From Lineus longissimus (taxonomy: Eukaryota > Nemertea > Pilidiophora > Heteronemertea > Lineidae), in the NCBI RefSeq assembly GCF_910592395.1, contig NC_088314.1, positions 20,418,070 through 20,482,069 of the forward strand: 64,000 bases of DNA, read 5' to 3'. The notes below the pieces were generated by a model, which was not told where the DNA came from, ran no database searches, and was given only the letters and a program-made list of their open reading frames with translations. Of this stretch, positions 1-64,000 are shown piece after piece (position 1 is the first letter of the stretch; each line of letters starts with the position of its first letter). The position numbers and the translations under genes were made by a program.

Positions 1-1713
1 CGTTACCAGTGATTACGATCGAGACAAGCGCTGGAAAAAATGCTAGAGACGTTTAACAAAGACGTTTGGCTTATATCAAATAGTGTTTGGACACTGATTG
101 TGCATTGCTGCATATTGTGTATAGAGGGCAATAGTGGTACCCATATTATAATTTCCATTGAGTGACTATATATTGTTCCCCCAGTTATATTACACGGCTT
201 AACGGAATTCCTTTATGGCCTAATGGTTAGTGCTCTTTGTCTCCATAGCTAGAAGTAAAACTACGTTGAGCACGGTCATCGATCGGATGGGTCACCAGCA
301 TATATGATACAGTGACCTTGCAAATTTCTGGGTGGATATCACTCTCATTTTTGTTACACAGCTGGTCAACTTTCTTCTTTGGGTCACCAATTTCCCATGC
401 GTCCGTCCTTCATTATTTTATGAATAAATTAGTAACATTTGCCTGTAAGTAAACAAGTGTATTGTTGTATTTGTGAAATAGAAGGAAACGCAAAACATTG
501 TCTTCAGAGGTAAAGTAGCCATGGAACCATGAACGAAACCCTTTGACTGGTGTTGGCTGCTTGCTATCTGTTTGGCCGTGTGACTGTCCGATCTAGCTTT
601 GTCTTACCCTGTGTTGGCGAGACGATCGAGCTGCAACGCCTCATTTGGCATGATTTTGGCTGTCGTATCTCGGTCTCCGTGAAGGCATGATGGTGGAGCT
701 GCCAGGGCCGATGTGATCTCGCAATCATTGTCTTACAGCTGCACGAAACGGTGGGGCACAAGGTCCTAGGTTGTGACTGTCTCATTTCTCTCACCATTTT
801 TATATCACCAGGACACTTTTAGACTGTCATCCCTTTAAAATATGGGACACCCAGGCCTGATTCAGCTGGGTTGTGACTGTCTCATCCATCTTCGCGTGTT
901 GACAAGACATTGCATCAGACAGCCAGGCCCGATTCGGTCTGCATGTGACTGTCTCATCTCTCTCACCGAGTTGGAAAGACGATAGGCACCCACAAGCCTT
1001 AGCCAATTCAACCAAGTGGTGACGGCCGACTGGGTATGTTTGTGGCTGTTTCATCACTACCGCTGTTTCGGGGAAACTGTCCGAGGACAAAAACGGCTTG
1101 GAATGTTAACCAGCTGGAGGAGTCAAAATGAGTATTGTGGTCGATAACCAGCTGGAAGAGTGAAATAAACAGCCTGATGAAAGATGCTGCAGAGTTAACT
1201 GGAAGACGAAATATGCAATTATATCTGATGATTGTTCTATGAGAATTGATCTCTGAGAATTGTGTTTGGCCCAAATAATGCCTCGAGAATGAATTCAGTT
1301 ATGTTAAATGGACCACACCTGTATAAATTCTCAGGTCACATTAGGCCTGCCATTTATCACCATACAGTCAATCTCACACGGTTAAACTCTGTTTCGACGA
1401 ACATATGGTTTGTAATCGATGTTATATATTCAGCCTCGAATAAAATTAACATTTATTCCGTTAAAATCATCACGGCCACAATATTAAGTGGTGTGGCGTG
1501 ATGAGCAGTAACTCCACGGTGGAGGCGATGATCAGCAAATTACTAATCGTGACGTCACTTCATCACCTCCTCCGTGCCAAGCCTACATCATTAGGACCGG
1601 GTGTTAATTTCGAGACCTGCTGGAAGCTGGATCAAATCATACAGGCAGCGGTTACCTGAGGTGACATTTTGATTCGGAAATTGGATTATTGGTGCTTTAT
1701 TGTAACTTTAAAG
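1..1713. other. No gene seen; repeat-bearing 5' flank
   Basis: No coding exon could be supported here. The stretch holds a SINE-like head near 217-300 and a degenerate tandem repeat at about 770-965, where a unit containing TGTGACTGTCTCAT recurs three times. At 1105-1165 there are two copies of an AACCAGCTGGA-containing motif that also occurs near 10735-10800. The 5'UTR and promoter of the M6 gene probably lie in its right half, but I see no clear TATA box. Confidence 0.5.
217..300 (+). repeat. tRNA-like SINE head, degenerate
   Basis: The stretch contains an A-box-like motif (TGGCCTAATGGTTAGTG) followed about 45 bases later by a weak B-box-like motif (GGTCATCGATC). This spacing is typical of tRNA-derived SINE heads. 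It cannot fold as a functional tRNA cloverleaf. Call is tentative. Confidence 0.35.
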
Positions 1714-4700
1714 ATGGGAGAAGGTAGGTTGTGCTGAGATCATCATACTATGAGATTATTTGACTCCGGATTTAAATGAAATCGCAAGGAAGAGTCTTTC
1801 GAGCGGGTGGCTGCATCCCACCCGCGCGCTGGATACGGCGCGTTGACTCAATGAACTTGCCTTGCAAATTGACCCATGTTTAATCGTTTTCTCCACAATC
1901 AGTCTATATTTACATACCCCTCATCAACAGCTCTCCTCCCCCAAATTACCCGATGCTTTATTACCGCTCCGGACAATCTGATTCAAGCGCAATAGTCCTG
2001 AAAAGCTGCTTTCTGCTGCACTCCGGAGGTAGTGGACCGGCCAAGTCCCCCACCCTAACATTTTACCCCCTATAAGTAGTTATCGAGTTATTTTGTAGCT
2101 ACTTATTTTGAAATCTAGCTATATTAGTGTGACTGAGTTCGCTACAGCTGCAAATTAATGAAGACCTACCTTACATGTGCAAATTTCATTTAAAACAACT
2201 AACATCGGCTGCAGTTTATTCATACACGTTAATATCATCATTGATATGCGATAAAGGTTCCCTCATGCCAGATGTTCGGTATATTTGAATGAATCACCTC
2301 AACTGTAGGCCTGGATGAAAACTTTAGACACCTTGTTGCGAGCACTGAAGGGCGATGACGAAAGGTGCTATTACCTTTTAATTGCAATCTCGAGACTATA
2401 ATTATTATAAGTTCCAAACGCAACCACGTGTACTACTTACTTACTTACTTACTTAGGACCCTTCGTGCCCTAGGTGGCACATGGGGCGTTCCCCAGGGTC
2501 CTCCACTCAAGTCTGTTGGCTGCTCGCTGTCTGGCTGCCTCCCACGTTAGGCCCTTCTCTTGAAGTTCCTTTGCCATGGAACGCCGCCAGGTCTCTCTTG
2601 GTCTGCCTCTATTCCGTCTCCCCTGTGGTGTCCATGTGAGTGCTCTCCTTGGCACGTGTACTACTAGCATTTAAACCGGGTCAACCAGATAGCCTATGCT
2701 CAAATGCTAGAAATGAAATTTGTTGTTAAAGGGGGACTATAGGCAGGAGCAGAGGGGCTATCATTTGGCCATCTTCAGGTGACTGATATACAAAGTAAGA
2801 GTCCTGGGTAATGTCAGATTCAGCATTCCTCCGACAAATGTGAATCATTTCGACGTATATTGAAAACGACAGGTGCCAGGATGAGTCTGCCCCGTTGTTC
2901 CATGGAGCACGACGATGACGATGACGATGATGATGATGATGATGATGACATGAACTATCTTTATTGTCTATTCCAGGATGCTGTGAACGCTTCAAGATCT
3001 GCATGGGGCGAATCCCCTGCGCGAGTTTGATCGGGTTCATCTTCTTCATCCTGGGGGTAACCATTTACATCGGCGCGATACTCTCCGCATTTGATATTGT
3101 CACCAAATACTTTGAATTTGACTATGAGTGAGTATATACACTGCGTGTCTCTATCAAAACAAGTCAAACTGATGATACATACCATATACTTGTCAATTAA
3201 AACATGTCAAATTTCGGATACATACTACTACGCGTTAATTAAAACGTGTGTATCTCCGTGTTGATTAAAATATGTCCAACTTTTGATACATCGGGGCCTA
3301 TTACCGCGTACAAATATTTATAAAAAGGCGAGCTTATATATTTTTACTGCGTGTCAACGGAGCAGCTAAATTCCAATTCGGACCCGATCGTCACACAAGA
3401 TGTCAGCATGAAAAGAGAGCCTCATCCGCTCTCTGTGGAGACGATCGGGAACCAATCTACCAACTTCTTTCTTTCCAGTTTGAAGAGAATCGTAGTCCCT
3501 TTTTACATAGTCATGCTGGCACTTGGCATTTTCTTCATCGTCTTCGCATTCCTGACCACGGGCGAGACCGGCAAGGAACTTTGTCATAAGGAGTGTTGTA
3601 ACGTGACCGGAAGGATCATCGAGGTTATCGTAAGGGACCATCTCGAAATTCATCAGTCGAATGAAAAATTAACCCGTGTAAAGGAAACCTAGATCACTGC
3701 AGAGAGGGTCAGGGATTAGAAAGACAACCATCTCTTATGTCTCTAGTTTCTATGACCATGCGCGTAAATCTAACTAGCTGGTACTGTACTTGTGATTGTT
3801 GGTCGACCCATAGCAGCAGACTCAGTGCTGCTGATTGGTCGATAAAATTAGTTCATTGAGCGATCGAAATGAAAATACCGAAGTTTGGGTAATCTGATTG
3901 TAGAGTGGCGTCCAAGGTGTTGGTTGTGACGTCAGAGGCTCAAATGAAATATGATGGCGTTTATTTGAATCATTCGATCATCGATAATCTGGCATGTAGT
4001 CACGTGACTTGTCGTCATCACGCTACCTCCCTTTGAATGGCGCCTAAACTCCTTGGATTTATTTTTCAGTGCATATTCATCGCTTGGGTATTGAACGTGG
4101 GCTTCCTGATCGTATCCGGTGTGACCCTCATCCCGCTGGTTATCTTCCTTGTCATGAAGATGTCATGTGAGACTGAATTCGTCAAGAGCCTCACTGAATG
4201 TGTCAGGCTAATCCCTATCGGTAGGCTATGTGATAAAACGAGTGATTTAGTGTTAACGGTTCTCACCATGGACGTGAGAGTCGGAATCCACAAGAAAATG
4301 ATATCAAATTCGAAAAGAAATTTTACGGAATTCGAAAAGAAATTTCATGAAATTCGAAAAGAAATTTCATGAAATTCGAGATTCTTTTCGAATTTCATGA
4401 AATTCAAAACATCAAAATAAAATTTGGGATGCTTCGATAGAAAATTTAACGTTATATTCAAAACCACAGGACAAAACTTTCAGTTTACTATTGAAATCTC
4501 TCAATTCAGGCCCGATGTCTTCACAGAACAATACAATCTGCGGAGATAAAGCGAGTGAATTCTGCAAACAGGTAGGGCGGGAAATCAAGTGTCTCTGGTA
4601 CACAATAGGTGTCTCTGGTACACGTCTCTGGTTCATGATAGATGTCTCTGTAGTCCGGTCTGGCCCGTCCCACAACAAGAGGCTCATTCCGTCAGCCCGG

Positions 4701-5732
4701 CGGACTGATGTCTCAAGTAGGCCACACGTCGCTGGTACACTATGTCTCTGGTGCACAATAATTCATGTACATGTATATGCTTCCAGATGGCACTGAGTTT
4801 TTCATTTGACGCGTGGGGCATGCAATCTTAAAGATATATTCAGGAGTTTTTAACATTTACGCTGATTTTACTCGAATTCTAGATGGTGATGCATACTTTC
4901 TGCTTCTGAATACCCCAGACCGCCGCCAAAGGAAGTAGGCTGTACGGCTCGCATGCGACAGGACCCCGTCCCTCGCACTAAGTGAACCCGTACGTTGATC
5001 AAAGAACGATGGTAGGCCTACATCGATTGATGGACGCAATTCCTTTGGTGGTGGTGGTGCCTCGCATGCTGGAGAATTCACTGTCGGTTTCCTCTATGTT
5101 TACAGGCGGACGAGATCAAAAGCAACATGATCGTTGCATACTTCGGCTCTATCATCGTCTGCATCGGATTGGTAAGCCCAATCAAACTGCTAAAATGAGC
5201 ACCCTGACTGACCAAATGAACAGTTTCCTTAAAAAGCCTCCTCTATCAAGCTGATGAAGTTTACCGCAGAAGAGTTTTGAAAAGGAGAAATTGACGACCA
5301 ACTAAAACCTTTTCAACTTTGGTTACGCTGTCCAAATTTGTTCCCGTTGATACGACACTTTAGGTCGGATATGACGATGGCACGGTTTGCGCAACTGATC
5401 ACCAATCAGCTAACAGAGCCAGCAAACGACGTAAAGGTGCGCAACATCATTTGCTGGCCTTGCTGCTGATTGGTCAGTTATGCGCAAACACCATCGTCAT
5501 ATCCGGGACAGAATTTCTTTAGTGTCGTATCAACCATCGATATCAAGTCTTTTTTGCATCGGTTGGCCCACAGTAATGTTTCGGTTCTATAGGTTCTATC
5601 TTATCTTTTTTTCATCCTCAGATCCAGTTCCTGATGGCCATGTCCGCCAACTACGTCCACGTGAAAGACGATGAAGATGGCGCCGGCTACGAAGACTTGG
5701 ACAAACCTAAAACGCCCGCGCCGGCGCCGTAG
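1714..5732 (+). CDS. M6 / proteolipid (PLP-DM20-M6) family membrane protein
   Basis: Seven coding exons: 1714-1723, 2977-3127, 3479-3629, 4070-4220, 4510-4571, 5106-5171, 5622-5732, giving 233 residues. All joins are GT-AG and keep frame. M6/PLP proteins are four-pass membrane proteins of neurons and glia, with both ends cytoplasmic, that act in membrane organisation and neurite outgrowth. The start MGEGCCERFK followed by a PxASL motif is the family signature. Hydrophobic segments lie at about 18-40, 58-80, 105-135 and 182-205. The second extracellular loop has cysteines 165 and 173 and an N-glycosylation sequon at 161. The C-terminal MSANYVHVKD matches the family's MLSANWAYVKD-type tail. Exon 1 codes only MGE plus one base; it was chosen for a good donor and correct phase, and is the least certain part. 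An AATAAA lies at 5953-5958. Confidence 0.86.
2434..2665 (-). mobile_element. 3' end of a non-LTR retrotransposon (LINE)
   Basis: On the minus strand a short reading frame contains GRRNRGRPRETWRR and KELQEKGLTWEAA, the C-terminal tail pattern of reverse transcriptases from a widespread LINE group in invertebrates. The frame stops at 2470 and is followed directly by five TAAG units (2434-2456 on the plus strand as ACTT repeats), the usual short tandem 3' tail. The copy is strongly 5'-truncated and lies in intron 1 of the M6 gene. Confidence 0.7.
2911..2948. repeat. GAT/GAC trinucleotide microsatellite
   Basis: A run of GAC/GAT triplets ends about 28 bases before the acceptor of M6 exon 2. On the minus strand it would encode polyhistidine, but nothing around it supports a gene there. 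It may vary in length between individuals. Confidence 0.9.
3150..3300 (+). repeat. Degenerate tandem repeat in M6 intron 2
   Basis: About three imperfect units of roughly 55 bases carry GTTAATTAAAACRTGT-like and GATACAT motifs. The array lies between exons 2 and 3 of the M6 gene. Confidence 0.5.
4297..4410. repeat. Short tandem/inverted repeat in M6 intron 4
   Basis: Units containing AATTCGAAAAGAAATTT and TTTCATGAAATTC recur three to four times, first in direct and then in inverted orientation, so the single strand can fold on itself. It lies between exons 4 and 5 of M6. Confidence 0.65.
5348..5533. mobile_element. MITE with perfect 12-bp terminal inverted repeats
   Basis: The element begins TTGATACGACAC and ends with its exact reverse complement GTGTCGTATCAA. 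Inside each end are further inverted segments (GGATATGACGATGG and CCATCGTCATATCC). It is 186 bp long with no coding capacity, which fits a non-autonomous DNA transposon. It sits in the last intron of the M6 gene. Confidence 0.8.
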
Positions 5733-5952
5733 AGACGCGCCGCTATGCTGAATTCATCATCCACAACTTTCCCTACCAGCGCTTTTCAAAATCCACAACT
5801 GGTCAATCAGAACATATCATAAGATATTAATTTATTTGTTGGTGATTTTGAATAATATGCACAACGTACTAGTGTCATAAAGATTTATGATGTAAATGTC
5901 TTAAATTCAATGTTATCAAATGAATCGTGTGGTTACATGTATGAGAATGAGA

Positions 5953-5958
5953 AATAAA
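5953..5958 (+). other. Polyadenylation signal of the M6 gene
   Basis: Canonical AATAAA, 220 bases after the M6 stop codon. Confidence 0.7.
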
Positions 5959-6131
5959 GGCCCTCATATGCTATTGGTAAGTTCAGTTTTCTTTTTGTCA
6001 TAAATTCCCCCTCAACTATACAATTCTTTCTGGTCCCTTTCAGCATGAAAGGCGTTGCCATCGTTTCACCGCCGCACTTGAGTGACTTCATTAACAACAA
6101 CACAACACATAGATATTCATTACGTATTGAG

Positions 6132-6137
6132 TTTATT
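6132..6137 (-). other. Polyadenylation signal of the serine protease gene
   Basis: AATAAA on the minus strand, 197 bases after the protease stop codon and facing the M6 signal at 5953. Confidence 0.7.
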
Positions 6138-6333
6138 CACTAGGTTAAAAACAGAGCTTGCACTGGTCGTAGATCAATCTTTACGGTATAGGTCTAATTG
6201 GTAGTTTCCGCAACGTCCCCGCAAAGCCAACGCGAACGCCCATATTGTTCGACATCGTGATCAGTGGGTTTACGGGCGTTCACATTTGCATTTCTCGTGC
6301 CTTGCAAGAACTCCCTTATATTCCTTGTCCACC

Positions 6334-9016
6334 TTAATTGTACGAGACCGTGTTCGTGATCCATGAATGATAGCTGGACACCCGGGTATAGACACTGGGC
6401 TTCCCGTACTTGTCGCAATCACCATGTCCCCATGATGTCACACCAATCTGGACGTACTCACTGGTGCCGGGCTTCTTGCACACCAGTGGCCCACCAGAAT
6501 CACCCTGGAATAAGCACGAATATTAGCTCAGATTATGAGTTCACACATTAAACATATTTGCCACACTTTCTCTCAAGGGCCTTAGCCCCTTACACACTGG
6601 TATAGCAGTCTTTAATGTCCCCCTATAAAAGTGCCATTCCCTATTGTATGTTGACGTAAGGTATTCTTTAAAGACCCATTACCTTCAAAACTTCAAAGAT
6701 TCAGAGCGCATAATACACTCCTTTCTTTCTGGATACACTCTATCACATGACATTCAAAACTGCTACACCGGCATGCATTAAAATCTCATCTTCTCCATAC
6801 ATGCTCCCTCCTAATTGCTCCTTTTGCTCCTACCCTTTCAATTGTGAGGTGAGAGTAAGATGCTGAAAGCGCTCAAAATTACACTTTTTGGACTGGTAGA
6901 GTCGGAGGTAGCGTCAAGAATTACTGGCCGGGCCTACGCTTTATAAGGAGTGTCATCCAGGTCCGGGATCCAGGTCTAACTAGGGGAACTCAGTGCGTCT
7001 TCCGTCCTTTTCTAGACTTGGAAGGATATGGAGGCGTAAAGCATAGCAAACCAGCATTAAGGAACAGGAACTCCATGAAGGGAATACTCCGTAAACACTT
7101 AAAACAACGATATTCGGAGTGTATAAGAACCGTATTCCACAGTACTGGGCAGTAGGCTTTCAACGCAGATTGTTTCAAGTGGTACATTACTTACGACGCA
7201 TGCGCCAGTGCTCCCGTGGCCGAAACAGACCATTCCCGATTGGATAGAGGACTGCCATCCACTGTACCTATCCCAGCCGTACTGGCACTCCCGGTTCGAC
7301 CACACGCGGCCCGAGAGCTGCTGCAGGTAGTTGGAGTCCTCCGTCCCTGAAAGATTGAGAAAGTGCATTTCTGCTGTTATCAAAATATGTTGTCTACTCT
7401 TTGTTACAAAGTACAATATAATTGCATGTCCCAGTTGCAGTGTGTGCAATCTTTTACAGGGTAGTGTGGTAAACCGTACACTTTACGCGCCACCGTTGTG
7501 CACTCTGGCCCAGGGCAGCGCGGCATGCCGTACACTTTGGCGGAAGGGTCCAAGTAACGTAAGAATGCATGTTACCGTCGTGCAATTTGTTACAAGGTAG
7601 TGTGGTAAACCGTGCACCTTATGACACCATGGCCCTGGAGTAATGACTGCTTCTCCAAATTTAAAGGGTTAGTTTGTCTACAATTTTAAATTTCTGTGAG
7701 AAAATGTTTGCGCACCTTTTGTGTCTCCCCAGCCTGTGATCCAGCATCCGTCGGTGCTGTCAAACTGTCCGTACTGTTGATTCAGACAGACGGGCTGCAC
7801 ATGGGTGTTGAAGGAGATTTTGCTGCTCAGTTTGATGAGGGCGATGTCATGTGGGTCCGTAGGTTGATAGCCATAATATGAATAGTGCTGAAAATTTAAA
7901 GATAGGAACTAATCATTCATGTTACAGACTTTTTATTTTACGCTCTGACCAACATGCTGTTAGTTACAGGTGTAATACATTTGCCCTAGTCACTCTTTTG
8001 GGACGAACATGTCAGAGACCTGGTTGTTGATGCGATGGGGCGGTCTGACTGATGTCTCAATTTCGATATGACAGGGAGGTTTGCTTGAGAAGAAATTGAA
8101 CAATACACCACAGTTACTCAATTTACCCGAATGATTTTCTCGACGTAATGGTCTCTCTCGGTGCCGTCATAGGCCGTCTGCTTGTGTTCACCCACTCGCA
8201 CGCGGTAGTAGGCGGCTTCCCGACTTCCAGAGATAGAACTTGTTCTGAAATGTTAGTACCGGTATATCAGTTATAATGCATATGAATAAAAGTGATAAGG
8301 CACAGAGACGACTTTTAAAGCTACCTACCAATTGTTTCAGCTGATGTGGTCCAACAGCAGCTGGTGTGACCAATGACAAAACGTCCTGGTTACACACGCC
8401 AGTCGTGTGTCCCAGACTCTGCGAAGTTTGAACCGGTCCCCGTTTCAGGTGAGTTGAGCCAAACGGAGCTGTTATGAGCCGTGAAGTACATTTTCAGTTG
8501 CTGCGCTGTAGCAGAGACACCTCCCGCAATATGACGGCTGGCACCTTCTCACGAAAACCAGGCGAACACCCCGCTCAAAATAACCACACTTACGCCAAGA
8601 AGCAATGGGCTGCCGTCAAGATCCACTGGTCATTTATGATGGTCCCTCCACAAATGTGGCGATGTGTCCCCCCCGACAACATTCTGAGGGAGATTTGCCA
8701 CGGCCATGTCCCATGGGTAGCCTTGGTGCCGCCCACCACCCGCCAGCTGCTTGGAGGGTAACTGGTCTTACCGCAGCCATCTGAAATTAGGATGCATGGC
8801 ATGAAGACAGTGGGTTGGTCACGAATAATCCATCATTCCACGATGATCGCGTTCGCGCCCGGGCCATCACCAATATCAGGCCACTACTGACCGATATTTC
8901 TGATGTTATGAAAATGCTGCATTTAGAGTGGGGGCTTGGAATGACAAACTCTTGATGTTACCTGCGGCGAAGATGGCGCCAGCCAGTACCAGTACGGAAA
9001 TGAGCCAAATCTGCAT
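6334..9016 (-). CDS. Secreted chymotrypsin/elastase-like serine protease (S1A)
   Basis: Six exons, in transcript order 8962-9016, 8594-8780, 8127-8244, 7716-7887, 7195-7346, 6334-6504, encode 284 residues. The start [18 protein letters not shown] is a signal peptide. A short propeptide with Cys21 precedes the activation site R32|VVGG. The catalytic triad is complete: His77 in TAAHC, Asp134 in DIALIKL, Ser231 in GDSGGPLVC. The residue six before the active serine (chymotrypsin position 189) is Gly225 and position 190 is Ala226, so trypsin-type Arg/Lys specificity is unlikely. The C-terminal [11 protein letters not shown] resembles vertebrate CELA2-type elastases (KPSVFTRVSNY). I infer an extracellular digestive-type protease with small or hydrophobic P1 preference. 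It is convergent with the M6 gene. Confidence 0.93.
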
Positions 9017-10985
9017 TCTGCGTGAAGGGATGGTAAATTCTGCATCGTTTTCGTTTCACCGTCGCTTTTAAATGTTGCGATTATGGGAATCTAGCCGTCT
9101 GGTGTGAATTTATGAGGGCCTTAGAGTGGTGATTATAATAGGAAAGATAGGCGGCGGCAGGCCTAATGGTGCTCTTGAGGTGCTTGTGGTCTTGGCCTAC
9201 GCGGCCAGTGCTTTGCTGAGGGTGTTCAACGAGCGGGTTCCGACCGACGCTTCCGGCTCCAATGTCAAAATGCTATGAAGCCCAAAAACGAACACTGCTC
9301 AACCCGAGGAGGGGGTCGAATACGTTATGGCATCAAGTGCGTCCTGTTCGAGCTAGATCAATACTTCGTCCCCAAAAGGGACGAAGTGCGAGGTGCCTAT
9401 TGCGAAAATGATTGGTTGACGAAATAATGACCTGATTAAATAATAATAAATATTTGTATTGCCCCCTTAAAGAAGATATTTACAGTGCGATAAACATTGG
9501 TTGGCTAGCCTTGTGACGTCAACTATTTTTACACCGAGGGGTTCAATCTTGACACTAGAGGCGCTGATTTCGTTCCTTACAGCGCCTCGAGAACTGGTAA
9601 CCTTGAAAAGCAGTACCGCGGATATAGAAAAGAAAAGAATCTTTAATTAATGAGGCTACGCATCACCACTAAACCCGCGAAAATGCTGCACTACGCTGCA
9701 TTTATAGTTCTCCATACAGTCATCTTAAAACCCACCAGTAAGTGTCAGATTTTATTTATAAAGATCATATTTTCTTAGCTATTAATAAAATAAAACGTTT
9801 TATGAGAGAAAGTGGCACTAATTCGGCCTGAATAAGATTTACAGTCCGTACTGGTGATGCAATCTCCCAGTCTTCGGTCCGTCTGTCGAATTTTACATAC
9901 ACCCACTGAAATTCTCACAGGGGAGGTCGAGTGAAGCTCGACAACTATGATCACCATTGACGACGCTTGGAGAATGGATTTAGGCCTGACGGTGATGATC
10001 ACCTTGGACGACGCTTGGAGAATGCTGGTGATGCAGTGGATGACGTAGGATTATCAAAATCCTGAATCTCAGGATTGGTAGGGCTAGATCCAAAGATACT
10101 CGGCCCCCTTTGTTGGCATCGGCTATTAAGAGTTACCATGAGCTTTTCTTAAAATAGCCGATGTCAACAAAGGGGGCCGAGTATCTTTGGATCAGCCCTA
10201 CCCATCTCAGGATGCCGACATCCAAGATGTCGGCAATCGATCAATTCCAGTGTCTGAAATTTTTTAATTTCGTCACTTAGGCGAGTTTGCGAGGGGTTTT
10301 CCATCATGAGCTTAAATGCGTTTGGGCTGGAATTCCTGGCTTTTTTCGAGGCAGCACATAGGCTCGATGTATAGCGTAGCGGATCGAGGCTATGTAATGG
10401 GCTTCATGCGAAAGCCCGCGAAATTTGAAATTCCCGCCACGATGATGTAAGTGGGGTGGCATCTGTTGGGAGAGAATGGAACTAACAAAGGCACAAATTG
10501 ATGACGTTTTGCACAAGCACTGTTCTTCGGAGAAAGAAATTTGGATCGGCTGCTAATATTTCGCCTTTTTATATTCTTTCTATTCATAACAAAGGTATTG
10601 TTTCTCTACCTGATAATAAAGCATTATCTACAGAATAAGCACAGCTAGCAATAACATTGGTTTGTGGGGATTTCATTCAGGAAACTGTCCTTCATTTTTA
10701 GTATTCTCAGGTTTCGTTTCGCATTGTAAAATGATAACCAAATGGAAGAGTTGATAATACCAATGATAGACATTTGTCTTGATAACCAGCTAGAAGAGTT
10801 TTTAGCAGTTGTGGTCAAATTGGCATCATGGCTTCATTTGCTTGTCCAAAACGTGCTAGGAAAGACTCACTTTTCAACCTACATCCCCTGGGCCTGGGCC
10901 TGGACCTGCTGCTGACAATGACTATTCTGAATGAAGTAAACAATTTCAAATGTCTTTTCAGGTTGAGTCCAGACCAGAGCTCAGA
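9017..10985. other. Intergenic, no gene seen; repeats and YOD1 5' region
   Basis: No coding exon is supported. A roughly 40-base stretch near 9543-9585 (CAATCTTGACACT, then TTTCGTTCCTTAC) recurs near 37800-37860. Two copies of GACGACGCTTGGAGAATG occur at about 9960 and 10001. A foldback element lies at 10077-10202. The YOD1 5'UTR is probably spliced, with an acceptor (TTTTCAG) ending at 10962. Confidence 0.5.
10077..10202. mobile_element. Foldback (hairpin) element, 126 bp
   Basis: Two arms of about 50 bases are near-perfect reverse complements, from GGTAGGGCT at the left to AGCCCTACC at the right, around a short loop. It has no coding capacity. This is the form of a foldback MITE. A separate small hairpin (GCCGACATC, then GATGTCGGC) follows at 10211-10231. 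Confidence 0.75.
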
Positions 10986-11912
10986 ATGTCAGGTACCCCT
11001 CTGCTTCTCCGATGCAAGGCCGCAAGTGGTCAACACACAATACGGCAACTGACAAGCGCTTCCACTGTTCATGACCTCAAACACACCCTCAACACCTTGA
11101 CAAATATTCCGCAGGACAGTCTTAAAATATTGGCGGGATATCCACCCAAAATCCTAAACATTGAGAACGACAATCAGCAGTTGGCGAGTTTGTCGTTAAA
11201 ATCTGGAGACGTCTTGATCGTTGAGAAAAACCAATTGGCCAAAGTAAGGCAGGCTGAAGCAGTTCTGCAACACATCGAAAACCAGAATAACTCTCGTGGT
11301 ATCCTGACCAGACAGGTTGTGCCTGCAAACAACTCATGTCTTTTCACGAGTATTAATTTTGCCAGGACGGGAAAGTTGGACCTGTCTGTCGCTGGTGGCA
11401 TGCGGGACCTTATTGCTAGTGTTGTCAGGGGCGATCCAGCAACATATAACGAAGCGTTTCTAGAAAAATCAAATGCTGATTACTGCGCTTGGATAATGAG
11501 TGACGAGACATGGGGAGGTGCTATCGAGGTCGCCATTTTATCGAAGTATTATGGGATAGAAATTGACGTTGTTGAGACACAGGCGGAACGGATTAATAGA
11601 TTCGGCGAGGACCAGAATTATACTCAACGCATTCTTCTTATTTATGATGGGATACATTATGATCCGCTAATGTTGGAACCCATTGATGCTACCACTCCAC
11701 AGACTGTCTTCTCGACCAATGATGAAAGTATTCTGAGTCTTGCTCTGGAGCTGGCTGCCGAGGCCAGGAGTAGCCACCAGTTTACCGATATGCAGGGCTT
11801 TTCTTTGCGGTGTCTGATTTGTCAGAAAGCGCTCACAGGACAATCTGCTGCCCAGGAACATGCCAAGGCAACAGGGCACATCAATTTTGGCGAGTATGAG
11901 GAAGACTCGTAG
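10986..11912 (+). CDS. YOD1: Ubiquitin thioesterase OTU1
   Basis: A single coding exon encodes 308 residues. YOD1 is a cytosolic OTU-family deubiquitinase that works with the p97/VCP ATPase in ER-associated degradation. An N-terminal ubiquitin-like UBX-L domain spans about 5-83 (GYPPKILNI, SGDVLIVE). The OTU domain spans about 108-230, with catalytic Cys118 in NNSCLF and His224 in DGIHYDPL; WGGAIEVAILSKYY is a strong family motif. A C-terminal C2H2 zinc finger uses Cys276, Cys279, His292 and His298. Oddly, the usual Asp of the DxxC motif is Asn115. The start is placed at 10986 because a splice acceptor ends at 10962 and the UBX-L domain follows at once; human YOD1 is longer at its N terminus. 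An AATAAA lies at 12475. Confidence 0.97.
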   Translation: MSGTPLLLRCKAASGQHTIRQLTSASTVHDLKHTLNTLTNIPQDSLKILAGYPPKILNIENDNQQLASLSLKSGDVLIVEKNQLAKVRQAEAVLQHIENQNNSRGILTRQVVPANNSCLFTSINFARTGKLDLSVAGGMRDLIASVVRGDPATYNEAFLEKSNADYCAWIMSDETWGGAIEVAILSKYYGIEIDVVETQAERINRFGEDQNYTQRILLIYDGIHYDPLMLEPIDATTPQTVFSTNDESILSLALELAAEARSSHQFTDMQGFSLRCLICQKALTGQSAAQEHAKATGHINFGEYEEDS

Positions 11913-12474
11913 ACTGCGTACTGACAGGTACCTGTTGACTATGCTCCCTCGCTTTAAACCGTATCTAAGAGTAGGAATGGTCATGCATTATTACTTTATA
12001 TATTGCTGTTGCGCGACCATGAGATCCTCTATGAAGTTTCATGACTGCCAGAATCGATTTATGCAAGGTTACTAATGACCCTCTTGTACTGTGTAGGGTT
12101 AATATTGGCTCATTCAGATCAGTTGGAAAATTTGTTTTGGTAAAGATAGTAATCTTGTTTTACTTGGCTTGCTACAAGTTGTAGAATTGTGCTACAAGTA
12201 CATGTAAAGAATGCTGCACTGAAAGTGAAATGTACTGAAAATAGCATGTTTACAAGAATTCGTAAATATGAAAAAAGAGCGTATTCTAGCATTCATCAAC
12301 ATGTATTATTCATTTGTTTGGTCATTGTTTTCTAGGGGTTCAAGATTTATGGCTTCTGCTTGAAGGTGCATGTTTATTTTGAATTTCCAAGTTCTTGTAA
12401 TCACGACAGGTACATTGCGCTTGGGTTACCCTCAGCTGTGTTCATTTCTGTCTTTCCAATTTCTTATAATTTTG

Positions 12475-12480
12475 AATAAA
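12475..12480 (+). other. YOD1: Polyadenylation signal of YOD1
   Basis: AATAAA 563 bases after the YOD1 stop codon. The stretch 11913-12474 is AT-rich without coding signs and is most likely the 3'UTR. From 12480 to 13311 I see nothing further. Confidence 0.65.
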
Positions 12481-13311
12481 AACAGTGAAAGAAACTGAAT
12501 TGATAGTCAGTTTATGCCAAAAAGGTTCTTTGTTACCGATAGTGTGGAAGTTATCGATTGCAAGGCCGTATTGGGATTGGTCTTATTTTGAATTTGGATG
12601 TGACAATCTCTGATGTATCAACCTTTCCCTTACTCAAGAACACTCATTGGAATCTAGCTGTTGGAAAACATGCAGATCTACTTTCAAGAATGATGGAACT
12701 AGTTTCTGTCCCATCACCGTCTGTGTGGATTGTGTCTCAAGCATGGCGCAGATGAGTTAGCTAGATTAGACCTGCTGAACATGTGGACAATAGGGTCCGC
12801 AATAGGGTTCCATTCAATAACTTGCGTATGACTTCATGATGTCTTTATATCTACTGAGGCTAGGGAAGGGCATCGTACTTGTCATAAAAAATACGCTTTA
12901 GGTACTATATCTGGCTCAATTGAACAAGGTGTGACGGCTGGGATTGGTTGGATAATATGCTTCCAAACACAGTGAATTGAAAATGGCCGACAGCAAAGTT
13001 GTCCAATCGGTTGGTTGTGACAATTCAAAATAACCGTATTCACAAATCATTTCCAAAAAATAGACAAACTGAAAGAATGAAGAAAGCTACTGTATTTGTA
13101 TTGAGATCGAATTTATTTAAAACTACAGGAATTTACTTCCTAATTATGCAGACAGTAACCATACATATACATATATATTTTCCTTGCTACGATTTACTGT
13201 GATCAGGTCAAATCGTACGAATCAATAAAGTCTACAAGAAACTTACTAAAATCCCCACAAAATCAATTAAAATGACAGTCCTCTGAATGCACTTGCCCTA
13301 TGCAGAAAGGC

Positions 13312-13317
13312 TTTATT
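13312..13317 (-). other. NUDT5: Polyadenylation signal of NUDT5
   Basis: AATAAA on the minus strand, about 160 bases after the NUDT5 stop codon. Confidence 0.65.
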
Positions 13318-13476
13318 CTATGCTTGTAGGTTCTATGTTCAAAGGCAATAACCAGACTGATGTAGAAGAATAGCTTCGGAGAAGACTGAGATAGAACCAT
13401 CCATTATGGTTATAAAACAGATATCAAAAAGAAGGCTATTCAGTTTGGTAAAGTCATAAAAAACTGTCGCTATCAT

Positions 13477-16265
13477 TTAACCATCGAATGAAGAAAGATC
13501 TGGCTTTTCTTGAAGTGGTGGTTCAGAGGCCTGTGCCAGGGCTATGGCATAGCTATAAACTCGTGCATCCACAATGAAGCCCTCTTTGCTTTGCACTGGA
13601 ATGAGAGAGAAGCAGTGAATACTACATAGACTTATGAAGAGCAGGGGCAGTCACAAATAATCTGGGAAAAAATATAAGGAACAACTAACCTCGAAGATGA
13701 TGTGGATGCACCACGCAATGCAGAAAGACGGCTTATCTCAGATTTCAAAGTGATCATTCAAACAGATATTGAGATCAATCTGGAATATTCTGTTATGTTA
13801 TTGAAAAGATGCTGTATCACTCGACCAGAGAACGTCAAAATCTCGCAAAGAAAGGCTCCACCCAAGCCTAGTTAAGTTCACCTACCATTCAAGTAGTTTA
13901 GTAATTCACCAATTGGCACTTTAAGAACTTCAATAAACTCTGAAAGAGGAATAAGAATCATCAGCAATGGCACAACCACTTGAGCAAATAATCAGTGGAC
14001 TTAGTTCACATATATCATAAGTGACCTAAGCTTCTCATGAAGTAACGCTGACAGGGATTAAGTCAAGACTGTCAAGTCTCTGAAAACCCCAAAATTACAC
14101 GAGTACATCAGAAGATTTTCCATCGTGAGGTGTGTGACCTTGACACACAAACTCACCATTTTCTTCAGCTTCTTGAACAGGTTTTTTATTAGCCTTTAGG
14201 TCACCATCGATCTGAAACAAAAATAGCAGCTGGGATTATTCCTCACAAAATTTCCCACACAAAGTATTTAAAATGCTAAGATACAAACAGTGCCATCTAA
14301 GTTTGTTGACTGAGAGCTTTCTAATGAAGTGTATCAGGGATAGCCATTTCTAGGTTTTTACAATGTCAAATGCATTTCTCGAACTTTTAGAATGCAACCT
14401 TTGCTTTTCATGCATCAACTGATGTCCCATCACACAATTCGACCAAAACAAGACACGTACCTCAACAGTAACCATAGATGCAGTACAGTTCCCAGTCCCG
14501 GCATCCAGGGTCGTAACTAAAAGAAGAGAAGTTGAACCAGAATCATAATCCAACTTCAATCAATAATTCTAAAACACTGTGCCAACATTACAATGTTGCA
14601 CTGTTTATAGTCTATGAAGCACTGTGTCTCGTTCTGGCAGCAGGAGTTATGGTTAGGCAACCATGCGTGCATCTTTAATGAAGGAAAAAACGTGATGTTA
14701 TTGGTGCATTCAAGAACTGATTCTTACCAGGCGAGGTGTACTTCACTTTCCCCACGTATCCTGTCTCTTCCTTCAGTTCCCTCACTGCAGTCGACTCCAT
14801 AGATTCACCCGGATCTACCAAACCTGAAAACAATAATGACAAGAATGAATTTTGTGATATTTCAAGACCACAATATTTGATCTCTCAGGAAAGTTACAAC
14901 TGGTTTCAAAGAGCTATGAAATCTATTGGCTGTGTCAGTATTGTGGTCAGAATACAAAAGACGGAGATCACGACCCCTTTCATTTTCAGATTAGTTATCA
15001 TTTCTATTGTAACTTTAAGGTCTGTACTGTTACGTATCAAGTAGAGTTTGCACCCATCCATTGAAACTTACCTGCAGGGAACTCTAAGGTACAGCAGCCC
15101 AGCGGTGGACGGAACTGTTTCACTAAGATGATACAGTCAAACTTGTACATTCTCTTGAGCGTTGGAATGATTATGACGGCTGGAAAAAAGTAGACAAGTT
15201 TAAAGCCAGGTCACCACATGTAAAGGTTTAAAGGCCTACTCTGTTCATTCAATAATTTGGAAATTGAATTTGAAAATTTTCTAAGTAATGAGTTGTACCT
15301 TACCATCACTTCCTCCATCTTTCGATTTCGTTGTCCTTTCAACTCCTTCCCAAGTCCTGAAATTAATCAGAGTGGTTAAATTCCAGCCGAGCCGAGAGAT
15401 TATACCTGCCTGGCCAAATACTAATGTGGTTGAAACCAACAAGAGCCTTCTTCCCCAAGTAGGACACAATAGTGTCAATGAAAGTTCAGCTCTAGTCTAA
15501 ATAACACGAATGGACACTCTACTGTAGAGTGAATTGTATTTGAGCAAAAAACTGCATTATTCAATCTCAGATATTTAGAATATGACATTGGTTCCTACCC
15601 AGCAACAGGAAAGATTTTAGAAAATATTGGATGCTTACCTTTTGTTCCCAAGAGGATCTTGGTATGTTATCAAATTGAGAGAGATCCACTTTCCAGTTGC
15701 AATTTGCTGAAAATAAAACAATGAAATTAAGGATACCAATTGCGTAACTGATTAGCCTGCAATTTACAAGAAAGCTTCAGCAAGTCCTTGCTTGACCTTG
15801 GTGGACAGAGAAGGATGATTTTGAAGAGGTTTGTTTGGGCGCTGATCAGTCACGCGTTTCACCTGGAACAAAGTGTCACAGTAGCTTAAGTCCGAAGTTG
15901 GCTTAGGTCTTCTGACGTGTTTTGAGTGTACGCATTTGTTTTGTTTTGGCGCTGATTCATCTTTGGTTAAAAGGGCCATCGCATGCTGACTTCCGTTCCA
16001 TGTCAACTGAGGCTCACATATACCCATTTTATTTCCCTAGACCAAGGCAAGTGCCACTACAAGTACTGATGGTCAGAAAAAGGGAATAAATAGGTAATTT
16101 TGTATCAATCGAGGAAGCTGTTGTCGAGAGCTGTAACAAAATACAGTGTGGTTGCATAGATGGTTGTCACACCTGTTGGTCCAGTGTCTTCGCATCCGTA
16201 GATTTAAAGGCCGCTTTCTCTTTCTTCATTGGAGGACTCTTGGTGTCGTCGCGTTCATCTGCCAT
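13477..16265 (-). CDS. NUDT5: ADP-sugar pyrophosphatase (Nudix hydrolase)
   Basis: Nine exons, in transcript order 16173-16265, 15639-15706, 15304-15356, 15072-15179, 14728-14823, 14461-14516, 14157-14211, 13886-13939, 13477-13595, encode 233 residues (human about 219). NUDT5 hydrolyses ADP-ribose and other ADP-sugars. The Nudix box GX5EX7REUXEEXGU is intact: Gly108, Glu114, Arg122-Glu123 and Glu126-Glu127 with Gly129. Family landmarks flank it: [29 protein letters not shown] and near the C terminus [13 protein letters not shown]. The first Met used is 16265 (MADERDD), but the frame stays open upstream to an ATG at 16493, adding 76 residues rich in Ser, Arg and Lys that look like a mitochondrial presequence. 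The gene is divergent from the SMYD4-like gene. Confidence 0.95.
15825..15980 (+). repeat. Dispersed repeat family R1, copy 1
   Basis: A roughly 150-base segment in NUDT5 intron 1 (TTTGGGCGCTGATCAGT at its left, GGCGCTGATTCATCTTTGG at its right). It aligns over most of its length to copies at about 44030-44160 (reverse orientation) and 62790-62950. It has no coding support and its ends are not precisely defined. Confidence 0.7.
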
Positions 16266-17432
16266 CTTTAGATCTTGCACAATCGTGCTGCAAAAACGTC
16301 CTAACCTTTGAAGACCGAATTTACTGTTAACTGTGAATGTGGCAGCAGTAGGCCTATGTTGAACTTTTGAACCCTTCTTTGGGTTGAGAATTTTCGAAAA
16401 CCAAGAGGAACTGGCGGCGTGACGACCAAATATTTGAGTGTTTAGACGACAACAGGAGAGATAAGAAGAAAGGAGATTTGTGCTAAAGTTCATCTGATGG
16501 CTAACTTTTGCCAAATAAAGGGAAACTTAGCAGCAAAGAACCAGAAACACGTGATATTGATAAAATTTCGTGTCATGCTACTTCGCCCACGAACCCAAAA
16601 CTTGACTCTCAGTTCCATCGCCAACCAATAGTCGGCGCTACAAGCTTCGAAAATTTCTTGAAGAAGTCGGCTTCAAAAACTTGCCGATTTTACCAATTAA
16701 TTCAAAAGCAAACGTCACAAGTTTGTTGGTAGGTAATATTGACCATATAGCCGTAGTTTTTCAGCAAAACCCATTGCAAAATATTTAGCATGTTGTCTAA
16801 AATCGGACGCCGAAATATATAAGATTTCTGCTAGGAAATGTCTATGTACTAGGGGTATACACTGTTGCAGTGGTGCTAAAAATAGAACACAGGTATGGGA
16901 TACCCTTATATAGATCCTGGTATCTTTCTACAAGGTTCTAAGGTAGATCTAGTACATGAGAAAACCTTTACCAGTATATAACTATTACCAAAGTTGTTGT
17001 CGTGGCAATCTAATTATTCCAATAATGGTTTCAGATTATGATAAAGTGACACACCCCCTTCATAAATTTTCATGGTTAGGACCTCTGGCCTGTCAATTTA
17101 TTTTCAGCATTGATTCATCATAGCATAATTTTTGTAATCAGAGATTAGAAAATATTGAGTTGGGAGGATAGAGTCAGCTAGGACATTGTAAGCTCTATGA
17201 ATGATTTTGAGCGATCGATTGTATTAAGTAGGAGGAAACCTACGCCTACGTCGGCCAAGTTGCCTTCGCTTTTCTTAAATGAAAAAGTAATTCCAACAAG
17301 TCCTTTACCAATAGATGATCCTTATGCAATATTTCAGCAAAGAGACTTGGAACTTTCAAAAATTCGCCATTAAATGTATTTTGCAACTTTTGTCTTTTCA
17401 GATTCATCAGAAGAAGGCGAGTCAAAGTTACC
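16266..17432. other. Divergent promoter region between NUDT5 and the SMYD4-like gene
   Basis: Both genes start outward from this interval. A splice acceptor (TCTTTTCAG) ends at 17402, 30 bases before the SMYD4-like ATG, so that gene has a 5'UTR intron. The NUDT5-side frame is open as far as 16493. No TATA box or other clear element was found. Confidence 0.45.
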
Positions 17433-19460
17433 ATGGCCGAGATAGAGATATCAGGAGGGGTGTTCCATAACTTCTACCAAACCATATCGGAAGAGCTGAA
17501 ATCCTCGGGAAAGTTAGACGAACTCTCAGCTGAATTTGCCAAACTCAAAACTGACGAGGAGCGAGCAAAGTTTGTTCTTGAGCTGGAGATCGTAAATGAA
17601 ACGATGAAAATTGAGGAAAACTTTAATGGGAAGTCGCTGGAGGAAGCTAAGGTTTTGAGGGAGAATGGCAACCAATCCTTTCAGAAGAAGTATTACTATA
17701 ATGCGTTGCAGCATTATAATGATTGCATAAGGAAAGTTCCGTTAGATGCTGATAATCCAGAAGGGAAGAATGAGCTAGCTTTGGCGTATGGGAACAGATC
17801 TGCTGTGCTGTATCATTTGAAGGACTATGAGCAGAGCTTGATTGACATTGGCCTTGCTCTTGAGTGTGGGTTTCCACCAGAGTTACATTTCAAACTCTAC
17901 GACCGCCAAGGGAAGTGTTATCGTGAACTCAAGAAGAAAGGGGATGCAGTCGCTGCTTTCAAGAAGGCATCTGAGCTGCTGCAGCAGTCGAACCTTGACG
18001 AGAGTAAGAAACTAAACTGGGAAAACGACATCAGGACGCAAGCGGAGGCTTGTCAGAAATTGTCGGCAGAGAAGCCGAAAACAAAAGACTCTCAGAAGAA
18101 CATTTACAAAAAGCCGAAGATTCCAGTCTTTCCTCCGAGTTGTAATAAAAATGATAAGTTCCCATGTGCGAGCGCTGTTTTTGAGTTGAAGGATTCAGCA
18201 GAGCAAGGACGCTGTGCAGTTGTGAGTAAAGATGTCAGAGTTGGTGAGGTGTTGATCGTCGAGAAACCATTTGGTTCTGTCTTACTGGCTCCGTACTACA
18301 TGACCCATTGTTACAACTGCATGAAACGCACCATTGGCACTTATCCGTGTCCCAATTGTTGTACCGTTAACTTCTGTAGTAAGGAATGCCAGCAGGTGGC
18401 GTTGGATTCCTTCCACAAGAACGAATGTAAATACCTTAGTAACATCAATCTTACAGACAACTGCTGGGGGCACCTTGTTCACCGTGTCATCCTTCGAGCC
18501 GGGTATGATAAACTCACGTCGTTTAAGGAGTATTTGAAAAATGAAGGTGGTAACGTAGATTGGAATAAATTTGGTTGTGGTGACGGTGACGTTTGGGCTG
18601 AGAATGATCTGCGTACCGTGCGCTCACTCATGACACACGATTCTGACCGTACCCCAGCTGATCTGTTTTTAAGGGCGATCAAAGCAGTGTTCTTACTCAA
18701 GTGTCTTCAAAAAGGTGGCTTCTTTGGCGAGGAAGCCAAATCTGAAGATGTGGTTTTTGTTGGTGGGCTTTTGTTATCGCTCCTCCAACTCTGCCCATGC
18801 AATGCTCACGAGGTCTCCGAAATTGAGGTTTCAAGAAAAGGCATACGCCACGCTAAGTCGTTAGAAATTGGTGCTGGTCTCTACCCAACGATGAGTTTGT
18901 TGAACCATTCATGTAACCCAACTGTTGTCCGCCATTATTATGGTGATGTTTGCGTTGTCCGTGCCATCCGTAACATGCGTAAAGGTGAAGAGATAGTTGA
19001 TAACTACGGTGCTCTATGGGCGGTGCATCCCAAGAAATTCCGCCAAGATAAATTAAAAGATCAGTATTATTTTAACTGCCAATGCGACGCTTGCCTTGAT
19101 GACTGGCCGATATATCCTGAAATGCCCGATAACATGCCTCCAGCTCTGAAATGTGAGAAATGTAGCGAGCCGTTACTTCCCCAAGAGAACACAAACTTCA
19201 CTGCCTACCCTTGCACCCAATGTAAGCACAAACATGACATGTCGAAAAAGTTACTCGTCCTCGAGCGTTCGCATGAAGTCTTTTCTGAAGCGATGGATAA
19301 AATGTTGAAAGGCGACGTTGAGGATGCATTGCCGGTGTTTGAACGCCACCTATGGTTGATGGAAGAATGTTTATGTCTTCCCTGGAAGGATTATAATAAC
19401 TGCCAAGAGGCGGTGAAGCATTGTTATGCAGTCATGGCAAACTGTAAGAAAATAGATTAA
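17433..19460 (+). CDS. SMYD4: SET and MYND domain-containing protein, SMYD4-like
   Basis: An uninterrupted coding exon of 675 residues. SMYD4-type proteins are candidate lysine methyltransferases that join TPR repeats to a SET domain split by a MYND zinc finger. TPR-like helices span about 70-180 (ALAYGNRSAVLYHLKDYEQS). The MYND finger spans about 293-332 (CYNCMKR, CPNC, CSKECQ, HKNEC). The second half of SET holds the cofactor-binding NHSCNP at 491-496 and the DNYG motif near 523. A post-SET cysteine cluster (CQCDAC) lies at about 549-554, then a second pair (CEKC) near 574. The intronless CDS with a 5'UTR intron is unusual beside its intron-rich neighbours. Human SMYD4 is longer at 804 residues, and orthology versus a SMYD4-like paralogue is not settled here. 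Confidence 0.93.
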   Translation: MAEIEISGGVFHNFYQTISEELKSSGKLDELSAEFAKLKTDEERAKFVLELEIVNETMKIEENFNGKSLEEAKVLRENGNQSFQKKYYYNALQHYNDCIRKVPLDADNPEGKNELALAYGNRSAVLYHLKDYEQSLIDIGLALECGFPPELHFKLYDRQGKCYRELKKKGDAVAAFKKASELLQQSNLDESKKLNWENDIRTQAEACQKLSAEKPKTKDSQKNIYKKPKIPVFPPSCNKNDKFPCASAVFELKDSAEQGRCAVVSKDVRVGEVLIVEKPFGSVLLAPYYMTHCYNCMKRTIGTYPCPNCCTVNFCSKECQQVALDSFHKNECKYLSNINLTDNCWGHLVHRVILRAGYDKLTSFKEYLKNEGGNVDWNKFGCGDGDVWAENDLRTVRSLMTHDSDRTPADLFLRAIKAVFLLKCLQKGGFFGEEAKSEDVVFVGGLLLSLLQLCPCNAHEVSEIEVSRKGIRHAKSLEIGAGLYPTMSLLNHSCNPTVVRHYYGDVCVVRAIRNMRKGEEIVDNYGALWAVHPKKFRQDKLKDQYYFNCQCDACLDDWPIYPEMPDNMPPALKCEKCSEPLLPQENTNFTAYPCTQCKHKHDMSKKLLVLERSHEVFSEAMDKMLKGDVEDALPVFERHLWLMEECLCLPWKDYNNCQEAVKHCYAVMANCKKID

Positions 19461-22000
19461 AGTGAGTTTTTGTTTTCAATGACAGACATGGTGTATAGTA
19501 GTCATATTGTAAACAAACCTGTACAGCCTTTGTCTAAAGTGAATAGCCGTGGTTTTCTATTATCTTGAGGTCATCTTTTGGGAGCGAGGGGGCAGGCAGC
19601 TATTTCAAAGTACAAAGTTCTCATTGGGATTAGTGTCACAGCAGTCACTCGTGAGAGTGAGTCTTCTTGCAATCCAGCCATTCCTTCTTCAATACTGTCC
19701 TCATCTTGCCTCACTTTTCTGTCTCAGTTTTATTATCGTCAGTGTGGGTGGGGAAAGCTAGGTCTCAGGAAGTAGAGAATGACCGTTATGTAGTCAGCAA
19801 GACTATTAATGAATCTCATGATGCGAATACTTCACATCACTTGAAAAATAGTTTCCACAATTGGTGTTAAAAATGTATTCCTGGTATGATAATTTAGGTA
19901 GATTAAAATACAATGGAACTTCTAGTGAACTTCTTGCGAAGCTCTGAAAGTGGTATCGCTCATAAATGTGTCATATCATATGATATTTTGCACTTTTGAG
20001 AAAAATGGAAAAACTTATTAATTTCCTAACTATTTCAAATTTATTTTGCAGCTAACTAAGAATAATATATAAAAACATGACAATGAATATGCAATTGATA
20101 ATATGTCTTACTGGTGTTACATAACGGGTCAAGATGATTAGGCTTTTCTTTTATGACGGTGACGATATGGTACATGTCGTCTATCTCAACCAAGTTTAGA
20201 AGTCCCACTTATAAAACTGGTGATACTCCTAACTGTCACTGAAGGATTTGCTGTCTCAAAGCTCCATGCGTCAATTCTCCAGTCGTTGCATTGTATAAGC
20301 TCTTTGATTTGTTGTTGGTTTTCCTAATTTAGAATGCATGCGTGTTCATTTATAATCAAAATCTGCCAACGGATTGTTCACTTTGAGCTTTTTGTGTATG
20401 ATCATGTTTAAGGGGTACTATGTGTTAATTACTGTAAAACTAATCATCGACTATTGTGCAATTGAATTAAGAGGAACCACATGTAGTTGAGGTATAATGC
20501 TCTTTAATTGCTCTACATACCGGTGAAGGCTGGTAAAATGTGTTCAAGATTCTCTGGGGTAATTTGAGGGTAACTTCAAATGTTTAACAAACCGCATAGT
20601 TTTAATAAACTCATTTAATAACAATATTTTGTTTGAAGTCATTTTCTCATATTGTATTTGAAGGTCTATGCACACTCTTAGGAATAAAGGTTCGGAGCTT
20701 AAGAAAACTTCAATAAGCCCAGTAACCTATCTTTCTAACTCTACTGTGCTTTGATGACTTCTCCTTCAACGTTTGCCCTGCAGCTGGAGGCGATATTCTC
20801 CAGAGGAATATCTTCCCAGAGTCCACGCAAGTTACTCATGTTTCTCACTTGGTGGGGTCTTTTGCTTGGCCCTGGCATAGACACCAGATACAAGGAACCT
20901 CACGGGTTTTGAGTTTAATTCGAAGGACTGAGTGCTCAGACGACGGATCATGCGGCAATTCCACAATGGTTGTAGTCGGTTTCACAATGAATGGCGCTAG
21001 GAGTTTTTATGATTTCACACAGAAAACGTAATATAGTCTTCCTACACGTGGAACTTCCTCGGCAGCATCTAGAAATATTCACTGCCAACCACCATGAATG
21101 AGGGATTTGAAACCAAACCGAGATTTCCTTGTTGCCTGCAGTGCCAACCACTCGTATCATCAAATAAGACTTGTTGCTGCTCATCCGATTGATAAAGGAA
21201 GTAAACCAATGCGGACATTGAGCCCACAACATTTGCTTAGTTGTTCAGGGGATGACTGTTTGATTACAGCTGTATAATCTGTAGTTTCCCCTTACTCGCA
21301 CACCCTGACAACCAATGGTCTATCTGCTGCCTACACTACGGACACAGGGGCCTACCGGCCGCGTCCATCACCCTATGATTGTTTGATAAACTTTCATCAT
21401 CGGTAAACAGAAAACAATATTCCTGGTGAAGAAGCACAAAATATTATTTCAACGTCCGGAAAAACTGAAAGTGAAAATGTTACGAGACATCAGAGTTGTG
21501 GAAAAATGTTCATCATCAATGGGTCAACCTCGCCAAATGTTTTTTTAACTTTAAATGTTACTTCAGACCCATCCTCACCTCTTGCTGACAATGAGTCGGA
21601 AGTCTCATTTGTTTTTGTAGAACATCAAGTTATGACTTCTTGATGAACATTTCAAGCCCAGACCCATAAGTTGCGGGCGGGCGGTGATGAAAGACTGATT
21701 AAGCCGCTCGTGACTTTGATTATAGTTCTGAAAATTATCTAAGATCACATGTATCATTATCTGCTATAAAGATGCTTTATATGTAATATTTTTGGGGATT
21801 TACCAAAATTGAGTTAAATAATTAAAATACTATAATCGATTTCTCATGAATCAGGGGCGGATTTTGAAAGGGATAAATTGGCCAGATTTGGTGAAGACCG
21901 TCACTGGATTGATTTGTAAAAGAGAGGAAGGAACTCCAGAAGTATTTGGAAGATCGGACGTAACAGATAGCAGTAATCTTCTGAGCAAAACATAGGCGAA
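19461..22000. other. 3' region of the SMYD4-like gene and intergenic DNA; no gene seen
   Basis: AT-rich sequence with no supportable exon. An AATAAA at 20683-20688 is a candidate end for the SMYD4-like transcript. From 20700 to 22000 I see only scattered short open frames. A GGGATTTACC motif near 21795, one mismatch from an NF-kB site, lies about 205 bases before the start of cytokine-like gene A; this is only suggestive. Confidence 0.45.
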
Positions 22001-24958
22001 ATGAACTTCCTCTGGGAAAGTAAGTATAATGACAAAAACAAAAAGGAAAAAGTGTAATAATTTCATAAAACATTCTGCGTTCGCGTTAGACCACTCGGAT
22101 TGACTTCGTCCTCTTCAGCAACAGCACTGACACTGGAGAAGTTACTTCGAAACAAGAAACAAGCGAATTGCCCGGGCAAAACTCCTCCCGTAAGTGTTTT
22201 AAGCGCTTCGGAAGATAAGCGTAAAATGCCAGGCAAGAACGAAAAATGCCTCACTGAAGAAGGAAACAATCCGTGAAAGAATGGTAACTACCATGCACTA
22301 AAGAATGAAAACGTTCACCGAAAAGTACACGAAAAATGCCACTACATCAAAATTTCCCTTAAAGAATGCCAGATGATGTTCACTAAGTACGAAAGATTTC
22401 ACTATTATGGTGGAACATGTCACTGAAGTGAGAAAAGTGCCATTGAATGACGAAAAAATCCGCTATTGTATTACGACTTCCGATATTTGGATGATTTACT
22501 ACTTACAATTAACTGAAAAACAGAGTTTTCTGAATGGAATGTCAGCCATTCGTAGTAAAGCGGTTCAGTGAAAGCACTTCAAAAAGCAATTAAACTCGTA
22601 AGTGTGTTTTGTCGATTGTCATGTCAGATAATAGTTTCTCATACAAAGTTGTTAAAGGCGACTTGCCTCTAAAATTTACATATACATGTATAACTTGATT
22701 TTGAATTAAAATGTATAAATGAGCTTTATACATTTTTGAGATTTGAAGGATGCAGCCTGAGTTTTGTATGAGGACCCTTGATACAATATACCGGTACATG
22801 CAAACTTGGTCGCGACATGGGTCTATAGTGATTCGCCAAAGCAGACACAATATTTAAGCATATTGCAGTATAGGACCGCCTCACCACACTGCGCCGGAGT
22901 ATGGGGTCTAGTGTCGAGTTATTGCTCCAGTATCGTAATCTAATCCTAAGATTCATTGTTTTTCATATCGAGAGGCGGCAGTAGGCCTATATTGAAAACA
23001 TCCCTGATTATACCAGGATGTGGCATTCTCTATTTCCCATTAACCACCAGCGGCCGAATCATGTGAACAACATGTTAGAAATCTTAGAGCAATTCAATCT
23101 CGGATAGGCTGTCGATTGCAATTGAAATTTGTTTCCAGATACAAATGTAACTGTTAAAACTACAAATTCTCATGCATTTTACGAACTTTTGTTTACAGAG
23201 AACGTTTGGTTAATTTGTTTGCCATGTTTGTCTATGGTAATCGCTGCCCCGGGATTCAGACGAATTCAACAGGATGAGACGTCATGTCAGATTTCCTCTG
23301 CCGACTGGAACGCACCATGCGGTGACCCGCCCATTGGAGCAGCCGCAGCGGTCATGCAGCCATTTTACACTGTCAACCTCAAGGATTTCGCGATCCAAAT
23401 GGACATCATCAGGGAAAGATTTGCAGAAATGAAGGCTCACTACGTAAGTGTTAATCCTTGGCCATGGGTTCACACAGTCTCACGCATACTCCATGGAAGT
23501 ATCATTAGTCCTAACAAGCAACTCGCTTCCCCAGACACAGATCGCACCCTCCTTCTCCATACATGTTTCCCTCCTTTTTTTGACCGGGACAACTGGGGCG
23601 TGGAATTTACCTCGCCGGGAGAATAATACCCCTGTTTGCCAACATGCGCCGCCACTTGTTACACTAATGCTGATCTCTTATAGTAACTTTCGCCATGTTG
23701 CGGGCAGTTTAGGACGTGGCTTGTGAATTTTATGCAGGCGTATGGATACACCTCGCTCCGGTGCATTGTTTTTATATTGCTGTTCAATGATTTTTGAATT
23801 ATCCTGTTCGGAGAAGTCACGGTCCTGCTGGGAGCCGTGCAGTTAGTGAGAAAAACCAACATATTATCTCATGTCAAGTTGGCCTTTAAGCAAAATGCTG
23901 CCTTCCTTTTCCATACAAGTTCCGTTCTTTATACTCGTCTAGCGGGAAATATAATCACTACTTACAGCCCACGCCTCACTGAGATATTTTGCCTTTCCAA
24001 AATAAGCACGCACGTTTATAACGAATTTCATATTTGTTATCACTCTCCTCTTTCAAGGTCACGCACAATCTCAATGGCGACATAGTCTTCGCCAGCTACT
24101 TGGAAAAACAAGCCAGGGACAACCCAGTCATTCCGCTGCAGAATGTGACGTCATTCGTCGAGTTTGATGGTTCTGTCATCAATGGATTGATGATAAATAA
24201 CATGGTGAGTGCATCAACAGAGAATTAAGAAATAGAGAGGTTACGAGATCGTCTCGCTTATGCTAACGATCTCAACGAACTGACACCAAGATTGAGCTCA
24301 TTCTTCTTCTTGGGAGCTAAGCTTCCTAAGCTCCAAAACACCGTTGTACCCTGATGTGGGCAGTTTCGGAGAGGGGACATGGTTTTGTTGGGGTTTCATC
24401 AAGGGTTCCATAAAAACCCCATTTCTGTTCGATGGCTTAGTGCTGCGCTCTGGAGGATATTCTCTGAACTGAGCTTGGAAAAGCGGTTCTTTACTTAAAC
24501 TTTCACAAGCCCAGGTGTTATTTTGAAGCCCATGTGGTATTATTTTGAATGTTAAAGTATTTTATTACCATACGTTCTTTATCTCTTTCAAGATTGTGAA
24601 GACATACCACTTGCTAGCAACAACAGATGCTCACATCGTGGTCATCCGAGGAGAGGAGTCGCACGAGGTGGACGGGAGCTGGAAAGATGGATGGGTAACC
24701 ATCCACAAGAGGCTGCTGAATCTTCTGTGTACTTTGGACGGCGAGGCGTGGAGTAGGACCATTCCCCGTCCATCGCTTCACGTGATCGACTCGTGCGTCA
24801 CAGAGCACTTTCACACAACTGCGCAGAATCAAGGAGAAAGATACACACGTGACTTCAGTTTCCTTGCAGAAGGCGAATGGGTGACGGCTTCGATGAGAGA
24901 CTTTTTTCAAGAGGTTTATGATGCTTTGAAGGAATCGGATGTCACCATGATACAGTAA
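22001..24958 (+). CDS. Candidate class I helical cytokine, gene A (secreted, unrecognised)
   Basis: Four exons, 22001-22019, 23199-23443, 24058-24204, 24593-24958, encode 258 residues; intron phases are 1, 0, 0. I do not recognise the protein by sequence. Exon 1 (MNFLWE plus one base) ends at a strong GTAAGT donor, and joining it to exon 2 gives a signal peptide (NVWLICLPCLSMVIAAP). Exon 2 then has a W-N-A-P-C motif and a charged helix (KDFAIQMDIIRERFAEMKAH). Exon 3 reads as a loop with a sequon at NVTS. Exon 4 starts IVKTYHLLATTD and ends in a helix with MRDFFQEVYDALKES. The helix, loop, then several helices order, the secretion signal and the exon plan fit class I cytokines; exons 3 and 4 also parallel genes B and C. 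Possible AATAAA at 25495. Function is inference. Confidence 0.74.
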
Positions 24959-25365
24959 ACTATACATGTAGGAATCATGTATACCAGTACTGCATATTGC
25001 AGGATCACTATATTTTATATATAAACCCAATTTGTGGCGGGTTATTATTAGTTTATACTTGGAGTAACTAGCCTAAGGTTGGTTTCTTTAAGATTTATAC
25101 CAGTAATTCAACAAATTTATATCTCTATACTCAAATATGTGGCCAAGCATGTTGAGGCCTGTGCGTCAAAAACACTGCATATGGTGTACTGTACTGTACA
25201 TGTAGTTTCCGTGCACTTCTTGCAGGATTATGTTTCCCCAAAAACACTTTAGAAGTAGTGTTTTTGACTTCTCGTCCATGTACTCTACTTTTTTAGATAC
25301 GGCAAAGGTTGATCACTCGATCACCGTGTTTACTGATATATATCATGATCAGCATTCCCTCGTAT

Positions 25366-25443
25366 TTATTGACATTGCTCAGCTTCCAGACAACGCGTGT
25401 CAATATGGAAGGAGGCTATGGAGGCAATACCGCTGGAATTTCA
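25366..25443 (+). repeat. 78-bp duplicated segment, copy 1 (3' flank of gene A)
   Basis: This stretch is about 90 percent identical to 33373-33450 on the minus strand. Both copies are open in one frame with the peptide QLPDNACQYGRRL and are in the sense orientation of the adjacent cytokine-like gene. Here it lies before the AATAAA at 25495, so it may be in the gene A 3'UTR. I do not know what it is; a coding role is unlikely. Confidence 0.7.
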
Positions 25444-25499
25444 GTATGATATCTCAGTAAAACCATATACATTGTAGCGCATTTAGCTTATCTAAATAA

Positions 25500-27681
25500 A
25501 TAGTTCATACGATACTATATAATTGGCTCGGGACTTTCTTTCATATAGGACTTCTAGTTCCTTCACAACGGGCCATCATCTCTATCTTTTCGCGGATGGA
25601 TAACCACCTCAAAAACTGTCTGACCAATTGCAATTCAGAAAGATTCAGAAACCAATTAATCAGGACTGAACTGGTAAAAACCATCCATCTCCTCTTCCCA
25701 GCATGCACCGCGCTAAACCCGGTGTGGGCGCGGGAGAGAACCAACCAATTTGTTCTTCATTTTCCTTGCATGGACATTCCAATGAGATCGTCTGCATCAC
25801 ACGGGAAAATCCAACATTTTGAGGTCGAATCCCGATCATCTCCAAATGCCCTGCAAGCATATGATATGCAAAAATATAAAGTGGGCAGAAAAAAGGCGTA
25901 GACTGCCCGTATCTGCCCGAACTTTGACCCTCGTCGTCCTGCATCTAGCCAATCAGACATTCTGCATCTCGGATCCGCCGAATCCTTCTACAGGGGTCGA
26001 ATCCCGATCATCCATTAGTTTCAATCTCGGAACATGCAGAATACCGGCCGTCGGCAACTGGCGCGATACGTAATCTAAAATAGCCATGGCGTGACCAAGA
26101 ATGCAACTCTGTGACTGGTAGCAGGGAATCAAAGCAAGCGAAGACGTGCGCTGACTTCACCCCCGCATACGTGCTATAACCCACGTCTTAAAACGCGGCA
26201 AGATATAAAGATATTTACTATTACAATGAAGACAGGAAAATAGTATGACCGTATATCGTATACAGATGACAATAATCGTGCTGCATATATCACGTGGCCC
26301 ATTTTATCGCCTACGTGCCAAAATTACGTCTTAAGTGGGTCGGATTCCCAGGGGTCGGTTTCGGCGATTTTGCCGATGCTTGGTCAACCAAAACGTGTAA
26401 ACATTTAATGATTGATAATCAACAGTATCGAACTTCTGTAAATTCGTAACAGAAATGACGTATTTGTTAAGTGATTTTCAGCTGCATTTGATACTTAAAG
26501 AGCAGCGGATTGATTCCTATTAAAAGCCGTCCTGATATCTTTCAGAGGCGACTGGACGTAATTTTTGGTCAGCATTTAGTAGTATAAATCCTTATAGAAT
26601 CAGACATATACTCCACCCAATCCAAATTTGATCGAAATCGATCCACCTCGTCCAGAGATACCCCAAGAGAAATGTTTGTTGCATGTTATTGCTTTCCTGT
26701 TTTGGTGTCAAAGAGACGTCAGACAGCGGGTTTACTTTCACTGACTTGGCTGGTTATTGGACTAAATGATAGGTGTATCATGTTCAGGACCCTTTTGGTC
26801 TTCCCCTGGCAGCTCAGTAAGAAGGGCTATCATATGTAAAGGCAAAAGAAACTAGAACATTTTCTAACCCGGCCTTTGTAAAGTAGACCTGGTACAAAAT
26901 CAAAATACATACCGCCGGGGAAGGAACCGACCCCGGAACTAACTCAAAGAAAACATCAGAACAAAAAAGATTTTGGCCATCTCTTTCCTTTACATCACTC
27001 CACCTTTATATTTCCTTATTTCCTCTTATCTGGAAGATTACAACATCCAAAAAACTGATATTTACAAAAAGAGGGACTTGTTTTTTAACTCGGGATTTCG
27101 CTCAGGGTCTCGCAATGCCTCGCATATAAAACGATAAAGAATATCGGTTTCGCGGAATTCGGCCTATAGATATCTTAAAATACGGTACTTATTATCCTAG
27201 AAGCTGTAGTACGAGTGACCCATAAAAACGATGAATGACATATAATCGCTTCATTGATCCGCGTTGACCCGTGGAGAGCAGGCATAACAGATCTCACCCT
27301 CTCCAACCCTGATTGGCGGCTTAGCTCAGTCAAAGTGGGGAACCGAAACTTCCGGAGACGCCTACTTTGACTGACGGCATCGACTGACAATTTCATACAA
27401 TCTTATTTTGATATTACAGAGGTATATACAGTTATCAAGGCAAAAGAATGTTGCAGAAGGGTACCCCCGGTTTCGTCGAGGAGTTTCAATTCCGATTCGT
27501 ATCCTATAAAATGCAGTCCAGAATGCAAACCTTCAGAAATTTCCGAAATCCGAGGAAAAGTAAACAGGACAGAGAGAAGAAGAGCAATATCTTTAAAAAT
27601 TCATTTGACAATATTTTGAAAATTTTCATTTTTGACAACACCTGACAACTTGATCTCACCGTCGACGAGAATTCACTCAAA
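25500..27681. other. Intergenic between genes A and B; no gene seen
   Basis: No exon is supported. A 17-base motif GTCGAATCCCGATCATC occurs twice, near 25823 and 25997. The rest appears unique and AT-leaning. The proximal promoter of gene B should be the last few hundred bases, but no TATA box stands out. Confidence 0.45.
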
Positions 27682-29879
27682 ATGGGTATGTACAATTATC
27701 TCATTGTCCATTATTGTTTGGGACACCTCAGGCGCATGCTCAGTTTGCAGGGTGGAAGCATGCACCCAGCGCAGTGAGCTACTGCGCATGCCCGGCTATT
27801 GCGCCGAGATATCCAAAAAGTGGTTTATACTTCTTATTCATTCATGATATGATCTGAATTGTCCTCTCAGTTATGTTGGCTTTCTTCCTTCAGATCTCAA
27901 AAAGCGCCTGATACGCAACATTGCCATAATCATTGCATTAGTGTCCATGATGACGCCATCACTCTCGGGGTCCCCCGTCCTCTCCCGCCACCACTACTGG
28001 AACGATCCCTGCGAGAACGGTGATCGGCCGATGGATAACCCTCCGCCTTCGAAAGGAGTGCGATTCTTCCAAGAAGAAGCTGCGAACCTCAGAAGAATCA
28101 CATGTTTTTTGGAGCGAAGGGAACGAGCTTACGTAAGTTGCTTTTGAAAACACTCTCTCATTACTTTTACAAACGCGTAGGCCTATATTCTGAAATATAA
28201 TAATAATAGATAGGTGCAGATTCGGACCACGAACGACAAACGTGGACGGGACTAATCGTGTGGGAATCATATCATTCTCGTTCACGTCGTCGTGCGTGTT
28301 TGGTGTATTTGTACCTCCAGCCCTCACCGCGTATTCCAAATATTTCGGTTTAACACGCCAGCAATCATCATTTAGACTCCCGGAGCAGTCCATTGCGTCA
28401 CCTTAATTGGATCTCCTTGTGGAGGCCGGTCCACTGCGTCCAGAGTGTATCATAATTGGACTCAAATGTCAACTCATATTGACACCACGTGACCTAGGCA
28501 TGATCGAAGCATCAGTTGTCCCGACCTTTCCGAGCATAAATTAGGACCCGCTAAGATTTGGAATGCTTTTGGTTATTCGGAGCTGATCCGAGTAAGGTTT
28601 CTAGTCGGGGATGTAAATATAAACCTGTTTCACTTAACTTTATAGAATCCATATAACGGGCCGAGCCCTCGCTGTACCCCTGAGGAGAGGGTGTGGAATC
28701 CTAGTCCTTGGTGTCCCCAAGCCAGACAGGTAAGCAAGAAGATAACCAATATAGTTGAGGCTGAATCTTACAAATAATGCTTGCTCTGTAGCTGTATTCA
28801 CGAGCGGTATGGAACATTGTTCCTTTCGCGAACCTCATTAACTGGTTCTGCTCCAAATTGCATTGCCTCCTTATAGACAGCTGGAGAGATAGGGTAAAAC
28901 AGAGAAAAATCGAGGCCCGATAGTAACTCAACCTCCTCGTCCTTCAAAACATGTACAATTTTCGCGGGTATTTTGCAGACTCGCGCCAGAATTATACACC
29001 GAGAATACCTCGACTGCCTCGACGTAAATTACCCATTTGTGGAAGGTTTGCCGGCGGTTCCTGACCATAGCATTGACCTGCACAATAAGGTATGTATTGA
29101 ACGGCTTTTGTGAGGTCCTGACATCAATACGAGGTTATTGCATCATTTATCATACAAAGGCACAAAGGCAAATCCTGAAGAAAAAATCATGTCGGACAGT
29201 TGGAAAATTTGGCTATATGCATGGTCTCAAAAGGCCTTGAATCGCCCACGTGAACGCCTATATCCGATTGTTCGACTTCAGGAAGTCGAACAATCTTGAT
29301 CAACTGCGAATATATACGACAACCAAAATTAGTTATGCATGAGCGATAACGCGTACGAATAAAATGATTTTGTCTTCATCGGACATCGTGTGAGGACTGT
29401 ATTAGCCACTGTTTAGAGAAGAATAGAGAAGGCGTGGTGAAAATTGCTCTTCGCTCTTGTTGTGCTCTTGGTGTGTTTTGATTCTATGTTAAATCTTGCA
29501 GGAAGAAGATGTCATAAAAAACGCAACGGAAGCACTCATGAAAGTAGCAGTGTTCAACCAGCAGATTGTGAGAGACGAGGCGATGTTTGAAGTTAATTCG
29601 GTATTTAAGAGGTCCTTTGAAGAAATGGCTGCGTACTACCAGGACAGTTTGTGCCAGTTTCGCGAAGAGATGCGGGCAAGGAGAATTAGCGCTCCAGATT
29701 CCATGGATTTCGGTGTCATTCCAATGCAGCATAAGTCACGGATTTACAGGGAAGATCGCAGCAGACGACACGACCGGGATTATACCGTTATCCGTGATAC
29801 GCAGAAGGTCCTACTGGGATTAGTTCACCAGTTTGAGAGACTTGCTCGCGCGGAACCGGCGTACTATCGTCGACGGTAA
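27682..29879 (+). CDS. Candidate class I helical cytokine, gene B (secreted, unrecognised)
   Basis: Four exons, 27682-27685, 27894-28132, 28979-29089, 29502-29879, encode 243 residues; intron phases 1, 0, 0. Exon 1 codes only ATG plus G before GTATGT. Exon 2 gives a signal peptide (KKRLIRNIAIIIALVSMMTP), a W-N-D-P-C motif shared with gene A, and a helix ending FLERRERAY. Exon 3 (YLDCLDVNYPFVEGLPAVP) recalls the A-B loop of CNTF/CLCF1-type cytokines. Exon 4 reads as three amphipathic helices: about KNATEALMKVAVFNQQIV, SVFKRSFEEMAAYYQDSL and IRDTQKVLLGLVHQFERL, the helix B, C and D pattern. There is a sequon at NATE. The tail ends in RRR. This copy looks most like a vertebrate-type four-helix cytokine, but the assignment rests on architecture, not clear identity. 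Confidence 0.76.
29266..29295. repeat. Perfect 14-bp inverted repeat in gene B intron 3
   Basis: GATTGTTCGACTTC is followed after two bases by its exact reverse complement. It could be a foldback relic or a protein-binding palindrome. Confidence 0.8.
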
Positions 29880-30555
29880 GGTATGTGTGGAGGCTGTGGG
29901 GCGTGCTATGGGGGAGGGGGGGGGGAGGGAAAAAACCTCTGGTAGAACAGCTTCCCACTTCACGTTATTTTCGTCCAAAATCTTTATAAAAAACACGTTT
30001 GAATGACAGATCTAGATCATTAAGTCAAAGTTACCCTCACTCGGCCAATAGCCCTACCAAGGAATCTCATATATATATATATATCGAATCGTTTCGAGGA
30101 AGTTGACCCACATTCTATTCAATGATTTCTTTGATGATTTTGTGAATGAAAGTCTTTATTGTGTATGCGCAGATACAGGTATAAAGAGTGTAAATCAATC
30201 ACGTATTTTGATACCGGTGTAGCAGTCTAAATTGTCCCCTGGAAAAAGTGTCCAGCACTATGTATTCTGAAGGATTTTGCTATGTGGCTCTATAGAGACC
30301 ATGACCGTCAAAATAGAATCATTTGGGTCAATAGTGGAATCCCTGACAAAGCCTCAAAACTATCATCACTGCCAAAAGGTTCTATGGCTGACCTTAACCA
30401 AAACCCCTCCTCGAAGCAATTTGTCGGGAACTTTTTCAATCAAGCCATCCATTAATTGTTTCCCGGACATTCTATCCTATAGGACATTTTAAACGTTTAC
30501 ACTGGTCAGTTGGTCGGGATTGTACCAGTGAGATCTCTTTTTACCGGACGTCTTA

Positions 30556-30914
30556 TGTGTAAATGTTATTTGTGTGTAAATATTATTTATGTGTAAATGT
30601 TATTTATGTGTAAATGTTATTTATGTGTAAATGTTATTTATGTGTAAATGTTATTTATGTGTAAATGTTATTTATGTGTAAATGTTATTTATGTGTAAAT
30701 GTTATTTATGTGTAAATGTTATTTATGTGTAAATGTTATTTATGTGTAAATGTTATTTATGTGTAAATGTTATTTATGTGTAAATGTTATTTATGTGTAA
30801 ATGTTATTTATGTGTAAATGTTATTTATGTGTAAATGTTATTTACATGTATGTGTAAATGTTATTTATGTGTAAATGTTATTTATGTGTAAATGTTATTT
30901 AAGTGTAATGTTAT
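30556..30914 (+). repeat. 17-bp minisatellite with ATTTA in each unit, downstream of gene B
   Basis: About 20 head-to-tail copies of TGTGTAAATGTTATTTA, nearly identical in the centre and degenerate at both ends, with a short insertion near 30840. Each join makes TTATTTATG, containing an ATTTA pentamer, and each unit holds TGTAAATG, close to a Pumilio site. The array lies between the gene B stop (29879) and the first AATAAA (31176), so it may be transcribed in the gene B 3'UTR. Confidence 0.93.
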
Positions 30915-31175
30915 CGCACAATCTTGTAATGCTATTTGTAATGAATGTAATGCATCGCGTAGTTTAATCTACTTGTTTCGGGGATGGGATATTTAATCAA
31001 TGCTTGATACTGTCATATGGTATTTTACAGTACTGTTTTATTGTCAATGAACTGCATAATAGCGTTTTTTTGTTAAGTTATACTTGTTGGAGTATTGGTT
31101 TAATTTGTCGACATTTGACGACATTATCGTTGGAAGTGTGTTAAATATACTTGAGTAGTTTGCTTGGTAGTGAAG

Positions 31176-31181
31176 AATAAA
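31176..31181 (+). other. Candidate polyadenylation signal of gene B
   Basis: First AATAAA found downstream of the gene B stop codon, about 1.3 kb away. If it is used, the 3'UTR would include the 17-bp repeat array. Confidence 0.45.
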
Positions 31182-31272
31182 AGAAGAAACGAAAATACAT
31201 GACTTGTCTTCCTACATTGTTTTTCTTCTTCCTCATGAAAACTGCCAAAAGAAATTTGATGAAACAGTGCAT

Positions 31273-31345
31273 GTCCGTCTGAGTATCGAACCTACGAGAT
31301 CCTGGTTATAAGCCCGGCGCTGTAAACACTCTGCCACTGACCCCC
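31273..31345 (-). repeat. tRNA-derived SINE head
   Basis: The minus strand shows an A-box-like TGGCAGAGTGTTTACAGCG and a good B box GGTTCGATACT with correct spacing, and a TTAT-type anticodon-like loop. The acceptor stem does not pair, so it is not a working tRNA gene. Confidence 0.55.
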
Positions 31346-32238
31346 TTCGTCGAGAATAATCGGAAGTACGTGTATTTGGAGCCGGAACTATTCGGAACAC
31401 TGATACCCAAACGCTGACCGTCGGCATCAGCACCGGCAGCAGAAACATACAACGCCATCTCGCCAAGAGGAATCGGAGACTGCCCGAACGTTTCCGAAAA
31501 ATACCGAATGAAATCATTCTGGTGTCGATGCCGATGCTGTGCATGTGCCGCCGTCATCAGTCAAGAGGAATCGGAGATTGTCCGATTGTTTCCGATCATT
31601 ACCAAATTGAATCATCTCCGATGCGATATGTACCGGTGCCGGTGATGCCGACGCTGTTTCATGCCGTCATCCCCAAAGGGACACACATCAACGGGGGTTC
31701 CACTGTAGATGTTGATCCTTACAGCGATAATTTTATAGATTTCTTATAGATTTGGCAATAGATTTTAGCTCATACCATGAGGCGCCTGTCCTCCTTCCCC
31801 AAATCTGGCCTGACGTTCACCAGAGACATTGCAATAAAGTTAAAATAAAACGATTGCATTATGGCATATGTAAAGTGTATTTCCATTATAGAATATTGTA
31901 CAAATACATTATTCACCAATATTGACTAGGAGTAAATATAGCGAACGTCTGAAACAAAGTATACATTTTGATATAATTTGATATGGCACTATTTAAAACC
32001 AAAACGAGGCGATTTTCGGGTAAACAACAATAACTTCCGCTGTGTATTCACAAACCGACCAACAGCAATCCGAAACCAACTTTAATTGTACATTTTAATT
32101 ATTGCAGACATACAGGGCAAACTAGAGTAGGCACCCTATTCCACTAACACATAAGTAGTCCACTGAGAATCAACCAATTCCACTTCCAGTCTTTGCACGA
32201 ACTACTTTCACTGGACAGTTTATCGCCGACTCCTTTTG

Positions 32239-35200
32239 TTAGTTGTCACAGATAGAGAGTGAACACATTTCGTTGAAAACCTGAGCATAGTGTTGATATG
32301 TGTGGTTCGAATCCCTGATCAAGAGGTAAAGAGTTCTCGAGGGACTACCAGGGGGCGTGCCATCTTTGGGTGGGGGAAAGTTAGTCGGGGCAGTCACCAT
32401 ATTATCGAATTTGAATAGACCTTGATCGTTCGTCGATGGGTTGAGTTTGACTTCTATTCTTGCTAGGATGTCTCGCGAGATATGCCACATGTCCGTGACT
32501 TGCTCCTTGAGCCCAGTCATGTTCTGCATCGAGTTGAGTAGGGACGAGGTCAGGATAAAGTCAGTCGAAGCTTTCCTCAGGGTTTGGACGACCTGTAAAG
32601 AGGAAGATGACACGGTTCCTTGAAGGACAGGTATCAATTTTTGCCAGCCTGCCGGCGGTCTGTTAACTGAACCACACCCGCCGAAAGGCTTACAACTTAA
32701 CATCGTTCCTTGAGCGACAGGTACTAAAGTATCAATATTTACAAGCCTGCCGGCGGTCCTGGTTCCTTGAAGCACACTCGCCGAAAGGCTTGCAACTTAA
32801 CATGGTTCCTTTGAGCGACAGTACCTCTGGCTTAGATGTGAGGGGAGACATTGATATGTGTACTGCTAAAAACTGTCTAACAATGCCAAAGCATGTTAGA
32901 TACAAGCTAAAAGGCCTTGGGCACCGAGGATGTATAAAAATATAAGAAAGCAAAGGGGCCTTTGCGGATCTACTGGGCATCTCCAAAACCGAATGCCGAA
33001 TGTATTGATGACTTTCGAATGCTCATTAACTACTTGACCGCGCCCAGGGAAACACAGAAACGTTGACGCAAAATGGCATTTCCCAAACCCAGTATTGTTT
33101 TATACTCACATTACACATGTCATATCCGCCTGTTGTAGAGGGCAGCACCGGTGTGATGTCTAACCTGGGCAGTTTGTTAAGCAATCTCATGAAAGCCTCG
33201 TCTTTCGCTTCTGCTGCTAAGAAAGTCATAACCTGAAATAGGAATGGTGCGCAAATTGGTATGCTGTAGTATTTTTTACAGTGTTGTATACAACAAGGCC
33301 CAGGAAATCTGTCTTCAAGGGCTTACATATAGAAAGGAAAACCTTTTGCCCGCACATATCCTCTCTGAACTTCCAGTGGTATTGCCTCCGTAGCCTCCGA
33401 CCATATTGACACGCGTTGTCTGGAAGCTGAGCAACGTCAATGCATTGAGGGTCAAGATGCACATATCTGGAATTATTCAGGCCGTGGAGGACGCGGCCTG
33501 GGGGTCAAGTCAGCCTAGCCAAATAGTGTTTGAATAAGATTCAAGTGCGCGTTCACAAACTGCCCAGTTATCGATCAAGTCATTCGAACGGTTTCGTCGA
33601 ATTGGCACCATTATAAAAAGAAACTAAACGGGCCAATCGGATCCATTATTTTGCGATGAATTAGATCAGATGACGCCATCCAAGGCAGAGAGTCCCCTCA
33701 CGTGCTACGCGAATCACAATAACATTTTTCGAGGCGGTGCAGGATGGTACTCCTTTATCATTCCCGTTTTTTCTCTCAAATATTCCATGATAAAAGTGAT
33801 TTAAAAAGGATATTCTGAAACCGGTGCTCCTAAAGCTCCATCTTATGTTGACGTAAGTATGAAACGTCTTTTCCCATGAACTTTTCGTAAATCTGTCGCC
33901 CAGTAATTCAAATTATGGCGCAGACAGTGTTCTCTTAATTCTTCTATTTAATGATCTAATGACCAAAAAACTAGTTTGTGATGCTGACAGTGGACAATAA
34001 AAAACATCAATATATCCCCAGTCTGGTGTTTTTTTCATGAAATTCGGTTTGATATTATGCAATTTATTGATGATTTGGTCAGTCGAAACGTATAGGAGCT
34101 ACATCTAAAATTGTGCAGTGGCAGAGGCAATGGATGTATTCCATGCAGGTAACCAAAATGCTAATATATTCATGGCATGTGCGAAGAAAATATTTAAAAT
34201 ACAAAATTTGAGTACCAAGTCATTCAATGTTCTAGTTTTCTATTTGATAAATATGTTTTACTGAGTGGAAGTCAGGATGCATTTTGAGAAGATGTGTACG
34301 ATTTCTTTTGAAATTCTCTTCATTGGTTGCCAAGTGTGAACTCTTCATTGGTTGCCAAGTGTGAACTCTTCATTGGTTGCCAAGCGTGAACTCTTCATTG
34401 GTTGCCAAGCGTGAACTCTTCATTGGTTGCCAAGCTCGAACTCTTCATTGGTGGCAAAGCGTGAACTCTTCATTGGTTGCCAAGCGTGAACTCTTCATTG
34501 GTTGCCAAGCGTGAACTCTTCATTGGTTGCCAAGTGTGAACTCTTCATTGGTTGCCAAGCGTGAACTCTTCATTGGTTGCCAAGCGTGAACTCTTCATTG
34601 GTTGCCAAGCGTGAACTCTTCATTGGTTGCCAAGCGTGAACTCTTCATTGGTTGCCAAGCTCGAACTCTTCATTGGTTGCCAAGTGTGAACTCTTCATTG
34701 GTTGCCAAGCGTGAACTCTTCATTGGTTGCCAAGCGTGAACTCTTCATTGGTTGCCAAGCGTGAACTCGTCATTGGTTGCCAAGCATGAACTCTTCATTG
34801 GTTGCCAAGCGTGAACTCTTCATTGGTTGCCAAGCGAGAACTCGTCATTGGTTGCCAAGCGTGAAATTAGAAACTGCCTCCATTTTTCCAAGTGTCTGTT
34901 ACATGGCGACGATAGACTTGAGGCTAGGATGATAGGGATGAACTGGACCCAAGTTGAGAGAAGTGCCCAGGACAGGAGGAAGTGGAAATATCTTGTTGGC
35001 GACCTATGCCCCATTTGAAGTAACAGGATTTAGATCAAGTAAGTGTCTTTATCATAAAGAAGCTGGTTGGTTATCCTTTCAAAGAGGCAACGTTGCAAAT
35101 ACCAGATTAAGATAATTTCACGACATTATTTCGATTTTGAATAGCTTACCAATTTATTCTTCAGTTCTTCTGATCTGCGAATGAGAAAGCCTGTTTTTGT

Positions 35201-36574
35201 TGCAAGGAAGTGGTAGAGATCTTGGTCTGGTGGTAGCCCTGGGCAAAGTGTTGTTGTCATGGTTACAAGGGGGGCTGTCAGAATCATCTTGATGGTGGTC
35301 AAACCAACGAGGAATAGAAGAACTGAAACAAACAAACAAAAACATAGAAAGACATATATGAGATTAGATTCACTGGTCGGTCCTAAAGCTTAAAATGGCT
35401 TCTTTCAGGTCTGGTTCAATTTCTTATGCATGGTCCATCAGACCCTGTCGCCGCTGTCTTTTCTTAACATTAGTTCTTCGATTGAATTCGAAGAAATTGA
35501 TTATTAGCCCCTGACCTACAACTTATTTCCTTAGTGTTGGATGCTTGCCATACTTTGTTTGCCAAAAGTCAGAATTTAAGACACTTGGAAGCATCGCTTT
35601 CCAAAATATAATTCGTTTCGAAAAACAAATATTTTAAAAATTGGAAATTTCCCAAAAATATTTCAGATTCAGGTTCAGTTAGAAAATGTTTTAACGAACG
35701 GAGTAGGCATTTAAGGCAAAATCTTTAGCGATTATGGAGAGGGGGAAATTGGTTGTAGGAGCCATGTTCTGTTGAGCATAATGGAAAAGAGCGGCATACA
35801 GTTTAAGATTAAGAACTTTTTCGAGTTTTAGGTTTAGAAAAGCGATAGGAAATAAATGGATTCGATATTATTCACTTCCTTTGTTCAATTTAGCCGGCGC
35901 CATCTTGTTCCTGTACAGAAGGCAAAAAAGTAAACTATTTTCAAACTCTGTTCAACCAACAGCGGAAGAATAGGCCTACTTGGAAAGCTGTGCAATTGGG
36001 TTTTTTCATTTTCAAGAAAATTAAATTTCTTATGATTTTTTGAGGGTGCTTAAAAAGAAAATTTGATTGTTAAGCTGATGCCTAAATTATTTTTTAAATT
36101 CAGTAAAATCCAGGGCAACAAGATCTCAAACCAGGACGCAGTTTGTCCGATGTCATTCAAAACTAGAAGTAGTAAGGGAATTAAGTGGAAAATCGAGTAG
36201 GCCTATAATATTTTAAGAAAAGCAAGCCTAATTTACCAGGTCCTTGATTTTAAGAGTAACAGATGTTCTGAAAATCATTGAATCTTACACTCCATAAGTT
36301 TACAAATCAGTCACACCAATACCATACAGTTCCGAATGCTTGATCTCCTTGCGTTGAGATTGTTAAAGATTTTAAGAAATAATTAAAACAAAGCAAAAAT
36401 GTGTTTTTGTGTCAGCTTAATTTTTTCTTTAAATTCAAAATACAGAAATATTAACAAATAGACTTTACGCCTTCATAAGTTGTCCAGCAGAAAAATGAGC
36501 CCGCGAAATTTTGAAAAAGTATAAAATTAATGCGCGTGGTAACTTCTGCAACGAAATAACTTACCCAGCTTCAT
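32239..36574 (-). CDS. Candidate class I helical cytokine, gene C (secreted, unrecognised)
   Basis: Four exons, in transcript order 36565-36574, 35150-35322, 33110-33232, 32239-32592, encode 219 residues; intron phases are again 1, 0, 0. Exon 1 (ATGAAGCTGG before GTAAGT) joins in frame to exon 2 to give the signal peptide MKLVLLFLVGLTTIK. Exon 2 continues with a helix (FLATKTGFLIRRSEELKNK). Exon 3 has a short helix and a proline-containing loop (LPRLDITPVLPSTTGG). Exon 4 starts VVQTLRKASTDFILTS, parallel to IVKT...ATTD of gene A, and ends with a helix YLLIRDSNHTYQHYAQVF, parallel to YTVIRD of gene B. There are sequons at NMTG and NHTY. The opposite orientation to A and B means at least one inversion in the cluster. 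Function is inferred from shared architecture. Confidence 0.74.
32605..32825. repeat. Tandem duplication in gene C intron 3
   Basis: Two roughly 105-base units each contain CCTGCCGGCGGTC, CCGAAAGGCTT and CAACTTAACAT in the same order. They follow exon 4's acceptor side in genomic position and have no coding support. Confidence 0.7.
33373..33450 (-). repeat. 78-bp duplicated segment, copy 2 (gene C intron 2)
   Basis: Reverse-complement match of about 90 percent to 25366-25443. It lies in the intron between exons 2 and 3 of gene C, in the sense orientation of that gene. Confidence 0.7.
34312..34866. repeat. 25-bp minisatellite in gene C intron 2
   Basis: About 22 head-to-tail copies of CTCTTCATTGGTTGCCAAG plus CGTGAA, with point variants (GTGTGAA, GCTCGAA). 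Every unit contains ATTGG, an inverted CCAAT box, beside GTTGCC. There are no spacers, so this is not a CRISPR array. Confidence 0.95.
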
Positions 36575-37044
36575 GTCTTTTCCTATTTGTTTCTTTGATG
36601 AAAAATAACGGAAAATGTAGGATTTTTTCCAGTCGGAAAATGTTGGAAAATTTGTCAATTTTTTCTTGCAGACAGTTCGGAATTTCGTGAGTCGCGTCAG
36701 TCTGTTACACCCAAACGAGACAATGTTGGTAAATGCTCTTTTGATGGTCATTATATACCTTTTGTTCTTCCTCCAAGTGAAGAATAGTGGCAGTTTCTGC
36801 CTGTACCCCTTGGAGATAAGTAGGCCATAAGCAGTTTTCGCGCGGATTCCGGGAAGTTAACTTCCGAAAAGTTACGGGAATGTTTCGGTTTCTATCAATC
36901 GATCCGAAGAATATTAAAAAAGTTATGAAGACCGATTTCAAAATACTTGTACCAAAAATGCGCTATATCTTATTTTCCTGTTTTAACTTTATTAAAGGTT
37001 GTGTACCATCGTGTGGCCTGCTAGAAAATAAAGGAAACCTGAGT

Positions 37045-37270
37045 TCTTATATAGCGCTTTTATACCTTACAACCGTACGTAATGTCTCAAAGCGCTTTAC
37101 ATATGTTTTCAATCTTTCCCCAGAAACCAAGGAGTGCAGATACCATGCTACACTTTGCCTGAGTTCGGGGCAGTTGAAGTACCGAGTGTCACTGGCCGAG
37201 CTTCGAACACATGACCTTCCGATCCCAGGTCGGACTCTCTTCCACACTTTGCCACCGCGCTTACACTTTG
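37045..37270 (-). repeat. tRNA-derived SINE, family S1
   Basis: On the minus strand a tRNA-like head (GTGGCAAAGTGTGG, then GTTCGAAGCTCGG) is followed by a body ending near the plus-strand motifs ATAGCGCTTTTATA and AAAGCGCTTTACA. The head closely matches 54150-54255, so this is a dispersed family. Confidence 0.65.
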
Positions 37271-38381
37271 GCAACAAAACAGAAGTAAAGATGGCCGTGT
37301 AGGCCTATACCGCAAACATCGACTTTTCGTCATGCAGGTCGATAAAACTTGGCATAGAGGCCTATGTTGCTAAGCATATGTATTATTCTTGATGTCAACA
37401 ACAGCAATCTTGCAATTCCTATCAATTATTTAAAAAAGGTCAAATAACTTTCAAATATTGAACAACACCGTACACAGGCCTTTAATTGCGCGAATTATCG
37501 AAACCGATTTTTAACCCGCGGGGGAAGATGAAATCAACAAAACAGTTCAAGATATCTAAAGTTATATAATGCATTGAAGACAATGTAGGAAAAGATTACA
37601 ATATGTAAATATAATTCATTATCTTTCACGTGATACTGGGTGGTACTTGTAGAGACATATTGAGTCCATGACCGGCTCGCTTGTTGATTTACGGACCCAT
37701 CATGTGCCGCGACGTTCTGGCGGTTTCGGCGATTACCAAATGCAATGCTCTATACCAGGTTGTTTCGCCTCTAAAGGCTATAGGAAAACCGCGGTGGGGA
37801 AAGTCGTCCCACGCATGTCCAATCTTGACACTTGAGGCGCACATTTCGTTCCTTACAACAGAAATTGTAAATATTTCGTCACTGTGCGAGTTTGACGCAT
37901 GTCTTTGTTTTTACGAGAGGATTCCCCTGAGTACGCAATTATTTCTTCAGCGTCTGACAGGTCTTCCCTAGATGTGTCCTCAAACGACGGAGCCTGTCGT
38001 GTTCCATTACAGGGTGCAATATATCTCTACAAGATTGATGTGTCATCTGATCTGTGCAGGGTGTACCTTGTCTCGACTAGCTGTGACACGGTGTACCTTG
38101 TCTCGACGAGATGTGACATGATCCAGGTTGTCTTTCTTTGTGTAGCTGTCCATCTGATGGAGGAGAGCAGGAGATAAAGGTCATCCTTAATTACATAAAG
38201 ACACTACTCTGGATCAGACTTACAGGACAGTTATACTAAGTTCTGGTCAATTTAAATTAAAGTATTTCCTCCTCAGCTCCCCGGCCTGCAGTGTCTCAGT
38301 TTCTAGGACTTTCCTCCCTAGCTCCCCTGTCGTGGACCATCGGTACTACATGAAACGTACACATGACGTACCCATGGGAGT

Positions 38382-38507
38382 AATAGTGAGGTTTCGCAAC
38401 CACCAGGTTAGGCCCTACGACGACGTTTATCTATTGTGTGAGTTCATCCGAACAATAGATAAACGTCGTCGTAGGGCCTAACCGGGTGGTTTCGAAACCT
38501 CACTATT
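38382..38507. mobile_element. Foldback element, 126 bp
   Basis: AATAGTGAGGTTTCG at the left is mirrored by CGAAACCTCACTATT at the right. Arms of about 56 bases are nearly perfect reverse complements around a 14-base loop. No coding capacity; probably a foldback MITE. Confidence 0.8.
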
Positions 38508-40205
38508 GCAGGCAGAATTTGCACAGTATATAAGGGACTTGATAGGTAGTATATTAATAAGATAAACCACAGATTAAACCATGTTCATGCTTGCTTTGAC
38601 TTGAATGACGGATCTGAGGGAGCTGGTTCAGGGGTTCCAGCTGTAAATCGTCCCCCGCCCTAAAAACGGGCGTGACTTTTTGATTTTATTCAAATGCTAG
38701 TTCCGAATTCTTAGCTCAGATGGCGGCACCTGAGAGTGACGAAGAATTGTAAAGATGTGACAATTGTCATACGGATTTACCGTGGCTGCTGGGAAGGACC
38801 AATGTTCTTCAGACGTGTGTTGGGACTTTTGCCAATGAGACAGTAGACCGGCTTCGCCCTCTCTAATGGATGTTCTATTTCGCTACCTCCAATGGTGTGC
38901 CATTGCTCTGATCTGCAGTGTGTCAGGTTCTACATGGTGCACCATGTCTCGACTCTTAGAGTAACTTAGTCTAACTTAGTCTAGTTACTCTAAGCTCTTC
39001 TGGATGTGCCCTCCCCATTTATAGCGCGCCATGTTGTTACACAGTGCACCATGTTTCTACGGGGGTTGCCCTATTGACTATGATAATTGCGAATTTGATC
39101 GATGCGGCGAACGTATTTGGAGAGACAAAAAAAGTGTTGATGACAAGAAATTAGGGGGGCATGCAGCCGGTGCGCCCCCTCCCGTGGATCCACGCCTGCC
39201 ATGTTGAAGTGATTTCACCATGGTGAATCCCTGCCAGATCATTTTCCTAAGGGGTCTCATAGGGTGAGGGACGAGGCCGGTCCACTGCGTCCGGAGGGTA
39301 GGACAAGTGCAGCCGTTGTGTCTGTGCTCATAATGATGCATGATATCGATACACTGAATATGACGAGAAAGTATTTTGCATAAATTATATATACACGGGG
39401 GATTTCAGGTGGTGTCGCTAAGCTTAGTAGCCAATACTGACAAGGAGTCTGCAGTTAATTTGTATCGTTTTTGCCCCTCATTTTGTAAATTTGTCTTTTG
39501 AAAGGAACATATTTTGGTACTGTCTTCAGTTCAATGATAGGATGCGACTTGTATCTGTTGAAAGTTAATTTTGATTGTAAACTGCCAGTCTTGTAAAATG
39601 CATAGATTGTGACAATACTTCCTTGTCCTCGTGCTGAGGTTCAGTTGTGACAGAGAAAGTGAACCATCCCATCTCGACTGCCAAGGCTTTCGTATCTTAT
39701 CAGGATATACCCTGGTATGTTTAAAGGGAGTATAGACCAGGAGGTTTGGGATGACCAACATCTGCGTTCTGGTTGTGACTTTGTCCTCGAAGACTAATTT
39801 GAGACAAATGAGGATTACAATCAAACACCACGGAATCTCTTCATGTGCAACACAGCATTTTGTCGTCCTTATTAAGTAACGTCAACTCTCCTCAAAAACC
39901 AACGCAGTTAAGATATCATTATCATCACAGAAATTTATTTAAACAAATAACAGAAATGCAGTTCAGTGGTTTGGGAGTTATTTTAGAGAATCACAAATAC
40001 ACTATACTTCATTTAAGACTTCTAGCCAACACAATAGAATTTGATTTACTCAAAATTAACAAAATATACAATTTGAGTATGGTACCCCACATCAGAGAAA
40101 GAAGTACTGTTAATTCTCAAAGAGTGATCCAACATGCAATTTAACTCTTCTTGCTGGTTATCAATACATTTCAGCTCTGCCAGCCATCTAAATAGGTAGA
40201 CACTG

Positions 40206-40211
40206 TTTATT
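40206..40211 (-). other. DMTF1: Candidate polyadenylation signal of DMTF1
   Basis: AATAAA on the minus strand about 170 bases after the DMTF1 stop codon. Confidence 0.5.
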
Positions 40212-40378
40212 TGTTTTTCATAATCACAATATTACATGTAAGAAATTCCAAAGTCTCAAGTCAACAAAATATCATGCTGTTCTGAATACAAACTTCAGAC
40301 TGGGCAAGGCAGGTTCATGCATTATCATTGGTCCAGCTTGGTCCAAAGGGTGTCCAGTATCACTATGTTCAACAAAAC

Positions 40379-43300
40379 CTAGGAGTCCTCAACATCGTGA
40401 GATTGACCTTTTTCTGCCTCAACGTCAGACGTGATCAGGTCGACACTATCGGTTGGTAACATCGGATCAGATAGCGAGGACAGATGGATGAGATCACCAT
40501 CGTTACTACTGGTCGACTGGGCATAGTGCGGCGATGACGACGACACAAGGACGAGATCGGTCGACTCAACAACTGGTGGAGGATCCAACTCTGTTCGACT
40601 GTCCTCCTCAACGATGACACCACTGATATTCTGAAGGAGATGAAAAGGTACACTATTTTACTTATGTTTTGTAAAGCCTTGAATGTATAGGCAACCGAAT
40701 TGAGAGTCGCAGCAAATAGTACAACCGAGCAAACAACTTTTCCATTCATCACAAGCATGGGCTTTCATTTTTCTAAGCATTTATATTCTCAATGAACCAG
40801 AGTCTTGAAAGCCAGTGCATTTTGAGCATAATGAGAAATAACAAAGCACTGGAGAACGTAAAATGACCATGTTGGTTATGATTTGCCAGTTCTACACAAT
40901 TCTCATCAAAGTTAGTGATCTCTGCATTGAATCCTCCACTTGATGTAGAGGCAAGTTTGTCCAAGTTGACCCGAGTGGGTCATATAACTGGCAGGGCCAA
41001 GGTATGGAGGCCTGCACCACCGAGATGTGACTTACCTGTGCTTCATAGTTCTCATTGACACCGATGATCTCTGCGTGACCAGACACCTCCACCTGACTGT
41101 CCAGGTCTGGTTCTTCTTGGTGGGCCATGTGACCAGCCTGAGTTAGCGAGTGGAGGTCGATGCTATCGGGATGGATCGCGCCAGTGCTGCTGACTATCAC
41201 TGGATGCTGATCTTGGGCCAGCTGGTGAGAAAGAGAGAGGTTTTGATTGTCAGTGTACATCTTGACATAAATCTTGGAATCACACTCTTGGGAATTATAC
41301 AGTTATCCGATCAGTGCCAGCCCCGAGTTTCCTCGAGACAATCATCATTATCTGTGTCCTTTAGCAAGACATTGAACCCTATTTGGCTTCTCCCGACCCA
41401 GGAGTAATAGGGGATCGTCCTTACCAAATAGTTAACCTGCCTTCAAGGAGGAGCAAAGTCTCCAATCCTTTATGCCAATTAATCAAATGTCTTAATTGGA
41501 AGTGCAAACACCCTGACTCTAAGTCTACTCACAGTGTGGCTGGTAGGCAGTGTATGGACAATGATATGATCTGTTGCCATATTGGACGATGTAAACGAGA
41601 TGGCCGGGTTATTCTGGGGTTGCGTAATGAGGTAAGCTCCGGAGGTCGTTGGCGTGAGTTGCTGGGTCAGAATCTCATACTGGAGGTTACTAGTGGCGAC
41701 ATCTTCCTCGGAGGTCGGGATGATTGTTGCAGAAGCTCCAGCATCACAAAGATCTAAAAAAGAAAAACATTAAGAAAACAAACCTATGAAATGTTTGCAA
41801 AATCTAAATTTTACAATTTCGATGCAGGAACTGTTTTTGTGACATGGCATAAGATAAAGTTGAACCTTCATTTAGCCGACACCTCCGTTAGCAGGACAAC
41901 TTCTCTGACAGAGACAGGTCATTTCAAGACAATTTGACCTCTTTAATCTGGATAGTTGAGGTGAAAACAGTAGTACAGACTAGCACTAGGGCACAGCACC
42001 AACTTGAATCTGAAGCACTGGCACATGGCATCGACCATCCAGTTTGGGTGGAGATTTGTGCCAGGGCTGTTTCAGGTCCACATACAGACAGCGCCATGCA
42101 ACGAAAGCTCACAAGAAGAAACAGAAGATTGCGGCATTACTTACCCCCCTGTACTGCACTAACTGGGACATGAAGCATCGGGACATGCACCATGTCCATC
42201 CTCTGCATCCTGTTCATACGGAGGCGAACAGCTGGGTTGTTACCAGTCAATTTTCCACGCAGACAGTTATCCTGCATCAACTTCAAACATTGGACAATAT
42301 CTGAAATGAAGAAAAGATTATCTGAGAGCTGAAGAAACGTTAAGAAAAGTCGGACCTCTCGTCAAGTGACAACGTGAATCCTATATGACTCTGGCCAGAG
42401 GAGTAAGACCCGACTGCTGACTGCTGACATGATATGAATGCATACCTTGAAACGACATGAGTTGGTAGTCTTGAACATGCTTCTTCATTGACCACCACTT
42501 CCCTCGAAGCCACTGCGGGGATCGAACGCTGCAACGAAAACATAACGATGACAAGTTGGAAAACGATGACTTGGATTCATGACATTTATGCTGTTTTGAT
42601 CAGCTTTCAAGAGTTCCATGTACAGTTACAATATAAGCCAATACTTTACGAAGCAAGATGATGAATTTCACTATTCGATCCAATTGAGCAGAGGTTAAGG
42701 CCAATCAACACTTTCAAATGTGTTCAAGAGTGGAACATCACTCAGCAGACACCCCTCTATAAAGGACACCAACTCTATAACGACACTGCATTTGGTCCCA
42801 ATGTGCTCACTGCCATTGACCTAAACCTCTGTAATAAGAACACCTCTCAATTAAGGACAGCATATTCAGTGCCGAGGGTGTCCCTAATAGAGAGGTTCTA
42901 CTGTATTCTGAACTCACCTTTCCCATCCTTTACAGAGGTCAATCCAATCAATCTGAGTTTCATCAGTCGCTTCAGAACTTGCCAGTCTGAAAAGAAATCG
43001 ATTTTGTTTCAGAATAAAAGTGTATTATGATTGATTTTCAGGGAGAATTTTTACACCTCATCATAGAGCGGAAACAATAATTGAGCTGTTTGGTGGATGT
43101 GGGGCAGCTGCATAGAAATAAGCTCCGCTGTATATAAATTTTTAGAATTAAACGCCATCAGGTTTTGGACTCCTTACCTATTTATGAGTGCGAAATCATC
43201 ATCGCGCGTCCATTCAGAACCACCTTTCTCTTTCCAGTTGAGGTAATTGAGCCACTTTGTGCGGCACTGTTTCTCAGACCGTGTCAGGACCTTCTCGGCC

Positions 43301-45814
43301 ACGGCCGACCAAGATATACCCTGCGTCACACTTTCGCCTGAAATCACCATCAATCATAGTTCTATCACACAGTGTATGCAAGGGGAAAGTGCAATCCTGA
43401 ACATTTAAAAAGCAATTTTTTTTTGGCAATCTCAACCACATTTTCTGGTTTTAATAAATGTGTTGCAAAATCCAAAGCCTGAGAACTCCAGAATCTTCAA
43501 AATCTTAACCTGTTCAGTACATGTGGTCGAAATTCTCAATGCCGTGGACTCGATTGGCTGCCTTCAATGCAGCAGAAAAACTACATAACAAAACAGACCC
43601 TTGAAATATGTTGAAAAAGTAAAGTTTCCACTAATTCTACCAACCTGGCCTTGCCTGGCTCTGTTCGTAAACAGCAGACGTCAGGCGGTGTTCCTCCTCC
43701 GGCAGCCACTTCCCGGAGTTGCACGTCTCCTTCATGAGGCGACACCTATCTTTGACTGAAGAAGCACTGCGGCCCATCGCTGTACCAATCGTGGCCCAAT
43801 CCGTACCATGCTTTGCCCTCAACCTTTGCGAAAAAACAAGATAAAAACACAACACTTTAGACGGCCGATCGAACCTTTCATCTGACAGAGTATGATCGTC
43901 AATCATGGCAATTCACTCGTTTCAAACAATTCTGTTGTTCTAACATTTTCATCTATGTGCACCGTTCTTGGACCATCTATGTCGCCTGATAGATGAATTC
44001 AAAGACGAATCAGTGTAAAAACAAATCAAATGCGCACACTCAGAACACGTAAGAAGGCTTAAGCAGGCTCCGGACAATGCCTAGAGACACGACGATCCTT
44101 TGTTCAAGGTGAAACGCATGACTGGTCAGTGCCAAAACAAACTTGTCTTTTCAGTGTCATATGCCAAGATCGAACCGGAAAGGGTTAAGAGATGCTTACT
44201 CCCTCAGCTTACTCAACTCCTCCTGTGTATATTTGCCAACATGATTCTTTTGATCGTACATACGAATCACCCGTCGATAAACAGAGAATAGAGGGCGTTG
44301 CAAACCCTTCGCAACAGTGCGATAGAAGTCCTTTCTCTCGTCTTTGGACATCTCGAAGATGATTTCTGTTGGGTCGCTTATTCCATGGCCCTGAAAAAAT
44401 ATGACAGTCATCAAAGTGAGGAACAATATGTATGATTTATTTCTAAATCTTAAGCATTTAAAAGGACCCCCAAGATATCAATCAAATACTAGTAATGCGC
44501 TGCCTGGAAGTGTTTCTTACCGTGCAATAATTAGAAATATTGGCTTGAAGCAACTCCACTTCATCTTTGGACCACTGACCTTGCTTCCACTGTTGTCCTG
44601 AAGAAAAGACAGGAAACCTATGAAAAGCTGGCAGTAACAGAAGTGTTTCTGAGAGCAAATCAGAAGTGATAATGCATGGTTTCCACCCTAAAGATGACCG
44701 CTTGCCTGGTCCGAAAGTAAACACACCCACACCCTTCTTCAAAATGCAAACTCAAGAAGTGACACAACGCCATGAAATACAAACCTTTACTAGACAGAGC
44801 CGTTTTATCATCTCTCGATGTGAACCAGGCCTGGGTCACATCCACATTCTGTTTTGGATCATGCAGGGCTTGAAGTTCGGCCAAAGTTGTTCCTTGCATC
44901 GCTGCGACGGCTTCTCCATCAATATGACTTGGCATCGCCACCATGTATGTTTGACCATCTGCAGCCTCCACGCAGAAACGCTTGGCTGAAGGCTCCAGGC
45001 AGGCATCATCAGTAATTTCGTTGCCTGAAAGAAGGGAAAAGAGTAAGATTTATTGAAATATACATTCATGTTTGCGAGTGTGTGAATTTCCCAGAAAAGT
45101 ACGTTCCAAGTTCTATCTATTAGTACACCATTCACAAATTCTTCTACCAGTTGTCTAGTCTTAGCTCCTTTACACATCATTTTTGGATGGAAGAGGTTTT
45201 TCCATCGTATTGGTGAAGACCACTTTTACGTTTCAACTTTAAAGACTCTAAGAACCTGACAAATAATTACCGGGAAGTTCCTGGTCAGTGTTAAGAATTT
45301 TTATCGCAACCTGATGGACCTTCATGTTGTCCACGTCCTCCACAGCGCACTCTATTGGTACTGGAGTGGACCTCAAACAACCGTCCTCTTCGACAACATG
45401 CACCATGTTGACACATTCCTCCGTTTCCGTCTTTATCACAGGGCTATCTCCTGGATCCACAGCCTCGACGGTGACATTCTGAATCAAACATGTACCAGCC
45501 TCACCACCAGTAACGATTGTCTCAAATTTCCCACCGACATCCTGGATGGTGTGAACGGCCGCCCCGGTGACCTCGTCCATAACTTGTACAATATCGCCCA
45601 CTCCAGTGACAGACTCGAGAGCAATATCAGTGATAGTCGCTGGGATACTTGCTGCAGAGTTGACAGGCTCAACTATGACATTATTTCCAGTTTCCATGTT
45701 TACGCCTTTGGTAGTTTCTGGGATTGCCGAATCTACGATGACTGCAACTGTCACCTCTGATTCTCGGGTGTTCCCAGCTTCTTTAGGGTTGGACTCGCGG
45801 CAGACAATATCCAT
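40379..45814 (-). CDS. DMTF1: Cyclin-D-binding Myb-like transcription factor 1
   Basis: Twelve exons, in transcript order 45271-45814, 44785-45024, 44521-44597, 44200-44390, 43645-43823, 43178-43337, 42918-42986, 42446-42528, 42145-42300, 41533-41753, 41036-41221, 40379-40630, encode 785 residues (human 760). DMTF1 is a nuclear transcription factor that in mammals activates ARF and p53 signalling. The central Myb-like repeats lie at about 262-510. Motifs include [66 protein letters not shown] and [16 protein letters not shown], close to the vertebrate protein. Flanking acidic, Thr/Val/Gln-rich regions fit transactivation domains; [11 protein letters not shown] matches a conserved downstream patch. 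The start ATG at 45814 opens a long acidic N terminus. It is divergent from DPM3. Confidence 0.96.
42734..42908. mobile_element. DNA transposon remnant in DMTF1 intron 7
   Basis: The left end CCCCTCTATAAAGGACACC and the right end GGTGTCCCTAATAGAGAGG are imperfect inverted repeats, and the right outer edge reads GAGGTTCTACTGTA. This pattern is common at ends of Tc1/mariner-pogo type elements. A related remnant lies at 60330-60500. No transposase reading frame is present. Confidence 0.55.
44030..44160 (-). repeat. Dispersed repeat family R1, copy 2
   Basis: Reverse-complement relative of 15825-15980 and 62790-62950, in DMTF1 intron 4. Shared motifs in the family orientation are GCACTGACCAGTCATGCG, GGCATTGTCCGGAG and ACGTGTTCTGAGTGTGC. 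Confidence 0.7.
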
Positions 45815-47070
45815 TTCCAATCAAAAACCTAAAACACCCACAAATTTTGATAAATGAATTACACTATTAGTATTAACAGTGAGTAAATGAACGCAAAAAA
45901 TTTTAATCAGCCATCAGGAAATATGTCAAATACTGCTGAAAATCAAAATCATTAAATGAGGATACATAACATGCAATATGCAATATGCATTGCATTTGCA
46001 AGGAACAGCAGGAGGCAATGCATATCAACCTACACTACATTCACATTGACCCAGAGCAGAGCTCAGCCAGAGGAATGTTGTCCTCCATCCAATTTTGTTC
46101 CCGTTTTCAACAGAAGCCATTTTATGTCATACCTTCACCTTTTCAGAGGCTGGTCTGGACCACTTCAGCATCATAACTCGTGCTGTAACAACTTTAGGAG
46201 ATGCTTTGTTTCCACCAGAATCGACTAAGATAGTCATCTGTCACCAACACATAATTTCAAATCACCTGTAAATGTTTTCGTCCGGGTTTCTTCCAAAATG
46301 CCAGGATGCAAAATGACCAGGATGGAATTCGAACTATTTATTCGCGGATAAATCTTTGGCAATTTAAAAAAATATAAAAAATGTTTTGTCGCTAACGTTT
46401 AACAACAAAGTAGTAATAATAATAACTCAAAAATAACAGTTTTGATGAAAATCAACAAACATTATCTTATTTGTTTGGCATTTCTAATGAAGCTATCAAA
46501 CCATTGAGAACTATTTTCTATAAATTTTGTTGTTTGGCCTCCCATATGCAGTCGGCATTCGGCCCCGCGTGGTGGCGCTGAGGCGGCCGCTGCCTTGGAG
46601 TACTGAGCAACGAGCAGAGCCTTTTTAATGCATCGTGTAAGCTTGTTACCTTGGTTAAAGGTGTCCTATCATGAAACACTTATGTAAACAGGGAGTTCTC
46701 GGGCGGGACCCGGGGGCACGACCACCTGATAGATGCATATTTACAAAAGCCCTGAGATGGTCCCCTTAAATTACAGAGCAACTGTTGAAATGGTCCCTTA
46801 AGTTCCTGACCTATATTCTATGGCCGCGTTCCATATTCTATTTGACTCTTCTCTTGAGAAGAGCTTCGATCAGCAAGCATCTGGGGAAAATAGCAATTTG
46901 GTAAATATATTGTGAAATTTCTGTTTTCGGACCTGTGTTCTTCAGGTTTGCCTTGAAGTCTAGTATATATTTCAGCCAATGCCAAAAGATACATCGACCA
47001 TTGAACCGAGATAATTTATTATTTTTAAGTGAATAAATTTTGTTCCCTATGTAGGCTTTAGCCGGTATCA
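45815..47070. other. DMTF1 upstream region; no gene seen
   Basis: No exon is supported. A short GC-rich patch at about 46560-46600 (GTGGCGCTGAGGCGGCCGCTG) stands out from AT-rich surroundings and could mark a promoter. The 5'UTR of DMTF1 may start here. Confidence 0.4.
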
Positions 47071-47811
47071 GGCTGTTTCGCTACATTGCCAGTTCGCTAC
47101 AAGTCGTTTCGCTACATGTGGCGGTCGTTTCGCTACATGGTAGGTCGTTTCGCTACATGGGTGGAGTCGTTTCGCTACATGATGGGTATGGTCGTTTCGC
47201 TACATGGAGGACGTTTCGCTACATGGGTGGAGTCGTTTCGCTACATGGATGTAGTCATTATTTTTACTCTATTTTACCCTACTATAATTCCCGGTGGTGA
47301 CTACAAACCACAGTTTCCCGGTAAAAAAACTTATACGGTTTGATGGCGCGCAAGGGGTTCTTGTCGTCCTGGCCTGGGTTAGGCCACATAAAAAAAGAGT
47401 TGGTGATCGTCCCCGCCCGCCCCTACGAAAAACGCCCGGTCCCATTTTTTGTTAAAATCCTAAAAAAGTTGGTATAATGTTCTCTGCTATAGGGTCAGAA
47501 TTGCATGGTTGGAATCTCTATGAAATCTCCTTTCAAATGACACCAAACATGTCTGTTTAGGTTTATTTTACCCAGAGATATTTACTTGATTTGAGCGAAA
47601 GATTGCTCCTATAGCGCCACTTTGCAAGGCCTTCGCGTTGGCTCGCTCGTCTCCACCCAAGTAGCGAAACGTCCTCCATGTAGCGAAACGACCATACCCA
47701 TCATGTAGCGAAACGACTCCACCCATGTAGCGAAACGACCTACCATCTAGCGAAACGACCGCCACATGTAGCGAAACGACTTGTAGCGAACTGGCAATGT
47801 AGCGAAACGAC
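47071..47811. mobile_element. Large foldback element with 15-16-bp subrepeats in its arms
   Basis: The left arm (about 47071-47245) carries eight to nine copies of GTCGTTTCGCTACATG or variants with spacers of a few bases. The right arm (about 47657-47811) is its reverse complement, including the same spacer words (TGGCGG, GATGGGTATG, GGGTGGA) in mirrored order. The roughly 410-base centre has no coding frame. It lies between DMTF1 and DPM3. Confidence 0.85.
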
Positions 47812-48143
47812 AGTAATTCCTTTAGCCTATGTATGTCTATGTACATTTTGCTGTACATTTTGTAGTGCATTTGTGTTGAATCCATTCATGGACTGCTGTC
47901 CTGAAATATTTTGGTGGAACTGGAAGGCATGACTTGTAAATGTCTTGAAAATAGGCTTGAAATTAATGAAAAGGTTCTACAATAGATTTCACCGATGCGG
48001 AAGCCAATATGTTAACAGTCATGACTTTCATCGGCAGCATCAGGCTCTCAACAGAATTGATGTTCTTCAGATCACTCCACGACATTTGTGATTCTCAAAT
48101 ATCATCTCTCTTTACAGAGTCGGTGAGATCACCAATTGACAGC

Positions 48144-49632
48144 ATGACCAAGCTAATGCAATGGCTGCTGTTTGCACTATTATTCCTGTCGGTCTGGGCT
48201 GCTTTGATAACAGAATCGATTCCAGTGGACATTCCAAAAGCCTATCTGGAAGTGATATGGCTGGTAATTAGTCATAACTTTCTTTATTCTCATTGCAACA
48301 TCCATGCTTAACTGGAGCTTTCAAATGACAGCACACAAGAGTCCCATATTTCATTTGATTTGGCTGCCAGTTTTGATTTTACCTGTGTAACAACATGATC
48401 AACTTCAACAAGGACTAACACAGAGGTGTATTTGTACAGAGCAGACACAGAGAACTCATTGAAGTTGTGGTATTTTATCAGGTGCCAGTCTGTCACCCAC
48501 TCACTCACTCCTGCAACTTTACATTCTATGTCACTCAACTGTACCACCACATCCCTCCAGGCAGCGGTCAGTTAAGTTATGTATGTGTTCAGGCAACCAG
48601 ACTGCTCCAGTCCAAGGCATTATAGTATAAATCAAAGTTTGCTCTGGAGAACAATGTCCTTATTGTCTTTGCGAGCCAAACCATTCAATAGATATGGAAT
48701 ATTTACACACCTGCAAGCAGTTTAGGCCAAGTTAATATGGCGCCCTGGCTTTATGACATGTTCTTTAAAGGAAAAAGCTTGAAAATACCAATTGATTATA
48801 ATACATGTAGGCCTACTACAAGGACTATTTCGTTCTTCTTCTGTTGTACTTCAATTGGCCCTTCATCAGAATTCACCAATTTAGCCATGCAAATTTTCAG
48901 GCCATATTCTCATTTCTTTTCAGTTTCCTATATATTTCCTGATTACAGTTGCAGTAAGTATATAAGTTCAATCTTTATGGTTTATGAAGTCAACCCTTTT
49001 AGTTGCATTGAACCCTATATAGCTGCTGTGATACACTTCTGCCTACAAAACAATAACCAATACAATAGTTCACTTTTGGGAAGTGTTACACAAGTGCTGC
49101 CACCTCTTTGTCAAGTGAAGCATTATAAGTATTCTCATCTTGCCAAACAAACGGTTCTTCTTTTTCTGTACCTTCTTCTTACTTTCAGTGTATCGTGTTA
49201 GCAGTCCTCGGATATCGCGTCGCTATGTTTAATGAATGTGATGAGGCAGCAGAGGAATTGAAACAGGTGAGTCAGCGATGAGTGCAGATTTTGGCAGACA
49301 GAGAAAGGCAGTTTGATTGCACTCATCAGAAAAGAGGAACCTAAATCCCTTGTCTGAAGGGCACAGAACCTTTGGCAATACAGAGCTGTAAGACTTGGAA
49401 ATAGGCCGAATGATCATGAGGTACAATGTAGTTAATCTCTCAGTGCAAATGACAGCCACTTACCAATTAGCTGTATCAGTAGCCCCTGCCCTTTGAAGTT
49501 GACAATTCAATTTCATATTCTAAGCAATTTCGTATTCTGAGCGCTGCTTGATTTAAAAAGATATTGCTTCTTTTTCAGCAAATAAAGGAAGCAAAAGCAG
49601 ATTTAAAAAGAAAAGGATTGAAGCTGTCATGA
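48144..49632 (+). CDS. DPM3: Dolichol-phosphate mannosyltransferase subunit 3
   Basis: Four exons, 48144-48263, 48924-48953, 49189-49266, 49579-49632, encode 93 residues (human 92). DPM3 is a small ER membrane protein that tethers and stabilises the DPM1 catalytic subunit, which makes dolichol-phosphate-mannose for N-glycans and GPI anchors. The start MTKLMQWL matches the family. Two hydrophobic segments span about 8-24 and 37-58, followed by GYRVAMFNECDEAAEELKQ and a coiled-coil tail (IKEAKADLKRKGL) that binds DPM1 in known homologues. The 30-base exon 2 (FPIYFLITVA) restores the exact family length in the second membrane segment. An acceptor at about 48117 suggests a 5'UTR intron. AATAAA lies at 50119. 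Confidence 0.95.
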
Positions 49633-50118
49633 TGAACACTCAATTGACACTTTTCATTTATTATCTTCTGGAGCTAGTGTAGAGAAACTCTTTGTCAGAT
49701 TTTTGTCTGTCATATAGAAAATGCCAACAGTAAAGTTCTAAAGAGTCCTTTCTTTTGACCGTTATCAAAGCAGGACTTTATAGGTATGTCCATCGCACTG
49801 TTTAATCGTAGGGACTAGAATGTGAGGATGACCTGTTTAGAATCATTTATATGTGTTTACGTTGGAAATTCTTGTCGTAAGACCGAGACAGATAGCTGCT
49901 TACTAGTTTTGCCTGCCATTCTTATCTAATTGTTTGTAGAAAACATGTGTGACTGCTTTGTGAATTGATGGATTTTGGAGATTCAACCACCTGTTGTAAT
50001 AAATGGTGCCAAAAACAGGTGTTCCTGTATTCTAAACCGTCATTTTGCTACTGAAAGAATCTTGTGAAGAAACCAGACTGGCTGGTTGTAAAAATGTGCT
50101 TGTGAACTTTGCAGATGA

Positions 50119-50124
50119 AATAAA
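50119..50124 (+). other. DPM3: Polyadenylation signal of DPM3
   Basis: AATAAA about 490 bases after the DPM3 stop codon. Confidence 0.65.
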
Positions 50125-50639
50125 TTATAATTTTATAGAAATATTGATTTGTTGTGTCTTTCTGTTGTTAGTGTAAAATTGATCAGGAGCCGTCTGTCCT
50201 TCAACACACCTGATATGCTCAAGAGAGATTCAGATACAGGATCGTTGGTCTCTCCTTTTCAGTCTTGCTTATTTACGAACAGATTAACATTTCTGGACAG
50301 CTTACCTCTCTTAATTGAGTCAGTTGGCAAGACAAACTGATACAGTATCCCAAATAGGCCTAGACACCTTACACAGGAGTTTGGCGAAGCGATTGGAGGC
50401 CTTGATTAACTGGTTGTGACATTGTCTCCTAAAACATCAAACGACTCCTTATGAAGATACCCATCGTCGTGAATCTTGCCTTTCTGGTAGTGAAGAGGCA
50501 AACTAGTTGGTGCCACTTTCATGTAGTCCTTTTAAGCAGATTTGTAGGATTGGAAAAGTCTGCCAGTTTCCATGCTCTCGAGCATGGATGTGTTGCTTTC
50601 TCCAAAATGAGACAAGAAACTATCAAGGTGACTTCCTAT

Positions 50640-52746
50640 CATTGAGCATTTATTAATACTAGAAATAAATAAAAAGGTTCAACAATACGTTATACTGGGA
50701 CAATACAATATAAAATTGACACACATATGCACTGGAACATTACACTGAAGCTTTTAATTTGGAGGGAAGAAGGTTTTCTAAGCATGCATAAGACTGGCCG
50801 GTTAGGAAAGCAGGATAATCGAGACAGCAAGAACATGTTCCATGTGCCATCAGTACAATGCAGAGTTCCCAAAGTTTGATATCTCAAAATAGATTACAAG
50901 TCAACCAACGAATTTGTAGCTGCAACCTACAATCAAGCATGATCGCATGTGACAAAAAATCTCTTTGCCAACACAAATCTGATTATTGATATTTACACTG
51001 ACGCCGTACAAATCTTCCTTAAGAAGATAAGTTGCAGTTGGCAGTGATAGGGTTAAGAATCATACAATGAAAGCGGACAGAGGAATTCCACCATTTTTCG
51101 AAGCAGTAAATATTCTAAGGTCACAACATGCAAAAGTTAAAGACCAGAGTTTACAGTAACCTGAACATGCAGATGTCTTTTACAGCCAAGCAGCAAGAAA
51201 GCCAAATTATTATTGCAAAAAACTTATCACATCTAGAATAACTTAAGATACTAGAGATCAAATCTGGAATGAAATACCGTAGACCGCAACATGCTCTCAT
51301 TACACTCTGTAACAGACCTTCTAAAGGCGACTATGCTGTCAAACATATTAAAATAGCTTTCATGTCGGATGCAAGTCCAACTGATGCCTAACTAGATACA
51401 AAGTTTGAAACAACTTTTATGCCAACTACTTTAACCAATGATACAAAGCTCAAAACAACTTTTACTTTTTTTGTGAAAACAAGCTACTTTTTAATTGATA
51501 CCATGTTAACAAGTTTGTACTACTTTACTAATAGAGTGATACAAAAGTTTGAAACAAACTTCATGCAAATGAACAATCCCGCATACATATCATGCTTTTT
51601 TTAGCAAGTGTAACCCACATTTTGACGAAATCAATATTGCATTGAAACTCAATGACTAGCAGCACGTTCTAGCACGAAAACAATATATTGCACTATCGTT
51701 AGTTTCTTCAGTGTAATAATATCTCCAGAGACTGATGATCACCAACGATGCATTTGAAGTTAAAGGAAGACTATAGGCAGGTGCCAGCTAGGTTGGCAAG
51801 ATTAAATTACACTAAGTCACATATAGGGGCCTCTTCAATCACACAGTACATCGAAACTATTCACACTTGTTCAATTTATCACTGAATCAAACACAACCCA
51901 AGCCCCTACAACTGTGCTAACTAGTAACCTAAAGAACCAATTTGACACGCTACGTCCAGGCTATAGTCACCCTTTAAACAGTAAATCTATATGAAAATAA
52001 CAATTTCTCTCTTATTCCGAAGGCACAAAACAGGATCACTGGTTATCAAGAAAATAAAGTTACACACATGAATCAGCAAACGAAAGCAATAGTGAGAAAA
52101 ATGGAAATTGTGAGAAAAATATTGTATTATTACATCATACGACGAGCTGAATATGGCTTGACCAGCTTTATGACTTGGCATACCACCATCGTAATCATTT
52201 TCTCTCTTTGATGGCACACATTTTACGGTAATCTGTATATTCAAATTATAATTTTGGCCGAATATTTCCAAGCAGACAAGGACAAGACTGCAGGCAAGAT
52301 TTAAGCAAGACATCTGAATACAGTTTGGATAGAATGTTTTGAAGACATTAAAATGGCATCAATGTGACATCATACAGAGATGAAGTTATTTATCAAGATA
52401 AAAGGCATCGTTTTCAGTTTTACCTTTCCAAATACATCTCAATTTCTCAGCAAAAATTGATACCCTGGTTAAAAATCCTAAACAGCAACTCTGACAACAT
52501 CAACAAATCATTATTGCTCTTTTTCTTGAAAGCCAAAACACATAAATCCTGCGTCAGATTCAGAAACACCAAAATACACTTCCTTACCAACTGAAATATG
52601 CATTTTTGGCAGGTAATTTACAAACCAGAAGCCAACTCGTTTACATTAGCCCTAAGGGATCATCTCAAAATAAAAATGAAAAGCTCTCGGCACTGTTTTG
52701 ATAAATCATACATTTTCATCTCAGGATGAGGAACCAGCTCAACCCA
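50640..52746 (-). other. Probable long 3'UTR of NCKIPSD; no other gene seen
   Basis: AT-rich sequence with no coding support lies between the NCKIPSD stop and a minus-strand AATAAA at 50649-50654. It contains an R2-type element at 51762-51979. Whether transcription really extends this far is unknown. Confidence 0.4.
51762..51979. mobile_element. R2-type MITE with TTAAAGG ends
   Basis: The left end TTAAAGGAAGACTATAGGC is matched at the right by the reverse complement of TTTAAAGGGTGACTATAGCC. Similar ends occur near 2725, 39720 and 59452 (for example TAAAGGGGGACTATAGGCAGG). The copy is about 218 bp long, with no coding frame. Confidence 0.65.
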
Positions 52747-55700
52747 TTACATTGTAGGAAACCCAAAATATTGCGGCAAATCTTTCCAGATGAGTCGGAT
52801 GAGCCAGCGATCTTGTTCAGACTCCTTGTCTTCTTCTTTGGAGATGTCCATCAGCAGACTCTGAAGCTCAGCTTTACGATGCTCGTGTTCACAGTAGGAA
52901 GAATTCTTCATGATCAGATGCATCAGATTCAGAATATGCGATCTCATCTGCAATGAAAATGACCAAGATTTCCATGATAACATGCATGCACTGTAAACTC
53001 CTGTATTTTTCCCCTGGCCTAATATTTTATGATCAATACAAAAGCAAACTTTAGGGCTGAGCATTTACTCACCTTGTTTCCGGGAGACAGATCACACAGA
53101 TGCCGTATCACAACATCAATCAGCACCTTGGCATCGTTTGTGTACAGAAGATCCGACGTGGACTCGAGACAGTATAGATCACACAGGAACTTGAGGACAG
53201 AGTTGTCTGGCCGAGGTTCATGGTCAAACATCTTGACTGGATCATCTGAAATAGTACACGGAGTTACGTTTTCACTATTGAAAAGAGTTAGAATTGCTAG
53301 TTACGCCCTCTCTCCCAGCTTATTGTGTACGGGGTTAACAAATAAAGTGACATCAATGGAACGATTTAATCCAAACCTCTCTGAGTAGAAGTAAGGCACT
53401 CAAATCACTGCACCTCAACGGCATCAATAATGATCATGTCTCACCTCCGCTGTTCATCAACATCATCACTTTCTCTGTAAAAACCTTTGCCTGTCCTCTC
53501 TCTGCCAACACCTTGAGTATCACATTATCACGAGCATCTTTGATATGGAGGTTAAACGAGAGGATGAGGGCTGTTAGCGTATCAGCGATTTCATCCTCCA
53601 TCTCTGCGTCATGTGGGTTCTCAATTTGATCAAAGATGAACTCGATAAAGGTTTGATTCAGCTGTTCTGCAAGATATAATCAAAGACGTCACTAAGTATT
53701 ATCAAAGGTCACCAAATCATTGAAAGGCCCATCTAGTTAACCCTGAGCAAACTTTATTGCCTTGTGATAATATATTCAGTCTGAATGTGATCAAGCAGAG
53801 GACTGTGCAAGTGGTTGTGACATTGTCTTCCCTCACCAAGGCACAACTTATCTGAGCATAATTTCCCAGTTTCAGCGCCCGAGGTTGAGTTGCAAATTCA
53901 CACTAAGAGAGATTGATTTCTTTAAGTGTTCTTACCATAATGATAGACAGGCAGTGGCTCTCCCATTGAAAATAACATAGTTAGCACCAAACTTGAGAAG
54001 CAGAACTTTTGAGTATCTGAAAAAAATAACACCCAACATTATGCTTTATGAGCAAATAACCACATTTTCAAATAGTATCAACACATTGTTAAAACATTGC
54101 TGAAATCCTTTCAAGTTGGAACCTTTTCTGGACATCAATCAGGATTACGAGTGGGAAGCACGTGGCAAGAAAGACAGAGTTTGGACTTGTGACTGGAAGG
54201 TCGTGGGTTTGAAGCTCGGCAAGTTTCACTCTGTACTTTCAACTTGCTAAGTGTAGTAAGCTAAATTACTGCATAAAAGCCTCGGATTAATGCAATTAAA
54301 AGAGCAGAAGAATGTCTGCACTTACTTGACAAGTCTGTCTGCAAATCTCTGGCAAGCTCCACTGCCAACACGGACGTCAGCAATTCGGATATCACACGTG
54401 CTTCAAGATTACACAGCGCACCAAAACTCTTCAACAGCAACAAGCGGATGGAGACACGTGTTTCCTGAAAACATCAGAAGGGATCTCATTGATCATGAGT
54501 CGTAGTTGAAGGTCTTTTATAGCATGTTGATGACGCACTCAGCAGCAATGTCTATAAACAACGTCAGTACAGTTTGTCAGTGTGGTCTGCGTGATGCAGG
54601 TGTTTTATTTTCAAGTCCCTGGTGATAAATGTATACAGTACCTTTCAAAAGCAACATTTAGCCCCAAAACATGTTTGTATACATTCTATACAGCACACCA
54701 CTTGAGGTGGCATGCAAAACTAATGCAAGTGAGAGAAATTTTTTGCAGAAGTTTTGCCAAAATGTGACATCGAAAACGAAGATGCTTCCATCTCAATGGC
54801 CACAGAAATAGAAGGAAACACTTACCATCTGATAATAGAGTACCAATGTGTCCAATGCTTCGAAGTGATTCCTGCTTATTACCTGACGACAGATAGACTG
54901 GTTGGCATTACTCTGAAAGAAACGGAAAGAAACCTATTATTCACACACATCACAGTGTCAGGAGGAAATACCGCAGAAGGGGAATACTGTGTGTACCCCG
55001 GTACAGTTAATTGTTACTCCCCCAAAAGCAATAAATATGAACTCAAATCGCAGCTATAGGTTGAATGTGTGCTGAACATAATCACATTGAGATTCTACTC
55101 AACAAGGGTATGAATCTTCTATGGACCTTCCAACTCACCAAAATAGAGATTAATTCTTCCAAGCATCCTTTGATCATGGCTTCATCTTCATGCAGCGCCC
55201 AGCTTCTTTGCTGAGAGTCGTCCTTACACTCGGCCATCTGCGAGAGAATCACACTGAGGCGTTGTGCATCATGGCTGTTTTCGATGTTGTCCGAGTATTT
55301 CTATGAAAATGAAATGTACTGGTAGGTGAGTTTCAGAATGCAATATCTCATATCTTAGCTGGAGGCGTTAAACATCAAAGAAAAAGATAAAGATAACCGA
55401 CTTGGAAAATCGGGTGACCCCCAAACCAGTTCTTTAGAACTGATCTGTTTTGAAATCAGAGAAAACTTTGTTATCATCTCACCTCGTTGTCTGTAGTCTT
55501 CTTGAGTATCTCATCCATAACGTACTCCACGCTGGGAACGTTCCGTTTGATATGATCCAACACCATATAAAGGGTCTCCTGACATTTCTCATGACTCAGG
55601 TTGGTATTCTTGCGTACCATCTCTACGAGCTCCACACCTATCTCGTCCGGTATATGTGGCTTAGTAGCACCAAGTAACGCAGTCATTGTTCTTGTAGGCG

Positions 55701-57005
55701 ACGTTGTAAGCGACTTCAATGGTGACATAGCTCTCAATTTCTGATCAGACAAGTCCAAATTTCCGTTATTTTCGATGGGCAATTTCTTTGGCGAGTCTTT
55801 AGTCTTCTCACTTGTTGTAGCTTTTGCTTCTTCCTGACGACTGATCTGAATTTTCGGGGAATTTTCTTTCGACGAATGATGACCGGGAGATTTTTCCGTC
55901 TTGGAGTGATGGTGGCCATGTTCTTTTTTCGGACTGGCGACTGGTTCATTTGGAGCAGTTGGTGGAGGTGGGGCACTCCTTCGTTTTTCTGAGCCTTGTC
56001 TCTGGTTTTGTGGGATGCTTTCCTGTCTCTGGGGAGGTGCTGGTGCCTGTCTACGAGGTTGCTGAGGAACAAAACTTCTGCCAGCGTTGTGTTCTTCTAT
56101 CACATTTTTGCGATGAAGAATAAGTTTTCTGTAAAACAATTCAAGAATAACAATTGAAATATATGCTCGGAGTAGGTGGCTGATTTAAAATCATATCAAA
56201 TAAAACTCATTTTGGGAGTGATATATCATGTAAATACAAAAGATCTTTATTAACAATTGTATGCAGAGTATCCATAAAAATTACACCAACTTGAAACAAA
56301 AGTACTCACTGCAAATTTTCTCGCTGTTGATGAGAATAATTTCCATTGCTAGCAGAGGCTGCATGGTGTATGTTTTCAATAGCTCGGTCAATAGATTTCA
56401 CCACCTCAGCAACAGCTACCTGGAATAACAAACAAACGTGAGGCAAACACCATGCTTTTTATCTTAAAGGGACAAGTATGATTTGAGATTTTTTAATTTT
56501 TTTTTCATGCAAAAATAACTTCCACTTCTAGCAGGACCGTGTCTTTTACAAACATGATGATAACATTAACAAATCATAAAACTGGAGGCAGGCCTATGTT
56601 ACGTTGGCCTATCTGATATCAAACAAAAGTGAAAACCTGATTGTTTGGTTCCACCTAAGGTCGGACCAACAAACCATCTTAACAATAGATCTTCATGGTC
56701 AATGACCCCAGACGAATGGCACGAGAGGCATTATCTGGCGTCACTGACCGTGAAGATCTATTGTAAAGATGGTTTGCAGGTGGTACCGGCGTATTTGGAA
56801 AATAGGCTGTTCCAGAAGACTAAATGAATAATATTACCTCATCCTTTTCAATGTAGTCATTGGGGACAAAGCCAACTTGTCCATAGCCATTTTGAGCCTG
56901 GCACCAGTGCTTGTCAACAAATTCAATCACAGTAAATTGGTCTCCAGCCCTAAAACTCAGAGCCTTGGGCTCCTTTGATGTAAAATCAAACTTTGCTTTG
57001 TACAT
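52747..57005 (-). CDS. NCKIPSD: NCK-interacting protein with SH3 domain (SPIN90/WISH)
   Basis: Ten exons, in transcript order 56838-57005, 56310-56419, 55483-56128, 55139-55300, 54826-54912, 54326-54464, 53936-54016, 53445-53666, 53073-53245, 52747-52947, encode 662 residues (human 722). The protein binds Nck, Arp2/3 and N-WASP partners and promotes linear actin nucleation by Arp2/3. The SH3 domain is residues 1-56 ([30 protein letters not shown]). A proline-rich, basic linker spans about 100-200. A conserved helical, armadillo-like C-terminal domain spans about 230-662, with [59 protein letters not shown] and [11 protein letters not shown] matching vertebrate NCKIPSD. It is head-to-head with LLPH. 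Confidence 0.97.
54150..54255 (+). repeat. tRNA-derived SINE head, family S1
   Basis: GTGGCAAGAAAGACAGAGTT, then GGTCGTGGGTTTGAAGCTCGG, aligns with the head of the SINE at 37045-37270. It lies in NCKIPSD intron 6 and lacks the tail seen there. Confidence 0.6.
56646..56790. mobile_element. Foldback element in NCKIPSD intron 1
   Basis: Left arm with CCATCTTAACAATAGATCTT and right arm with AAGATCTATTGTAAAGATGG are reverse complements with few mismatches, extending outward through GGTTCCACCT and AGGTGGTACC. About 145 bp, with no coding frame. Confidence 0.75.
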
Positions 57006-57665
57006 TATGTCTCCAACCAACGTCAGAACATTGCAAAGTGCTGAGAAATGGACGATTTCTTCTAAAATTTATGCAAAAAGCAAAATCGTTTTTTAATTTT
57101 TCATGGGCGCTGACATCTTGAAGTTTCGCACTATATCTGTACTGTGATTCGTCAAAAAAGATAGAAATTAAACCGGGTACCTGAATAAGGTAGAATAAAA
57201 ATAAACTTTGTCCTATTTTCGTGGAATAGTCAATAAAGATAAAAATAACGTAAGTTTAAGTGACTTTTGATTTTAATTTTGAAAAAATAAAATAATTCAC
57301 TTCGAATTTTTGTGACCTACGTCATGAATTTTTGTGTACGCACACACGTGTGGAAATTATCTGTTTTCTTGATAAAAGCTGCTTCTAATTCACTTTTTTC
57401 GGCTTAGAAAAAGTTTTATCTTCTGTTGGACTCTACCTCAAAGTTAGTACACCTTGTTTAGTAGCAAAATAGCTGTCAATAAGTAGCGATAAATTAGTTT
57501 TAGAGTGGTCATATTGCTTCAAATTAGAAGAAGCCATGCACTATGTACATGATGATGTACAGCGAATGTACACAGGACTACTATGTAGACAGAGAAAGGC
57601 TGCAACCAAACCTAGCGGAGGGATGATGTAAAGGTTGTCATTATTCTTTTCCTGTCCTTTTTCAG
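57006..57665. promoter_or_regulatory. Bidirectional promoter region of NCKIPSD and LLPH
   Basis: The two start codons point away from each other 660 bases apart. The interval has a palindromic E-box, CACACGTGTG, at 57343-57352 and a CRE-like TACGTCA at about 57319-57325. The LLPH ATG follows immediately after an acceptor-like TTTTTCAG, so LLPH probably has a 5'UTR intron in this interval. Confidence 0.5.
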
Positions 57666-58547
57666 ATGGCGAAAAGTTTAAGGAGCAAGCACAAGAGAAA
57701 GATGAGGGCGATCAAACGACAGAAGAATGCACCCAAAGAGTTGGAAAAGTTGAAAAAAATATTAGGTCGAGAAGCGCAGCAAGATGTTGAAATGAAAGAA
57801 CTCTATACAGGTATGCCGGATACTGTTGATCCTTTCTCCACCTACGAAATAATTCAATGCACAAGGCCGGATTTAACTTCTCACAATACAAGGTGTAGTT
57901 TGGACGACCGTGCTTCCACCACCCAGAGACGATAAGCACCTTTGGGGAATCTTTCTGGAAGAAAAATATATTGACTTTGTTCAGTAGTTCTAGCTCTGGA
58001 GCCAGTTTTGTCAAGCCAATTTGGGAGTATTTGTGCTCTAAAAACTTCTTTCATGTAATGTTTGTTTCTTGCAGTTACTGATGCGAAAACAATGGTAGAG
58101 AAATCAAAAGGTAACTCTTTAGTTTTACAACATTCTTACGTCTGGACGGGTTGTGATGTCATCAGGATATGACATATCATCCTGCTAACCATGTCGTTGT
58201 GAGTGCTGCAAATGGTCACTGTTTGCTAACACGATGAACCCTGGTCAGATAATAACTTTGAGGTAAGAAGGCCAAATAGGGAGGGCAAAAATGGCCTTGG
58301 CATTCCTCTTGTGGTTAACTTCGAATTCTTGAAAACACAACTCATGATATTCTCTTGCGTCTTTTCAGATGGGATGGATGTCGATAAAGAAGCTTCCAAG
58401 TATAACCCAAAGACAATGAAAGATGAAAATGGGCAGTACCCGCCTTGGATGAACCAGAGGAAAATCAAGAATCACAAGATGAAGTTGAAGAAGAAGACTA
58501 ATTCTGGACCAAAAAAGAAACGAGGGAGAAAAGGACAGGCATGGTGA
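57666..58547 (+). CDS. LLPH: LLP homolog, nucleolar ribosome-biogenesis protein
   Basis: Three exons, 57666-57810, 58075-58110, 58369-58547, encode 119 residues (human about 129). LLP was first described in Aplysia in long-term facilitation; the human homologue is a small basic nucleolar protein tied to large-subunit ribosome biogenesis. The N terminus MAKSLRSKHKRKMRAIKRQK is nearly identical to the family. The middle is acidic (DGMDVDKEAS). GQYPPWMNQRKIKN is the conserved second motif, followed by a Lys-rich tail ending in QAW (human ending LAW). Its very basic composition is normal for the family. It is head-to-head with NCKIPSD and convergent with ACTR8. Confidence 0.94.
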
Positions 58548-58834
58548 CCAGGGGATTCGTTGTTTTTATCTGGATTGGAAATCTTTGATATTGAGGACTA
58601 GGAAATTATCTTCAATGACGAGTACTGTTGGGAAAACTTGTAAGAAAATTACATGGACTGAATGACTTTTAGAAAATGCTAGTCCATTGTAAAGGAACAT
58701 TGAAATTGTCATGGGGGGCAGGGGGGGCCGGGGAGGGGGTCACGTGGCATCAGAGATACAGGGACTTTCCCTGTATAGTGTAAATATACATGTAAATATA
58801 TCCAAAAAGAAAAAATATAATCTGATCATTATTT

Positions 58835-58852
58835 TTTATTTCTCTCTTTATT
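58835..58852 (-). other. ACTR8: Polyadenylation signals of ACTR8
   Basis: Two minus-strand AATAAA hexamers (58835-58840 and 58847-58852) lie about 400 bases after the ACTR8 stop codon. The interval 58548-59251 otherwise holds only the facing 3'UTRs of LLPH and ACTR8, including a G-rich run near 58715-58740. Confidence 0.65.
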
Positions 58853-59251
58853 GATACACACTGGGGTCCTGGATGTCATTGCATAGGTTCAAAAACCATC
58901 ATTATTCAATGGAGAATTTGATCTTCTATTGCAATGCTTACATCACAAAGTAACACATGTGACCTGTCACTTGAACTATAGCCAAAGTGTCAACATGTAA
59001 AGACCATTGGGAAGACGAGGTACATCCCAGGAGTCTTCTGCTATGAGTTTCGTAGGAATAGCATGACAGTCCTCTAATAACATTCTGTGTGAGTCTCAAA
59101 AGACATTTCCACAACCAGAATGTTTCCAATCGTCCAGCATTTTGAGACAAGAATTCCAGTTCATCCTTACCAAACCATGACAAATCAAACTGTTTCAATT
59201 CTCGTTTTACAAACGGGCACCTTTGCCTCTGAAAATGTTCTTGCGATGTAT

Positions 59252-62200
59252 TCACCACACAAATGGAGCTCGTTCCCGCAGCACCTTTACGCTATATTTC
59301 TTCCATTCTCGTTGTTTTACCCACAATTCCTGGCCCGTGTCCAGGCATGCTAGGATGGCAGCACCTTTCCAACAAGTAAGTCTGGGATCGAAGTCCTGAA
59401 GTAAAGAAATGATGCAATGCTTTGAGAACAGTCTCCAAATAGAGTGCATATTAAAGGGACATTATAGGCAGGTACTCATGGGCAGATTAAGTTCAACAAG
59501 TCGCCAATAGGAGTGTCTCCTATCTCACAGTACTACAAAACTATTCATGCTTGTTAGAGGAATATTGTTCATGTTTATGCATCATTTACAATCATCCTAA
59601 ATTGGTCTTTTGAGGACAAAGTCACAACCAGAATGCAGGGATAGGACCCTTGAACGTACCTTTGGCCTCGTGATTACATCCATCGTCTCCAGCTGCAGCC
59701 TGAAATGTCCCGGCATCTGTGTCCAGATGCGATACTGTAACCAGCTCTGGGCTCCCTCGAACATCATCCCGCCTCCGACCACAACAATACAGCTGTACAT
59801 GCGCTTCTTCATGTCATCTGATTCTGGAAATTGGAAAATCTCATGAAAATCTAGAACTAAAGTTGCTATTTTTTGGCATCCATTTTAGTGAATTAACCAT
59901 ACTGGCCAATCTAAGATCTTATTCTACAAGGCTGTTTGAACCTTAACTCGGTTCAACTCGGTTACCATACTTACCACATCTATCAATACTCTTCAGAACA
60001 GCTTGATCCAAGGCCAAAAGGGGGAGCTTCTCTTCAACGATCTTTTCCTCCATCTGACTAGCTGGTCGTGTGCTTGTCTGCGTCTCTGATATCGTAATGC
60101 TATCTGATTGGTCGATTGAATCCTCGTCAAATTGTGATGGCATGATATTTGATATGCTGTCTTCGTTCAGGCTGGCCGGCATGTCTGCATTCTGACTGGC
60201 TTCAGTTTCAGCTTCTGCCTTCTTTTTCGAAGACTAAAATTGCAAGAAAATTTAATGCATCAAATTTTTTAAAGAGAGCTTTGGGGAGAGCTTAACAAAT
60301 TCAATGTGTTGTGTTAAAAAAACAGTAGAATCTCTCTATCTGGACACCCGGACGGACAAATGCTGTTCCTAATTGGGAGGTGTCCTGATTACAGAGGTTA
60401 AATTGTACAGAAACAACCCGTTTTGGACCAAAACCACTGTTTCCAATAGAGAGGCCGTCCTGCTTCCAGAGCTGTCCGCAAAGGAAGGTTTAACTGTAGC
60501 TACACTCACCTGTTGCTGTGTCTGCTGGAGATAGAAATCATCATAGGGATCCTCCGCATCGCCAACGATGGTATCTTGCTGCACATGTGTGAGGTTCTCC
60601 CCCTTGATCCCGAGGAGGTCTGGACAGAAGAAGGCCATCGGGGCAAGGATACACTCGTCTCCCATCCAGAGGCAGTACTTGCGGATGCGCTCGTTAGGAT
60701 GTTTGACTTGGAAGGACTGCTGAGTAGCACCAGAGGAGTCCTAAGAAAGATAATAGACATTAGAGTTCTTCTTGTTTCCTCATGGTGTGACACAGTGACT
60801 TGAGCCCATTTTGGCCCAGTGAATTGGGCAATTTGAATTTGTCCAGGTTTGACTTGATAGCAGCTTCTCAGGTTAACACATGGGATCAGAAGCCCATTGC
60901 AAGGACTGTTGCAGAGAATGTCATTCAAAGATCGGTCAAGAGCCAGAAATAAGCTGGAAACACAGAGAGCCCTAGGGGCTGCCAAAAACAGTCGTAAGAA
61001 GATCAATTAATGATCTTCAAATAAACTGGCCTATAATTCCTACTTCTCCCTTTTTACCTGATCAAGATGGCAAAATGATTCCTTGAGCTCCTGAAGTAAC
61101 AAGGCATCCATTCGTTTCGAGAGACTGACTTCCTTATACGGGAAAGAGATCCTGTGTAGCAACACATAGAAACTTCGGCTGATGTCAATGCCACCAAAAT
61201 CCATATGAAATCTGAAAGATGATGATTTTAGGAATGAAGATTTCGGAATGTACACTGTGTTGTCAATACCTCAAACATGCCAATTCATATCATTAGCATG
61301 TTCAACCAAAGTGGTCATGTGGTGAAATATTATGGACAATCGAACAATATTAACTAAACAACTTCCAGGAGACCCAAATAAGAGAAGACATAATGCCCGG
61401 ATGACCCACCTTGTATCACGGTGAGATATCCCATCCTCCACACAGCACACTGACGTTTTCTGATCCCCGACATCAACTATACACGCACTTCCAACACCTG
61501 TTCCAAACGTGGCACACACACTTTCCTGTATCACGATTGCTGAGCTGAAACCCATCCGGTTTAAGACAATGTTTAATAACTCTTTAACATGAAGTCTATT
61601 GTAAATGTCTGGGATGAGGACCACAGCTCTGTAATGCTGAAATACAAAAATATATACAAATTTTAGTTAAAATAACTAGAATCTGATCTCAAGGACTGTT
61701 ACTATGAATAACTAAACCAAATTTTGTTTAAATGCAACCTAGAGGGTATATCAGATATGAACATGTTACATTCTTGTACTTCCAGCATTCGTTCTGCACT
61801 TGCAAACAGCTATTCTCCATTGAATATTTCTCCACCAAGGCAGGATGAGTGTTTGAATTTTGAATACCTTTAGATTCTTCAGAGGAATATCGAGTGAATT
61901 TTTGATGGCTTCTGACCAGATTGTTTCTAAATCTTGCAGCACCGCCGTCAAACTGCCATTCGGTCCCGGGTGGAGATTTAAACGTCCTCGTCTTATTGGC
62001 CAGTATAGGTTGTAATGATCTGATGGCTTCACATGCAAAGCCTGAAAGTAAAAGTTCAATTTCAATTACTGTCAAACTGAACAAGAAAAGAAACTGGAGT
62101 CCTGTGTTGAATTCTATGTGGGGCTGCTTCCTTGTGTGGAAGGGAGGGGGCAACTCCCTAGAGCTGTTATAAAGTTGATGCAAAGATCTTAACTCATAAA

Positions 62201-63724
62201 CATTTTGATTAAAAAACCTCATGTATCATTGCTTCTCACCTCCTCCCCGATAAGATACTGGGGTTTACTATGCGTGTTGGTCCAGTGCGTTGGCGACATC
62301 ACTTCGGTTGTCTCTCCTTTAGACTGCATATTCGACGTCAGAAGCTGAAGTAAACAAAGGGCTTATGATAGAGATGGTCGAGACACAAAAGACACAACAG
62401 ATTTGACGTAAAGTGACTTGCTCAAGGTCACAACCGAAACTGGTTTTGAACACACGGTATTCGAATACGAGTTTGACAAAATATCAATAGCACATTACCC
62501 ATCTAGCGTAAACAGATGAAAAACAATGATGGCTCGCTGAAATGAATTACAATTACGTATGATTAGAAGTGACCTTACTTGTTTATACTGTGTAGATTTG
62601 CGATACTCTCCGCTCATCATTGGCCGAGTCAATAGGACTTCATCAGCAGTTTTGACGGCAGCCTTCAGCTGGTGTTTGAATTCGCTATGCTGCAAAATGA
62701 AAGGAGTGTTCTGTAGTAGACCAGGTTGGCCAGTGTTTGTTTTTCATAACCCCTTACCTATTCAGGCATAGGGGTCTAATGGACCTTTTCGAAGAAGTTT
62801 GGGCGCTGACCAATGTGTTTTACTTGGAACAAAGGGTCACAGTGGCTCAAGGCATTGTCCGGAGTTGGCTTTGGCCTTCCGACGTGTTCTGAGTTTGCAC
62901 ATTTGTTCTGTTTGGGCTCTGATTCCTCTTTGCCGAGAAGGCTTATCCAGGGCCTACCGGCGATTCACTATCAATTCAACATCTGAAACTTACTGAAAAT
63001 TCTGGTCGCACCATCCACGGATCTTCATAATGCTTCTGTTTTCCTGGAAACCGATGTCTTCTTGCGATGCAGTGTGGGATTGTCTGTGGATAAGGATCTG
63101 ATGCCCGTCCGATGCGAAGGTTATATGAACCTGGTTGGATGACGACTATTGTTGTGCCCTGGACAACCTGAAGAAAGTAGAAATCAATCATGAAATCATT
63201 GGTTGAACTTTCATTTTTCAAGTCATCAACAGATGATGAGAGGTGGTCATTTACCATCTAGGTACAAGCTCGCCCCCCCCCTTAACTTGCTGAGTGTGTG
63301 CATGCGATGTGTGTATATGATATGGGGGCAGGGGGAGCACTCCGAGGGGGCAGGGGGAGGACTCCGAGGGCGAGGGCGAGGAGGGCACCTCTCCCACTCT
63401 GTGCGTCTTAGGCGTCCTCTTTAGTCATCATCAATGGGGAACAATAGAAAACAGATAACTTTTATTCTCTGTGTTGTCCCCATTGTGTTTTCACCGCTTA
63501 TACCATCAATATTTGTGAGGAGACACTGAGATATGGGGTACAACCAAAAATGTTACACTGATAATGTTGACCACTTTGGCGCTCCATATTACAGTGTTTT
63601 AGCACTGAAGCCTGTTTTGACAGCGTTTTAAAGCTAAATATCAGACAAGGAACTATTCTATTACCTCTGCGGGTGGTTCGGGTATTATCTGACTGAATGG
63701 CCTCTTCGTTGAAGTCGGAGGCAT
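59252..63724 (-). CDS. ACTR8: Actin-related protein 8 (INO80 complex)
   Basis: Eleven exons, in transcript order 63665-63724, 62994-63167, 62579-62689, 62240-62344, 61868-62041, 61410-61636, 61058-61211, 60510-60740, 59975-60233, 59660-59823, 59252-59395, encode 600 residues (human 624). ACTR8 is a nuclear actin-fold subunit of the INO80 chromatin remodeller that contacts nucleosomes and extranucleosomal DNA. Signature stretches are VVIQPGSYNLRIGRASD, PHCIARRHRF, YWPIRRGRLNLHPGP, VVLIPDIYNRLHVKELL, CIVDVGDQKTSVCCVEDG, FCHLDQ, VVVGGGMMFEGAQ and the C-terminal LRERAPFVW. A poorly conserved acidic insert (exon 9) fits the family's variable insertion. Exon 1 (MPPTSTKRPFSQIIPEPPAE) was chosen because it joins in phase and resembles the RPIVPALVPE stretch of the human N terminus. 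Confidence 0.97.
59452..59640. mobile_element. R2-type element remnant in ACTR8
   Basis: TTAAAGGGACATTATAGGCAGG at 59452, then CTATCTCACAGTACTACAAAACTATTCATGCTTGTT-like sequence, aligns with the left half of the element at 51762-51979. It lies between the last two ACTR8 exons. Confidence 0.6.
60330..60500. mobile_element. DNA transposon remnant in ACTR8
   Basis: Contains AGTAGAATCTCTCTATCTGGACACC at the left and CCAATAGAGAGGCCGTCC plus GGTTTAACTGTA at the right, related to the remnant at 42734-42908. No coding frame; ends are approximate. Confidence 0.5.
62790..62950 (+). repeat. Dispersed repeat family R1, copy 3
   Basis: Relative of 15825-15980 with motifs TTTGGGCGCTGACC, TTGGAACAAAGGGTCACAG, GGCATTGTCCGGAG and ACGTGTTCTGAG. 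It lies in ACTR8 intron 2. Confidence 0.7.
63270..63400 (+). repeat. G-rich low-complexity stretch in ACTR8 intron 1
   Basis: Repeated GGGGGCAGGGGGAG and ACTCCGAGGG motifs and GAGGGCGAGG runs on the plus strand. Four or more G-runs close together could form a G-quadruplex. Confidence 0.7.
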
Positions 63725-64000
63725 TGCAAAAACGAGGAAATATCAGAACAATAATCACAAAATTAGAACAACTGGAACCGGCGAAAGCGCCATCTATTAT
63801 TTCCAGGAACTTCGCACATGCCTCCGGATAAAAATAGCATCCAATCAAATCGCTCCGTTTACCGCATGTGACAGATGGGCATTCCATCATTCTTTTCATT
63901 CTTTGATTGCTGAAAACATTGTGCATAAAGTACAGACGCTGGCAACAGCTCTATTTCAAAATTTGTGATAACATCTCTAACAGTGTCCTTATATCTGTGT
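63725..64000 (-). promoter_or_regulatory. ACTR8 5'UTR and proximal promoter region
   Basis: The 276 bases upstream of the ACTR8 start contain a CCAAT motif at about 63840 and no TATA box. A minus-strand frame is open through part of it, but it resembles no family and is probably chance. Confidence 0.4.

Follow-up and report, generated by a model that had tools for sequence, protein, structure and literature searches.

The locus raises the question whether three adjoining genes of the nemertean Lineus longissimus, here called A, B and C, encode helical cytokines, which, if confirmed, would represent a type of signalling ligand that has seldom been recognised beyond the vertebrates. The genes form a cluster within a window of 64,000 nucleotides, which is the whole stretch of DNA that was analysed (C7:20418070-20482069 in an assembly of 391 Mb and 30 contigs). 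From our analyses we conclude that they probably represent a fast-evolving family of helical-cytokine-like proteins; membership in class I is not proven.

Gene models and coding evidence

The three gene models of the original prediction proved to be spliceable, with GT-AG borders at 10 of 10 introns, and their last exons looked coding-like (Table 1). Splicing was inferred from the sequence, and the splice sites were picked by hand with the earlier finding already known. For the codon-usage score, which was trained on the OTU1/YOD1-like and SET/MYND genes of the window (long, single-frame and Pfam-supported), the null consisted of three draws per non-coding open segment, using 10 segments for the last exon of A, 7 for that of B and 11 for that of C. 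All of the 10 exons tested scored above the non-coding mean. Null samples scored as high as the last exons in 0 of 30 (A), 0 of 21 (B) and about 1 of 33 draws (C), and the shorter exons were individually unremarkable, with 7-39% of null samples as high. The first coding exons are shorter than the score can test, and exon 1 of gene B is the weakest exon because its coding part is ATGG alone. The exon of gene B at 28646-28729 is possibly a cassette exon, or else absent.

Table 1 Predicted exons of genes A, B and C. Positions refer to the window; exons of gene C are read on the reverse strand.
Feature	Position	Strand	Description
Gene A	22001-24958	+	258 aa
Gene A exon 1	22001..22019	+	19 nt coding, ATG, donor GTAAGTAT, ends in phase 1
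Gene A exon 2	23199..23443	+	putative signal peptide, WNxPC motif, putative helix A (helix-prone residues 67-89); acceptor/donor; hydrophobic core 2.65
Gene A exon 3	24058..24204	+	putative end of helix A and AB loop, phase 0-0
Gene A exon 4, stop included	24593..24958	+	putative helices B, C, D
Gene B	27682-29879	+	243 aa without exon 3, 271 aa with it
Gene B exon 1	27682..27685	+	4 nt coding, donor GTATGTAC, ends in phase 1
Gene B exon 2	27894..28132	+	putative signal peptide, WNxPC motif, putative helix A; hydrophobic core 2.96
Gene B exon 3, optional	28646..28729	+	28 codons, phase 0-0, well-formed splice sites
Gene B exon 4	28979..29089	+	putative AB loop (FVEGLPAVP)
Gene B exon 5, stop included	29502..29879	+	putative helices B, C, D
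Gene C	36574-32239	-	219 aa
Gene C exon 1	36565..36574	-	10 nt coding, ends in phase 1
Gene C exon 2	35150..35322	-	putative signal peptide, putative helix A; hydrophobic core 2.65
Gene C exon 3	33110..33232	-	putative end of helix A and AB loop
Gene C exon 4, stop included	32239..32592	-	putative helices B, C, D

The N-terminus of each protein is strongly hydrophobic, with the highest Kyte-Doolittle mean over 11 residues being 2.6-3.0, in line with the signal peptides of the original prediction. The precursors of 219-271 aa agree with the size of secreted helical cytokines (approximately 140-230 residues when mature). The earlier size range of 219-258 residues holds for A, C and the 243-aa form of B, but not for B including the exon at 28646-28729.

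Exon-phase architecture

The first coding exon is minute in all three genes. According to the gene models, the intron phases are 1, 0, 0 in A and C and 1, 0, 0(, 0) in B, and the last exon comprises 117-125 codons. A very short first coding exon, which is followed by a phase-1 intron and later phase-0 introns, is the gene structure of helical cytokines, and the predicted models of A, B and C all display it. Such a tiny phase-1 first coding exon is also present in the GH, EPO, IL-6 and LIF genes, and in LIF and CNTF three helices are encoded in one last exon; compared with the LIF and CNTF genes, A, B and C have an additional phase-0 intron where the AB loop would be encoded. Likewise, IFNL2/3 are described as having a four-residue first exon, a phase-1 intron and otherwise phase-0 introns, and three phase-0 introns are reported for salmonid IL2 (PMC2654155, PMC6070626). 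For interferon-lambda, whose IFNL2/3 members resemble other helical cytokines at a level below BLAST detection, gene structure supported the status of a helical cytokine where BLAST could not (PMC2654155). Since this layout is common to class I and class II, it argues for a helical cytokine and not for class I alone. Among the lines of fit to helical cytokines, the intron pattern, which the original prediction did not use, fits best.

We scanned both strands of 324 kb, comprising the window and 130 kb to either side of it, for this architecture. A stricter first scan found C alone, and the thresholds were then relaxed until the known splice sites of A and B passed, so that the scan is not blind to these two genes. 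Five loci passed, i.e. A, B, C and two others. We regard both of the latter as artefacts: the one just upstream of the window seems to be a run of exons from the interior of a von Willebrand A-like gene, and the one approximately 11 kb downstream is a tandem repeat.

Possible kinship of the three genes

When the last exon of A is aligned with that of B, the alignment spans 93 columns with a single gap of one residue (z 4.0-4.6), a score equalled by 0-1 of 500 shuffles, and in both proteins a W-N-x-P-C motif precedes putative helix A. Between the third exons of A and B no similarity was seen, and a global alignment of the two full-length proteins did not exceed shuffles. In phmmer searches against six-frame open reading frames of the window no convincing cross-match between the three proteins was detected: A found exon 5 of B with an E-value of 0.84 and B found exon 4 of A with 1.7, and both were outscored by unrelated frames (0.12 at 53033-53191 for A, 0.52 at 14696-14824 for B). 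No sequence similarity of C to A or B was found. A paralog search in 60 kb of flanks gave a best E-value of 0.22, and whole-genome searches with A and with C each returned the query itself alone at E ≤ 10. The alignment of the last exons thus supports that A and B belong to one family, and this part of the earlier claim of a three-member family can be kept; C would join them by its place and gene structure. A and B are probably tandem duplicates, and C probably stems from an earlier, inverted duplication, its likeness in sequence having since worn away.

Searches for known relatives

When A, B and C were compared with Pfam, 0 families were obtained at E ≤ 10, with HMMER filters dropping most matches above approximately 0.1; this includes the ferritin/Dps families. 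Against the sequences of the PDB, 3 chains were found for C, 1 for A and 0 for B at E ≤ 10. The best of these (E 0.43 and 0.54) were antibody light chains and a ribosomal protein, which we do not consider meaningful. In a set of 5.8 billion proteins, none of the 155 candidates for C and the 106 candidates for A reached E ≤ 10, which applies to relatives sharing short exact words. CLCF1, used as a control, found 168 proteins in the same set at E ≤ 10, indicating that it holds animal proteins of nr, UniRef and EukProt.

A CLCF1 profile, built from 29 of the 120 proteins listed for CLCF1, was compared with A, B (as 271 aa) and C using 40 shuffles per protein, and all three scored inside the shuffle range. 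Among the control cytokines, whose sequences were entered by hand, CNTF and CT-1 were recognised at E-values of approximately 1e-7 and G-CSF marginally at 0.007; LIF and IL-6 (0.18) were as noise-like as the candidates. Since the profile misses LIF and IL-6 too, its failure argues against a close relative of CNTF or CT-1, and not against class I. The motif F-x-x-K, which marks LIFR binding at the start of helix D in LIF, CNTF, CT-1 and CLCF1, occurs nowhere in A, in either form of B (243 or 271 aa) or in C, which argues against this subfamily. The likeness of FVEGLPAVP in gene B to VDGVPMAS of CNTF, noted earlier, is too short to carry weight.

Predicted helices and fold

The helix propensity of A, the 243-aa form of B and C was reached by 4.7%, 0.7% and 0.3% of 300 shuffles and hence lies above that of shuffled sequences. 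Three control cytokines did not stand out in the same way (CNTF 40%, CT-1 14%, IL-6 11%), and therefore this test is not diagnostic. The helices had also been described as amphipathic, which lacks statistical support: 17%, 14% and 7% of shuffles were as high for A, B (243 aa) and C, compared with 41% for CNTF, 0.3% for CT-1 and 0% for IL-6.

AlphaFold2 predicted helices at residues 2-29, 33-59 and 86-117 for exon 5 of B (pLDDT 59.9). For exon 4 of C alone, helices were placed at 2-19, 26-50 and 99-111 with a pLDDT of 36.8, which is too low to use. CNTF was the sole cytokine among the listed structural matches to the B exon 5 model (50 of 425 for Foldseek; 50 entries of 906 aligned chains), and ferritin-like and Dps folds tied with it among these matches.

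Interpretation and alternatives

Secretion, size, the order of helix, loop and helices, clustering and the intron pattern fit helical cytokines, as the original prediction had proposed, whereas its narrower assignment to the LIF/CNTF/CLCF1/IL-6 type finds no counterpart in Pfam, in the CLCF1 profile or in an FxxK motif, and the structural comparison ties with ferritins. We consider it slightly better than an even bet that A, B and C are small secreted four-helix cytokines of a fast-evolving family most akin to the long-chain class I cytokines (IL-6/GH/G-CSF grade). That they are true homologues of the vertebrate class I cytokines, having kept the ancestral gene structure and lost all recognisable sequence similarity, is a more tentative proposal, which we rate below even.

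The strongest alternative is that the genes encode lineage-restricted secreted alpha-helical proteins, e.g. of coelomic fluid, egg or mucus, without cytokine descent or function, the shared exon pattern being due to duplication and the likeness to cytokines to chance. The lack of detectable relatives of A and C, the structural tie with ferritin-like and Dps folds, and the fact that a phase-1 intron within the signal peptide, with phase-0 introns after it, is not exclusive to cytokines would all agree with it. We nevertheless regard it as rather unlikely, since the tiny first exon, the phases 1-0-0(-0), a putative three-helix last exon, the size, four cysteines and the clustering occur together, and since C keeps the pattern without sequence similarity, as rapidly evolving cytokines do.

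It is improbable that at least one of the gene models is wrong, in that C and the 4-nt exon 1 of B stem from chance open frames or the exon at 28646-28729 alters B. Such errors could be hidden by inferred splicing, by first exons that escape testing and by the near-average codon scores of exons 2, 3 and 4 of gene B (27-39% of null samples as high; 39% for exon 3, 36% for exon 4), but the uniformly positive codon scores, the coding-like last exons and the finding of only two further loci in the chain scan of 324 kb speak against them. Even less probable is that A, B and C are class II (interferon/IL-10) cytokines, with which they would share the phase-0 intron series and, in the case of IFNL2/3, the tiny first exon and phase-1 intron, since the interferon-lambda family is described as having five conserved exons that divide the helices (PMC2654155), A, B and C apparently have three helices in the last exon, and CNTF but no interferon was among the structural matches listed for B, a comparison that does not exclude unlisted families.

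Comparison with known systems

Compared with CNTF, CT-1, CLCF1, LIF, IL-6 and G-CSF, our candidates show neither sequence or profile similarity nor FxxK. They resemble IFNL2/3 in the tiny phase-1 first exon, the phase-0 introns and the gene cluster, while IFNL2/3 fold as class II cytokines and have their helices divided among more exons (PMC2654155). If they are cytokines as proposed, their function would be that of Drosophila Unpaired, the Domeless ligands, which are invertebrate ligands for an IL6R-like receptor (PMC13203501); protein searches with A and C turned up no relatives at all.

According to a 2026 survey, IL6R occurs in molluscs, sea urchin, acorn worm and tunicate, IL6 is confined to jawed vertebrates, Unpaired is present in insects, and IL6-like ligands were not found in most invertebrates (PMC13203501). 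Two class I receptors, one GP130-like and one CLF-3-like, are described for the sea squirt (PMC1963337), and a review cites an IL-6-like molecule of the starfish Asterias forbesi (Beck and Habicht 1996; PMC9465101). A link between this molecule and A, B and C would be speculation. In the literature on invertebrate helical cytokine ligands that was searched, with most subscription journals outside its scope, none of the titles listed described these genes. To our knowledge, no gene has been assigned to the IL-6-like activity of A. forbesi.

If A, B and C are true homologues of the vertebrate class I cytokines, no such ligand genes would have been recognised in this lineage before, and they would supply the ligands that invertebrate gp130/IL6R-like receptors have been lacking; their counterparts in other phyla might be detected by gene structure, not by sequence. 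A ligand family at this locus would place the origin of the class I ligand-receptor system before the vertebrates, offer genes to which early reports of IL-6-like activity in invertebrates might be traced, and show exon phase to be capable of finding cytokines that sequence searches miss.

Proposed mode of action and genomic context

As helical cytokines, the proteins would fold into an up-up-down-down bundle, in which helix A, encoded by exon 2, would lie against the three helices (B, C and D) of the last exon. Once secreted, they might bridge gp130/IL6R-type receptor chains on the cell surface, upon which JAK would phosphorylate STAT, with a possible role in immunity or growth. The same genome contains one STAT_bind locus (two candidates scored), a number more typical of an invertebrate than of a vertebrate; the lack of relatives of A and C in a protein set rich in vertebrate sequences points the same way. 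Gp130/Domeless-like receptors with a WSxWS motif, which had been suggested as a check, were not recovered: the genome search with IL6Ra-bind gave two matches below the cut-off (18.0 and 17.4 bits versus 24.3), and WSxWS was absent from both stretches (2,001 and 1,001 bases, six frames). We read these matches as chance, one of them overlapping a retroelement reverse-transcriptase-like frame in another frame. Since the receptor domain evolves rapidly and could be divided among several exons, such a miss does not show that receptors are absent.

Scans for tRNAs and Rfam families returned nothing. As a separate observation, the motif TAGGCCTA, reminiscent of ambulacrarian genomes, is over-represented.

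Repeats and neighbouring genes

The repeats in or near the three candidate cytokine genes and several of the other genes in the window are listed in the table. The two arms of the 77-nt inverted repeat lie downstream of gene A and inside intron 2 of gene C, respectively, and we consider the pair to be probably a dispersed element. The SET/MYND gene is SMYD4-like.

Repeats and neighbouring genes in the window
Feature	Position (nt)	Location or size	Basis
OTU1/YOD1-like gene	10935-11909	open frame 325 aa	Pfam match
SET/MYND gene	17319-19457	open frame 713 aa	Pfam match
Inverted repeat, 77 nt	25368-25444 and 33365-33441		arms 92% complementary
Tandem-repeat array, GTGTAAATGTTATTTAT units	~30555-30905	after gene B	read directly from sequence
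Tandem-repeat array, CATTGGTTGCCAAGCGTGAACTCTT units	~34330-34870	gene C intron 2	read directly from sequence
LLPH-like exon	57627-57932		
Actin-family exon	61274-61666		

Over the whole window, the palindrome TAGGCCTA occurs in 9 copies, compared to 0.4 expected from dinucleotides, and could possibly represent a lineage-specific repeat or motif. In the downstream flanking DNA, a long tandem repeat is located ~11.3-13.0 kb past the window end, in which two frames on one strand are open for >500 codons.

Fibronectin type III matches elsewhere in the genome

The genome search for fibronectin type III domains yielded 549 candidates, 150 of which were scored, and >100 of these scored matches are located within ~130 kb on another contig of the assembly (C15:10301110-10434263), a cluster that probably corresponds to a single giant titin- or twitchin-like gene.
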